DNA of 43,480 bases from an uncultured delta proteobacterium (lineage in GTDB: Bacteria; Myxococcota_A; Polyangia; Polyangiales; Polyangiaceae). Within the stretch, counting starts at the first letter, position 1. The number at the start of each line of letters is the position of its first letter. Positions 1 through 43,480 of the stretch are shown piece after piece. The DNA lies in NCBI GenBank assembly GCA_903906315.1, contig CAIVJW010000260.1, forward strand, positions 1 through 43,480, read 5' to 3'. A program made the position numbers and the translations under genes. Under the pieces are notes generated by a model. That model was not told where the DNA came from and ran no database searches. It saw only the letters and a program-made list of their open reading frames with translations.

Positions 1-28
1 AGAGTGCCAATCGCGAAGGGGGAGAGCG

Positions 29-242
29 AGCTGGACCCTCGCCGAAAAGCGCTGCCGCATTGGAGACCGCCCAAGAGCCGTGATTTTCACCACAGAGGCA
101 CAGAGGCACAGAGGCACAGATGCACATAGGCACAGAGTTCAGATTTGTTCTGCCTCCGTGCCTCCGTGGTGAGCTTCTCCTCCGGGTGGCCCGGAATCCC
201 CGCGTGAGGTTGCGGCAAATCCTTTTCGGCGAGGGTCGAGCT
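29..242. repeat. Nested inverted-repeat element
   Basis: An outer inverted repeat of 21 bp (29-49 against 222-242, 20 of 21 matching) encloses a second one (88-108 against 151-171, 19 of 21 matching). The inner arms are made of CACAGAGG-type units. A further 7-bp pair (53-59 against 211-217) continues the outer arms inward. On the bottom-strand transcript the two inner mismatches become G-U pairs. The right arm overlaps the stop codon of the leftward lipoprotein gene, so the structure may end that transcript. It could also be a small non-autonomous mobile or REP-like element. Confidence 0.6.
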
Positions 243-1701
243 ACGGAGAGAGCTCTACGGGCTCGCGCTCGGGCGGCGGCGCGCGACCTTCGCCGAGCTC
301 CACGGGCTCCGTCGATCGCGGCGCCGGCCCCGGCGCCGGGCGGGCCGGCCGCCCGCGCGTAGCCGCGCCCCCCCCGCCGAGCTCGACATGCTCGCGCTCG
401 CCGCCCTCCGCGCCGTCAATCGCACGAACCGCGACGAGCTCGAAGCCGCGGCTGTCCCCCCGCCGCAACACGACGAGGCGACCGTCCTCGGTCCAGCGCG
501 TCGTCTCGAGGCCGAAGAACCAGCTCGTCCGGCTCGGGATGAGGACGTCGCGCCGCGAAGCCAGGTCGACGAGCCCGAGGTCGCCGCGCTGCATCGGGAT
601 CGCGAGCACCCCGGTGGGCCCGAGGGCGCCCGCGCCGCTCGCGTGATGCACCTCGCGCCGGCCGAGGTCCGCGCCGTCGTCGAGGCGGATCCACTGGTAC
701 GAGTACGTCGGGTCGCCCGCGTCGCCGTGGAAGCCGGAGATCACGCCGGTCGCGCCGGTCGGGTCCTGGACGAACTCGACCTCCGACAGGCCCTTCACGC
801 ACCGCACCTCGCGGGCGACGCGCGGTGCTTCGGACCCAATGGCATACAGGCAGTCGCCCTGGGCGTCGCGGTGCGAGACGGCGAACAGGCGATCTCCGGC
901 CACGCTCCAAACCGGCGGACGGGTCACCCCCGACAGCGCGACGCGCGCCGCGGGCTGCCCGAGCCGGCCCACGTACACGGCATAGCTGCACGGGGACGCG
1001 GCGCACGCCCAGAAGGAGAGGTGCGCCCCGTCGGGGGAAAAGGCCGGCGCGTAGCTCGCGCGCAGGCCCGGATCGAGGCGGCGACGACCCGCGCGCCCCG
1101 ACCCGAGCAGGTAGAGCCAGTCGCCGTCCGAGCCGTCGCCGGGCGCCGCGCCGAACACGATCGAGGCGCCGTCCGCGGTCGACGTGACGGTCGGGCTCCC
1201 GAGGACCCCGTGCGCCGTCGCCGGGCTGGCCCACCGCAGCAGGCCGGCGAAGCGGCGGAGGTCGTCCTCGAACCGCCCTCCGAACGATCGGAAGGCGTAC
1301 GCCGACCGCGCCTCGCGGCCGGCCGATCGCGACTCCCAGCGATCGGCCCGCACGCCCGCGCGCAGGTCGATCGAGTCGAGCGCGACGCGGCGCGGGCGCT
1401 GCGACTCCATCCGCAAGAGCGCCCGGGTGCCGCGGGCGTCGACGCCGACGAGCTGCACGCTGCCCGGCCACTCGTCGCGATACAGCACGAGCAGGTCGGC
1501 CGCGCGCGGCGGAGGCGGAGGGGCCGGCGGCGCGGAGCGCGGGGGCGGGGGCGCAGCAGGCGCAGGCGGGGGCGCACGGAGGCACGCCCCGAGCAGGACC
1601 CCCGCGACGACGATCACCACGCCGCGTCGACCGGGCCGGCCACGCGAGGGGCGCGCCTCGTCGCGAGGGGCGGCGCTGGGACGAGGACGACGGCGCGGCA
1701 C
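241..1701 (-). CDS. Lipoprotein with PD40/beta-propeller-like repeats
   Basis: The product is probably an exported lipoprotein of about 486 residues. An Arg-rich N-region precedes a hydrophobic stretch ending in the lipobox LLGAC, followed by an Ala/Pro-rich linker. The body has motifs such as YAPAFSPDGAHLSFWA, typical of PD40/WD40-like propeller blades (TolB-like), which suggests a periplasmic or outer-membrane protein-interaction scaffold. The C-terminus is low-complexity and repeats EPVEL-like motifs. The start is uncertain: an in-frame ATG lies at 1746, but the GTG at 1701 is chosen because a TAGAAA hexamer sits 8 nt before it and it leaves a shorter N-region. The gene is divergent from the GNAT-like gene at 1820. 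No specific function can be assigned. Confidence 0.7.
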   Translation of the reverse strand: MPRRRPRPSAAPRDEARPSRGRPGRRGVVIVVAGVLLGACLRAPPPAPAAPPPPRSAPPAPPPPPRAADLLVLYRDEWPGSVQLVGVDARGTRALLRMESQRPRRVALDSIDLRAGVRADRWESRSAGREARSAYAFRSFGGRFEDDLRRFAGLLRWASPATAHGVLGSPTVTSTADGASIVFGAAPGDGSDGDWLYLLGSGRAGRRRLDPGLRASYAPAFSPDGAHLSFWACAASPCSYAVYVGRLGQPAARVALSGVTRPPVWSVAGDRLFAVSHRDAQGDCLYAIGSEAPRVAREVRCVKGLSEVEFVQDPTGATGVISGFHGDAGDPTYSYQWIRLDDGADLGRREVHHASGAGALGPTGVLAIPMQRGDLGLVDLASRRDVLIPSRTSWFFGLETTRWTEDGRLVVLRRGDSRGFELVAVRAIDGAEGGEREHVELGGGGAATRGRPARPAPGPAPRSTEPVELGEGRAPPPEREPVELSP

Positions 1702-1819
1702 CTCCCAGGTTTCTACGTCACCTCGCGCCTGCGCTCCAGGCCACATTCGTCGACGCGCGGCGCGTTCGAGCGGCGCCGAAGTCTCGCGCCCCCGCGCGAG
1801 GCTGCGTTACCGTGCGCGC

Positions 1820-2959
1820 ATGGCCATCGAGATCCGGGAGCACGTACCGGGCAAGGACGTCACCCCCTTCGTGCGCGCCGCCGACGTGGTGTTCGACGGG
1901 GACCCGGCCTGGGTGCCGCCGCTCGACCTGGAGATCGGCGATCGCCTCTCGCCGGCCAAGAACCCGTTCTTCAAGCGGGGCGAGGCGGCGCTCTTCACGG
2001 CGTGGAAGGACGGCCGCGTCGTCGGGCGCTGCTCGGCGTCCCTCGACCGCGAGCACCTGAAGCTCTGGAACGACGACACGGGCTTCTTCGGCTTCTTCGA
2101 CACGATCGACGACGAGGAGGTCGCGCGCGCGTTGCTCGATCGCGCGGAGGCCTGGCTGCGCGGCAAGGGGATGAGGCGCGCGATCGGCCCGGCCGGCCTC
2201 TACATGAACGAGGAGGTCGGAATCCTCGTCGAGGGCTTCGAGCACCCACCGATGATCTCGATGGCCCACTCGCGCGCCTGGCAGGCCCGGCTCGCCGAGA
2301 CGTGCGGCTACGTGAAGGAGAAGGACCTCTTCGCGTGGCGCTACGACGCGACCACCGATTTCAACGCGCGCACGCTCCGCGCGTGGGAGGCCATCCGCGC
2401 GCTCCCCGAGGTGAAGCTCCGCAGCGTCGACATGTCGCGCATGCGCGAGGAGCTCGCGGCGGTGCTCGAGATCTACAACGACGCCTGGGCGGGGAAATGG
2501 GGCTTCGTCCCCGTGCTGCCCGACGAGCTCGACAAGATGGTCGAGGACATGAAGCTGGTCCTCGACCCGGACATCGCCTTCATCGCCGAGATCGACGGCA
2601 AGCCGGCGGGCATGTGCATCATGGTGCCGAACCTCAACGAGGCCATCTTCGACCTCGGCGGCAGCCTGTTCCCGTTCGGCTGGGCGAAGCTGCTCTGGCG
2701 CATCAAGGTCAAGCACCCGAAGACGACGCGCCTCATCCTGCTCGGCATCCGCAAGGACATCCGGCACAACATGAAGCGCTACGGCGGCCTGTCCGCGGCG
2801 ATGTACGTCGAGGTCGCGAAGCGCGGGGTCGCCAAGGGCTACGCGTGGAGCGAGCTCGGCTGGACGCGCGAGGACGACTCGCCCATCAACCTCGGGATCA
2901 AGTCGATGGGCGCGAAGGTCTACAAGCGCTACCGCGTGTACGCGAAGGCGCTCGCGTAG
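1820..2959 (+). CDS. GNAT-like acetyltransferase family protein
   Basis: This 379-residue cytosolic protein looks like the two-part GNAT-fold proteins (YghO-like) that are widespread in bacteria. The N-terminal part contains WVPPLDLEIGDRL and NPFFKRGEA, followed by a segment with GRCSASLDREH and a glycine-rich GPAGLYMNEEVG. The C-terminal half repeats an acetyltransferase-like core (residues about 230-370) ending in LGIKSMGAKVYKRYRVY. The substrate is unknown. The ATG at 1820 is preceded by TACCGT with a 6-nt gap and no Shine-Dalgarno sequence, consistent with leaderless initiation. It converges with the OmpA-like gene ending at 3065. The fold assignment is from pattern recognition and the substrate is open. 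Confidence 0.75.
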   Translation: MAIEIREHVPGKDVTPFVRAADVVFDGDPAWVPPLDLEIGDRLSPAKNPFFKRGEAALFTAWKDGRVVGRCSASLDREHLKLWNDDTGFFGFFDTIDDEEVARALLDRAEAWLRGKGMRRAIGPAGLYMNEEVGILVEGFEHPPMISMAHSRAWQARLAETCGYVKEKDLFAWRYDATTDFNARTLRAWEAIRALPEVKLRSVDMSRMREELAAVLEIYNDAWAGKWGFVPVLPDELDKMVEDMKLVLDPDIAFIAEIDGKPAGMCIMVPNLNEAIFDLGGSLFPFGWAKLLWRIKVKHPKTTRLILLGIRKDIRHNMKRYGGLSAAMYVEVAKRGVAKGYAWSELGWTREDDSPINLGIKSMGAKVYKRYRVYAKALA

Positions 2960-3064
2960 GCGGCTGCGGTCACCGCGCGACGGGCGGCGCCCGGCGCCGG
3001 ACCGGCGCCACGCGAGGGGCGGCGCGAGGGGCCACGGCGAGAGCGCGCCCGGTCCCTCGCGACG

Positions 3065-4039
3065 CTACGGGAACGTGAGGACCTCGTACGCGGGCTTCTG
3101 CAGGACCTGCCCGGCGCGCGAGATGGAGCAGCTCTTGTCGACGACCTTGCCGGGGAACGTGCCGGACTCGTGCTTGGCGCGGCAGAGGTAGAGGTCGCGC
3201 CCGGCCTCGGTGCCGACCTTGACGGCGCGCGCGGGGACGGCGCCGTCGCGCGCCGGGACCCATTCGGTCGGGCCGTGGACGACGAGCACCTGGTAGTCGG
3301 CCTTCTGGACCTCGGCGCCGTCGATGTTGATGGCGCAGGCCTTCTCCGCGATGCGCCCGGGCTGCTTGCCGCCCGCGTGCGCCGCACGGCAAACGATGAA
3401 CTGACGACCGGCCTCCTCGCCGCCGAGCAGGGCGCCGTCCGGGGTGCGGCCATCGCGCGCGGCCACCCACTCGCCCGACGCGGTGCGCGTGGCCCCCTTC
3501 GTGGACGGCGGCGCGTCGCCGTCGAGCAGCAGATCGACGCGGCGGTCCTGCGCCCAGCCGGACTCGTCGAGGCCGACCGCGTCGAACTCGCCGCGCGAGG
3601 AGGTGAGAATCTGCCGGTCCGGTAAGCCCTTGCCCTTGAGGAACTGCGCCACGACGGCGGCGCGACGCTGCCCGAGCGCGAGGTTGTACATCGTCTCGCC
3701 GCGCTGGTCGGCGTGACCCACGATCTTGAGGGTGCGGCCCTTGAGCGCGCCGTCGGTGAAGCACCGGGTGATGGCCGTGAGCGTGCCGCGCGCGTCGTCC
3801 GAGACCGACGACGAGTCGAACGCGAACTGCGGCTTCGGGATGTCGCCGCATGCGTCGACGATGCGCGGGTCGATCTGCACGGGGCTGGCTTCGCGCGGGA
3901 CCGCGGGTCCCTCGGGCTTGACCGCGGCGAGGTCCACCGGACGCGCCTCGCGGAGCGACACGGCGCCGCCGCAGCCCGCCGAAGCGAGCGCGAGGCCGAC
4001 CAGGGCGCCGCGGCGGAGGAGGCCGACGCCGGCGCTCAC
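3065..4039 (-). CDS. OmpA-family lipoprotein with two DM9-like repeats
   Basis: The product (324 residues) starts at a GTG that overlaps the stop of the upstream gene (GTGA, 4036-4039), so the two are translationally coupled. An N-terminal signal peptide ends in the lipobox ASAGC. Next comes an OmpA/Pal-type peptidoglycan-binding domain, with FDSSSVSDDARGTL, IVGHADQRGE, YNLALGQRRA and QDRRVDLLL. The last 140 residues hold two DM9/DUF3421-like repeats, each with a WVxARDG start, a CRA-H core, PGK/PGR and a closing YxVL. DM9 proteins bind carbohydrates in eukaryotes, so a cell-wall or glycan-sensing role is plausible but inferred. It probably anchors the outer membrane to peptidoglycan. Confidence 0.85.
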   Translation of the reverse strand: MSAGVGLLRRGALVGLALASAGCGGAVSLREARPVDLAAVKPEGPAVPREASPVQIDPRIVDACGDIPKPQFAFDSSSVSDDARGTLTAITRCFTDGALKGRTLKIVGHADQRGETMYNLALGQRRAAVVAQFLKGKGLPDRQILTSSRGEFDAVGLDESGWAQDRRVDLLLDGDAPPSTKGATRTASGEWVAARDGRTPDGALLGGEEAGRQFIVCRAAHAGGKQPGRIAEKACAINIDGAEVQKADYQVLVVHGPTEWVPARDGAVPARAVKVGTEAGRDLYLCRAKHESGTFPGKVVDKSCSISRAGQVLQKPAYEVLTFP

Positions 4040-4464
4040 GGCAGCCCCCCCGGCGTCGCCTCGGGCGCGGCCGACCTCGGCTCGGAGGCATGAAACCGCA
4101 GTGAATACGAGACGTTCGTGTCGACAGGCGGGGCCGGGTCGACCCGCACCGAGCGCAGCGCCGAGGTCACGCACTCGAGAAAGTCCTTGTCGTCGATCGT
4201 CGACGCGCCCACGGACACGGCCTCGACGCGCCCCGACGACGACGCCAGCGCGATCACGACCGCGAGCTCACCGCCGGCCTCTCGATTGCGGCCGAGCGCG
4301 ACGTCGTAGCAGCCATCGAGCGCGGGCTTCTTGGCGTCGACGGCGGCGCGCAGCCGCGGCTGGACGTCGGCGACGCTGCCGCAGCCGATCGTGGCGACCG
4401 CGGCGATCGCGAGCGCGGTCGCGTAGAGGGCAGCGGGGGCTGTTCGCGAGGGCATGCGGTTCAT
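4036..4464 (-). CDS. Small lipoprotein, AgmX/TonB C-terminal-like
   Basis: This 142-residue protein has a signal peptide ending in ATIGC, so it is probably a lipoprotein. The mature part contains VDAKKPALDGCYDVAL, an ELAVVIAL strand and ASTIDDKDFLECVTSALRSV. This arrangement (a conserved 'CY' helix, then a strand with G-x-V, then 'FxxCVxxALRS') is typical of myxobacterial AgmX/PglI-like or TonB C-terminal-like domains found in envelope and motility-associated proteins. The ATG at 4464 is chosen because it leaves a normal signal peptide; an ATG at 4581 is also in frame but would add a long Arg/Pro-rich leader. The stop overlaps the GTG start of the OmpA lipoprotein, so the two form an operon. 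Confidence 0.72.
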   Translation of the reverse strand: MNRMPSRTAPAALYATALAIAAVATIGCGSVADVQPRLRAAVDAKKPALDGCYDVALGRNREAGGELAVVIALASSSGRVEAVSVGASTIDDKDFLECVTSALRSVRVDPAPPVDTNVSYSLRFHASEPRSAAPEATPGGLP

Positions 4465-4739
4465 CGGGGACTGCCTCGTGGGGCGCCGTGGGCCTCCCGC
4501 CTGGGTCGCGGGCGGGTGGCGCCGCGCCGCCTCGCGGAGGCGGCCGGGCGAGACTAGAGGCCCGGCGCCCGGGTCCGTCAAGCGTCATCCCCGGAGCTCC
4601 GAACGGCGACCGTGGCGAGGAACGCCCCACGTCCGCGTCGACCGGGCGTATCCTCGCGAGCCCCCAGGCCCGCATGCGGCCGGGCGAATGGCTTGAATCG
4701 AACGACGCCGCGCGCGTCGAACGACCGATGGAGACCCGC

Positions 4740-5267
4740 ATGAAACCCTGGTCCGCTCTCCTCCTCGCTTCGCTCGTCGTCACCGGATGCGTCGTGCGCA
4801 CCGGTGAAGGCGTGGTGGTCGACCCGCCCCACGGCGGCGGTGCCCACCACCACCACAACGCGGCGCCCGCTTCGCATGGCCCGGCAGCCCCCGCGGCGGC
4901 GCACCCCGCGCCCGCGGCGCCCGCTTCGCCGGGCCCCAACCCGGGCGTCGGCGGCGGCACCAACCCCGTCGACGGCCACGCGAGCTCGAACCCGGCGACC
5001 GCCTCGGGCGTGTCGCCGAAGACGGCCACGTCGGTCGCGCCGCCGCCCGCCCCCGCCGGCAGCGCGTACAAGCCCGCGTCGACCGTCGCCACGCCGCCCC
5101 CGCCCGCCCCGGCCGGCACGCCGACCCCCGCCGGCAGCGCCTACAAGCCCGCGTCGACCGTCGCCACGCCGCCCCCGCCCGCCCCGACGAAGCCCGGTGG
5201 GAAGGCCGAGCTGCCGGCCAAGTCGGGCGCGGTCGTCCCCTCGATGAAGCCGGTCGACAAGAAGTAG
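4740..5267 (+). CDS. Pro/Ala-rich lipoprotein with internal repeat
   Basis: The product has 175 residues. Its signal peptide MKPWSALLLASLVVTGC ends in a lipobox, so it is predicted to be an envelope lipoprotein. The mature protein is low-complexity: a HHHH cluster near residue 37, then Pro/Ala/Gly-rich sequence, then two near-identical copies of PAGSAYKPASTVATPPPPAP. No enzymatic domain is visible, and it is likely an extended spacer or envelope-spanning protein. The ATG at 4740 follows GGAG (4730-4733) with good spacing; an ATG at 4728 is also in frame. It converges with the mscS-like gene, with only 27 bp between the stops. Confidence 0.72.
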   Translation: MKPWSALLLASLVVTGCVVRTGEGVVVDPPHGGGAHHHHNAAPASHGPAAPAAAHPAPAAPASPGPNPGVGGGTNPVDGHASSNPATASGVSPKTATSVAPPPAPAGSAYKPASTVATPPPPAPAGTPTPAGSAYKPASTVATPPPPAPTKPGGKAELPAKSGAVVPSMKPVDKK

Positions 5268-5294
5268 CGACGGGCAGGCCGCGCAGAGCCCGGA

Positions 5295-6962
5295 TCAGCC
5301 GGCGCGCGGCTCCTCGTCGAGGCCGAAGAACGATCGGATCGTCGAGAGCAGCCGCGTCTTCTCGGCCTCGACGCGGCGCTCCTTCGCGGTCGCGTCGAGC
5401 CCCTCTTTGATTCCCTGGAGCTCGACCCGCCGCTGCGCGAGCAGGGTCGACATCTCCGCCGCGCTCCCGGGCCGCTCCCTCAGCACGCGGTTGAACGTCG
5501 CCTTGTCGAGGCGGTAGCACTCGACGTCCGTCTGCGCGACGACCGTCGCGGTGCGCGGCTCGCCGGTCATCAGGCCCATCTCGCCGACGAAATCGGGCGC
5601 GCGGATCGTGGCGACGGTCTGATCGGTGCCGTCGACGTTCACGCGGATCTCGGCGGTGCCCTGGGTCAGCACGTACAGCCAGTGCGCGACCGCCCCCTGC
5701 CTCGTGATGGATTCGCCCGCGGCGAAGGGCGCGTAGACGAGGTCGTCGGCGATGTGCTCGAGCTCCTCCTTGCGCAGCGCCTTCAGGAACTCGACCTGCC
5801 CGAGCGCCGTGAGCCGGCGGTCGACCTCGCGGCGGTGCTTGCGCTCGCGCCGCGCGTCGCTGTCCTGCTCGATCCAGAGCTGCGCGGCCGGGACCGCGAG
5901 CGGGATGCCCGCGCGCTTGAGCGCGGCGTAGAGGCGCTGGCGCACCTTCGAGCTCACCGGGTCGTCCTTCGCGAGGTCCGTGAGCCAGTAGCGGACGGCG
6001 TAGTAGGCGAAGCTGTCGCGGTTGTCCTTGGCGAAGTCGAAGCAGATGCAGTTCGGCGGCGGCTCGGTGGCCACGTGATCGAGGGGAGCGGCGCGGAGGG
6101 CCTCCTCGACGGCCTGGATGACCTCCGTCGGGTGGTAGCGGAAGTCGACGTTGAAGTAGACCCACATGCGGTGCTGCACGGGCTCGCCGTCGCGCTTGCC
6201 GAGCAGGATCAGGTCCTTCGACAGGAACGAGGCGTTCGGCACGACGAGCGTGTCCCAGTCGCGGGTCTCGATGATCGTGCTGCGCCAGCGGATCTCCTTC
6301 ACCCGCCCTTGCTTGCCGTTCTCGAGCTGCACCCAGTCGCCGGGCTTGATCGTGTTGTCGATCTGCAGGGCGACGCCGCCGATCACGTTCTCGAGGCTCT
6401 TCTGCGCGGAGAACACGAGCGCACCCGTGACGACCGCCGACCCGGCGAAGAGGCTCGACATGTCGACGCCCGATCGTCGGAACGTGAGCACGATCGCGAC
6501 GAGGTACGCCGCCCCGACGGCGAGGTCCGTGATGATCGTCGCCGGGTGGACGCGGATCGCCGGAAGCGCGAGGTCGAACACCGCCAGCGCCGCCAGGTTG
6601 ATGATCGTCAGGTCCCCGAGGATCTGCGCCGCGAACTCGGCCGTGCGCGCCCACGAGAGCCCGAGCGCACCGAGCGCGAGCGCCGATCCGTACGCGAGAA
6701 GGAAGCAGACCAGGAGGGTCGCGGTCCGCCGGATGTCCCGGCGCTTCTTGGGCGCAAACCGGTTGACGAGGAAGGCGGCGAGCACGACCGCGCCGACCAC
6801 CGCGGCGACGCTCGTGGCCGAGGCCAGAGGGGGCGGGCTGATCGCGCGCGGATCGGTCGCCGCCGCCTGCGCGCGAGCCACGCCGCCAAAGGCGAGCGAA
6901 CCGAGGCCGACGATCACCGAAGCCAGCGCCCCCCCGCGGAGCGCGCGCCGACGAACATCCAT
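5295..6962 (-). CDS. MscS-type channel with cyclic-nucleotide-binding domain
   Basis: This 555-residue inner-membrane protein begins with a signal-like hydrophobic segment (residues about 8-31), followed by three or four predicted membrane helices up to residue about 190. The MscS pore and beta-domain follow, with SLFAGSAVVTGALVFSAQ, LENVIGGVALQIDNTIKPGD and RSTIIETRDWDTLVVPN. A C-terminal cNMP-binding domain (about 400-520) has FAAGESITRQGAV, DFVGEMGLMTGEPRTATVVA and DKATFNRVL. Proteins of this architecture are ligand-modulated mechanosensitive channels; which nucleotide binds is not evident. The ATG at 6962 lies 7 nt after TAAGTT, and a TTG three codons upstream is rejected because it would fall in the presumed promoter. 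Confidence 0.9.
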   Translation of the reverse strand: MDVRRRALRGGALASVIVGLGSLAFGGVARAQAAATDPRAISPPPLASATSVAAVVGAVVLAAFLVNRFAPKKRRDIRRTATLLVCFLLAYGSALALGALGLSWARTAEFAAQILGDLTIINLAALAVFDLALPAIRVHPATIITDLAVGAAYLVAIVLTFRRSGVDMSSLFAGSAVVTGALVFSAQKSLENVIGGVALQIDNTIKPGDWVQLENGKQGRVKEIRWRSTIIETRDWDTLVVPNASFLSKDLILLGKRDGEPVQHRMWVYFNVDFRYHPTEVIQAVEEALRAAPLDHVATEPPPNCICFDFAKDNRDSFAYYAVRYWLTDLAKDDPVSSKVRQRLYAALKRAGIPLAVPAAQLWIEQDSDARRERKHRREVDRRLTALGQVEFLKALRKEELEHIADDLVYAPFAAGESITRQGAVAHWLYVLTQGTAEIRVNVDGTDQTVATIRAPDFVGEMGLMTGEPRTATVVAQTDVECYRLDKATFNRVLRERPGSAAEMSTLLAQRRVELQGIKEGLDATAKERRVEAEKTRLLSTIRSFFGLDEEPRAG

Positions 6963-7025
6963 GCAGGCCAACTTACCAGCGTTCGGGCGGGGCGAGTGGG
7001 CGACCTCACCGCGCGGCGAGCGCGA

Positions 7026-7649
7026 TCAGGCGGCGCGGGCGAGCTCGATCTTCTCGCGCTGGCCGGCCGCGTAGAACCGCCGGAGCGCGCGCCGCAGCTC
7101 GTCGAACCGGCCCGGCACGGCGAACGTCGCCTCCAGCCGGTGCGCGAACCTCGCGGCCAGGTCGTTCGCGAGCCGGTAGCGCTGCCCGACCTCCGTGGCG
7201 GCGGCGTCGAGGTAGCGCACCCGATCGTAGAGCCGCTCGCGCACCCGGGCAGCGCGCCGGGGCGCGAACGCCGGGCGATCCTCGGCGCGGGCGCCCGACC
7301 CGAGCGCGAGCAGCACGTACTTGTCGACCTCGGCCTGAAGCTCGAGCTCGAGCTGCGTCGCCGGCAGCTCCCGACGCGCGCGCTCGACGACGTAGAGGAA
7401 ATGGCTGACGCCCTCGACGATCTGGCACATCGCGTCGAAGCCGATCCCCGTCGCGTCCCCCTCGAGCGCGGCGCGCGGCAGGTGCAGCGCGACCTCGAGT
7501 CCGCCGCCCTCCCCGTCCTCGCGCAGGGTGAGCGCCTCGCGCGCGCCGTCCTCGGTCGGCTGCACGAAGTCGTCGACGCGCGGCAGCTCGTCGAGGCCGT
7601 AGGTCGCCGCGAGGCGCGCCTGGATGCGGCTCGCGAGCGAGGGGCCCAT
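7026..7649 (-). CDS. Conserved-looking protein of unknown function, downstream partner
   Basis: This 207-residue soluble protein has good codon bias throughout. It starts at an ATG sharing one base with the stop of the upstream gene (TGATG at 7647-7651), so the pair is coupled. Visible stretches include FDAMCQIVEGVSHFLYVVE, QLELELQAEVDKYVLLALG and RYRLANDLAARFAHRLE. There is no signal peptide or membrane segment, and it is predicted to be mostly helical. I do not recognise the family. The tight coupling to the 204-residue neighbour suggests the two act together. Confidence 0.75.
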   Translation of the reverse strand: MGPSLASRIQARLAATYGLDELPRVDDFVQPTEDGAREALTLREDGEGGGLEVALHLPRAALEGDATGIGFDAMCQIVEGVSHFLYVVERARRELPATQLELELQAEVDKYVLLALGSGARAEDRPAFAPRRAARVRERLYDRVRYLDAAATEVGQRYRLANDLAARFAHRLEATFAVPGRFDELRRALRRFYAAGQREKIELARAA

Positions 7650-8263
7650 CAGTTGACCCCGCCGGCGCCCCGGTTCGGCACGAGCCCGCGCGCGCCGAGC
7701 TCCTCGGCGAGCCGGCCCGACCCCGTGCGCAGCCAGCGCTCGTAGAGCCGCACGACCGACCCGTCGTCGCGCGCCCCCTTCGCCATCGAGCCCTCGGCCA
7801 CGTCGGAGAGCACGCGGGCGAACCGCTCGAACTTCGCGGCGAGCTCGCCGAGCACGTCCGGCGCGTCGCTGGCGGCCGGCCGGACCGGCCACGCGATCAT
7901 GGACGCCGCCGACTGGTACGCCGTCGTCCCGACGGACACGACGTAGCCGCGGTCGACCCCGCGAACCTCGATATGGTCGCCGAAGAAGCCGAGCGCGTAG
8001 AGCACCCCATCGCCCAGCGCCCGCAGCCGGCGGAAGCGCTCGGCCCCGGTCGCCTCGAGGGCATCCTGAAGCTGGAACGTCAGCGGCCGCTCGAGCGCCG
8101 AGCCGGCCTCCTCGTCCGGGTGGGCGTACGAGACCAGGAGCCCGACGAGGTACTGCGAGGCGGCCTGGGTGGCCTCGATCCGACGCGACCGGAGGGCGTC
8201 GGTCACGACCTCCTCGAAGTACTCGTCGATGCTGGGGGCGATGGCGATCTTGGGGGTCGTCAT
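7649..8263 (-). CDS. Conserved-looking protein of unknown function, first gene of pair
   Basis: This 204-residue protein starts MTTPKIAIAPSIDEYFEEVV at an ATG preceded by GAGGTG, one of the few leftward genes here with a recognisable ribosome binding site. It contains LVSYAHPDEEAG, ERPLTFQLQDALEATG and RGYVVSVGTTAYQSAASMIA. No signal peptide, membrane helix or catalytic motif is evident. It is transcribed away from the groESL operon, and the 260 bp between its start and the groES promoter must hold its own promoter. It is coupled by a 1-nt overlap to the gene at 7026-7649. Confidence 0.75.
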   Translation of the reverse strand: MTTPKIAIAPSIDEYFEEVVTDALRSRRIEATQAASQYLVGLLVSYAHPDEEAGSALERPLTFQLQDALEATGAERFRRLRALGDGVLYALGFFGDHIEVRGVDRGYVVSVGTTAYQSAASMIAWPVRPAASDAPDVLGELAAKFERFARVLSDVAEGSMAKGARDDGSVVRLYERWLRTGSGRLAEELGARGLVPNRGAGGVN

Positions 8264-8523
8264 GGGTCACCTCGCTCGAACGAGGGCCCCATCGGCAAAA
8301 ACCTGGAGCGCCTCGCGCCTCGTGTGGATGTCGGTCGGTACGGACGGGCCACGGTCCCGCCGGGAGGAACGGGGCCCGATCCCAGGGCCTCCCTACGGTC
8401 ATCCTCCCTGATCAGAACGGCCCGCGCCCGTTTTCGACGAGGCCCTTCGCAAAGGATCTCGCGGGCTTCTGGCGATCGCGGCCGGCGACTGCCAGGGGCG
8501 GAAAGACCGCGCTCGTCCGCGGC

Positions 8524-8551
8524 TTGACACGCCCTGGGGCGTGACTATCTT
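8524..8551 (+). promoter_or_regulatory. Sigma-70-type promoter of groESL
   Basis: TTGACA (8524-8529) and TATCTT (8546-8551) are separated by 16 bp, close to the housekeeping consensus. The predicted transcription start falls just before or at the edge of the CIRCE repeat, as in other HrcA-controlled chaperonin operons. Confidence 0.85.
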
Positions 8552-8563
8552 CCGCGCCGGCCG

Positions 8564-8590
8564 CTAGCACTCGGTCGATCCGAGTGCTAG
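8564..8590. promoter_or_regulatory. CIRCE operator (HrcA binding site)
   Basis: CTAGCACTC and GAGTGCTAG form a perfect 9-bp inverted repeat separated by 9 bp. This is the canonical CIRCE arrangement, differing from consensus only in the outermost base pair. It lies 12 bp after the -10 element and 173 bp before groES, so heat-shock control by an HrcA repressor encoded elsewhere is expected. Confidence 0.95.
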
Positions 8591-8763
8591 CAAAGTGCAA
8601 CGTACCGTTCTGGAACGATGCGTACGGCTGCCAGGTCGCCTGGCGCTCTCCTCGTGGCGAGGGTCCGAGCCCGCGTGGGCGAGGGGGGAGCGACGGCCGC
8701 CAGAGCACGACAACACCATGGGCGCGGCCCGGACGGCCGCCCGCCCGACGGAGGAGACTACTC

Positions 8764-9054
8764 ATGAAGATCCGACCGCTGCAGGACCGCGTGATCGTGA
8801 AGCGCGTGAAGGAAGAAGAGAAGACCAAGGGCGGGATCATCATCCCCGACTCGGCCAAGGAGAAGCCGATCGAGGGGACGGTCGTCGCCGTCGGCAACGG
8901 CAAGGTCCTGGAGGACGGCACGGTCCGCAAGCTCGACATCAAGGAGGGCGACCGGATCCTCTTCGGCAAGTACTCGGGCACCGAGGTCAAGATCGAGGGC
9001 GAGGAGCACCTCATCCTCCGCGAGGACGACATCCTCGGCGTGATCGAGCAGTAA
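8764..9054 (+). CDS. groES: Co-chaperonin GroES
   Basis: This 96-residue protein is the heptameric lid of the GroEL chaperonin in the cytosol. The N-terminus [15 protein letters not shown], the mobile loop around [15 protein letters not shown] (residues about 21-35), the [10 protein letters not shown] strand and the C-terminal [11 protein letters not shown] are all standard and full length. The ATG at 8764 is preceded by GGAGGAG with about 7-nt spacing. It is the first gene of the groES-groEL operon, under a sigma-70-type promoter and a CIRCE element. The long leader (about 200 nt) includes the CIRCE sequence, which may also influence mRNA stability. Confidence 0.98.
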
Positions 9055-10725
<1,671 letters not shown>

Positions 10726-10757
10726 TCCGGAACGACGGGGGTAACCCTCCGTAGCGA

Positions 10758-10787
10758 CGAAGGCCGGCCCGAAGGGGTCGGCCTTCG
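10758..10787 (+). terminator. Hairpin after groEL
   Basis: CGAAGGCCG and CGGCCTTCG form a perfect 9-bp stem with a 12-nt loop, 32 nt after the groEL stop. There is no long U-tract, so termination may be partial or the hairpin may protect the 3' end. Confidence 0.65.
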
Positions 10788-10851
10788 GCGTTCCATGGGC
10801 AGCGAAGCGCCGCGGGCGTCACGCGCCGCGCGCCCGAACCTCGACGCGGGG

Positions 10852-11364
10852 CTACTCCGAGCCGGCGTCGGGGGCGGGGCGACGAAGGACGAGCGCGACC
10901 TGGCCGGTGAGGACGACGTCGCACCGGTCGCTGCGCTTCGGCGCGAGCGTCTGTTCGATCGGGGCGTAGCCCTTCGCGGTCACGGTCACGCGCGTGGGGC
11001 CCGTGGTCCAGAGCTGGCAGACGAGGGTCGCGAGCGCCTTCGGCGGCGCGGCGTCGACGGAGGTGTCGACGTCGCAAACCACGTTCCCATCGACCAGCGA
11101 CCGCCAGGTCGACCTGTCGTCGAGCTCGAAGCCCTGCTTGCCGACGCTCCACGCGACCTCGATCGCGGTGTCGGCCGGCACGGTCCCGTCGGCCGCCGTG
11201 ATGGTCAGCTCGAACGCGGCGTGCGGCGCGGTCGGGCAGCCGCCGGCCCCGCCCTGCCCGCCGCCCGCGGCGCCGCCCGCGCTGCCCACCGGATCGCCCT
11301 GGCATGCCGCGGCGATGAGCGCGCAGAGCGCAACGGTCGAAGCGGCGTACGCGAGGGCTCGCAC
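10852..11364 (-). CDS. Small Gly-rich-linker lipoprotein
   Basis: This 170-residue lipoprotein has the signal peptide MRALAYAASTVALCALIAAAC, a Gly/Ala linker (GGAAGGGQGGAGG) and a beta-rich domain containing APHAAFELTITAADGTVPA and GPTRVTVTAKGYAPIEQTL. The latter resembles a PEGA-like or carboxypeptidase-regulatory-like surface domain. Four cysteines in the mature part may form disulfides. The GTG start at 11364 is supported by TATGAT placed 9 nt upstream and TTTACC 18 nt before that; an ATG at 11442 is also in frame but would put residues ahead of the signal peptide. It is divergent from the CoA-transferase gene. Function unknown. Confidence 0.7.
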   Translation of the reverse strand: MRALAYAASTVALCALIAAACQGDPVGSAGGAAGGGQGGAGGCPTAPHAAFELTITAADGTVPADTAIEVAWSVGKQGFELDDRSTWRSLVDGNVVCDVDTSVDAAPPKALATLVCQLWTTGPTRVTVTAKGYAPIEQTLAPKRSDRCDVVLTGQVALVLRRPAPDAGSE

Positions 11365-11488
11365 GGCGTGCGCATCATAGGCACCCGCTGCCCCGCCGGT
11401 AAAGCGACCGACGGCGCCGGGCGCCGGGGGCGAGCGGCGCATGCTCGGCCGAGAAACCCCGCACGACCTCTCGCCGAGCGGCGCGTCG

Positions 11489-11501
11489 TTCTCTAAGAGA
11501 A
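11489..11501. promoter_or_regulatory. Palindrome upstream of CoA-transferase
   Basis: TTCTCT-A-AGAGAA is a perfect 6-1-6 palindrome, AT-rich in a GC-rich setting. It sits 33 bp before the CoA-transferase ATG, in the divergent intergenic region. It could be an operator or overlap the promoter; no regulator is encoded nearby. Confidence 0.4.
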
Positions 11502-11534
11502 AGAGACGCCCGGACGGGCGGAGGAGCGACGGTC

Positions 11535-12833
11535 ATGACCTTGGATCCCAGCTGGAAGAGCCGCGCGGTTTCGGCGGAGGACGCCGTCGCGCACGTGACG
11601 AGCAACAGCCGCGTCTTCGTACACGGTGCCGCTGCGACGCCGACCTTGATGCTCGAGGCGCTCTGCAAGCGCGGAGACCTCGAGGCGGTGCGCCTGTACC
11701 ACCTGCACACGGCGGGGCCGGCGACGTTCGCGGCGCCGGAGATGGCCAAGCGCTTCACCTCCGTCTCGCTGTTCACGGGCGCCGCCCTCCGTCAGCCCGT
11801 CGCCGAGGGGCGCGCCGACTTCATGCCCGTGTTCCTGTCGGACATCCCCGGCCTCTTCTCGTCGGGGCGCATCCCGCTCGACGTGGCCATCCTGCAGCTG
11901 TCGCCGCCCGACAAGCACGGCGACTGCACGCTCGGCACGTCCATCGACACGGCGAAGGCCGCGGCGGACTCGGCGCGCATCGTCATCGCGGAGATCAACG
12001 AGCAGATGCCGCGCACGCACGGCAACTCGGTCGTGCGGCTCGACCGCCTCCACGCGTTCGTCCTCTCGAACCACCCGATCTACGAGTCCCCGCCGATCGT
12101 GCCGAACGAGATCGAGGCCCGGATCGGCGAGATCGTCGCCGCGCTCGTCGAGGACGGGTCGACGCTTCAGATGGGCATCGGCGCCATCCCCGACGCCGTG
12201 CTCCGCCGGCTCGGCAACAAGCACGAGCTCGGCATCCACACGGAGATGTTCTCCGACGGCGTCATCGATCTCATCGAGGGCGGCGTCGTGACGAACCGCC
12301 AGAAGAAGGTGCACCCGGGCCGCACGGTGACGGCGTTCGTGAGCGGGTCGAAGCGCCTCTACGACTTCGTCAACGACAACCTCGGCGTCGAGTTCCACCC
12401 CGCGGACCGCACGAACGACACCTCGCTCATCCGCAAGAACGACCGCGTGGTCGCGGTCAACTCGGCCATCGAGATCGACCTGACCGGGCAGGTGTGCGCC
12501 GACTCGATGGGCCACACGATCTTCTCCGGCATCGGCGGGCAGATGGACTTCATCCGCGGCGCCGCGCTCTCGCACGGCGGCAAGCCGATCATCGCTCTGC
12601 CGTCGACGGCGGCGAAGGGCACGATGTCGCGCATCACGCCGACGCTGAAGCCGGGCGCGGGCGTCGTGACGACGCGCGGGCACGTGCACTGGGTCGTCAC
12701 AGAGCACGGCGCGGTCAACCTGCACGGGCTGACGCTGCGCGAGCGCGGCGAGGCCCTCATCTCCATCGCGCACCCCGATTTCCGCTCGGAGCTGCGCCGC
12801 GACCTGGCGAACATCCGGCACTACGCGGTCTAG
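11535..12833 (+). CDS. Acetyl-CoA hydrolase/4-hydroxybutyrate CoA-transferase family protein
   Basis: This 432-residue class I CoA-transferase moves CoA between acyl-CoA and a free acid such as acetate, butyrate, 4-hydroxybutyrate or succinate. The N-terminal domain includes VHGAAATPTLMLEAL and PPDKHGDCTLGTS. The C-terminal half has GIHTEMFSDG, whose Glu (about residue 237) matches the catalytic glutamate that forms the CoA thioester, then GIGGQMDFIRGA and GVVTTRGHVHWVVTEHG. The length matches the family. GGAGGAG precedes the ATG with 8-nt spacing. The stop is followed at once by a dispersed repeat and a tandem array. The exact acyl donor and acceptor cannot be told from sequence. Confidence 0.9.
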   Translation: MTLDPSWKSRAVSAEDAVAHVTSNSRVFVHGAAATPTLMLEALCKRGDLEAVRLYHLHTAGPATFAAPEMAKRFTSVSLFTGAALRQPVAEGRADFMPVFLSDIPGLFSSGRIPLDVAILQLSPPDKHGDCTLGTSIDTAKAAADSARIVIAEINEQMPRTHGNSVVRLDRLHAFVLSNHPIYESPPIVPNEIEARIGEIVAALVEDGSTLQMGIGAIPDAVLRRLGNKHELGIHTEMFSDGVIDLIEGGVVTNRQKKVHPGRTVTAFVSGSKRLYDFVNDNLGVEFHPADRTNDTSLIRKNDRVVAVNSAIEIDLTGQVCADSMGHTIFSGIGGQMDFIRGAALSHGGKPIIALPSTAAKGTMSRITPTLKPGAGVVTTRGHVHWVVTEHGAVNLHGLTLRERGEALISIAHPDFRSELRRDLANIRHYAV

Positions 12834-12865
12834 TCTCGATGGGGCCGCAAGCGGCCCCAAACCCC
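12832..12865. repeat. Dispersed repeat, copy A
   Basis: A 34-bp sequence beginning AGTCTCGATGGGG overlaps the CoA-transferase stop codon. It contains the near-perfect palindrome GGGGCCGC-AAG-CGGCCCC and ends AAACCCC. A copy differing at one base lies inside drmA at 36706-36739. This copy leads directly into the tandem array. Confidence 0.85.
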
Positions 12866-13060
12866 GCGCACCTCCGGTGCGCCGCCGACGGCTGACACCG
12901 ACCGTCGAGCCTGGCCGCGATCGGACCCAAACCCGCGCACCTCCGGTGCGCCGCCGACGACTGACACCGACCGTCGAGCCTGGCCGCGATCGGCCCCAAA
13001 CCCCGCGCACCTCCGGTGCGCCGCCGACGGCTGACACCGACCGTCGAGCCTGGCCGCAAG
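12852..13060. repeat. Three-copy 70-bp tandem repeat
   Basis: Units start at 12852, 12922 and 12991, and the start of a fourth is seen at 13061, so the period is 69-70 bp. Units are nearly identical. Each holds GCGCACCTCCGGTGCGC, a short hairpin with 6-bp arms. The array fills most of the space between the CoA-transferase and the methyltransferase genes. It reads open in several frames because of its period and composition, but it is not coding. Possible roles are 3'-end processing or termination. Confidence 0.9.
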
Positions 13061-13175
13061 CGGACCCTTCGCGGCGCGGCACGAGCGGGATCCGCACCCC
13101 GCTCCGAAGCATGAAGCGGGACTCGATGGGCCCGGGCGCGTGCGAGATCGGTCGCGGCGGTCTACGCTCCGGGCG

Positions 13176-13778
13176 ATGAACCCCTTCGACGCGATGTACG
13201 ACGGCGCTCCGCCCTGGGAGATCGGCCGCCCGCAGGCCGCGGTGGTGCGCCTCGCAGCGGCCGGCCGGATCGGCGGGCGCGTGCTCGACCTCGGCTGCGG
13301 CACCGGCGAAAACGCGCTCTTCCTCGCCGGCCTCGGGCACGCCGTGCTCGGCGTCGACGCGTCCGCGAAAGCGATCGGGATGGCCACGCGAAAGGCGGTC
13401 GCGCGCGGCAGCCGCGCCGAGTTCCGGGTCGGCGACGCCCTGCGGCTCGAGGGGCTCGAGCACCGCTACGACACGGCCCTCGACAGCGGGCTGTTCCACA
13501 CGCTGAGCGACGCGGCGCGCGCCCGCTACGTCCGCGGCCTCGGACGCGTGCTGAAGCCCGGAAGCTCGGTCTTCGTGCTCTGCTTCAGCGATCGCGAGCC
13601 CGCGTGGGGCGGCCCGCGGCGCGTGAGCCGGCGCGAGCTCGAGGCGGCGTGGACCAGCGAGTTCGCCGTCGAGTCCATCCAACCCGAGCGCATCCTCCAC
13701 CAGCAGAACGCCGACGGCGCGCACGCCTGGCTCGCCTCGGTGGTCCACTTCGGGCGACCGCTGTCGACGAACAACTGA
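13176..13778 (+). CDS. Class I SAM-dependent methyltransferase
   Basis: This 200-residue cytosolic methyltransferase starts MNPFDAMYDGAPPWEIGRPQ. The WxxGRPQ start is typical of the thiopurine/TehB-like small methyltransferases. Motif I is VLDLGCGTGENALFL (residues about 36-50), the acidic end of strand 2 is VLGVDAS, and motif IV-like YDTALDSGLFH follows. The substrate is unknown; detoxification of small thiol, metalloid or xenobiotic compounds would fit the family. The ATG at 13176 is 7 nt after TACGCT, consistent with a leaderless transcript. A second gene follows 14 nt after the stop, so they may be co-transcribed. Confidence 0.88.
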   Translation: MNPFDAMYDGAPPWEIGRPQAAVVRLAAAGRIGGRVLDLGCGTGENALFLAGLGHAVLGVDASAKAIGMATRKAVARGSRAEFRVGDALRLEGLEHRYDTALDSGLFHTLSDAARARYVRGLGRVLKPGSSVFVLCFSDREPAWGGPRRVSRRELEAAWTSEFAVESIQPERILHQQNADGAHAWLASVVHFGRPLSTNN

Positions 13779-13792
13779 TCGCGGAGGCTGCC

Positions 13793-14269
13793 GTGGGGAC
13801 GAGCAAGCCGGGGCGCGCGGGCTGGGTCGCGAGGGCTACCGGCGCGGGCGCGATCGGGGCGGCTTTCGTAGCGATCGCGCTCGGAGCGCTGGCCGAGACG
13901 GGCCGCGCCGCGGCGCCCGCGCAGGCCGTGAGCGACGCGGGGTCGGGGCCCGATGCCGAGGCGATGGAGCAACCAGCGACCTGCGGGCGCCCGGGGTCGC
14001 CGCCGTGCCCGCTGCAGGCCTGGATGCGCGCGAACGTCGCGGGCGCGCTCGCGTCGCGCGACGACGCGGGGCTCGCGCGAGCGCTCGATCGCGCCGCGAA
14101 GCTGGTGCCAGATCCCGCGTGGGCGTCGTGGGTCGAGAGCGCCGAGACCGGCGCGTCCGCGACGCGCAAGGGCGACGTCGCGCGAGCACGAGCCTCGTGC
14201 AAGGCGTGCCACGAAGCGTGGCGCGAGGCCTACCGGGCCAAGTACCGCACGCGACCCGTCGGGCCCTGA
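13793..14269 (+). CDS. Exported protein with C-terminal CXXCH haem motif
   Basis: This 158-residue protein has one N-terminal hydrophobic segment (residues about 17-35), an Ala-rich linker and a helical domain. It ends in CKACHEAWREAYRAKYR, with the Cys136-Cys139-His140 haem-attachment motif close to the C-terminus. That placement (four-helix region, then CXXCHxxYR near the end) resembles cytochrome c'-type proteins, which bind gases or act in electron transfer in the periplasm. GGAGG precedes the GTG at 13793, 14 nt after the methyltransferase stop. The identity as cytochrome c' is inferred from motif position only. Confidence 0.72.
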   Translation: MGTSKPGRAGWVARATGAGAIGAAFVAIALGALAETGRAAAPAQAVSDAGSGPDAEAMEQPATCGRPGSPPCPLQAWMRANVAGALASRDDAGLARALDRAAKLVPDPAWASWVESAETGASATRKGDVARARASCKACHEAWREAYRAKYRTRPVGP

Positions 14270-14291
14270 TCGCCGCGGGCCGATCGCTGCG

Positions 14292-15227
14292 CTAGTTGCC
14301 GCCGACGCACTTGCCCTTCGCGCACACCTCGTCCTGCTTGCACTTGTGGCCGCATCCGCCGCAGTTGTCCTTGTTCGTGCAGGTCGCGAGCGACTTGCCG
14401 TCGCAGCAGCAGTCACCGCACCCGCCGCAATCGACGGCCTGGCCGCAACCGCCGCAGTTGGCGACGTCCTTCTTGAGGTCGACGCACGCTCCGCTGCAGA
14501 TGGTGCCGAGGCCGGGGCCCGGGCAGTCGCAGGAGCCGGCGACGCATGCGGCGTCGGCTGGGCACGCGATGCCGCAACCGCCGCAGTTCTGCAGGTCCGT
14601 CTGCATGTCGAGGCAGAGGTCACCGCAGAGCTCGAGCCCACCGAGGCACCCGCAGGTCCCGGCGATGCAGTCGCCGCCGGCCGGGCAGACGACGTCGCAG
14701 GCGCCGCACGCGTGGGACGTGGTGATGTCGGCCTCGCAGCCGTTCACCGGGTCCTTGTCGCAGTCGGCGTAACCGGCGTCGCACGCGGCGACGGCGCAGT
14801 CGCTGAAGTCGCAGACCATCTGGGCGTGCCCGGTGAGCGTGCACGGATCGCACGCGACCGCTCCGCAACCGTTGCCCGGGTCTTCGGGCACGCAAGCGCC
14901 GCCGCACACCTTGGTGCCGGCCGCGCACGGGGACCCGCCCGCCCCGGCGCTCCCGCCCGCTCCCGCACCGCCGACGTGGCCGCCGCCGACGTTGCCACCG
15001 CCGCTGCCGGTGCCGAGCCCGGCGCCACCGGTGCCGCTCGACCCGGCGCCCGTCGTGGCGCCCGTGCCGGTCGAGCCGCCCGTCGTCGCGAACGCGCCAC
15101 CGCTGCCTTCCCCGCCCGGCGGTGCGGTGCCCGACGCCGAGAGACCGCACGCGGCTAGCGCCGCGCCGCCGCCGAGTCCGGTGAGGAGCACGAGGAAACC
15201 CGCGGTGGTGGCCGATCGGAGCGTCAC
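14292..15227 (-). CDS. Cys-rich lipoprotein with NCGGCG repeats
   Basis: The protein has 311 residues. The signal peptide ends in ALAAC, followed by a Gly/Ser/Thr linker of about 75 residues. The remainder is Cys-rich and built of repeats of the type D-x-x-NCGGCGxxC and CVxGxCxC. Proteins of this style are abundant in myxobacteria and are presumed to be extracellular, disulfide-bonded surface proteins. No enzymatic motif is visible. The GTG at 15227 follows GGGAG with 3-nt spacing; in-frame sequence further upstream lacks a matching signal and is rejected. It converges with the CXXCH protein with 22 bp between stops. Confidence 0.75.
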   Translation of the reverse strand: MTLRSATTAGFLVLLTGLGGGAALAACGLSASGTAPPGGEGSGGAFATTGGSTGTGATTGAGSSGTGGAGLGTGSGGGNVGGGHVGGAGAGGSAGAGGSPCAAGTKVCGGACVPEDPGNGCGAVACDPCTLTGHAQMVCDFSDCAVAACDAGYADCDKDPVNGCEADITTSHACGACDVVCPAGGDCIAGTCGCLGGLELCGDLCLDMQTDLQNCGGCGIACPADAACVAGSCDCPGPGLGTICSGACVDLKKDVANCGGCGQAVDCGGCGDCCCDGKSLATCTNKDNCGGCGHKCKQDEVCAKGKCVGGN

Positions 15228-15274
15228 GCTCCCATCGTCGACGAGTGCAGGCCCGCAGACAAGCCCGCGCGGTC

Positions 15275-15898
15275 TCAGAACTCGGGGGGGATGACGCCGT
15301 CGAGGAAGGTGACGGTGTTGGGGGCGTCCGGCGCCGAGTCGAGCGCGCGCCGCGGCGCTGCGGCCGTGCCCTCGCGGAGGCCCTCGACGTCGGGCCAGCC
15401 CGGCTCGCGCCCGGGAGCGAGCACGTGCAGGCCGCTCTGCAGCGTGCCGATGACGTACGTGTGCCCGGCCGCGCGGCAGCCCAGGAAGTCGGTCAGCTCG
15501 CGCGCGAAGCGGTGACCGGCGGCCGCTCCGAACGTCTCGCACGTGCGCAGCCAGACGAGCGCGTCGGGGCCGGCGAGGCGCTCGCGCACGCGGGCGAGCG
15601 GCGCGTGGAGCCGGTGGCCACGCGCGAACGCCCCGCGGTCGAGGCCCTCGGCGCCGACTCGGATCTCGCCCCACTTGCCGTGCCCCCAGAACTGGATCTC
15701 GCCGATCGGGCGGGCCGGATCCACGGTGGCGAGCCACTCGAGCGCCTGCTCGAGGCTCGCGACGCCGATCGCGCGGTCGATGCGCCCGAGGCCGCGATAG
15801 AGGAGCGACCCCGCGCCCCAGGCGTGCGAGAGGCCCGGGCGCAGGCGCGCGCCGCGGCAGGTCGCGTCGAAGACGAGCAGGCGGAGCGAGGCGGACAC
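15275..15898 (-). CDS. Possible caspase-like-fold protein
   Basis: This 207-residue protein has no signal peptide. A central strand leads into FWGHGKWGEIRVG (His73), and a later strand leads into LVWLRTCETFGAAAGHRFA (Cys120), followed by GCRAAGHTYVIGTLQSG. The spacing of an HG loop and a later [R/x]xC loop followed by a G-rich helix recalls caspase-like folds (CHAT, DUF4347, clostripain-like), where His and Cys form the catalytic dyad. This is an inference from motif layout; the family is not certain. The GTG at 15898 lies 7 nt after TAGCCT, consistent with leaderless initiation. It may be co-transcribed with the downstream Cys-rich lipoprotein, 47 bp away. Confidence 0.6.
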   Translation of the reverse strand: MSASLRLLVFDATCRGARLRPGLSHAWGAGSLLYRGLGRIDRAIGVASLEQALEWLATVDPARPIGEIQFWGHGKWGEIRVGAEGLDRGAFARGHRLHAPLARVRERLAGPDALVWLRTCETFGAAAGHRFARELTDFLGCRAAGHTYVIGTLQSGLHVLAPGREPGWPDVEGLREGTAAAPRRALDSAPDAPNTVTFLDGVIPPEF

Positions 15899-16074
15899 GC
15901 CGGTGAGGCTAGCCGCACGACGCCCGCGGCGCCCGCGCGCCTCGGTGTCCGCTGCGAGCCGCCGACGTGATCCAGATCGCACATCGTCGGTCGCGCGGAA
16001 CGCTGAACATGCGACGGCAAAAATCGTCGCTACAAACTGTGCACTCGTTCAGGTGAGGGAGTAGCTTCCGACCC

Positions 16075-16353
16075 ATGGAACGGGACGCCCTCACACTGCA
16101 CCTGGTTCGAGCCCTTTCTCGCGCCCAGCATGAAGGGAGGCGAGTGGATCTCGAGACGCTCACGGTCGAGCTCGGCGTACGCCGCGGCGACGTGCGCGGC
16201 CTCGTCACCGCCCTCGATCGCGAGGGCTACATGCACGCATCGCGCATGCGGCTCACGCTGCAGGGCTTCGTCCTCGGGCGCGCGCTCGAGGGCATGGCGC
16301 TGCCGCCGATCCGCCGCGCCGCGCCCGCGCGCCGCGCAATCGCGGCGGCCTGA
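16075..16353 (+). CDS. Small winged-helix-like protein
   Basis: This 92-residue protein has the pattern of a DNA-binding winged helix: helix LHLVRALSRAQ, then DLETLTVELGVRRGDVRGLV (helix-turn-helix) and LDREGYMHASRMRLTLQGF (wing strand). A short Arg/Ala-rich tail follows. It is probably a small transcription regulator, possibly acting on nearby genes. The ATG at 16075 is 7 nt after TAGCTT, with no good Shine-Dalgarno sequence. The next 250 bp (16354-16606) show no convincing gene. Confidence 0.7.
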   Translation: MERDALTLHLVRALSRAQHEGRRVDLETLTVELGVRRGDVRGLVTALDREGYMHASRMRLTLQGFVLGRALEGMALPPIRRAAPARRAIAAA

Positions 16354-16606
16354 GACGAGACGTCGGGGCTCGACCGTCGAGCTTCGACGTCGGCGACGCC
16401 TGCGCTCTCGCCGGCCGATCGGCCGGCGCTGGGCAAAGGTGTACCCGGCTGGCGACGGACCTCGTGTGCCCGATCGGCCGGAGGTCGGGGCCAACGCGCG
16501 CGACCTGACCGCGTGGGCGACCGACCGACGGGTCGTCGCGCGGCCTGGGGCGCGGCCATCGGCCCGCAGATCGGGATGACCGGCGCGCCCTGCCCGTCGG
16601 ATCGGG

Positions 16607-17077
16607 TCAGGGCGCGCAGCCGCTCGCGCTGATCGTGCTGCCCTTCGGCGTCGCGAACTTCACGGTCGCGCACGACACGCCGGCGGAGCAGCCGTGCGCC
16701 TTGTCGGTCGGCGAACAGAACGGCGAGCACGTGCCCTTCGTCGGATCGGCGCCGATGCAGAGCAGGCCCGCCGCGCACGCGGCCTCGCCGATGATGGCCT
16801 TGCAGGCGCCGCCGACGGCCCCCGCGCCCTCGGCCTGGCAGCGCCACGCGTAGTCGGTCGCGACCCAGCACGCCTGCCCCGCGGGGCACGACCACGGGTC
16901 GGCCTCGCACGACACGCCGAGCGGCGGAGCGCCGCCTTGCCCGGTCGTGGTGCTGTCGACGACGTCATCACCACCGCCGCACGCGACGAGCGCGGAGGTG
17001 GCGACGGCGAGCACGGCCCCGAGTATCGCGAGGCGGCGCGGGGCGGGAGGCGGGAGGCGGGGGCGGGACGATCGCAT
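16607..17077 (-). CDS. Small Cys-rich lipoprotein
   Basis: This 156-residue lipoprotein has the signal segment AILGAVLAVATSALVAC, then an Asp/Thr-rich spacer and a domain with ten or more cysteines (SCEADPWSCPAGQACW, EAACAAGLLCIG, CSPFCSPTDKAHGCSAG). The paired cysteines suggest a disulfide-stabilised extracellular domain. The start at 17077 is preferred over 17125 because TACGAT lies 9 nt before it and the signal peptide is then of normal length. It is divergent from tRNA-Pro. Function unknown. Confidence 0.75.
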   Translation of the reverse strand: MRSSRPRLPPPAPRRLAILGAVLAVATSALVACGGGDDVVDSTTTGQGGAPPLGVSCEADPWSCPAGQACWVATDYAWRCQAEGAGAVGGACKAIIGEAACAAGLLCIGADPTKGTCSPFCSPTDKAHGCSAGVSCATVKFATPKGSTISASGCAP

Positions 17078-17172
17078 GGGTCGGGCATCGTAGCCCGCTT
17101 CGAGCGCTTGCAAATCGCGACGCATCGACTAGGGTTGCCCCCGCTTGTCGGCGCGTGCGCCGAGGAGCGGAT

Positions 17173-17247
17173 CGGGGCGTAGCGCAGCCTGGTTAGCGCA
17201 CTTGACTGGGGGTCAAGGGGTCGGTGGTTCGAATCCACTCGCCCCGA
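17173..17247 (+). tRNA. tRNA-Pro (GGG)
   Basis: The acceptor stem CGGGGCG (17173-17179) pairs with CGCCCCG (17240-17246), and the discriminator is A. The D arm is GCGC-AGCCTGGTTA-GCGC, the anticodon stem is CTTGA/TCAAG with loop CTGGGGG (anticodon GGG), and the T loop is TTCGAAT. CCA is not encoded. The gene is followed by a strong terminator and then by integrase debris in the opposite orientation. Confidence 0.96.
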
Positions 17248-17249
17248 CT

Positions 17250-17288
17250 GGGTTCGACGGCCACAAGCTGTCGAACCCTTTCGGTTTT
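17250..17288 (+). terminator. Intrinsic terminator after tRNA-Pro
   Basis: GGGTTCGAC (17250-17258) and GTCGAACCC (17270-17278) form a 9-bp stem with an 11-nt loop, followed by TTTCGGTTTT. It begins 3 nt after the tRNA. Confidence 0.9.
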
Positions 17289-17375
17289 GTGGCTCCGTGA
17301 TCGACGCGGAGCCCCCTGCCCTCGCGGCTCGGACGGGGGAGCGGGTACGAGCCGGGTACGAAGGCCGTCCCCGGC

Positions 17376-17885
17376 TCAGGCCGCCCGGAGCAGGCCCTCC
17401 ACGGCGGGCAGGATGGGGCTCCTCGCGACCACCTTCCGCAGCCGCTCGACGGTGCGGTGGTCGTCCACTCGTCCATCGAGCCCGGCCTGTGGCCGAAGAT
17501 GCGCCGCAGCTCGGCGACGGCAATCTCGGGATGGAGCCGTCCCAAGGATCGCGGGCTTCATCTGGGTGCACGCCGTGTGGCGAACGTCGTGGAAGCGGAC
17601 GTGCCCCACGATGCCCGCGCGCACGAGGGCTCGGTCACGGGCCTTGCGCCGGTCGTGAACGCCGTGAAGATGCCCCTGCCGGTCGTTCGGGCGCTACCGC
17701 ATGGCGTTCCAGAACGGCACCGTGACCTCGGCGAACCGGACCTTGTGCTCGTTGCCGAACTTCGGCTGCCAGAGAACCTCGCCCTTCGAGTCGCGAGGCG
17801 TGCGGAACTCCAGGCACCCGTCGTCGAGGCAGAGGTCCTCGGGCCGCAGGTGGTCGGCCTCTCCCCGCCGAAGCTCTGCGAATCA
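17376..17885 (-). pseudogene. Degenerate tyrosine integrase
   Basis: Fragments of a phage-type tyrosine recombinase appear in different frames on the minus strand. Near the 5' end is ELRRGEADHLRPEDLCLDD, the catalytic-Arg region, continuing into KFGNEHKVRFAEVTVPFWN before a stop. Further on is VRFHDVRHTACTQ, the HxxR box, and in yet another frame HPEIAVAELRRIFGH, the region leading to the catalytic Tyr. Frameshifts and stops separate these blocks, so it is non-functional. Its position next to tRNA-Pro suggests an old integration event at that tRNA. Confidence 0.8.
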
Positions 17886-18405
17886 AGGCCCGGGTTGGGG
17901 CGTGATGAGGCAATCCGGCCGCACATGAGTGCCAACGTAGGCCTTGAACTCGTCATAAGGACAATCGTAGCGTCCGCCGCACGCGGGGATCGCCAGCGGG
18001 ATGCGCTGGGGCGGCTCTGTCAGGGTGAGCGCCGTGCCGGAACGCATCTGGTCGAGAGTCGCGATGACGTAGAAGAGCCTGAGGACGACCTGCCCGCTCG
18101 GCTTCACCTTGTGGAGCTCGAAGACAAGTGATCCAGCCGGCCCCGGGTCATTCTCTTGGAACCCCTCTGCCTTCCAGACCACGCCCCCGAGAAAAGAGGC
18201 AAGGGCGACGAGATTGACGTCGTGAGCGACAAACAGCGAGAGCTTGCTTGCGACCGGTGCGAGAATATCCGGATTCTTTGCGCCGCTCAGCCTCTGATCC
18301 ATCGTATTTGTTCAAGACGTTCTGCTGGGACGCCAAGGCTTCGGATGCCACCTCTGCGGCGTGCCGGAGTTTCGGCGCCAACTGCCAACCCAAGTGAAGA
18401 GGGCT
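17883..18405 (-). pseudogene. Histidine acid phosphatase remnant (C-terminal part)
   Basis: The open part (17883-18302) reads LSLFVAHDVNLVALASFLGG, GPAGSLVFELHKV, VRLFYVIATLDQMR-like sequence and LTLTEPPQRIPLAIP. These match the C-terminal half of AppA/Agp-type histidine acid phosphatases, including the HD catalytic motif (AHD). An upstream piece in another frame (KLRHAAEVASEALASQQN) looks like the preceding helix. The N-terminal RHGxRxP active site is absent, so the gene is broken. Third-position GC is lower here than in neighbouring genes, which suggests recent transfer. Confidence 0.75.
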
Positions 18406-18469
18406 CGCGGACGAGCGAGATCGTGACGCAGCCCGGTCCCGTGCGAGATCGAGGACCGGCGCCGAGAGC

Positions 18470-18735
18470 ACGAGCCGGCGCGTGGCAGCTCGGTCTCGGG
18501 CCGCGGGATGAGCACGCGCGCATCCACCCGAACGACGCGCCCATAGATGCTCACGGCGACCGAGCAGGTGAGCGACCGGCTCACCGGCGCGCCGGCGCAT
18601 GTGAAGCTCACGATAGCGGGCGAGCTTGGACTTCTCGGTCGGGCGATCCACGTCGATGGCGAGGCGACCCCGGGCGACGCCAAGCACAAGGCGGAGCAGC
18701 AGGTCAACGTCGAGCCGCGCGGAGCTGGAGCCGCG
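18470..18735 (-). pseudogene. prmC/hemK N-terminal remnant
   Basis: One minus frame reads SARLDVDLLLRLVLGVARG, KLARYRELHMRRRAGEPVAH and LLGRREH; an adjacent frame then reads VDARVLIPRPETELP. Together these are the N-terminal domain and following conserved segment of PrmC (release-factor glutamine methyltransferase), broken by a frameshift. The SAM-binding domain is missing. An intact prmC is expected elsewhere on the chromosome. Confidence 0.75.
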
Positions 18736-18739
18736 CATT

Positions 18740-19085
18740 CTGAGATCGTCGGTGGCCACTTGGCAGGCCGGGCAGACGAGGACGTCGACCTCGTAGGTGC
18801 CGTCGAAGAAGGCGCGCCCGGTCGAGCCTCGGTGAGGTCGCGATCAGCAGGCCGTCGAGCAGCCGCGCGGCGTGGCGGACGGTGATCACGTTGACGCCGA
18901 GGACGCAGATCTCGACGTCGACCGATGAGGTGGAAGTGGACGTCGAGGCACAAGCTGCCGCCAAAGCGCTGCACGAACGTGACCGCGCCGGCCTCAGCGC
19001 CCGCCTTCCCCACGGCCTTGCGCTGCTCGTCGAGGAATTCCTCGACGAACGCGCGACCCAGCGCGGAGAGCACATCCGTGCGCAT
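18740..19085 (-). pseudogene. IS91-like transposase remnant
   Basis: The frame begins LSALGRAFVEEFLDEQRKAV and continues AGAVTFVQRFGGSLCLDVHF. The core QRFG-SL-L-VHFH is the signature of IS91-type (Y1/HUH-like) transposases, with its HFH metal-binding box. The reading frame then breaks; a piece VLVCPACQVATDD further on may be part of its zinc-finger region. Neither end of an IS element is recognisable. Confidence 0.7.
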
Positions 19086-19177
19086 CGCGCGTGGCTGCGC
19101 AGATGCGGTACCGTGCGCCCCGCGAACGTCGCCGGCAGGCCTCCCCGCGCTGCGACGACGACGCCCGGGACCCCGCG

Positions 19178-19639
19178 ATGATCAACAACGACGTCCTCCG
19201 CAGCGTCCGCTACATGCTCGCCATCGACGAGGAGGCCCTCGCGGCCATCGTGCGCCTCGACGACGGCGAGGTCTCGGCGGCCGAGCTGCGCGCCTACCTC
19301 CGCCGCGACGACGAGCCCGGCTACGAGCCGTGCCCGGACCGCCTGATGGCGCGCTTGCTCGACGGCCTCATCGTCCACCGGCGCGGGCGCGACGAGTCCG
19401 GGCGCCCGAGGCCGCCGGACTCGCCCATCACCAACAACGTGGTGCTGAAGAAGCTGCGGGTCGCGTTCCAGCTCAAGGAGGAGGACCTCGTGGCCATCCT
19501 GCGCGCGGCGGGCTTCCCGGTCTCGGGGCCGGAGGTCAACGCACTGTTCCGCAGCCCGGGGCACCCCAACTATCGCGCGTGCGGCGACCAGTTCCTGCGG
19601 AACTTCCTGAAGAGCCTGACGGCGCGCCTGCGGGGGTGA
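19178..19639 (+). CDS. DUF1456 (YehS-like) protein
   Basis: This 153-residue protein has two related helical halves, each opening with a conserved NN-VL-K/R-LR start: MINNDVLRSVRYML (residue 1) and ITNNVVLKKLRVAFQLKEED (near residue 86). This is the DUF1456/YehS pattern; these small cytosolic proteins have no established biochemical role. The second half ends RSPGHPNYRACGDQFLRNFL, also typical. The ATG at 19178 is chosen because the family begins at this MINND motif; an ATG at 19091 is in frame but its extra residues are unlike the family. It sits at the edge of the graveyard region but looks intact. Confidence 0.88.
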   Translation: MINNDVLRSVRYMLAIDEEALAAIVRLDDGEVSAAELRAYLRRDDEPGYEPCPDRLMARLLDGLIVHRRGRDESGRPRPPDSPITNNVVLKKLRVAFQLKEEDLVAILRAAGFPVSGPEVNALFRSPGHPNYRACGDQFLRNFLKSLTARLRG

Positions 19640-19761
19640 GGCCCGCGACCGCGCGCATCTCGTCCCCCACCTCGGTCGAACGTGACGGCGGTGCGGAAGG
19701 TGCAACCTCGGACGAGCGCGTCGCGGCTTCCGGCCGCGGGACGAGCGGAGTAGTGGATCCC

Positions 19762-20196
19762 ATGCGCACGACGCGCGTCCTCGCCCACTCGGCTTCGGTC
19801 CTGCTCGCCGCGCTGCTGACCGCCTGCGGCTCCTCCGACGGCGCCGGCAAGGCCTCGGCCACCGGCGATCGGACCGAGGGCGCGCGTGGGGCCGTCGCGT
19901 CCTGCGACGCCATGCCGCCCGACCCGGACATGGCAGCCGCGAGCGACCACGTCGGCGCGCCGCCGGTCGTGATCGCGGCGGGCGCGCCGCACCACCGCGA
20001 CCGCGACCCGTGGCTCGACCGGCGCGACGGTCATCGACACCATCGCCCCGTGGCCCACCTGGTCACGCGGCCGCCGATGGCCGTGAGGGTCGATCGCGAG
20101 GCGTCGCCGCCCGACGACCCCGCCGAGAGCGCGCGGCTCGCCCTGGGCGTGGATCGGCCAGTGTCTGCCTCGCTCGGAGGAAGCCTCGAATGTTGA
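19762..20196 (+). CDS. Short lipoprotein, possibly truncated
   Basis: This 144-residue ORF begins with a convincing lipoprotein signal (VLLAALLTACGSSDG). The rest is rich in His, Asp, Pro and Arg (for example HHRDRDPWLDRRDGHRHH) with no recognisable domain. Its end overlaps the dctA start by 7 nt. The composition of its last third looks unlike a normal mature domain, so the original C-terminus may have been lost when dctA arrived. The alternative is a His-rich metal-binding surface protein. Confidence 0.5.
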   Translation: MRTTRVLAHSASVLLAALLTACGSSDGAGKASATGDRTEGARGAVASCDAMPPDPDMAAASDHVGAPPVVIAAGAPHHRDRDPWLDRRDGHRHHRPVAHLVTRPPMAVRVDREASPPDDPAESARLALGVDRPVSASLGGSLEC

Positions 20197-21497
20197 AGCG
20201 CGCCGCGTCGAAGCTCTACAACTGGGTCGCCGTCACGATCTTCCTCGGTGCGCTGATCGGCCATTTCGCGCCGAACGTCGCCGTGAAGCTGCAGCCCGCC
20301 GCCGACGGGTTCATCGCGCTCATCCGGATGCTGATCTCTCCGGTGATTCTCTGCACCGTGGTGCTAGGCATTGCGGGATCGGGCAGCCTCAAGAAGGCGG
20401 GCCGGGTGGGCGGAAAGGCGATTGTCTACTTCGAGGTCGTCAGCACCGCAGCGCTGGTGCTGGGCCTCGTGGCAGGCAACGTGTTCGGGCCAGGCCGGAG
20501 CTTCCACGCCGACCCCTCCAAGCTCGATCCCAAGATCGTGGCCGGGTACGTGACGCAAGCGGACCACATGACGCTCTCGGATCACCTCCTGAAGATGATC
20601 CCGAAGACGATGTTCAGCGCCTTCACGGACGGCGACATCCTGCAGGTGCTGCTCGTCTCGGTGCTCCTTGGAGTCGCCCTCACCGCCGTGGACGATCAGC
20701 ACAAGCGGCGGATCGTTGGCGCGCTCGAGAGCGCCAGCAAGATGTTCTTTGGTGTCATGCACCTGATTCTCTACCTCGCGCCGCTCGGTGCCGGCGCCGC
20801 CATCGCCTACACGATCGGCAAGTTCGGCCTGCGGTCGCTCTTGCCCATGGCAGAGCTCATCCTGCTCTTTTACGCGACCTGCGCCGCGTTCATCTTCGTC
20901 GTGCTCGGGCTCATCGCCCGCCTGGCCGGCTTCAACGTCTTCAAGGTAGTGAGCTACATCCGGAGCGAGCTGCTGCTGGTGCTGGCGACCAGCTCGTCCG
21001 AATCGGCGTTGATTCCGCTGATGGAGAAGATGGAGAAGGCCGGCCTTTCGAGGCCGATTGTCGGGCTGGTGATCCCGATCGGCTACTCGTTCAACCTGGA
21101 TGGAACGAACATCTACATGACCCTGGCGTCGATCTTCATCGCTCAGGCACTGGGGATCGAGCTCACGCTGAGCCAGCAGCTCTCTATCCTGGTCGTGGCC
21201 ATGATCGCCAGCAAGGGCGCCGCCGGCGTCACGGGATCCGGGTTCATCACGCTCGCCGCCACCCTGGCCGTCGTGCCGGGCGTTCCCGTCGCCGGCATGG
21301 CGCTCATCCTCGGGATCGACAAGTTCATGTCCGAGGCCCGCGCCATCACCAATCACATCGGCAACTGCATCGCTGCGGTGGTGATGGCCAGCTGGGAGGG
21401 CGAGCTCGACTGGGACCAATTCAACGCCGCCCTCGCCGGACAGGCGACCCCGTTGGTCCCCGCCGAGGCCTCTGCGGTGACGACCGGAATCGCGTGA
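20190..21497 (+). CDS. dctA: C4-dicarboxylate/proton symporter DctA
   Basis: This 435-residue inner-membrane transporter of the DAACS (glutamate/dicarboxylate symporter) family takes up succinate, fumarate or malate. Typical segments are LIRMLISPVILCTVVLGIAG near the N-terminus, LATSSSESALIPLMEKMEKA (the serine-rich re-entrant loop), GYSFNLDGTNIYMTLASIFI (the substrate-binding NLDGT motif), GAAGVTGSGF and ARAITNHIGNCIA. GGAGGA precedes the ATG with about 8-nt spacing. Codon use is less GC3-biased than in neighbours (ATT, GTA-type and TTG codons occur), which suggests horizontal acquisition. Confidence 0.95.
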   Translation: MLKRAASKLYNWVAVTIFLGALIGHFAPNVAVKLQPAADGFIALIRMLISPVILCTVVLGIAGSGSLKKAGRVGGKAIVYFEVVSTAALVLGLVAGNVFGPGRSFHADPSKLDPKIVAGYVTQADHMTLSDHLLKMIPKTMFSAFTDGDILQVLLVSVLLGVALTAVDDQHKRRIVGALESASKMFFGVMHLILYLAPLGAGAAIAYTIGKFGLRSLLPMAELILLFYATCAAFIFVVLGLIARLAGFNVFKVVSYIRSELLLVLATSSSESALIPLMEKMEKAGLSRPIVGLVIPIGYSFNLDGTNIYMTLASIFIAQALGIELTLSQQLSILVVAMIASKGAAGVTGSGFITLAATLAVVPGVPVAGMALILGIDKFMSEARAITNHIGNCIAAVVMASWEGELDWDQFNAALAGQATPLVPAEASAVTTGIA

Positions 21498-21560
21498 AGC
21501 GTACGTGGTGGGCTCGGTCGCACGGCCCCCCCCGAAGACTCCCCCGCAGTCGCGATCGAT

Positions 21561-23480
21561 TCACTTCCCCGCGAGCCGGTCGTCGCCTTCCCTGCGCGTC
21601 ACGCCCTCGCGATCGAACAGCTCGAGCAGCGGGATCGACTGCCTCCGTCCGAGCCCGGTCATCGCCTTGAAATCGGCGATCGTGAGCCGCCCGGTCGCCG
21701 CGAGGTGCGCCTGCACGCGCGCACGCAGCTCGTCGACGGCGGCGCGCCCGAACCAGAGGTCGCCGACGTGCGCCGAGGCGCTCTCGCGGACGAGCTTGGC
21801 GAGGATCGCGCGCACCTCCTTGGCCGTCGCGCCCGTCGCCTCCTGCACCGCGTGCTCGGTCACGCCCTTGAGGCCCGCGTCGGCGACGACCACGGTCGCG
21901 CGCGCGAGCGCGTCGCCGACCGCGCCACCGACCCGCGTCGGCGCTGCGCCCGAGGGGCGCGCGACGTCGCCCTCGACCAGGATCGGCGCGCCCGGGGTCG
22001 TCGCGCGGGCGATGGCCGCTAGCTTGACGGCCTCCTCGGCGACCTCGGCTCCGGCGACGGCCTCGAGGCGCTTGCGCAGCGTCTCGAGCGGCATGCCGCG
22101 ATCGAGCGGCGCCTTGCGGACGTGGTCGGCGACGAGCGCGCGCGCCGTGCCCGCTAGATCGACCAGCGCGGATCGCAGCACCCACGCGGGGCCGCGCACG
22201 CGCGCGAGCTCCCCCTTCTCGACGAGCTTCTCGGCCGCACGCGCGAGCTCGGCCGCGCCCTCCGCGAAGCGCGCCGCGAGGGCGGCCGAGGCGAGCGCGC
22301 GGGGCGCGAGCTCGGTGGCGAGCGCGCGCACGACGTCGACCGGCACCGCGCCGTGGAGCGCCTCGAGCACCGCGCGCTTGCGCCGACGCTGACGGAGGCG
22401 CGGCGGGTGCGCGTCGAGCACGACCCCGCCGCCGAGCACGGCGCCCGCCGGACCGTCGATGTCCGATCCGCGCAGCACGAAGCGATCGCCGCCGACGACG
22501 ACGATCGGCCGCCCGAGCCGCACGCGCGCGAGCACGGGCCCGCCCTCCGCGTCGCCCTCGCCCGCGGGCACGGGGTCGAGGCGCGCGGCCGCGTGCGCCG
22601 TGCCGACGTAGAGCTGCGCGGTGGTCCCGGGCTTGAGGATCGCGACGCCGCGCAGGGCCACGTCGACGAGGCGCGTCGCGCGCACGCCCGGATCGTCGGT
22701 GACGACGTCGCCCCGGTGCACGGCCTCGAGCGCCACGCCGCCGAGGTTGACCGCGAGGCGCGTCGGCGCGTCGGCCTCGGGGACGCCGCTATCGTGGACG
22801 TGCAGGCCGCGCGCGCTCGTCTCGATCGCGCCCGCGTCGCCCACCACGAAGAGCGGCGCGCCCGCGCGGAGCCGGCCCTCGACGAGCGTGCCGGTGACGA
22901 CCGTGCCGGCGCCCCGCACCGAAAATACGCGGTCGACCGAGAGGCGCGCGCGCGCGGCGGCGGCGCGCGGCGGCAGCGAGATCAGCATGCGGCGGAGCGC
23001 GTCGCGGACGGCGTCGATGCCCTCGCCGGTGCGTGACGAGCACAGCACGACCTCCGCGTCGAAGCGGCCCGCGACCAGCTCCGCGGCCTCGTCGCCGGCC
23101 AAGCGCGCGAGCTCCTCGCCGGCCTTGTCGAGCTTGGTCACCGCAAGGACGGCGCGCCGGATGCCGAGCAGCTCGCACGCGGCGACGTGCTCGCGGGTCT
23201 GCGGCATCACGCCCTCGTCGGCGGCGACCACGAGGAGCACGGCCTCCATGCCGATCGCGCCCGCGATCATGGTGTGAACCAGGCGGCGGTGCCCGGGGAC
23301 GTCGATGACGCTGACCTCGACCCCCTCGCCGAGCGAGAGCGGCGCGAAGCCGAGCTCGATGGTGATGCCGCGCCGCTTCTCCTCGGGCAGCCGGTCGGTG
23401 TCGACGCCGGTCAGCGCGCGCACGAGCGCGGTCTTGCCGTGGTCGACGTGGCCGGCCGTGCCCAGGACGAAGCGCCTCAC
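21561..23480 (-). CDS. selB: Selenocysteine-specific elongation factor SelB
   Basis: This 639-residue GTPase delivers Sec-tRNA to in-frame UGA codons by binding a SECIS hairpin in the mRNA. The G1 motif GTAGHVDHGKT (residues 7-17), the switch region KRRGITIELGFAPL, DVPGHRRLV (G3) and TKLDKAG (G4) are intact. EF-Tu-like barrel domains follow (DRVFSVRGAGTVVTGTLVEG), then C-terminal winged-helix repeats ending in FKAMTGLGRRQSIPLLELFD, which bind SECIS RNA. The GTG at 23480 fits the conserved family N-terminus; TAAGGT lies 7 nt upstream. It is divergent from tRNA-Sec, so both parts of the decoding pair share this locus. No selA or selD is seen here. Confidence 0.95.
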   Translation of the reverse strand: MRRFVLGTAGHVDHGKTALVRALTGVDTDRLPEEKRRGITIELGFAPLSLGEGVEVSVIDVPGHRRLVHTMIAGAIGMEAVLLVVAADEGVMPQTREHVAACELLGIRRAVLAVTKLDKAGEELARLAGDEAAELVAGRFDAEVVLCSSRTGEGIDAVRDALRRMLISLPPRAAAARARLSVDRVFSVRGAGTVVTGTLVEGRLRAGAPLFVVGDAGAIETSARGLHVHDSGVPEADAPTRLAVNLGGVALEAVHRGDVVTDDPGVRATRLVDVALRGVAILKPGTTAQLYVGTAHAAARLDPVPAGEGDAEGGPVLARVRLGRPIVVVGGDRFVLRGSDIDGPAGAVLGGGVVLDAHPPRLRQRRRKRAVLEALHGAVPVDVVRALATELAPRALASAALAARFAEGAAELARAAEKLVEKGELARVRGPAWVLRSALVDLAGTARALVADHVRKAPLDRGMPLETLRKRLEAVAGAEVAEEAVKLAAIARATTPGAPILVEGDVARPSGAAPTRVGGAVGDALARATVVVADAGLKGVTEHAVQEATGATAKEVRAILAKLVRESASAHVGDLWFGRAAVDELRARVQAHLAATGRLTIADFKAMTGLGRRQSIPLLELFDREGVTRREGDDRLAGK

Positions 23481-23590
23481 GCGGCGCACCTTACCGCCCG
23501 GCGTGGCCGAGTGACACCTCGGGGCCGAGCGCGCAGGCGAGCCGGTGTTCGCGCTTCCCCGACGGCGCGAACGCGCGTAGAAAGCCCGTG

Positions 23591-23687
23591 GGAGCGCGTG
23601 GTCGGCTGGTGCCACCCCCGGTCTTCAAAATCGGTGCGGGGCAGCTTCGCTGTCTTGGGCGGGTTCGATTCCCGTGCGCTTCCGCCA
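23591..23687 (+). tRNA. selC: tRNA-Sec (UCA)
   Basis: This is a 97-nt tRNA with the 8-bp acceptor stem GGAGCGCG pairing with the 3' arm before the encoded GCCA. The anticodon loop contains TCA (GTCTTCAAAAT), there is a long variable arm (GCAGCTTCGCTGT region) and the T loop is TTCGATT. The extended acceptor and long variable arm are diagnostic for bacterial selenocysteine tRNA. It lies 110 bp from the selB start, divergently. Confidence 0.97.
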
Positions 23688-24103
23688 AGCTCAGTTGGAG
23701 GTCCATCCCTCACCCAGGACATGAAGTTCTTGGGAGGCAGCGTGGACGATTCGCCGGCCCCCTCCCCGGCCCCTCGATCCCCGGCGCACAGCGGTGGCGC
23801 TCCTCGCCGCGCAAGTGGCTGCTCTGCTCGAGGCGGGCGACTTCGATGGCGCGCGCAGCCTGACGGACGCGCTGCAGTCGTTGCAGCGGGCCAAGGCCGT
23901 CGACCGTGCGGGCAACGTCGGGGTGCGGAGGGGTAGCGGCACGAGCGTCGGGGACCCCGCCGACGGCGCCGCGAGGGCGGCGGCACCGAGCAGCCTGAGC
24001 CCCCCTCCCGCGCGCACCAGCTCACGCCGGGGCACCCGGTCCTCGCGTGCTCGCGGAAGACGGTCCAGGTAGCCGGCGCCGGTCTCGCTCGCAGGCCGGT
24101 GCG
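23688..24103. other. Region after tRNA-Sec without a convincing intact gene
   Basis: One open stretch on the plus strand from a GTG at 23794 encodes ALLAAQVAALLEAGDFDGAR and SLTDALQSLQRA before turning into low-complexity sequence. A related Pro/Ser-rich piece (SPAPRSPAHS) lies just upstream in another frame, so this may be a frameshifted small gene of the type sometimes found beside mobile elements. Nothing else in the stretch is supported. Confidence 0.35.
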
Positions 24104-24412
24104 CTACCTCGTCACCCGCCCCATCGCGGCCAGCACGATCGGCTCCGCGCCGTCGGTGAGCGCGACCAGGTCCGCGGCGGCCGTCGCCGCGCGCTCCGCG
24201 CGCTTCCACGCGGCGGCGTGGCCGAGCGTGCCCGGGCCATGCGCATCACCGAGCTCGAGCGCTTGTGAGAGGTCGACCCCGATGACCGCGATCTTCGCGA
24301 GCGTGACCGCACCGGCCCCTTCCGCAGCGCGAGCCGCGTACACGGCACGCACGAGGCCGAGGAGATCTCGAACGGCTTCGAGGGGGAACGGGTCGTGGCG
24401 GATGGAGAGCAC
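24104..24412 (-). CDS. Short hypothetical protein or gene fragment
   Basis: This open frame has good codon bias and encodes RHDPFPLEAVRDLLGLVRAV and AKIAVIGVDLSQALELGDAH, which look like soluble helical protein sequence. The GTG at 24412 is only one possible start: the frame continues upstream through ATTFLGVLSIRHD without a clear ribosome binding site. It may be the C-terminal part of a longer, decayed gene. No family is recognised. Confidence 0.4.
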   Translation of the reverse strand: MLSIRHDPFPLEAVRDLLGLVRAVYAARAAEGAGAVTLAKIAVIGVDLSQALELGDAHGPGTLGHAAAWKRAERAATAAADLVALTDGAEPIVLAAMGRVTR

Positions 24413-24537
24413 GCCGAGGAACGTCGTCGCGCTGCCGGACGTCGTCCATGCCGATGCTCGTGAGCTCGGACGCGGAAGGTCACGGTGACGGAGCGGCCGG
24501 CTTCCAGGGCCGCCGACGGCGTGCGAGGTTGCCGTCG

Positions 24538-24753
24538 ATGCGCACCGTGACCGCCCGCGAGGAGCTGCTGCCCGAGTTCCAGCACACCGAGTGCTGGCAG
24601 CTCATCCCCGGCGTCGTGCTTGTCGCGAGCTGGAACGACGACGACGCGCTCGTCACGTACAGTTTGCCCGTGGTCGACGCGACCCTCTTCCGGTTCGAGC
24701 TCGGCGCTGTCCGCCGCGAGCAGCGGCTCGCGCTGACCTACGGCGAGGCGTAG
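24538..24753 (+). CDS. Short hypothetical protein
   Basis: This 71-residue ORF has protein-like sequence (EELLPEFQHTECWQLIPGVV, LVASWNDDDALVTYSLPVVD). It has no clear ribosome binding site and overlaps the end of a convergent ORF by 16 bp. It could be a small intact gene or the end of a longer one. No family is recognised. Confidence 0.4.
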   Translation: MRTVTAREELLPEFQHTECWQLIPGVVLVASWNDDDALVTYSLPVVDATLFRFELGAVRREQRLALTYGEA

Positions 24754-25010
24754 GGCACGAGGGACACGCCGGCCTCGATGGTCGCGGCGACGCGCCTTCC
24801 GGCGGCGGCCACCCTCTCGAAGACAGCCGACAGTGGCTCGGCCGCGCCACCGCGGAGGCGGTCGTTATCGCTCAGGATGTCGGCGAGCGGGTTCGACCGC
24901 GGCGACGCGAGACCCGGGCCGAAACCCTGATGGTTGATCAGGGTTCCCTGGTGCGCACCGTCGATGGCCGAAGCGGTGGGACGTGGGCCCACCGGCTCGA
25001 CCGGGTTCAC
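24738..25010 (-). CDS. Short hypothetical protein
   Basis: This 90-residue ORF contains SNPLADILSDNDRLRGG and LSAVFERVAAAGRRVAATIE, with reasonable codon bias in its second half. The N-terminal third is low quality, so the true start may lie inside. No family is recognised; it overlaps its convergent neighbour's end. Confidence 0.38.
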   Translation of the reverse strand: MNPVEPVGPRPTASAIDGAHQGTLINHQGFGPGLASPRSNPLADILSDNDRLRGGAAEPLSAVFERVAAAGRRVAATIEAGVSLVPYASP

Positions 25011-25419
25011 CTCGGCCTAGTGCCTCCCCGGCCGGGTCTGGCGGAAACTACCGGAATCGTCGGTAGTTGATCGGCGTCAACCACGGGAAATTCCCATAGT
25101 TCGCGGGCGCGCGCTGTCGAGGACGCCCGCGTGCTCCAGCGGCCGCGTCGGCTGCCCCGAGGAGAAGCACAACCTCACCGAGGGCGGCGAGAACTCCCGG
25201 TAACCGCGCGCCGTCGCAGTGACTGCGGTCGGCTGCGGCCAGGCGCTTCGTCTCGGTCCTGCCGAAAACTACGCTTGTCGCGCCTAGTTTGCAGTTCGCA
25301 CCGTCGAGGCTGAAAAGGCGGCACGGGTGCGCACTCGCAGAGCGGTGATGTACGCCTTCGCTTCGGTCGTCATCAGGGCTCCTCGTCTTCCAACGTGCCG
25401 AGCGTGAGCGCGTTCTCGC
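25011..25419. other. Non-coding stretch with two AACTA/TAGTT inverted repeats
   Basis: No convincing gene is seen. AACTACCG and CGGTAGTT (25046-25053, 25061-25068) form a perfect 8-bp inverted repeat with a 7-bp spacer. A second site, AAACTA (25266-25271) and TAGTTT (25285-25290), shares the half-site core with a longer spacer. A stretch from 25135 to 25203 reads like a protein end (GCPEEKHNLTEGGENSR) and may be a remnant. Confidence 0.45.
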
Positions 25420-26139
25420 CTAGCGGTACCCGCGCTCGATTCGGTCGGGATCGCACCCCGACACCCACTCCACCGACGAGTCGCGATGGACCACGCGCGT
25501 CGCGGGCACCGCTTTACGCATGTTCGCGGGCATCTCCGCGGCGTGTCGGCCGGCGGGCGTGCTCATGGCCTTCGCATCCTCGACGTCGACGAACACGAAC
25601 GCGATGGCGCGCGCGGTGAGATCCTTCTTCAGCTGCTGGCACGGGCCGCACCACCTGGCCCCGTACTCGATCACGCGCGCGTCCGACGCGGCGGGCGACG
25701 ACGTCGGCGCCGGAGGTGGGGGCGCGCCTGCATCGGGCGGCGAGGGCTGCGGGAAGAACGGCGGAAGGCCCGGGATCCCTGTCGGCAGCGGCGGCAGCAC
25801 CGTGGGCAGCGGCGGCAATCCCGGCGGCATCGAGAAGCCCGGCGGGATCGGGATCGTGAACGGGGTGAACGGGACCGTGAGCGCGGGCGGCGCGCCTCCT
25901 GCGGTCGTCACAGGCGTCGTCGTCGTTTGCGCCGCCGTGGGGATCGCCGTCGCCACCGCCACGGGGGGAGCCGCTGGCGGCCCTGGCGGCAGCGGTTGGG
26001 TGGGTGCAGCCGCGGTGGCGCCGGTGGGGAGCGGGATGAGCGGTGGATCGGGCTCTTGTCGGCCGCATGCGGCACCGACGAGCGCCAGCGTGCCCAGGAG
26101 CGCGCACGTCAGGGGTCGAGCGGAGGCGGCCATCAGCAT
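25420..26139 (-). CDS. Lipoprotein with Pro-rich stalk and thioredoxin domain
   Basis: This 239-residue protein has a signal peptide ending in LVGAAC, so it is probably lipid-anchored. A Pro/Ala/Thr-rich stalk of about 120 residues follows. The last 85 residues form a short thioredoxin-like domain with YGARWCGPCQQLKKDL (Cys164 and Cys167), a VFVDVED strand and AVPATRVV, matching the cis-Pro loop. It is probably a periplasmic thiol-disulfide oxidoreductase held away from the membrane. The start at 26139 is preferred because TACGCT lies 6 nt upstream; an ATG two codons later and one eight codons earlier are alternatives. It is divergent from the DISARM operon. Confidence 0.85.
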   Translation of the reverse strand: MLMAASARPLTCALLGTLALVGAACGRQEPDPPLIPLPTGATAAAPTQPLPPGPPAAPPVAVATAIPTAAQTTTTPVTTAGGAPPALTVPFTPFTIPIPPGFSMPPGLPPLPTVLPPLPTGIPGLPPFFPQPSPPDAGAPPPPAPTSSPAASDARVIEYGARWCGPCQQLKKDLTARAIAFVFVDVEDAKAMSTPAGRHAAEMPANMRKAVPATRVVHRDSSVEWVSGCDPDRIERGYR

Positions 26140-26254
26140 GCCGCCAGCGTACCGCCGCTCCAAGACCGATCTCTAGAGTCTCCGCTTGGTGCCGTCCTGA
26201 TAGCCTCCAGCGGTCCGAGCGGCTCGCCCCGCTCGCCGACCACGGGAGACCGGG

Positions 26255-29200
26255 ATGGCCACGAGGGGAACGCAGCAGAGCACCGAGACCCGCGCCGCCG
26301 CGCCCCCGTTGCCGCACGCGGCGATCGCCGGGGTGCCGACCGTCGAGTCGACGCTCGCGGTCGTCGCCGCGGGCCGCCTGCTCGACCTCTGCCGCATGTT
26401 CGGCTGCGAGGTGCACGAGGCCCTCGGCGGCAGGGACCGCATCGGCTCGAAGCTTGCCGAGCATCTTCGCGGCCGCTTGCCCGCGCTGCTTCGAGAGCTC
26501 GGGCGCGACGAGCTTCGCGCGGTCTGTCGGAGGCACGGGCTCGATGCCTCGGCGCGGGCGCGCGCTGACTTGGCCGGGAAGGTGCTCGAGGCCGCGGGGC
26601 TCGACCCGCGCGGCGCGACGCTGCGGCCTGCGGCCCCGGGCGCCGATGGCCTCCCGACCCGGGGGCAGGTCGTCCACGCCCGGCACCGCCAGTGGCTCGT
26701 CGACGAGGTTGCCCAGGGCGAGGGCAGCGACTCTCCGCTCGTCCGGCTGGTCTGCCTCGACGACGACGACCCGGGGCGCGCCGTCGACGTGCTCTGGGAC
26801 CTCGAGCTCGGCGCGCGCGTCGTCGCGCCCGAGACCCACGGCATCGGCGACGTGCCGCGCCTCGATCCGCCGTCGCACTTCGGTGCGTACTTGCACTCGC
26901 TCAAGTGGAGCGCGGTGAGCGCGGCCGACGCGACGCGGTTCCAGGCGCCCTTTCGCGCGGGCATCAAGCTCATGGCGCACCAGCTCACGCCGCTCATGAA
27001 GGCGCTCGAGCTGCCGCGCGCGAACCTGTTCATCGCCGACGACGTCGGGCTCGGCAAGACCATCGAGGCGGGGCTCGTGCTGCAGGAGCTCTTGCTCCGG
27101 CAGCAGGCGAGCTACGTCCTCGTCGTCTGCCCCGCGTCCGTGTGCCTCCAGTGGCAGGGCGAGATGCAGCGCCGCTTCGGCCTGCGCTTCGAGGTCATGA
27201 CGCGCCAGTTCGTCGCGTGGCGCCGGCAGGAGCGCGGCTTCGGGACCAACCCGTGGAGCACGCACAACCGCTTCATCATCTCGCACTCGCTGCTGCGCCG
27301 CCCCGAGTACCGCGACACGCTGCTGCACCACCTGGGCGAGCGCGCGAGGAAGGGGCTGCTCATCCTCGACGAGGCGCACGTCGCGGCGCCGGCCTCCGCG
27401 AGCAAGTACGCCGTCGACACGGACATCACGCGCACGATCCGCGATCTCGCGCCCCGCTTCGACAACCGCCTCTTCCTCAGCGCCACGCCCCACAACGGAC
27501 ACTCGAACAGCTTCAGCGCGCTGCTCGAGATCCTCGACCCGGTGCGCTTCACGCGCGGCGTGCCCGTCGAGGGCAAGAAGGACCTCGACGCGATCATGGT
27601 CCGCCGCCTCAAGCGCGACCTCCGGCAGCTCGGCGTCGAGCAGTTCCCGCGGCGCCTGCTCGTGCAGCTCGCGCTCTCGAACACGAGCGACGCGTGGCGC
27701 CTCGACCAGACGAGCTTCGACGCCGAGACCGGCGAGGAGCACAAGGCCGTCACCTCGGCGCTCGGTGCCGGCAAGCCGACCGAGCTCGACCTCGCCGACA
27801 AGCTCGCGAAGTACACGGCGCTCTGCGCGCCGACCTCGGGCCAGGGGCGACTGCCGTTCATCCACATGCAGCAGCGGCTCCTCTCGAGCCCCGAGGCGTT
27901 CGCGCGCACCATCGAGGCGCACGCGCAGGGGCTCACGAAGAAGGGCGGCCCGGTCGCGGCACCGCAACAGCAGAAGCTCCCGGTCGAGAAACGGCGGCCC
28001 AAGGCCGAGGCCGTCCGCGTCGAGGTCGAGGCGGACCCCGAGACGCACGGGATCTCCGACGAGGCCCTCGCCGAGGAGAACCGGAACGCGGTGCGGCGCG
28101 CGAGCGAGGCGCTGCCGACCCCGACGGAGGAGGCGCGAGGCCTGCTCGCCGACCTGCGCTCGCTCGCCGAGAAGGCGCGGCGCCAGCCGGACGCCAAATC
28201 GCTCGCGCTCCTCGCGTGGATGCGCGAGAACCTCTGCCCCGCAATCGGCCTCGGCGAGGGGTCGCGCGCGAGCCGCGCGTGGTCGCCGCGTCGGGTGATC
28301 CTCTTCACCGAGTACGCCGACACGAAGCGCTACCTCGTCGAGCTCCTCACCGCGGCCGCCGAAGGCACTGACGACGCCGAGCACCGCATCCTCCAGTTCC
28401 ACGGCGGCATGGGCGACGACGCGCGCGACGAGGTGCAGCGCGCCTTCAACAGCCGCCCCGAGGACCATCCCGTCCGCATCCTGGTCGCGACCGACGCCGC
28501 GCGCGAGGGCGTCAACCTTCAGGCCCACTGTGCCGACCTCTTCCACATCGACATCCCCTGGAACCCGGCCCGCATGGAGCAGCGCAACGGCCGCATCGAC
28601 CGCACGCTGCAGCCGGCCGACGAGGTGCGCTGCCACTACTTCGTGTACCCGCAGCGCACCGAGGATCAGGTCCTCGAGACCGTCGTGCGCAAGATCGCCA
28701 CCGTGCAGCGCGAGCTCGGTTCGCTCGGCGCGGTGCTGCTCGATCAGATCGAGTCCGTGCTCGCCGACGGCATCACGGGCAAGGCGCGCGCGGCGGTCGA
28801 GAAGGTCGGCTCGGACGCGAAGACCACGACGGTCGACGCGGAGCTCGAAGCACGTCGCCAAGATCTCGAGGCCGTGCGCGAAGAGGTCGCGCAGGCAGGC
28901 AAGCGGCTCGAGAGCTCGCGCCGCACGCTGGAGGTGAACCCCGAGTCGCTCCGCGGCGTCGTCGAGATCGGCCTCCGCCTCGCGGGCGCCGCGGCGCTCG
29001 CGACGGCGGGTGTGACCAGCGACGGGCGCGCGACGTTCACGCTGCCCGCGCTCGACCGCTCCTGGGACGTCACGCTCGACACGCTCCGGCCGCCCCGCGG
29101 GCGCGGCGAGGACTTCTGGGAGTGGCGCCAGAAGCCCCCGTTGCCCGTCACGTTCCACCCGCTCGCGAGCCTCTCCGAGGGCGCCGAGCAGCTCCACCTC

Positions 29201-29902
29201 GCGCACCCCTTCGTGAAGCGCATCCTCGATCGCTTCCTCGCGCAGGGCTTCGGCGCGCACGACCTCACCCGCGTCACCGCCGTCGTCGCGCCCGACGAGA
29301 GCGTCGTCCGCGTGGTCGCCTTCGCGCGCCTCACCCTCTTCGGCACGGGGGCGGCGCGCCTGCACGACCAGCTCGTGCCCATCGCGGCCGCCTGGCCCGC
29401 GGCGGCGAGCGCGGTGAGGCCGTACAAGGATCGCGCGACCGCCGTCAGCGCCATCGCGTCCACCGAGCGCCTCCTCGCGGGCGCGGCGAAGGCCCCGAAC
29501 GCCACCATCGCCAAGCGCATCCGCGACAACGCCGAAGACCTCTTCCGTGCCCTCTGGCCGGACCTCGAAGCCGAGGCCGACGCGCTCGCCGTCGCGGCGC
29601 GCCAGGGGCTCGCCGAACGCGCTCGGCGCGAGGCGGACGACATGCGCGCGCTGCTCTCCCGGCAGGGCACGGCGATCGACAAGGCCGAGCTCCGCCTGCG
29701 CCAGGCGGACCTCTTCAACCTGCAGGACAAGGACCAGAAGCGGCAGGTCGACCTCGACTTGAAGCATCTCGAGAGGCGCCGCAGCGCGGCCGCGAGCGAA
29801 CTCCAGTCCGAGCCCGCCGCGATCGAGGCGCTCTACGAGGTGCGCATGACGCGCCTCACCCCCGTCGGGCTCGTCGTCGCGTGGCCGGAGTCGATGACAT
29901 GA
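26255..29902 (+). CDS. drmD: DISARM class 1 SNF2-like helicase DrmD
   Basis: This 1215-residue SNF2/RapA-type ATPase is the marker of class 1 DISARM. After an N-terminal region with no clear domain (1-240), the helicase core has Walker A DDVGLGKT (262-269, Lys268), DEAH (372-375), motif III SATPHNGHSNSF (from 409), ATDAAREGVNLQ (from 745) and the arginine-finger motif QRNGRIDR (776-783). A C-terminal part with coiled-coil-like charged helices follows (about 1100-1185). The ATG at 26255 follows GGGAGA. The stop overlaps the drmMI start by 4 nt (ATGA), so translation is coupled. It is the first gene of the operon, and its promoter should lie in the 115 bp shared with the divergent thioredoxin gene. 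Confidence 0.93.
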   Translation: MATRGTQQSTETRAAAPPLPHAAIAGVPTVESTLAVVAAGRLLDLCRMFGCEVHEALGGRDRIGSKLAEHLRGRLPALLRELGRDELRAVCRRHGLDASARARADLAGKVLEAAGLDPRGATLRPAAPGADGLPTRGQVVHARHRQWLVDEVAQGEGSDSPLVRLVCLDDDDPGRAVDVLWDLELGARVVAPETHGIGDVPRLDPPSHFGAYLHSLKWSAVSAADATRFQAPFRAGIKLMAHQLTPLMKALELPRANLFIADDVGLGKTIEAGLVLQELLLRQQASYVLVVCPASVCLQWQGEMQRRFGLRFEVMTRQFVAWRRQERGFGTNPWSTHNRFIISHSLLRRPEYRDTLLHHLGERARKGLLILDEAHVAAPASASKYAVDTDITRTIRDLAPRFDNRLFLSATPHNGHSNSFSALLEILDPVRFTRGVPVEGKKDLDAIMVRRLKRDLRQLGVEQFPRRLLVQLALSNTSDAWRLDQTSFDAETGEEHKAVTSALGAGKPTELDLADKLAKYTALCAPTSGQGRLPFIHMQQRLLSSPEAFARTIEAHAQGLTKKGGPVAAPQQQKLPVEKRRPKAEAVRVEVEADPETHGISDEALAEENRNAVRRASEALPTPTEEARGLLADLRSLAEKARRQPDAKSLALLAWMRENLCPAIGLGEGSRASRAWSPRRVILFTEYADTKRYLVELLTAAAEGTDDAEHRILQFHGGMGDDARDEVQRAFNSRPEDHPVRILVATDAAREGVNLQAHCADLFHIDIPWNPARMEQRNGRIDRTLQPADEVRCHYFVYPQRTEDQVLETVVRKIATVQRELGSLGAVLLDQIESVLADGITGKARAAVEKVGSDAKTTTVDAELEARRQDLEAVREEVAQAGKRLESSRRTLEVNPESLRGVVEIGLRLAGAAALATAGVTSDGRATFTLPALDRSWDVTLDTLRPPRGRGEDFWEWRQKPPLPVTFHPLASLSEGAEQLHLAHPFVKRILDRFLAQGFGAHDLTRVTAVVAPDESVVRVVAFARLTLFGTGAARLHDQLVPIAAAWPAAASAVRPYKDRATAVSAIASTERLLAGAAKAPNATIAKRIRDNAEDLFRALWPDLEAEADALAVAARQGLAERARREADDMRALLSRQGTAIDKAELRLRQADLFNLQDKDQKRQVDLDLKHLERRRSAAASELQSEPAAIEALYEVRMTRLTPVGLVVAWPESMT

Positions 29903-32900
29903 AAGACCGAGACGTCCTCTTCCACCGCAAGTGGCTCGGCCTCGCGCAGCCGATCGAAGGCCTCGTCTTCAGCGTGCCCGCGCTCGCCGACGCGCAGATC
30001 GCGCCCGACGAGCGCCCCGCCCTGACGGCCGCGTTCGAGGCCGAGCTCTCCGTCGAGGAGGGCCGCGCGCCGCGCATCAAGAGCCTGCCGGCGTTCTTGC
30101 GCGACTTCCTCGGCTACTCCACGCCCGGCATGCTCGTGCCGCGCGCCGAGCTGCCGGCCGAGGTCGCGTTCTACGCGGCCGAGGGCGGGCAGGAGCTGCG
30201 GCCGAGCTACGCGCTCGGGCGCGGGCCCTTCGCCGCCGCGAGCGACGACCCCTTCGCCGAGTTCGACGCGCCGGCGCCAGCGCCCGCCGCGCCCGCCGAC
30301 CCGAACGCGAAGCCCTGGTTCGCCCTCGTCTGGGACCTGACCGAGTCCGCGCCCGACCTCGACCTCGATGAGGCCGAGAGCGTCACCGGGCCGTGGCGCT
30401 ATCCGCCCACGGCGAAGCTCGAGCGCCTCCTGCGCCACGTCGGGGTGCCGATCGGCCTCCTCTTCAATGGCAAGCACCTGCGGCTCGTGTACGCGCCGAG
30501 CGGGGAGTCGACGGCGCACCTCACGTTCCGCGTCGAGCACCTGCGCGGGGCCGAAGGGCGGCCGCTGCTCACCGCGCTCGATCTGCTCCTCGGCGCGAAG
30601 CGCGCGTACGGGGCCTCGGCCGATCACACCCTCGAAGGCCTGCTCGCCGAGAGCCGCCGGCGGCAGGCCGACGTCACCGAGGAGCTCGCCAAGCAGGTCT
30701 TCGAGGCCGTCGAGATCCTCCTCGCGGGCTTCGAGGCCGCGGCCGCGCGCGACTGCCAGGGAGACAACCTCGACTGGCTGCGCCCGGCGATCGAGGCCGA
30801 GGGCGACCACCTGTACCAGGGCGTGCTCTCGGTCGTCCTGCGCCTCGTGTTCCTGCTCTACGCCGAGGACCAGGCGCTCCTGCCCGTCGAGCACCGCACG
30901 TACGCAGATCACCTCTCGCTCGGCGGCCTCTACGCGCGGCTCGCGCACGACGCGGGCGCGCACCCCGAGAGCATGCACCACCGCTTCGGCGCGTACGGGC
31001 AGCTGCTCGCGCTCTTCCGCGCCGTGTACTTCGGCGTGAAGCACGGCCCGCTCGAGCTGCCGCCGCGGCGCGGGCGCCTCTTCGACCCGAACGCGTATCC
31101 CTTCCTCGAAGGCGGCCTGCCCGAGTGGACGGCCGCCGTCGGCGACCCGGCCGCGCGCGCCGCCGCCCGCCCGCCCAGCATCGACGACGGCACGCTCCAC
31201 AAGGTCCTGCACCGCCTCGTCGTCTTCGCCGGGCAGCGCCTCTCGTACCGCACGCTCGACGTCGAGCAGATCGGCAGCGTCTACGAGTCGCTGATGGGCT
31301 ACCACGTCCGCCGCGTCGCGAGCCCCGCCGTCCGCGTCGGCAAGCTCGGCGTCTGGGTCGAGACGGACGAGCTCGCCGCGATGAGCGCGACCGACCGCGC
31401 GAAGTTCCTGAAGGAGACGTGCGGATTGAGCGCCGCGGCGGTGCAGGGCATCACGGCGGCGTTCGACGACGGAGAGAGAGTACCGCGGAGAGCGCAGAGG
31501 GCGCAGAGGGCGCAGAGCAGAGAGAGGGATGAACAACTCGCTTCCGCCTCTGTGACATCCTCTCACTCTGCGGCCTCTGTGGTCTCTGCGCCCTCTGTGG
31601 TCTCTGCGCCCTCTGTGGTCTCTGGGATCCATGCGTCGGTCGGCTGTCCAGGCGGCGCGCTCGCGGACGCGCTCTCGGCCCACACCCCCGGCCGGCGCTC
31701 GGACGCCGATCGCCATCGCGCGGCCCCCGGTCGGCTCGTGCTCCAGCCCGGCGAGGAGCGGCGGCGCACGGGGTCGCACTACACCCCTCGGTCGCTCACC
31801 GAGAAGGTCGTCAAGCGCACGCTCGAGCCCCTGCTCGCGTGCCTCGGGCCCGAGCGCACGGTCGCGCAGCTCCTCGAGCTGAAGCTCTGCGACCCGGCGA
31901 TGGGCTCCGGGGCGTTCCTCGTGGCGGCGTGCCGCGAGCTCGCGGGCGAGGTGGTCGCGGCGTGGACGCGCGCCGGGGAGCTCGCGTCGGTGATCGAGCA
32001 GCACGGCGACGCGCACCTGCACGCGCGGCGCCTCGTGGCGCAGAAGTGCCTGTACGGCGTCGACAAGAACCCCGCCGCCGTCGAGCTCGCCAAGCTCTCG
32101 CTCTGGCTCGTGACGCTCTCGCGCACGCTGCCGTTCACGTTCGTCGACCACGCGCTCCGCCACGGCGACAGCCTCGTGGGGCTCGATTTCAAGCAGATCG
32201 CGGCGTTCCACTGGCAGCCTCCGAAGCAGGTGGAGACGATCGGCGTCTTGCTCGAGGACGCGCTCGAGCAGTCGGTCGCGCTCCGGCAGGAGATCCTCGC
32301 GCTCGCCGACCACGACGACCCGGTGTCGCAGGCCGAGAAGCGTCGGCTCTTCGACTTCTCGCAGCAGGCCATCGACCGGGTGCGCGTGGTGGCCGACGCG
32401 TGCGTGGGCGCGTTCTTCGCGGAGGCGAAGGACGCGGCGCGCGAGCGCGAGCGGCAGCGGCGGCTGAAGCTCGTCGAGGACTGGCTCGGCCACGAGGCGA
32501 AGGCCGCGGACTACGGGAGGAGCGAGGGCGAGCGCGCGAAGGCAGAGCGAGCGGCCGATGGGGCGAGGGCCGAGCTCGAGGGGCTCGCGGCGGAGGCGAG
32601 GGCGAAGCTCGCGCCGTTCCACTGGTGGATCGAGTTTCCGGAGGTGTTCTTTCAGGAGCGGCCCGATCCGCTGCAGGGCGGGGTCGTGAATGGGGCGGCG
32701 TGCTTCGAGGCGCTGGTGGGCAATCCGCCGTTCGCGGGGAAGAACACGCTCGCAGATTCCCATCCCACGGGCTACGCCGAGTGGCTCCAGGTCGTGCACA
32801 CAGAGTCACACGGCAACAGCGACCTGTCGGCACACTTCTTTCGACGAGCCGCCAAGTTGCTCGGCGCGCACGGTGCCGCCGGCCTGATCGCCACGAACAC

Positions 32901-34194
32901 AATCGCTCAGGGCGACACGCGCAGCACGGGGCTAGCCTGGTTCGCTCGCGCCGGCTGGCAGCTATTCGATGCCACTACCTCAATGCCGTGGCCGGGTGCT
33001 GCGGCCGTGACGGTATCCATTGTGCACGCGGCCATCGGTGAGGCTCGCTCGCGCGTCGGTGTGACACTCGACCTTGCGCCCGTCGAGCAAATCAACTCAC
33101 GTCTCCGCGCTGGGCACGAACACGCGGACCCCGCGCCGCTCGCCGCCAATCACGCGCTGAGCTTTCAGGGCACAATCGTGCTCGGCCAGGGCTTTGTCCT
33201 GTCGAGCGAGGAGCGTGATCAGCTGGTGACGCGGAAGGCTAGCAATTCCGCTCGAATCTTCCCGTACATTAACGGGATAGAGGTGACAACGTCGCCAGTT
33301 CAGGCCAGCGAGCGCTGGGTGATTAGCTTCGGTACGATGTCGCTCACCGAGGCCGAGCAGTGGTCCGACCTCATGCGCATCGTTCGTGAGCGCGTGAAGC
33401 CGGAGCGCGAGCGGCTCAAGGACAACGTCGACGGATTGCACCGGAAGAAGTACTGGTGGCACTTTGGCCGCTGGACGCCCGCGCTTTACGACGCGATCAG
33501 ACCGATGCGTCGCTGCCTCGTCACAGCCATCAGTGGCAAGCACCGCACCTTCGCTTGGCTGCCGACGAGCTGGGTCCTCGATCAGGCTTTGATTGTCTTC
33601 CCACTGGAGAGCGGTTGCGGATTTTCGATCCTCCAGTCCCGCGCTCATGAGGTCTGGTCGGTTGCACACTCCGCGACACTGAAGCAGGACCAGCGATACA
33701 ACTCGTCGCGGGCATTCGAGACCTTCCCCTTCCCGTCCCCCGACCCGCGCACCGTGATCCCCGCCCTCGAAGCCATCGGCGAGCGCCTGTACGCCGCGCG
33801 CGCCGCGTTCATGGTGTCCACCGAGCAGGGCCTCACGAAGACGTACAACGCGCTCAAGGACTCGAGCTGCGTCGACCCGCGCGTGCTCGAGCTCCGGCGC
33901 CTGCACGAGGCGATGGACCGCGCCGTGATCGAGGCCTACGGCTGGCAGGCGATGCCCCCCGTGCCGCCGTACTGCCCGATGAACGATGCGGACCGCGCGG
34001 CGCTCGCGGCGTTCGAGGACGAGGTGATCGACCGGCTGTACGTGCTCAACGCGGAGCGGGCGCGGGAGGAGGCGCTCGCGGGGGTCGGGGGCAAGAAGAA
34101 GGAGACGAAGGGCGAGCCTGCCGGGGAGGGCGCGCCGAAGAAGAAGGCCGGAAAGGGAAAGAGGCCGCCCGGCGGGCAGGAGACGATGTTCTGA
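29899..34194 (+). CDS. drmMI: DISARM DNA N6-adenine methyltransferase DrmMI
   Basis: This 1431-residue methylase belongs to the Eco57I/PglX-like group and marks host DNA so that DISARM restricts only foreign DNA. Residues 1-500 form the N-terminal region. Motif I is CDPAMGSGAFLVAACREL (from 664) and motif IV is GNPPF (941-945). A target-recognition region and C-terminal helices follow, ending in a Lys-rich tail. Two oddities stand out: a hairpin repeat inserted in frame at residues about 525-577, between the N-terminal region and motif I, and a stretch (about 949-1273) with clearly lower third-position GC than its flanks, as if the recognition domain had been exchanged. The ATG overlaps the drmD stop by 4 nt. 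Confidence 0.92.
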   Translation: MKDRDVLFHRKWLGLAQPIEGLVFSVPALADAQIAPDERPALTAAFEAELSVEEGRAPRIKSLPAFLRDFLGYSTPGMLVPRAELPAEVAFYAAEGGQELRPSYALGRGPFAAASDDPFAEFDAPAPAPAAPADPNAKPWFALVWDLTESAPDLDLDEAESVTGPWRYPPTAKLERLLRHVGVPIGLLFNGKHLRLVYAPSGESTAHLTFRVEHLRGAEGRPLLTALDLLLGAKRAYGASADHTLEGLLAESRRRQADVTEELAKQVFEAVEILLAGFEAAAARDCQGDNLDWLRPAIEAEGDHLYQGVLSVVLRLVFLLYAEDQALLPVEHRTYADHLSLGGLYARLAHDAGAHPESMHHRFGAYGQLLALFRAVYFGVKHGPLELPPRRGRLFDPNAYPFLEGGLPEWTAAVGDPAARAAARPPSIDDGTLHKVLHRLVVFAGQRLSYRTLDVEQIGSVYESLMGYHVRRVASPAVRVGKLGVWVETDELAAMSATDRAKFLKETCGLSAAAVQGITAAFDDGERVPRRAQRAQRAQSRERDEQLASASVTSSHSAASVVSAPSVVSAPSVVSGIHASVGCPGGALADALSAHTPGRRSDADRHRAAPGRLVLQPGEERRRTGSHYTPRSLTEKVVKRTLEPLLACLGPERTVAQLLELKLCDPAMGSGAFLVAACRELAGEVVAAWTRAGELASVIEQHGDAHLHARRLVAQKCLYGVDKNPAAVELAKLSLWLVTLSRTLPFTFVDHALRHGDSLVGLDFKQIAAFHWQPPKQVETIGVLLEDALEQSVALRQEILALADHDDPVSQAEKRRLFDFSQQAIDRVRVVADACVGAFFAEAKDAARERERQRRLKLVEDWLGHEAKAADYGRSEGERAKAERAADGARAELEGLAAEARAKLAPFHWWIEFPEVFFQERPDPLQGGVVNGAACFEALVGNPPFAGKNTLADSHPTGYAEWLQVVHTESHGNSDLSAHFFRRAAKLLGAHGAAGLIATNTIAQGDTRSTGLAWFARAGWQLFDATTSMPWPGAAAVTVSIVHAAIGEARSRVGVTLDLAPVEQINSRLRAGHEHADPAPLAANHALSFQGTIVLGQGFVLSSEERDQLVTRKASNSARIFPYINGIEVTTSPVQASERWVISFGTMSLTEAEQWSDLMRIVRERVKPERERLKDNVDGLHRKKYWWHFGRWTPALYDAIRPMRRCLVTAISGKHRTFAWLPTSWVLDQALIVFPLESGCGFSILQSRAHEVWSVAHSATLKQDQRYNSSRAFETFPFPSPDPRTVIPALEAIGERLYAARAAFMVSTEQGLTKTYNALKDSSCVDPRVLELRRLHEAMDRAVIEAYGWQAMPPVPPYCPMNDADRAALAAFEDEVIDRLYVLNAERAREEALAGVGGKKKETKGEPAGEGAPKKKAGKGKRPPGGQETMF
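31471..31630 (+). repeat. Hairpin-forming CGCAGAG repeat inserted in drmMI
   Basis: Two or three copies of GAGGGCGCAGAG on one side are answered by three copies of CTCTGTGGTCTCTGCGCC-type units on the other, so the region can fold into an imperfect hairpin. It is in frame and encodes RAQRAQRAQ followed by SVVSAPSVVSAPSVVS, sequence unrelated to the methylase fold. It resembles the CACAGAGG hairpin at 88-171. Confidence 0.85.
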
Positions 34195-34392
34195 GGCGGG
34201 GCGCGGCGCAGGCGATCGCTGGGCGCGACATCGGCCCCGGCGCGACGTCGACCGTTCGGCGCGCCACGGGGCCCGGGCGGCCATGGGAACCGCGGGCCGC
34301 ATCTGACAGGCCGAGCGTGAATCGGTCGTGACGCCCGCCTCGAGGCGCCGGCTCGCGCCCCCGCCCGGCCCCGGTGTAAGGTCGCGCGGCGC

Positions 34393-35658
34393 ATGAAGAT
34401 CACGAAGCTCTCCGTCCGCGACTACCGGGGCTACCAGCAGCTCGACCTGGATCTGTCGCCCGACGTGACCGTGCTCGTCGGGGTCAACGGCGCCGGCAAG
34501 ACGTCGCTGATCGACGCGATGGCGCGGCTGCTTTCGTGCATTCCCCAGGGCGTACGGACCGGCTCGCCGGAGGGGCCGGCGCTGACGGCGAGCGATGTGC
34601 GGGTGAGTGCCTCGACAGCACGTGCCTTGTTGAGCGCCGCGATCGGCGACGAGACCGTCACGTGGCAACTCGCGACGACCCACGTCGGGCACCCTGCGGG
34701 CGACCCCGGGCGTCTGGAGAACCTGCGTGGTCCGATCGCGGCGGCCCAGCGCTCGCTCGCCGCCGACGCGCCGAACTTGCCGCTCGCCGTCTACTTCCCC
34801 ACCAACCGGAGCGCGCTCGACATCCCGTCGCGGATTCGCACGCCCCATGAGTTCGATGCGCTGTCCGCGTATGACGGCGCGCTCGAGGGCGGTACGAGCA
34901 ACTTCCGCGGCTTCTTCGAGTGGTTTCGCGAGGAGGAGGACATCCTCAACGAACAGCTCGTGCTGGGCGATGAGAACCCGGAGCTCCGGGCGCGCATCGC
35001 CCCCTCCCCGCTGCATGCGGTGCGCGCCGCCATCGAGCAGCTGCTGCCTAGCGCGCGGCACCTCCGGATCGAACGCCGACCGCAGCGCATGACAGTCGTG
35101 ATGAACGGGGTTCAGCTCGACGTCGCCCAGCTCTCGGACGGGGAGAAGTGTCTCCTTGCTCTGGCCGGCGATCTCGCGCGTCGCATGGCGCTCGCGGCGC
35201 CCAAATCCGCCAAGCCACTCGAGCATCCCGCGGTCGTCCTCATCGACGAGATCGAGCTGCACCTTCACCCGGGCATGCAGCGCCAGATCCTCCCACGGCT
35301 CCGGCGCGTGTTTCCGAACGCGCAGTTCATCGTCAGCACGCACTCGCCGCAGGTGCTCTCCTCGGTTCGCGCCGAGTGCGTACGCGTGCTCGAGGGCTTC
35401 AGCCTGCGCAGGCTCGAGGGCGGCACCTGGCGACGCGATACGAACCGGGTCCTGGAGTCCGCCTTCGGCGACCCGGGGCGTCCGCCCGAGGTGGCCGCGA
35501 AGCTCAACCAGCTCCGCGACGCCGTCGACGGCGATCGCGTCGAGGAGGCGCGACGCCTGATTCGGGAGCTTCGCGCGGAGATCGAAGGCGACGACCCCGA
35601 CGTGTTCTTCTACGAGCAGCTCCTTCCGCCGGAGGGCGGCCCGGGGGCCGAGTCGTGA
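34393..35658 (+). CDS. SMC/RecF-like ATPase resembling PtuA (Septu/retron type)
   Basis: This 421-residue ABC-type ATPase has an N-terminal KLSVRDYRGYQQLDLDL strand pair, Walker A GVNGAGKTS (Lys36), signature LSDGEKCLLALAGDLARR (from 247), Walker B VVLIDEIELHLHP (Asp285, Glu286) and the H-switch STHSPQVLSS (His317). This is the AAA_15/AAA_21 family used in Septu (PtuA), retron and OLD-type defence. The next gene overlaps by 4 nt (GTGA) and encodes an HNH protein, which is the PtuA-PtuB pairing. A 198-bp gap from drmMI and TAAGGT 10 nt before the ATG suggest its own promoter. It probably senses phage and controls the nuclease partner. The family call is firm; the Septu assignment is inferred. 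Confidence 0.85.
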   Translation: MKITKLSVRDYRGYQQLDLDLSPDVTVLVGVNGAGKTSLIDAMARLLSCIPQGVRTGSPEGPALTASDVRVSASTARALLSAAIGDETVTWQLATTHVGHPAGDPGRLENLRGPIAAAQRSLAADAPNLPLAVYFPTNRSALDIPSRIRTPHEFDALSAYDGALEGGTSNFRGFFEWFREEEDILNEQLVLGDENPELRARIAPSPLHAVRAAIEQLLPSARHLRIERRPQRMTVVMNGVQLDVAQLSDGEKCLLALAGDLARRMALAAPKSAKPLEHPAVVLIDEIELHLHPGMQRQILPRLRRVFPNAQFIVSTHSPQVLSSVRAECVRVLEGFSLRRLEGGTWRRDTNRVLESAFGDPGRPPEVAAKLNQLRDAVDGDRVEEARRLIRELRAEIEGDDPDVFFYEQLLPPEGGPGAES

Positions 35659-36323
35659 GGTACATCGACAAGGCGACCGAGCCCGCGACGGTCACGGAGA
35701 CACGCTGTGCCGCGACCACGAAGCTCGACACGGCGGCGCACGCTCGCGGCGCGTTCGACCAGCTCGACAAGGCCGCCGTGCGCAAGCGGCTGGCTGCGGA
35801 GCAGGGATTCCTGTGCGGTTTCTGCATGCGTCGCATCGGCCACGAGACGCAGGACGCGCGCGGGGAGCCCACGATGAAGATCGCGCATCGCATGCCGATC
35901 GACGCCGACCATTCGCTCGCATTGACGTGGAAGAACCTGATCGGGTCGTGCGACGGCGGGCAGCGCTCGCAGGGCCGCTGCTGGACGTGCGATGCGGCCC
36001 AGGGTTCGAAGCCGCTCTCCGTCGATCCGACCGAGAAGGGCTCCGTCGGGCGCCTCGCCTACGGGCGCCGGGCGGACGCGTCGGGCTTGTTCGTGACGTC
36101 GGACGACGAGATCCTGAGGACCGACGTGGACCACACGCTGAAGCTCAACTCGGGCGATCTTCCCGCGCTTCGCGATGCGGCCCGCAAGGCCTTCCAGGAA
36201 CACTGCCGACGGGCGCTCGCAACCCGCGGACGGCCCGCGTGGAAGCAGGCCTACCCGGCGTGGCTCACGAGGTACGGCGACGCGCTGCCCGAATTTCTCG
36301 GTGCGATCGAAGCTCTGCTCTGA
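35655..36323 (+). CDS. HNH-type nuclease resembling PtuB / retron-associated HNH
   Basis: This 222-residue protein starts at a GTG overlapping the ATPase stop. The N-terminus VRYIDK, the zinc-like CGFCMRR (Cys54, Cys57), KIAHRMP (His78), LTWKNLIGSCDGG (Asn94, Cys99) and CWTCDAAQGSKPLSVDP (Cys109, Cys112) follow the order of the TIGR02646-type HNH proteins that pair with PtuA-like ATPases. The last conserved HCD-x-x-K/Q-G box reads TCDAAQG, so a histidine usual at that place appears to be replaced by Thr. It is predicted to cut DNA (or tRNA, as known for some retron PtuAB) when released by the ATPase. The gap to drmA is 70 bp. Confidence 0.82.
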   Translation: MRYIDKATEPATVTETRCAATTKLDTAAHARGAFDQLDKAAVRKRLAAEQGFLCGFCMRRIGHETQDARGEPTMKIAHRMPIDADHSLALTWKNLIGSCDGGQRSQGRCWTCDAAQGSKPLSVDPTEKGSVGRLAYGRRADASGLFVTSDDEILRTDVDHTLKLNSGDLPALRDAARKAFQEHCRRALATRGRPAWKQAYPAWLTRYGDALPEFLGAIEALL

Positions 36324-36393
36324 CCGACGGCACGAATCTCGTCGCTTCGAACGCGGAGAACGACCGCTCCCGGGATAGTCTCGCGGCCGCCCC

Positions 36394-39300
36394 ATGAACG
36401 AAGTCGACGTCCGCAAACGCCTCGTCGCCGCCCTCGAAGCCGATCTCGTGGGCCCCTTCGTCCCCGACGATCACCCGCAGGGCGGCCAGGAGGTCCTGCC
36501 GCTCGCGCCGTCGCGCTGGTACCTGACCGGCTTCCTCGCGCCGCAGGGTGGCCGCGTCCCCGACGCCGACGATCGCGACTCGACCGATGACGTGCTCGCC
36601 GCGGGCAGCGAGAGTCAGGCCGAGGACGCCGGCACCGAGGAGCCCGAGCCGAAGCGCACGGTGCGGTTCCCCGCGTCGATGGGCCTCTCCGTCTTCCTGC
36701 CCCCCAGTCTCGATGGGGCCGCGAGCGGCCCCAAACCCCAGGGCGAGGGCGACACGATCGACGTCGACGTCTGGTACGCCGACTACGACAAGATCGAGGT
36801 CGCCCTCGAGCACAGCGACAAGAAGGCGGCGGGGTGGAAGCGCGTGCCGCACGGCCCGGTGCGCGTTCCGGTGCCGCTCGACCCGAAGGCGCTCGCGAAG
36901 AAGGAGGGCCTCCCGGTCCCGGGCACCCGCGGGCTCGTGCTGAAGGGCGAGCTTCGGCGAACGACGATGGATGGGCTCGAGCCAGGCACGCGCGTGCTCA
37001 GCCTGTTCCTGGTCAACGACCGCGCCGAGCTCGACAAAGACCGCGACACGCAGTTCGCCTTCCAGGTGAGGATGGAGCTCGGGTACGCGCGCGGCTTCGT
37101 CTCGCGCCCGAACCGGAGGGGCGAAGGCGGCAACGACGACGACCTCGCCGTCCTGGCGCTGAACTTCCGCGAGCAGCGCGAGTGGGCCGTCGGGCACAAC
37201 GCGAGCGTCGAGCAGCCGGTCGTGAAGGACGGCAAGGTGACGCGCGTGCGCACGACCGCGCTGCCGCGCTACGAGGTGCCGCGCGTCGGACACCGCACCA
37301 TCGCAGACGCCACGATGGGCATGGCGGACCTCGCCAAGCTCGACGGCAAGGGCCTCGCGAACGCGCTCTCGCCGCTCGTCGAGGCCTACGGCGCGTGGAT
37401 CGACGAGCAGCGCCACGTTCCCCTCGAACGCGACGCGCTCGAGGGCACGCGCGACGATCTGATCGCCAAGGCGATGCACGCGAAGAAGCGGGTTGCGGAG
37501 GGGCTCGCTCTGCTCGGTAAGGACGCGCAGGTGCTCCGCGCGTTCCGGCTGATGAACCAGGCGATGCACGTCACCGCGCTGCAGGCCGATCGGACGCGCG
37601 AAGACCCTCGCTACGTTGCCGGCAAGCAGCCCGAGTGGCGGCCGTTCCAGCTCGCCTTCGTCCTGATGAACCTGCCCTCGGTGGTCGACCCGGGCCACGA
37701 GGACCGCAAGGCGGCGGAGCTCATCTACTTCCCCACGGGCGGCGGCAAGACCGAGGCGTACCTCGGCCTCATCGCGTTCGTGTTGCTGATGCGGCGCCTG
37801 CGCGGCCAGGGGACGCCACACGAAGGGCGGGGCGTCGCGGTGCTGCTCCGCTACACGCTGCGCCTGCTCACCCTCGACCAGCTCGGGCGCGCGGCCACGC
37901 TGATGTGCACGCTCGAGGAGCTACGGCGCAAGCTCCCCGCGGAGCTCGGCAACGCGCGCTTCACGATCGGCCTGTGGGTCGGCTCGAGCGCGAGCGCGAA
38001 CCGCCTGAAGGACGTGCACGCGGCGCTCTCCGACTACACGCCGGGGCGGACGGACTCGCCCTTTCCGCTCACGAGCTGCCCGTGGTGCGGCGAGCCGATC
38101 AAGATCCAGAACATCAAGCTCGTAGACCCGGAGGGCAAGCCGACCAAGAAGAACTTCGCGCGCTGCGCGGTCTACTGCGACCAGAGCGGATGCCTCTACA
38201 CGGAGGCGAAGGTGCCCGGGCTCGGGCTGCCGGTGATCTTCGTCGACGAGCAGATCTACCAAGAGGTCCCGAGCTTCATCGTCGCGACGGTCGACAAGTT
38301 CGCGATGATGCCTTGGCGCGGTGACGCGGGCATGCTTTTCGGCCGCGCTACGCACGTCGATGACCAGCGCGCGTACGGCGTCATGCACTCGCCCCCGGTG
38401 GGCGCTCGGCCGCTGCCCGAGGGCCTGCTCCCGCCCGAGCTCATCGTGCAGGACGAGCTGCACCTCATCAGCGGTCCGCTCGGCACGATGGTCGGGCTCT
38501 ACGAGGCGGCCGTCGACTACCTGTGCGAGAGGCCCGTCGGCGGGACGCCGAGGCCGCCCAAGGTCGTTTGCTCCACGGCGACGGTGCGCCGCGCGCGCGA
38601 GCAGATCCAGGCGATCTTCGGCCGGAAGACGAGCCTGTTTCCGCCCCGAGGGGTCACCCACGGCGACGACTTCTTCTCGAAGGTCGAGTGGGACGTCCCG
38701 GGCCGGCTGTACGTCGGCGTTGGCGCGCCGGGTCGCGCGCTCCGCGCGGTGTCGGTGCGCACGTACGCCGTGCTGCTCGCGGCGGCGCAGAAGCACTTCG
38801 ACAAGAAGGGCAACCCGAAGCAGCCGGCCGACCCGTACATGACGCTCGTCGGCTACTTCAACAGCCTGCGCGAGCTCGGCGGCATGCGGCGCCTCGTCGA
38901 GGACGAGGTGCAGAACCGCGTGAAGGAGATCGAGGGCGAGAAGCGGCCTCGCCTCTACCTCGGCCCCCACCCGTGGGCGGGGGATCGGCGCCTCGTGCTG
39001 CCCGCCGAGCTCACGTCCCGCGAGCCGACGGAGCGCGTGAAGCAGACCAAGGCGAGGCTCGCCGCGCGCCGCACGTCGACGGACCCCGAGCCGCTCGACG
39101 TGGTGCTGGCCTCCAACATGATCTCGGTCGGCCTCGACGTGGACCGGCTCGGCCTGATGGTCGTCACCGGCCAGCCGAAGACGACGAGCGAGTACATCCA
39201 GGCGACGAGCCGCGTCGGGCGCGCCTATCCCGGGCTCGTCGTCACGTGCCTGAACGTCGGCCGGCCCCGCGACCGTTCGCACTACGAGCGCTTCGTGGCC

Positions 39301-39813
39301 TACCACGAGAGCTTCTACCGCGAGGTCGAGGCGACGAGCGTGACGCCGTTCAGCGGTCAGGCCCTCGACCGCGGCCTCGTCGGGACCCTGCTGTCGATGG
39401 TTCGGCACGGGATCCCGGGGATGGAAGCGCCAACGGGCGTGATGAAGCTTCACGCCGAGCGCCCGGCGGCCGAGCAGCTCCTCGGGTGGATGGTCCGGCG
39501 CGCGCGGGGCCATCGCTACTCTCATGACGACGAGGCCGAGACGCGGCTGGCGGACCTCGTGCGCGCGCGCGGTCGGAAGTTCCTCGATGCGTGGGAGCGG
39601 GTCGTCGACAAGGCGCGCGACGGGGCGGCGAGCCGCATCTACAGCCCCTTCGAGAAGGCCGGGAGCGAGGGTGGAGCGCTGATGTTCACCGCCAACGACG
39701 ACCCTCCCGACGATCACGACGCCCGGTCCTTCCAGGCGCCGACCTCGATGCGTGACGTCGAGCCGAGCGTGCACGTGTGGCTGCGCTTCAAGGCGCTGGA
39801 CGAGAGGAACTGA
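36394..39813 (+). CDS. drmA: DISARM helicase DrmA
   Basis: This 1139-residue helicase-like protein is a core DISARM subunit that, with DrmB, recognises and unwinds invading DNA. It has Walker A FPTGGGKTE (about 446-454, Lys452), a zinc-like cluster starting SCPWCGEPI (Cys562, Cys565) with RCAVYCDQSGC about 28 residues later, the DELH box (687-690), CSTATVRRA, SNMISVGLDVDRLGLMVVTG (from 907) and TSRVGR ending at 943. Residues about 105-116 are encoded by a copy of a dispersed repeat, within an acidic, probably disordered N-terminal stretch. TAGTCT lies 12 nt before the ATG, so an internal promoter is possible. The stop overlaps drmB by 1 nt (TGATG). Confidence 0.95.
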   Translation: MNEVDVRKRLVAALEADLVGPFVPDDHPQGGQEVLPLAPSRWYLTGFLAPQGGRVPDADDRDSTDDVLAAGSESQAEDAGTEEPEPKRTVRFPASMGLSVFLPPSLDGAASGPKPQGEGDTIDVDVWYADYDKIEVALEHSDKKAAGWKRVPHGPVRVPVPLDPKALAKKEGLPVPGTRGLVLKGELRRTTMDGLEPGTRVLSLFLVNDRAELDKDRDTQFAFQVRMELGYARGFVSRPNRRGEGGNDDDLAVLALNFREQREWAVGHNASVEQPVVKDGKVTRVRTTALPRYEVPRVGHRTIADATMGMADLAKLDGKGLANALSPLVEAYGAWIDEQRHVPLERDALEGTRDDLIAKAMHAKKRVAEGLALLGKDAQVLRAFRLMNQAMHVTALQADRTREDPRYVAGKQPEWRPFQLAFVLMNLPSVVDPGHEDRKAAELIYFPTGGGKTEAYLGLIAFVLLMRRLRGQGTPHEGRGVAVLLRYTLRLLTLDQLGRAATLMCTLEELRRKLPAELGNARFTIGLWVGSSASANRLKDVHAALSDYTPGRTDSPFPLTSCPWCGEPIKIQNIKLVDPEGKPTKKNFARCAVYCDQSGCLYTEAKVPGLGLPVIFVDEQIYQEVPSFIVATVDKFAMMPWRGDAGMLFGRATHVDDQRAYGVMHSPPVGARPLPEGLLPPELIVQDELHLISGPLGTMVGLYEAAVDYLCERPVGGTPRPPKVVCSTATVRRAREQIQAIFGRKTSLFPPRGVTHGDDFFSKVEWDVPGRLYVGVGAPGRALRAVSVRTYAVLLAAAQKHFDKKGNPKQPADPYMTLVGYFNSLRELGGMRRLVEDEVQNRVKEIEGEKRPRLYLGPHPWAGDRRLVLPAELTSREPTERVKQTKARLAARRTSTDPEPLDVVLASNMISVGLDVDRLGLMVVTGQPKTTSEYIQATSRVGRAYPGLVVTCLNVGRPRDRSHYERFVAYHESFYREVEATSVTPFSGQALDRGLVGTLLSMVRHGIPGMEAPTGVMKLHAERPAAEQLLGWMVRRARGHRYSHDDEAETRLADLVRARGRKFLDAWERVVDKARDGAASRIYSPFEKAGSEGGALMFTANDDPPDDHDARSFQAPTSMRDVEPSVHVWLRFKALDERN
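36706..36739 (+). repeat. Dispersed repeat, copy B, inside drmA
   Basis: This 34-bp sequence differs at one base from the copy at 12832-12865 and includes the same palindrome GGGGCCGC-GAG-CGGCCCC. It is in frame, encoding PSLDGAASGPKP in a variable linker of DrmA. Confidence 0.85.
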
Positions 39814-41705
39814 TGAGCGCGCCGCGCAAGAAGAAGGACGCCCGCAAGGTCTCGCGCCCTGAAGGCCAGCTCCGGCAGAGCCAGCTCGTCACGACGTTCG
39901 GGCCCGGCGCCATGGTCGATCTCGTCGACCGCGCCGTCGTGATCGGGGGGCTCGAGCACTGGGGCTTCAGCCGCGAGAAGGGGTACGTCGCGCTCGACGA
40001 CGCGCGCCTGCGTCGCTCGCTGGTGCCGCGGTTGAAGGCGCTCGACGCGGACCTCGACCTGGCGCGCGAGGGGTACTTCCGGATGCCGCCGGAGAGCGAC
40101 GCCCGCGATCCATTTCCGAGCGTCGGCGTCCGCGCGCTCGAGTTCCCGCGCTGGTTCGTCTGCCAGAAGTGCCGGAGGCTCGCGCGTGCCGCCGACGGGG
40201 GCTTCGAGAACAAGTCCGGTCGCTACCGCCACGAGTGCTCGAAAAACCAGTGGTCGAGCGCGGTCCCCGTGCGCTTCGTCGCCGCCTGCAAGCGCGGGCA
40301 TCTCTCGGACTTCCCCTGGATCGCGTTCGCGCACATGGATCACGAGGGCGGCCCGTGCGACCGCGTCGAGCTCTACCTCGAAGAGCGGTCGCTCGGCGAC
40401 GTCGCGCAGATCATCGTGCGCTGCGACAACTGCAAGTCGAGCCTGCCGATGAGCCGCGCCTCGGTGCTGCCGTACAAGTGCGGCGGCGATCGCCCATGGC
40501 TCGGCGGCCGCGCCGTGAACGAGAAGTGCGACCAGCAGGCCACGCTGCTCGTCCGCACCGCCTCGAACGCCTACTTCTCCCAGGTGGTCAGCGCGCTCCG
40601 CCTGCCCGACCCCGACCCGGATCCGCTTCGGCTGCGGCTGCGCCCGAAGGACGTGTGGAAGGCCGTGCAGAAAGTCACGACCGCCGAGCAGCTGGCCGTG
40701 TTCACGGGCCTGATGGAGCACGTCGCCGCCGCGGTGGAGGGGTTCAGTGCCGAGCAGGTCCTTGCGGCGATCCGCGCCGAGAACGCCGCCGGGAGCAGTG
40801 TCTCCGAGCGGCCGCTGCGAAGCGCCGAGTACGAGCGACTCGTCAACGCCCCGAACGAGCTGCCAGGCGTGGTGCCCGATGCCGGCGCGCAGTTCGCGGC
40901 CTACCGCATCCCGCCGCACAAGGTCGACCTGCCGCCGGGGGTGAAGGGGCTCGTGGTCGTCCCCGAGCTGCGCGAGGTGCGCGTGCAGGTGAGCTTCAGC
41001 CGGTTCGACTCGGTCGGCGCGAACCTGCAGGGCGAGTACGACTTCGAGGGGAGGCAGGTGAAGCCCGCGGTGCTGACGTTGCCGACCGGCAACGAGAAGT
41101 GGCTCCCCGCCGCCGAGGTGCGCGGCGAGGGCGTCTTCCTCGAGCTCGACGAGGAGGCGCTGCAGGCGTGGGAGCAGCGCGACGCCGTGAAGCTGCGGGC
41201 CGAGCAGCTCCTGCGCGCCTTCGACTCGGGCGACAAGAAGGGCGAGTTCCCGGGCGTGCGCTTCTTCCTCCTGCACTCGCTGTCGCACCTCCTGCTCACG
41301 GCGATCAGCCTGGAGTGCGGCTACGCGGCGAGCGCGATCCGCGAGCGCATCTACTGCGGTCGCGCGGAAGAGAACGGGCCGAACATGGCCGCCGTGATGC
41401 TGCTGACCGGCACGACCGGCAGCGAAGGGACGCTCGGCGGCCTCGTCGAAGAGGGGCGGCGCATCCGCTACCACCTCGGTGAGGCCTGGGACCTCGGGCG
41501 CCTCTGCTCGAACGATCCGGTGTGCGCCGCGCACGACCCGAGCACCGACACGAGCGACCGCCGGACCGAAGGCGCCGCGTGCCACGGCTGCCTCTACATC
41601 GCCGAGGTCTCGTGCGAGCGGTTCAACCGCCTGCTCGATCGCGCGCTGGTCGTGCCGACGATCGGCAATGACCCCGAGCTCGCCTTCTTCCGGGAACGCC
41701 CGTGA
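39813..41705 (+). CDS. drmB: DISARM protein DrmB (DUF1998)
   Basis: This 630-residue partner of DrmA carries the DUF1998 domain. Early motifs are QLVTTFGPGAMVDL (residues about 21-34) and a Cys-rich region with CQKC (117-120) and a later CDNC, probably binding zinc. The DUF1998 core is LHSLSHLLLTAISLECGYAA (from 487), followed by TGTTGSEGTLGGL and a C-terminal ACHGCLYI. The ATG shares a base with the drmA stop, and its own stop overlaps the drmC GTG. DrmA and DrmB are known to form a complex, and the coupling here fits equal expression. Confidence 0.95.
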   Translation: MSAPRKKKDARKVSRPEGQLRQSQLVTTFGPGAMVDLVDRAVVIGGLEHWGFSREKGYVALDDARLRRSLVPRLKALDADLDLAREGYFRMPPESDARDPFPSVGVRALEFPRWFVCQKCRRLARAADGGFENKSGRYRHECSKNQWSSAVPVRFVAACKRGHLSDFPWIAFAHMDHEGGPCDRVELYLEERSLGDVAQIIVRCDNCKSSLPMSRASVLPYKCGGDRPWLGGRAVNEKCDQQATLLVRTASNAYFSQVVSALRLPDPDPDPLRLRLRPKDVWKAVQKVTTAEQLAVFTGLMEHVAAAVEGFSAEQVLAAIRAENAAGSSVSERPLRSAEYERLVNAPNELPGVVPDAGAQFAAYRIPPHKVDLPPGVKGLVVVPELREVRVQVSFSRFDSVGANLQGEYDFEGRQVKPAVLTLPTGNEKWLPAAEVRGEGVFLELDEEALQAWEQRDAVKLRAEQLLRAFDSGDKKGEFPGVRFFLLHSLSHLLLTAISLECGYAASAIRERIYCGRAEENGPNMAAVMLLTGTTGSEGTLGGLVEEGRRIRYHLGEAWDLGRLCSNDPVCAAHDPSTDTSDRRTEGAACHGCLYIAEVSCERFNRLLDRALVVPTIGNDPELAFFRERP

Positions 41706-42475
41706 CGTCGAACCGCGCGAGCCTGAAGAACGTGAGCACGACCGTGCTTGTCGAGCTGCGGGCTGCCCTCGCGTCGGGGCAGCTGCGGACGCCGACGGAT
41801 CGCGCCGCGCTCGTCGGCTTCGGCGTGCGCCACCAGCTCGAGGCTGTCGAGCTCGCCCTCGCCGGCCACAAGACGGCGGCGTGTCTCGCGATCCTCGACG
41901 TTGCGCTGGCTGAGCGTGAGGACCGGAAGCCGACGCCGGAGCTCGTGTGGACCGGCCCGGAGGCGCCGGCGGGCACGGCGCGCGACACCGCGATCGTTCT
42001 GCGGTCGCTCTTCGAGGGCGCCCGCGAGAGCGTGCTCCTCGCCGGCTACAGCTTCGATCACGCGCACGACGTGCTCGCGCCGCTCCACGGCGCGATGAAG
42101 GACCACGGGGTTGCGGCGCGGTTCTTCGTCGATGTACCGCAGGTCGAGCGTGGCGCGCCCACCGAGGGCCACGTCGCCCACCACCTCGGGAAGTTCGTGA
42201 CCGAGAGCTGGCCCTTCGGCGATCAGCGCCCGCGCCTCTACTACGACCGGCGCGCGCTCGTGCCCGGCCCGCCGTGGTGCAGCCTGCACGCGAAGTGCGT
42301 CGTCGTCGACGGCGCGAAGGCGTTCGTCTCGAGCGCCAACTTCACGCAGCGGGGCCAGGAGCGAAACATCGAGGTCGGCGTCCTTATCGAGGACGCGAGC
42401 TTCGCCAGCTACCTCGCCGGCCAGTGGTTGGGGCTGATCGACGCGGGGATCGTGGGGGAGTTCGTTCCGGGGTAG
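41702..42475 (+). CDS. drmC: DISARM phospholipase-D-like protein DrmC
   Basis: This 257-residue protein has an N-terminal helical part (1-95) and a PLD-type domain with one HxKx4D motif, LHAKCVVVD (His196, Lys198, Asp203), followed by SSANFTQRGQERNIEVGV. PLD-family nucleases with a single motif act as dimers. In DISARM DrmC is reported to be dispensable for some phages. The GTG start overlaps the drmB stop by 4 nt (GTGA). It is the last drm gene; the next 180 bp have no convincing gene. Confidence 0.93.
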   Translation: MTSNRASLKNVSTTVLVELRAALASGQLRTPTDRAALVGFGVRHQLEAVELALAGHKTAACLAILDVALAEREDRKPTPELVWTGPEAPAGTARDTAIVLRSLFEGARESVLLAGYSFDHAHDVLAPLHGAMKDHGVAARFFVDVPQVERGAPTEGHVAHHLGKFVTESWPFGDQRPRLYYDRRALVPGPPWCSLHAKCVVVDGAKAFVSSANFTQRGQERNIEVGVLIEDASFASYLAGQWLGLIDAGIVGEFVPG

Positions 42476-42661
42476 GACAGTCGCGTCTGTCGGCACAGCT
42501 TGAACCTCGCCGAGGCGACGGCACGCGGCGGACCGCTCGTGTCTGGTCGCCTCGCCGCGAAGAGTCCGGGATCTGGACCGTTCGCGCGCTCGGCTCCGCG
42601 GACGCAAATCGGGCGGATTCCAGGGGATAAGAACGATGAGCCGGTCGCTCCGGCCTTCACC

Positions 42662-42754
42662 ATGGCCTTTCCCCCCTGCCGCACATCCCGCGTCCTCGAG
42701 ACGGTCGGCATCGTCCTCGTGACGGTCGCCCGTCTCTTCGGCATCTGGGTGTAG
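42662..42754 (+). CDS. Possible 30-residue hydrophobic peptide
   Basis: The frame starting at this ATG encodes MAFPPCRTSRVLETVGIVLV followed by TVARLFGIWV, a potential single membrane helix. No ribosome binding site is clear. A terminator hairpin follows 10 nt after the stop, which supports a transcript ending here. The frame is open upstream to 42500, so the start is uncertain. Confidence 0.3.
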   Translation: MAFPPCRTSRVLETVGIVLVTVARLFGIWV

Positions 42755-42763
42755 TGCCCCGCC

Positions 42764-42798
42764 GACCGAAGGCCCCGACGGGCGCTCGGTCTTCTTTC
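42764..42798 (+). terminator. Intrinsic terminator
   Basis: GACCGA (42764-42769) and TCGGTC (42786-42791) form a 6-bp stem, followed by the T-rich tail TTCTTTC. A longer GC-rich pairing inside the loop is possible. Confidence 0.6.
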
Positions 42799-42850
42799 AC
42801 CTCGCGTCGCCCTTCGCGGCGAGACGCAATCGCTCGTCTCGGAGATCCAC

Positions 42851-43006
42851 ATGAACGACCAGAACCAGAACAACCAGGCCCCCGGCGAGAGCGCCTCATT
42901 CTTCTCCCGCGTGCTCGACAACGACTCCGCCAAGAAGGGCGCCGCCGCGGCCCTCGCGGGCGTCGTCGTGGCCATCGTGCAGGAGGCGCTTTGGCCGAAG
43001 ACGTGA
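42851..43006 (+). CDS. 51-residue protein with one membrane helix
   Basis: The product starts MNDQNQNNQAPGESASFFSR, is Gln/Asn-rich at first, then KKGAAAALAGVVVAIVQEAL forms a single hydrophobic helix, with a short WPKT end. GGAGA precedes the ATG with 6-nt spacing. It overlaps the next gene by 4 or 16 nt, depending on that gene's start. The layout (tiny soluble N-terminus, one helix) would fit a small membrane or holin-like or regulatory peptide. No family is recognised. Confidence 0.65.
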   Translation: MNDQNQNNQAPGESASFFSRVLDNDSAKKGAAAALAGVVVAIVQEALWPKT

Positions 43007-43338
43007 GCGAGCTGTTCGGGGATGCGCTCCTCGACGTCGCACGGGACGTCTACGGGCGCGTCGGCCCGCGAGCCCGCAAGGCCATCGACTGGGTGCGGGA
43101 GGCGGCTGAGCCGCCCCCTGGCATCGAGCTGAAGGCCCCCGATGGCGCGACCTACACGGGCTTCGCCGTCCTCGATCACTCGCGCGTCGTGGTGCTCCTC
43201 GCGGTGCGCCAGGAGGCCGAGCGCACGAGCGTGCGCCCGCCGGTCATCACGCCCCCTCCGTCGCCCGTCTACCACCGCCCGCTCTTCGACCCCGATGACG
43301 GACGGTGGGACCGCGACGGCGATCCGTTTCGACGCTGA
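42991..43338 (+). CDS. Hypothetical protein coupled to small membrane protein
   Basis: This 115-residue product contains ELFGDALLDVARDVYGRVGP, then KAIDWVREAAEPPPGIELKA and GFAVLDHSRVVVLLAVRQEA, and ends in a Pro-rich tail with DPDDGRWDRDGDPFRR. Two starts compete: the TTG at 42991 lies 4 nt after AGGAGG, while the GTG at 43003 gives a 4-nt GTGA overlap with the upstream gene. I list the TTG but the GTG is nearly as good. It is predicted soluble and probably works with the 51-residue membrane protein. No family is recognised. Confidence 0.6.
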   Translation: MAEDVSELFGDALLDVARDVYGRVGPRARKAIDWVREAAEPPPGIELKAPDGATYTGFAVLDHSRVVVLLAVRQEAERTSVRPPVITPPPSPVYHRPLFDPDDGRWDRDGDPFRR

Positions 43339-43351
43339 ACCCGCCACCACC

Positions 43352-43400
43352 GAAGGGCGCCTGCCGGCACGGCCTCACCGTGCACCGGGCGCCCTTCTTC
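43352..43400 (+). terminator. Hairpin after the small-gene pair
   Basis: GAAGGGCGCC (43352-43361) and GGCGCCCTTC (43388-43397) form a perfect 10-bp stem with a 26-nt loop, followed by TTCC. It separates the small-gene pair from the next gene. Confidence 0.6.
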
Positions 43401-43431
43401 CATCCACGACAACAACAAGGAGACCGTCATC

Positions 43432-43480
43432 ATGCGCGTCAACGGCCGCGTCCTGCGCCCCTCCACGTTGGCGGAGCGCC
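43432..43480 (+). CDS. Start of a gene running off the window
   Basis: An ATG at 43432 follows AAGGAG (43417-43422) with 9-nt spacing and opens a frame beginning MRVNGRVLRPSTLAER. Only about 16 residues are inside the window, so no function can be given. Confidence 0.55.
   Translation, partial: MRVNGRVLRPSTLAER

Follow-up and report, generated by a model that had tools for sequence, protein, structure and literature searches.

A PtuA/PtuB pair nested in a class 1 DISARM operon occupies a probable cargo slot between drmMI and drmA

Results

The window (the whole stretch of DNA that was analysed, 43,480 nucleotides) comprises the whole of contig C260 from a relative of Sorangium and contains a class 1 DISARM operon with its five genes in the order drmD-drmMI-drmA-drmB-drmC. 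A sequence-only reading had described this order as broken by an ATPase gene and an HNH gene in the same orientation as the drm genes; coordinates and profile matches confirmed both the order and the interruption, and all seven genes (the five drm genes, ptuA, and ptuB) are located on the + strand and lack internal stops. The features are as follows:

drmD, 26255..29902, + strand: SNF2-like helicase of class 1 DISARM (NF038317, 1077 bits, cut-off 610)
drmMI, 29899..34194, + strand: N6-adenine methyltransferase (PADLOC DrmMI, 1231 bits), overlapping drmD by 4 nt
gap between drmMI and ptuA, 34195..34392, no strand: 198 bp
putative cargo slot between drmMI and drmA, 34195..36393, no strand: occupied here by ptuAB
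ptuA, 34393..35658, + strand: AAA ATPase of Septu, 421 aa, ATG start (PADLOC PtuA PDLC00271, 419.6 bits)
ptuB, 35655..36323, + strand: HNH endonuclease of Septu, 222 aa, GTG start (PADLOC PtuB PDLC00322, 135.6 bits)
drmA, 36394..39813, + strand: YprA-family helicase (NF038325, 1114 bits, cut-off 950)
drmB, 39777..41705, + strand: DUF1998/MZB protein (NF038324, 524 bits, cut-off 240), start codon uncertain
drmC, 41702..42475, + strand: phospholipase D-type nuclease (NF038319, 165 bits, cut-off 133) with an HxK...D motif

DrmD, DrmA, DrmB, and DrmC all scored above their own NCBIfam cut-offs, and drmMI encodes the motifs DPAMGSG and NPPF; the start codon of drmD is uncertain, and the model begins near 26651. 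With no internal stops and the expected motifs present, the host operon is intact at the sequence level. Like other class 1 DISARM operons, it has five ordered genes on one strand and keeps its helicase and methylase motifs, but it is split between drmMI and drmA; its drmMI also contains a 56-aa in-frame repeat insertion that is absent from the four relatives compared.

The 4-nt overlap of the ATPase and HNH genes (GTGA; ptuB starts at 35655 and ptuA ends at 35658) and the 198 bp separating the drmMI stop (34194) from the ATPase start (34393) are as previously described. The motif sets attributed to PtuA- and PtuB-type proteins were also found, including a Walker A motif GVNGAGKT (K36) and a Walker B motif VVLIDEIE (D285) in PtuA and conserved HNH residues H78 and N94 in PtuB. 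Among the profiles proposed for checking the pair, both PADLOC models matched (with the PtuA match covering positions 1–410 of the 421 in PDLC00271), but TIGR02646 reached only 34.7 bits on the HNH protein, below its cut-off of 52.15; Pfam yielded no family for this protein. Solved relatives of PtuA were found (best E 2.8e-48), and the protein (P0001) aligns with the solved Septu PtuA 8ee4 over residues 1–387; the solved match for PtuB was weak (E 2.5e-4), and its predicted structure, built from a two-row alignment, was unusable (mean pLDDT 33.8). As in Septu type I (PADLOC PtuA1/PtuB1), a gene for an AAA ATPase of the PtuA type, carrying both Walker motifs, is followed by an overlapping, coupled gene for a PtuB-type HNH endonuclease, and the motifs are the same; the pair described here differs in being located inside a DISARM operon, and its Septu activity is a predicted one.

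The region upstream of ptuA had been thought to contain a possible promoter hexamer, a proposal that found no support, as no sigma-70-type site was detected in 34100–36500 (mean of 0.1 in shuffles) and neither a promoter nor a terminator consensus was seen in 34195..34392. An alignment of this upstream region with that of the Sorangium cellulosum So0157-2 locus described below (L130) showed no clear conserved block. The best 11-mer common to the two and similarly spaced from the start of ptuA (CCGGTGTAAGG / CCGGTATATGG) was equalled in 71 of 500 shuffles when only similar distances were allowed, and other 11-mers scored equally well when this restriction was lifted (145/500); we therefore do not claim it as an element. 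With no sigma-70-type match and a shared 11-mer that shuffles can match, a separate promoter for ptuAB was rejected.

A PtuAB pair was identified at the same DISARM position in S. cellulosum So0157-2, representing a second case of a complete small system amid an otherwise complete larger one. The PtuA proteins of the two loci are identical at 306/423 positions (72–73%), and the PtuB proteins at 131/226 (58–60%). In the PtuA tree, which omits L104 (internal stop), the Sorangium sequence is the sister of the window's (98*), and the next sequence, L103, lies outside DISARM (100*). The dN/dS values (0.29 for ptuA and 0.44 for ptuB, compared to 0.20–0.28 for the five drm genes) point to purifying selection on ptuAB. 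The nested pair is thus neither unique, being present in So0157-2, nor decayed, with dN/dS well below 1, contrary to the refuting case set out with the sequence-only reading. A third, distant pair (L225), found from the PtuA side, is located within a decayed DISARM interval of about 14 kb; this was the only one of four further PtuA regions with a drm gene. No drm genes were found beside PtuA in the fetched flanks of 20 regions, the best 20 of 46 PtuA places (those outside the window's own genome with E <= 1e-25 in a phylum sample of 377 genomes). Nested PtuAB pairs are rare: of 45 slots measuring 400 bp or more, two contain one, and L225 adds a further case. Phage records yielded four matches to PtuA (25–37% identical).

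The survey of class 1 DISARM loci that the sequence-only reading had called for showed that insertion between drmMI and drmA recurs, with the same pair in So0157-2. After removal of 9 of 119 DrmA loci as duplicates (identical 60-mer in drmA), 110 loci were retained; L161 and L193 have a drmA 60-mer in common with L160 but are separate records. Since the GTDB part of this sample consists of the best 80 matches, the sample is biased towards DrmA resembling that of the window. Among these 110 loci, the drmMI-drmA junction was measurable in 69, of which 43 contained 700 bp or more of additional DNA (42 as computed, plus the 1697-bp junction of L050, counted by hand because a spurious drmMI hit gave −77) and 24 were closed (<400 bp). 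At the other junctions of the same loci, at least 700 bp was found in 4/46 (drmD-drmMI), 0/105 (drmA-drmB), and 0/86 (drmB-drmC). Filled slots occur in Myxococcota, Cyanobacteriota, Planctomycetota, Acidobacteriota, and Pseudomonadota.

The cargo includes GmrSD, DarTG, IrrE-type and PIN proteins, YhcG nuclease, Schlafen, and ATPase pairs; models from PADLOC or of toxin-antitoxin type match several of the cargo families. One slot encodes an ATPase (107 bits to the PtuA model and 92 to AriA) with a DUF4435 partner (24 bits to AriB), a pair that may be PARIS-like. When cargo proteins were scanned singly, 8 of 30 had no Pfam family. The alignment used for the cargo tally included 87 of 108 ORFs of at least 100 aa, with 21 spurious-looking, short, or repetitive ones omitted by eye; gene calls in the slots were simple and cover a fraction of only 0 to 0.37 of the slot in L058, L059, L065, and L069. 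Either drmMI or drmA is in pieces in L058, L061, L069, L126, L150, L159, L197, and L201. ATPase + HNH-type pairs were also found between hsdS and hsdR.

Slot content turns over among related loci. A DrmA clade of six rows (99*) contains two PtuAB pairs, an HD protein with a 179-aa protein, an IrrE-type protein with a 184-aa protein, a borderline-AAA protein, and one empty slot; across the DrmA tree, which omits L058 and L069 (too short), the filled or empty state requires at least 13 changes. In this tree, L049, with other cargo, groups more closely with the Sorangium locus than the window does, and a single capture of PtuAB would therefore require a later loss. In a close pair of loci from Calothrix and Fortiea (L154/L156), one slot is empty and the other filled, and two loci of one Halomicronema (L149/L169) contain different cargo; homology in both comparisons ends no more than about 15 nt from the drmMI stop and from the aligned drmA start. 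Fragments resembling the tail of drmMI or the head of drmA from the same locus were found in 6 of 45 slots (6/90 tests), as compared to 0/90 with reversed sequence.

Discussion

The identity and motifs of the pair, its purifying selection, its Sorangium copy, the insertion hotspot at the junction, and the turnover of slot content are established as far as sequence comparison can establish them. In our judgement, ptuAB is probably a complete, exchangeable Septu type I cassette that class 1 DISARM carries in a cargo slot recurring between drmMI and drmA. Related DISARM copies often hold other exchangeable modules at this junction, which suggests a cargo bay built into DISARM. The locus had been proposed to be a composite defence system, either two independent modules packed together or a DISARM variant with a killing backup; the nesting of PtuA/PtuB in class 1 DISARM stands, and independent modules represent the better fit because the junction takes unrelated cargo, cargo-free operons exist, and PtuA relatives are found outside DISARM.

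The slot would separate a modification half (drmD-drmMI) from a helicase half (drmA-drmB-drmC). In Septu elsewhere, ATP controls the PtuA oligomer. The cassette may act as Septu does elsewhere, with a PtuA oligomer (as in the title of Li et al. 2024) holding PtuB until infection frees HNH activity against phage DNA or host tRNA; this would provide a second, growth-arresting layer beside DISARM action on unmethylated incoming DNA. Cargo may persist at this junction because recombination there would be harmless to DISARM, and selection could favour late or suicidal effectors next to restriction systems subject to phage inhibition; the slot may also reflect recombination instead of selection.

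A pair coupled to DISARM, firing when DISARM is inhibited or overwhelmed and then killing or arresting the cell, is a less likely reading, although a suicide backup tied to DISARM is plausible by analogy to restriction loci elsewhere. PrrC in EcoprrI is a backup that kills or arrests the cell when restriction is inhibited, and PARIS, in the source passages covered, kills or arrests the cell in response to Ocr. PtuA/PtuB resemble PrrC and PARIS (AriA/AriB) in that a nuclease driven by an ATPase lies within, or guards, a restriction system, but they consist of two proteins with an HNH nuclease; the covered part of one study describes PrrC170 with its hsd genes being tried against phages (PMC11555353). 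Consistent with coupling, nesting is maintained in two genomes, at rates of change similar to those of the drm genes, similar pairs occur between hsdS and hsdR, and two other DISARM slots hold DarTG and the possibly PARIS-like pair, respectively. Passages of published work also describe PtuAB as depleting or cleaving tRNA-Tyr in retron-Eco7 and Septu EcB88 (PMC11555353, PMC13096335), and those of a BREX survey interpret embedded dyads (OLD-ABC + nuclease) as effectors that serve as a backup (PMC12839542). However, slot content is interchangeable and frequently absent (24/69 <400 bp), close DISARM relatives hold unrelated cargo, relatives of the window's PtuA occur outside DISARM, retron-Eco4 PtuAB likely acts without tRNA targeting according to the passages covered, and no physical or regulatory link to DISARM is known; the same literature passages yielded no link of PtuA/PtuB to anti-restriction.

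A more elaborate version, to which we give still less credence, would make class 1 DISARM a two-part chassis with a dedicated, exchangeable effector bay and wired cargo, which might, for instance, be licensed by phage DNA that DrmAB has nicked or made single-stranded, or be freed on blockage of DrmAB; each lineage would thereby obtain its second-line killer by cassette exchange via duplicated drmMI/drmA ends. Defence genes cluster in islands, and the cargo families that match PADLOC or toxin-antitoxin-type models would suit ordinary island packing, with the pair inside DISARM by chance at an unremarkable site; this is improbable given 43/69 filled junctions, as compared to 0/105 and 0/86 in the same operon set, across five phyla.

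An origin as the effector of a type I-A retron (Septu type II) whose reverse transcriptase was lost or displaced, the retron half of an earlier "Septu/retron-like" label, was rejected as very improbable: PtuA does match PDLC02913 ATPase_I-A (282 bits) and NF041760 (270 bits), and its best solved relatives are retron PtuA proteins, but the top profile is the Septu-type PDLC00271, the NCBIfam retron-Ec78 PtuA and PtuB equivalogs remain below cut-off (270 vs 500 and 51.3 vs 150), contig C260 has no RVT_1 match (the genome's five are on C197, C375, C185, C415, and C313), an Rfam scan of 25000–43480 for msr-msd RNA, covering Rfam-listed RNAs, returned only miRNA-type repeat matches, and the sole retron PtuA in the tree (Vibrio, on a long branch) falls outside the window's starred three-row clade. 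Among close relatives of the pair, the comparison covered the gene order of L130 and the loci L103–L104.

The presence of one defence system inside another is already known. Passages of earlier work, under the term "guilt-by-embedding", describe Hma with Septu and HEC candidates inside it, DarTG2 flanked by hsdS and hsdR, and BREX with backup effectors (PMC12255303, PMC12988326, PMC12839542, PMC8565338); these cases, as far as the passages show, share with ours a complete small module between genes of a larger one, but in our case class 1 DISARM is the host and one junction is favoured. The word "DISARM" is absent from the main text of the BREX survey (PMC12839542), and a DISARM slot was not found in the literature searched, although Payne et al. 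2024, the original embedding preprint, may list DISARM hosts.

If the drmMI-drmA junction is a true cargo slot, it represents a ready place to seek new anti-phage modules, because 24/69 junctions are closed, the remainder contain varied genes, and 8/30 proteins have no Pfam family. A true slot would also make it possible to test directly if suicide effectors are recruited as insurance by restriction systems, for which close loci with and without cargo (Calothrix/Fortiea) and with different cargo (one Halomicronema) provide material; the Septu case is itself represented in a record titled complete, that of S. cellulosum So0157-2.

A Septu Pair Between drmMI and drmA

The window, which spans the entire contig C260 of an 8.8-Mb genome from the same family group as Sorangium cellulosum So0157-2 (14.8 Mb, one contig), carries a class 1 DISARM operon with two further genes between drmMI and drmA.

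DISARM and Septu genes in the window (positions, strand, identity)
26255-29902, +, drmD, class 1 DISARM, above NCBIfam cut-off
29899-34194, +, drmMI, DISARM, PADLOC 1231 bits
34393-35658, +, ATPase (PtuA), 421 aa, PADLOC PtuA 419.6 bits over nearly the full model
35655-36323, +, HNH protein (PtuB), 222 aa, PADLOC PtuB 135.6 bits
36394-39813, +, drmA, above NCBIfam cut-off
39777-41705, +, drmB, above NCBIfam cut-off
41702-42475, +, drmC, above NCBIfam cut-off

The gene positions bore out the sequence-only reading, which had described an ATPase and an HNH gene overlapping by 4 nt in this interval; the overlap reads GTGA, and gaps of 198 bp and 70 bp separate the pair from drmMI and drmA, respectively. 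The PtuA- and PtuB-type motif sets that it had noticed are in place, with Walker A (K36) and Walker B (D285) in PtuA and the HNH residues H78 and N94 in PtuB; these probably correspond to the residues reported to be required for defence by Septu EcB88 (K43 or D316 of PtuA, H75 or N91 of PtuB; PMC13096335). Among solved structures, the window PtuA is related by sequence to the PtuA proteins from retrons Ec83 and Ec78 and to PtuA 8ee4; the best solved match for PtuB is weak (E 2.5e-4) and this protein matched no family in Pfam.

The pair had been labelled Septu/retron-like, and the Septu part of this label stands on the PADLOC PtuA and PtuB profiles, whereas TIGR02646 and the retron-specific NCBIfam models scored under their cut-offs. 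A retron identity was not supported: no reverse transcriptase match lies beside the pair on C260, the genome's five matches all being on other contigs, and an Rfam scan of 25000-43480 found no retron RNA; it hit nothing but miRNA models, all within a palindromic repeat. This repeat consists of two short arrays in palindromic arrangement (CGCAGAGGG and CTCTGCGCCCTCTGTGGT), in frame within drmMI (31484-31624), which with their flanks add 56 aa that are missing from the four relatives compared. The miRNA matches it yields are false, and five further contigs of the same genome carry similar sequence; the arrays have the look of a dispersed repeat inserted into the linker that precedes the methylase domain.

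Defence systems nested within other defence systems are already known, including Septu with Hma (PMC12255303, PMC8565338). Neither Septu in DISARM nor a drmMI-drmA slot is described in the accessible parts of the literature searched, which extended neither to Ofir et al. 2018 nor to the key embedding preprint of Payne et al. 2024, and the words Septu and drmMI are absent from a YprA-helicase preprint that treats DISARM at length.

A Second Nested Pair in Sorangium

Scanning GTDB genomes with an alignment of DrmA and then applying a gene-order script revealed the same arrangement in S. cellulosum So0157-2 (locus L130, NC_021658.1), in the order drmD-drmMI-[167-aa ORF, opposite strand]-ptuA-ptuB-drmA-drmB-drmC; the insertion is thus not unique to the window. 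The two PtuA proteins share 306 of 423 residues by BLASTP (73% in the alignment) and the PtuB proteins 131 of 226 (60%). Decay of the two genes, which the sequence-only reading had named as evidence against it, is not what this comparison indicates: dN/dS was 0.29 for ptuA and 0.44 for ptuB (0.20-0.28 for the five drm genes), which places ptuAB under purifying selection. The dS values were 0.72 for ptuA and 0.79 for ptuB, and between 0.42 and 0.74 for the drm genes. The pair may have been with the DISARM operon ever since the window and Sorangium loci split. In the DrmA tree, locus L049, which holds an HD cassette in its slot, is sister to the Sorangium locus (99*) and closer to it than the window is, so that a single capture of ptuAB requires a later loss.

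The two nested copies are sisters in the PtuA tree (98*), built by a quick method that left 11 of 26 inner branches open, followed by L103, a copy outside DISARM (100*). A third, distant PtuAB (locus L225, G467:C192; PtuA about 40% identical) lies between the 3′ part of drmMI and the 5′ end of drmA, in an interval of about 14 kb that contains an element judged IS66-like by eye. This locus has a second drmA start (10638-10900 vs 15561-15828, 89.6% identical), and its drmMI starts from a 138-bp repeat that lies at the end of the contig; we count it as a decayed, much expanded slot that supports the place and not a working system. No drm genes were found in the fetched flanks of 20 other regions around PtuA relatives, taken from a 377-genome phylum sample.

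The drmMI-drmA Junction as a Probable Cargo Slot

DrmA matches were found in 39 of the 97 relatives searched (33 above cut-off). The junction survey combined the window, 38 relatives' loci, and the 80 best GTDB matches (119 loci; 110 after removal of nine duplicates), with junction length taken as the distance between a gene's stop and the aligned start of its downstream neighbour and junctions of at least 700 bp considered filled. Among these loci, the drmMI-drmA junction was filled in 43 of 69 (42 as printed; L050 was corrected by hand), drmD-drmMI in 4 of 46, drmA-drmB in 0 of 105, and drmB-drmC in 0 of 86, each denominator being the loci where that junction was measurable; junctions exceeding the fetched flank can drop out. 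The drmMI-drmA junction was shorter than 400 bp, often 10-40 bp, in 24 of the 69, and drmMI or drmA was fragmented in several surveyed loci.

Within this set, cargo varies between loci, and PtuAB occupies 2 of the 45 slots that measure 400 bp or more. Cargo genes were called by simple codon bias, and 87 of 108 proteins of at least 100 aa were scanned, L130 pair included; in L058, L059, L065, and L069 the called genes account for a small fraction of the slot (0 to 0.37).

Cargo families (counts among the 87 proteins, or locus for single cases)
GmrSD type IV restriction, 5
AAA_21, 4
IrrE-type peptidase M78, 4
Nucleotidyltransferases, 3
YhcG/DUF1016 nuclease, 2
Uma2, 2
PIN_10, 2
DarTG, L184
Schlafen AlbA_2, L179
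HD protein, L049
Protein kinase, L066
HSP90-type ATPase domain protein, matching a type II restriction model, L035
HEC-01A-type ATPase, L137
AAA_15 ATPase (PtuA model 107 bits, AriA 92) with DUF4435 partner (AriB 24 bits, weak), L178:7936-9860, Nostoc carneum plasmid2

The L178 pair may be a PARIS-like guard. Cargo ORFs of at least 100 aa lie on the same strand as the drm genes in 78 cases and on the opposite strand in 32, and the latter must be transcribed on their own. Five annotated plasmid loci were inspected from the 67 records that matched DrmA; one slot was closed (Sphingomonas) and four held extra genes, three of them an XRE-type regulator and a small protein (in one case with a phospholipase D protein) and the fourth a segment carrying transposase, MqsA, and SecB genes. 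Insertion sequences or broken drm genes occur in two of the four filled loci (L217 and L218).

Turnover of the Slot

In a FastTree phylogeny of DrmA from 67 loci, filled and empty states are clustered yet labile, requiring at least 13 changes (shuffled mean 20.0; 0 of 500 shuffles as low). In the window's nearest starred clade (six rows, 99*, open inside), PtuAB fills two slots, an HD cassette, an IrrE-type cassette, and a protein with a borderline AAA match fill one each, and one is empty. Two close pairs of loci have clean edges: Calothrix L154 (empty) vs Fortiea L156 (filled), with DNA identity of 88.5% on the drmMI side and 95.2% on the drmA side, and Halomicronema L149 vs L169, with different cargo (88.1% and 86.9%). 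In both, homology is lost 4-10 nt upstream of the drmMI stop and regained 12-14 nt upstream of the aligned drmA start. Fragments resembling a locus's own drmMI tail or drmA head were found in 6 of 45 slots (best E 9e-9 and 4e-7), as compared to 0 of 90 tests on reversed sequence; the fragment in L130 is short (19 aa, E 7e-4). These fragments resemble scars left by recombination among DISARM loci.

L149 and L169 are two related DISARM loci in one draft genome (Halomicronema sp. CCY15110; drmA DNA 87% identical), their cargo being, by eye, small toxin-antitoxin-like genes in one and two genes, GmrSD-like and PIN-like, in the second.

Possible Working of the Nested Pair

DrmAB is reported to be stimulated most by unmethylated DNA (PMC9142583). 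In retron-Eco7 and Septu EcB88, PtuAB is reported to cleave or deplete the host's tRNA-Tyr upon infection; the PtuAB of E. coli ATCC 25922 Septu acts on nicked DNA, and that of retron-Eco4 is unlikely to target tRNA (PMC11555353, PMC13096335). The simplest reading is that the cassette would perform one of these actions as a second layer that works independently beside DISARM.

A tighter coupling of the cassette to DISARM is possible by analogy with systems embedded elsewhere. ATPase and HNH-type pairs lie between hsdS and hsdR of type I operons on Ketogulonicigenium and Enterobacter plasmids, DarTG2 is reported between hsdS and hsdR in enteropathogenic E. coli (PMC12255303), and OLD-ABC/nuclease dyads embedded in BREX are interpreted as backup effectors in one survey (PMC12839542). 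The DISARM slot and the type I operons are alike in holding cargo between modification and restriction genes. The partner in the Enterobacter pair, annotated as hypothetical, matches the window's PtuB with 28 bits. In both plasmid regions (Enterobacter, L203:8001-9999; Ketogulonicigenium, L204:8001-9945), neighbouring genes overlap by 1-17 nt, and HNH is annotated only in the latter.

Other Observations in the Same Genome

A second full-length DrmA with drmB and drmC is encoded on another contig (G000:C384:42033-45464; L011, L042), with no drmMI found in the about 10 kb fetched upstream. A second PtuA-like ATPase, 35% identical, lies at a contig end (G000:C1:467-1528; L002, L071). Outside the DISARM and ptuAB region, the window carries a 70-bp unit in tandem at 12843-13057 (3.1 copies, 94% match).
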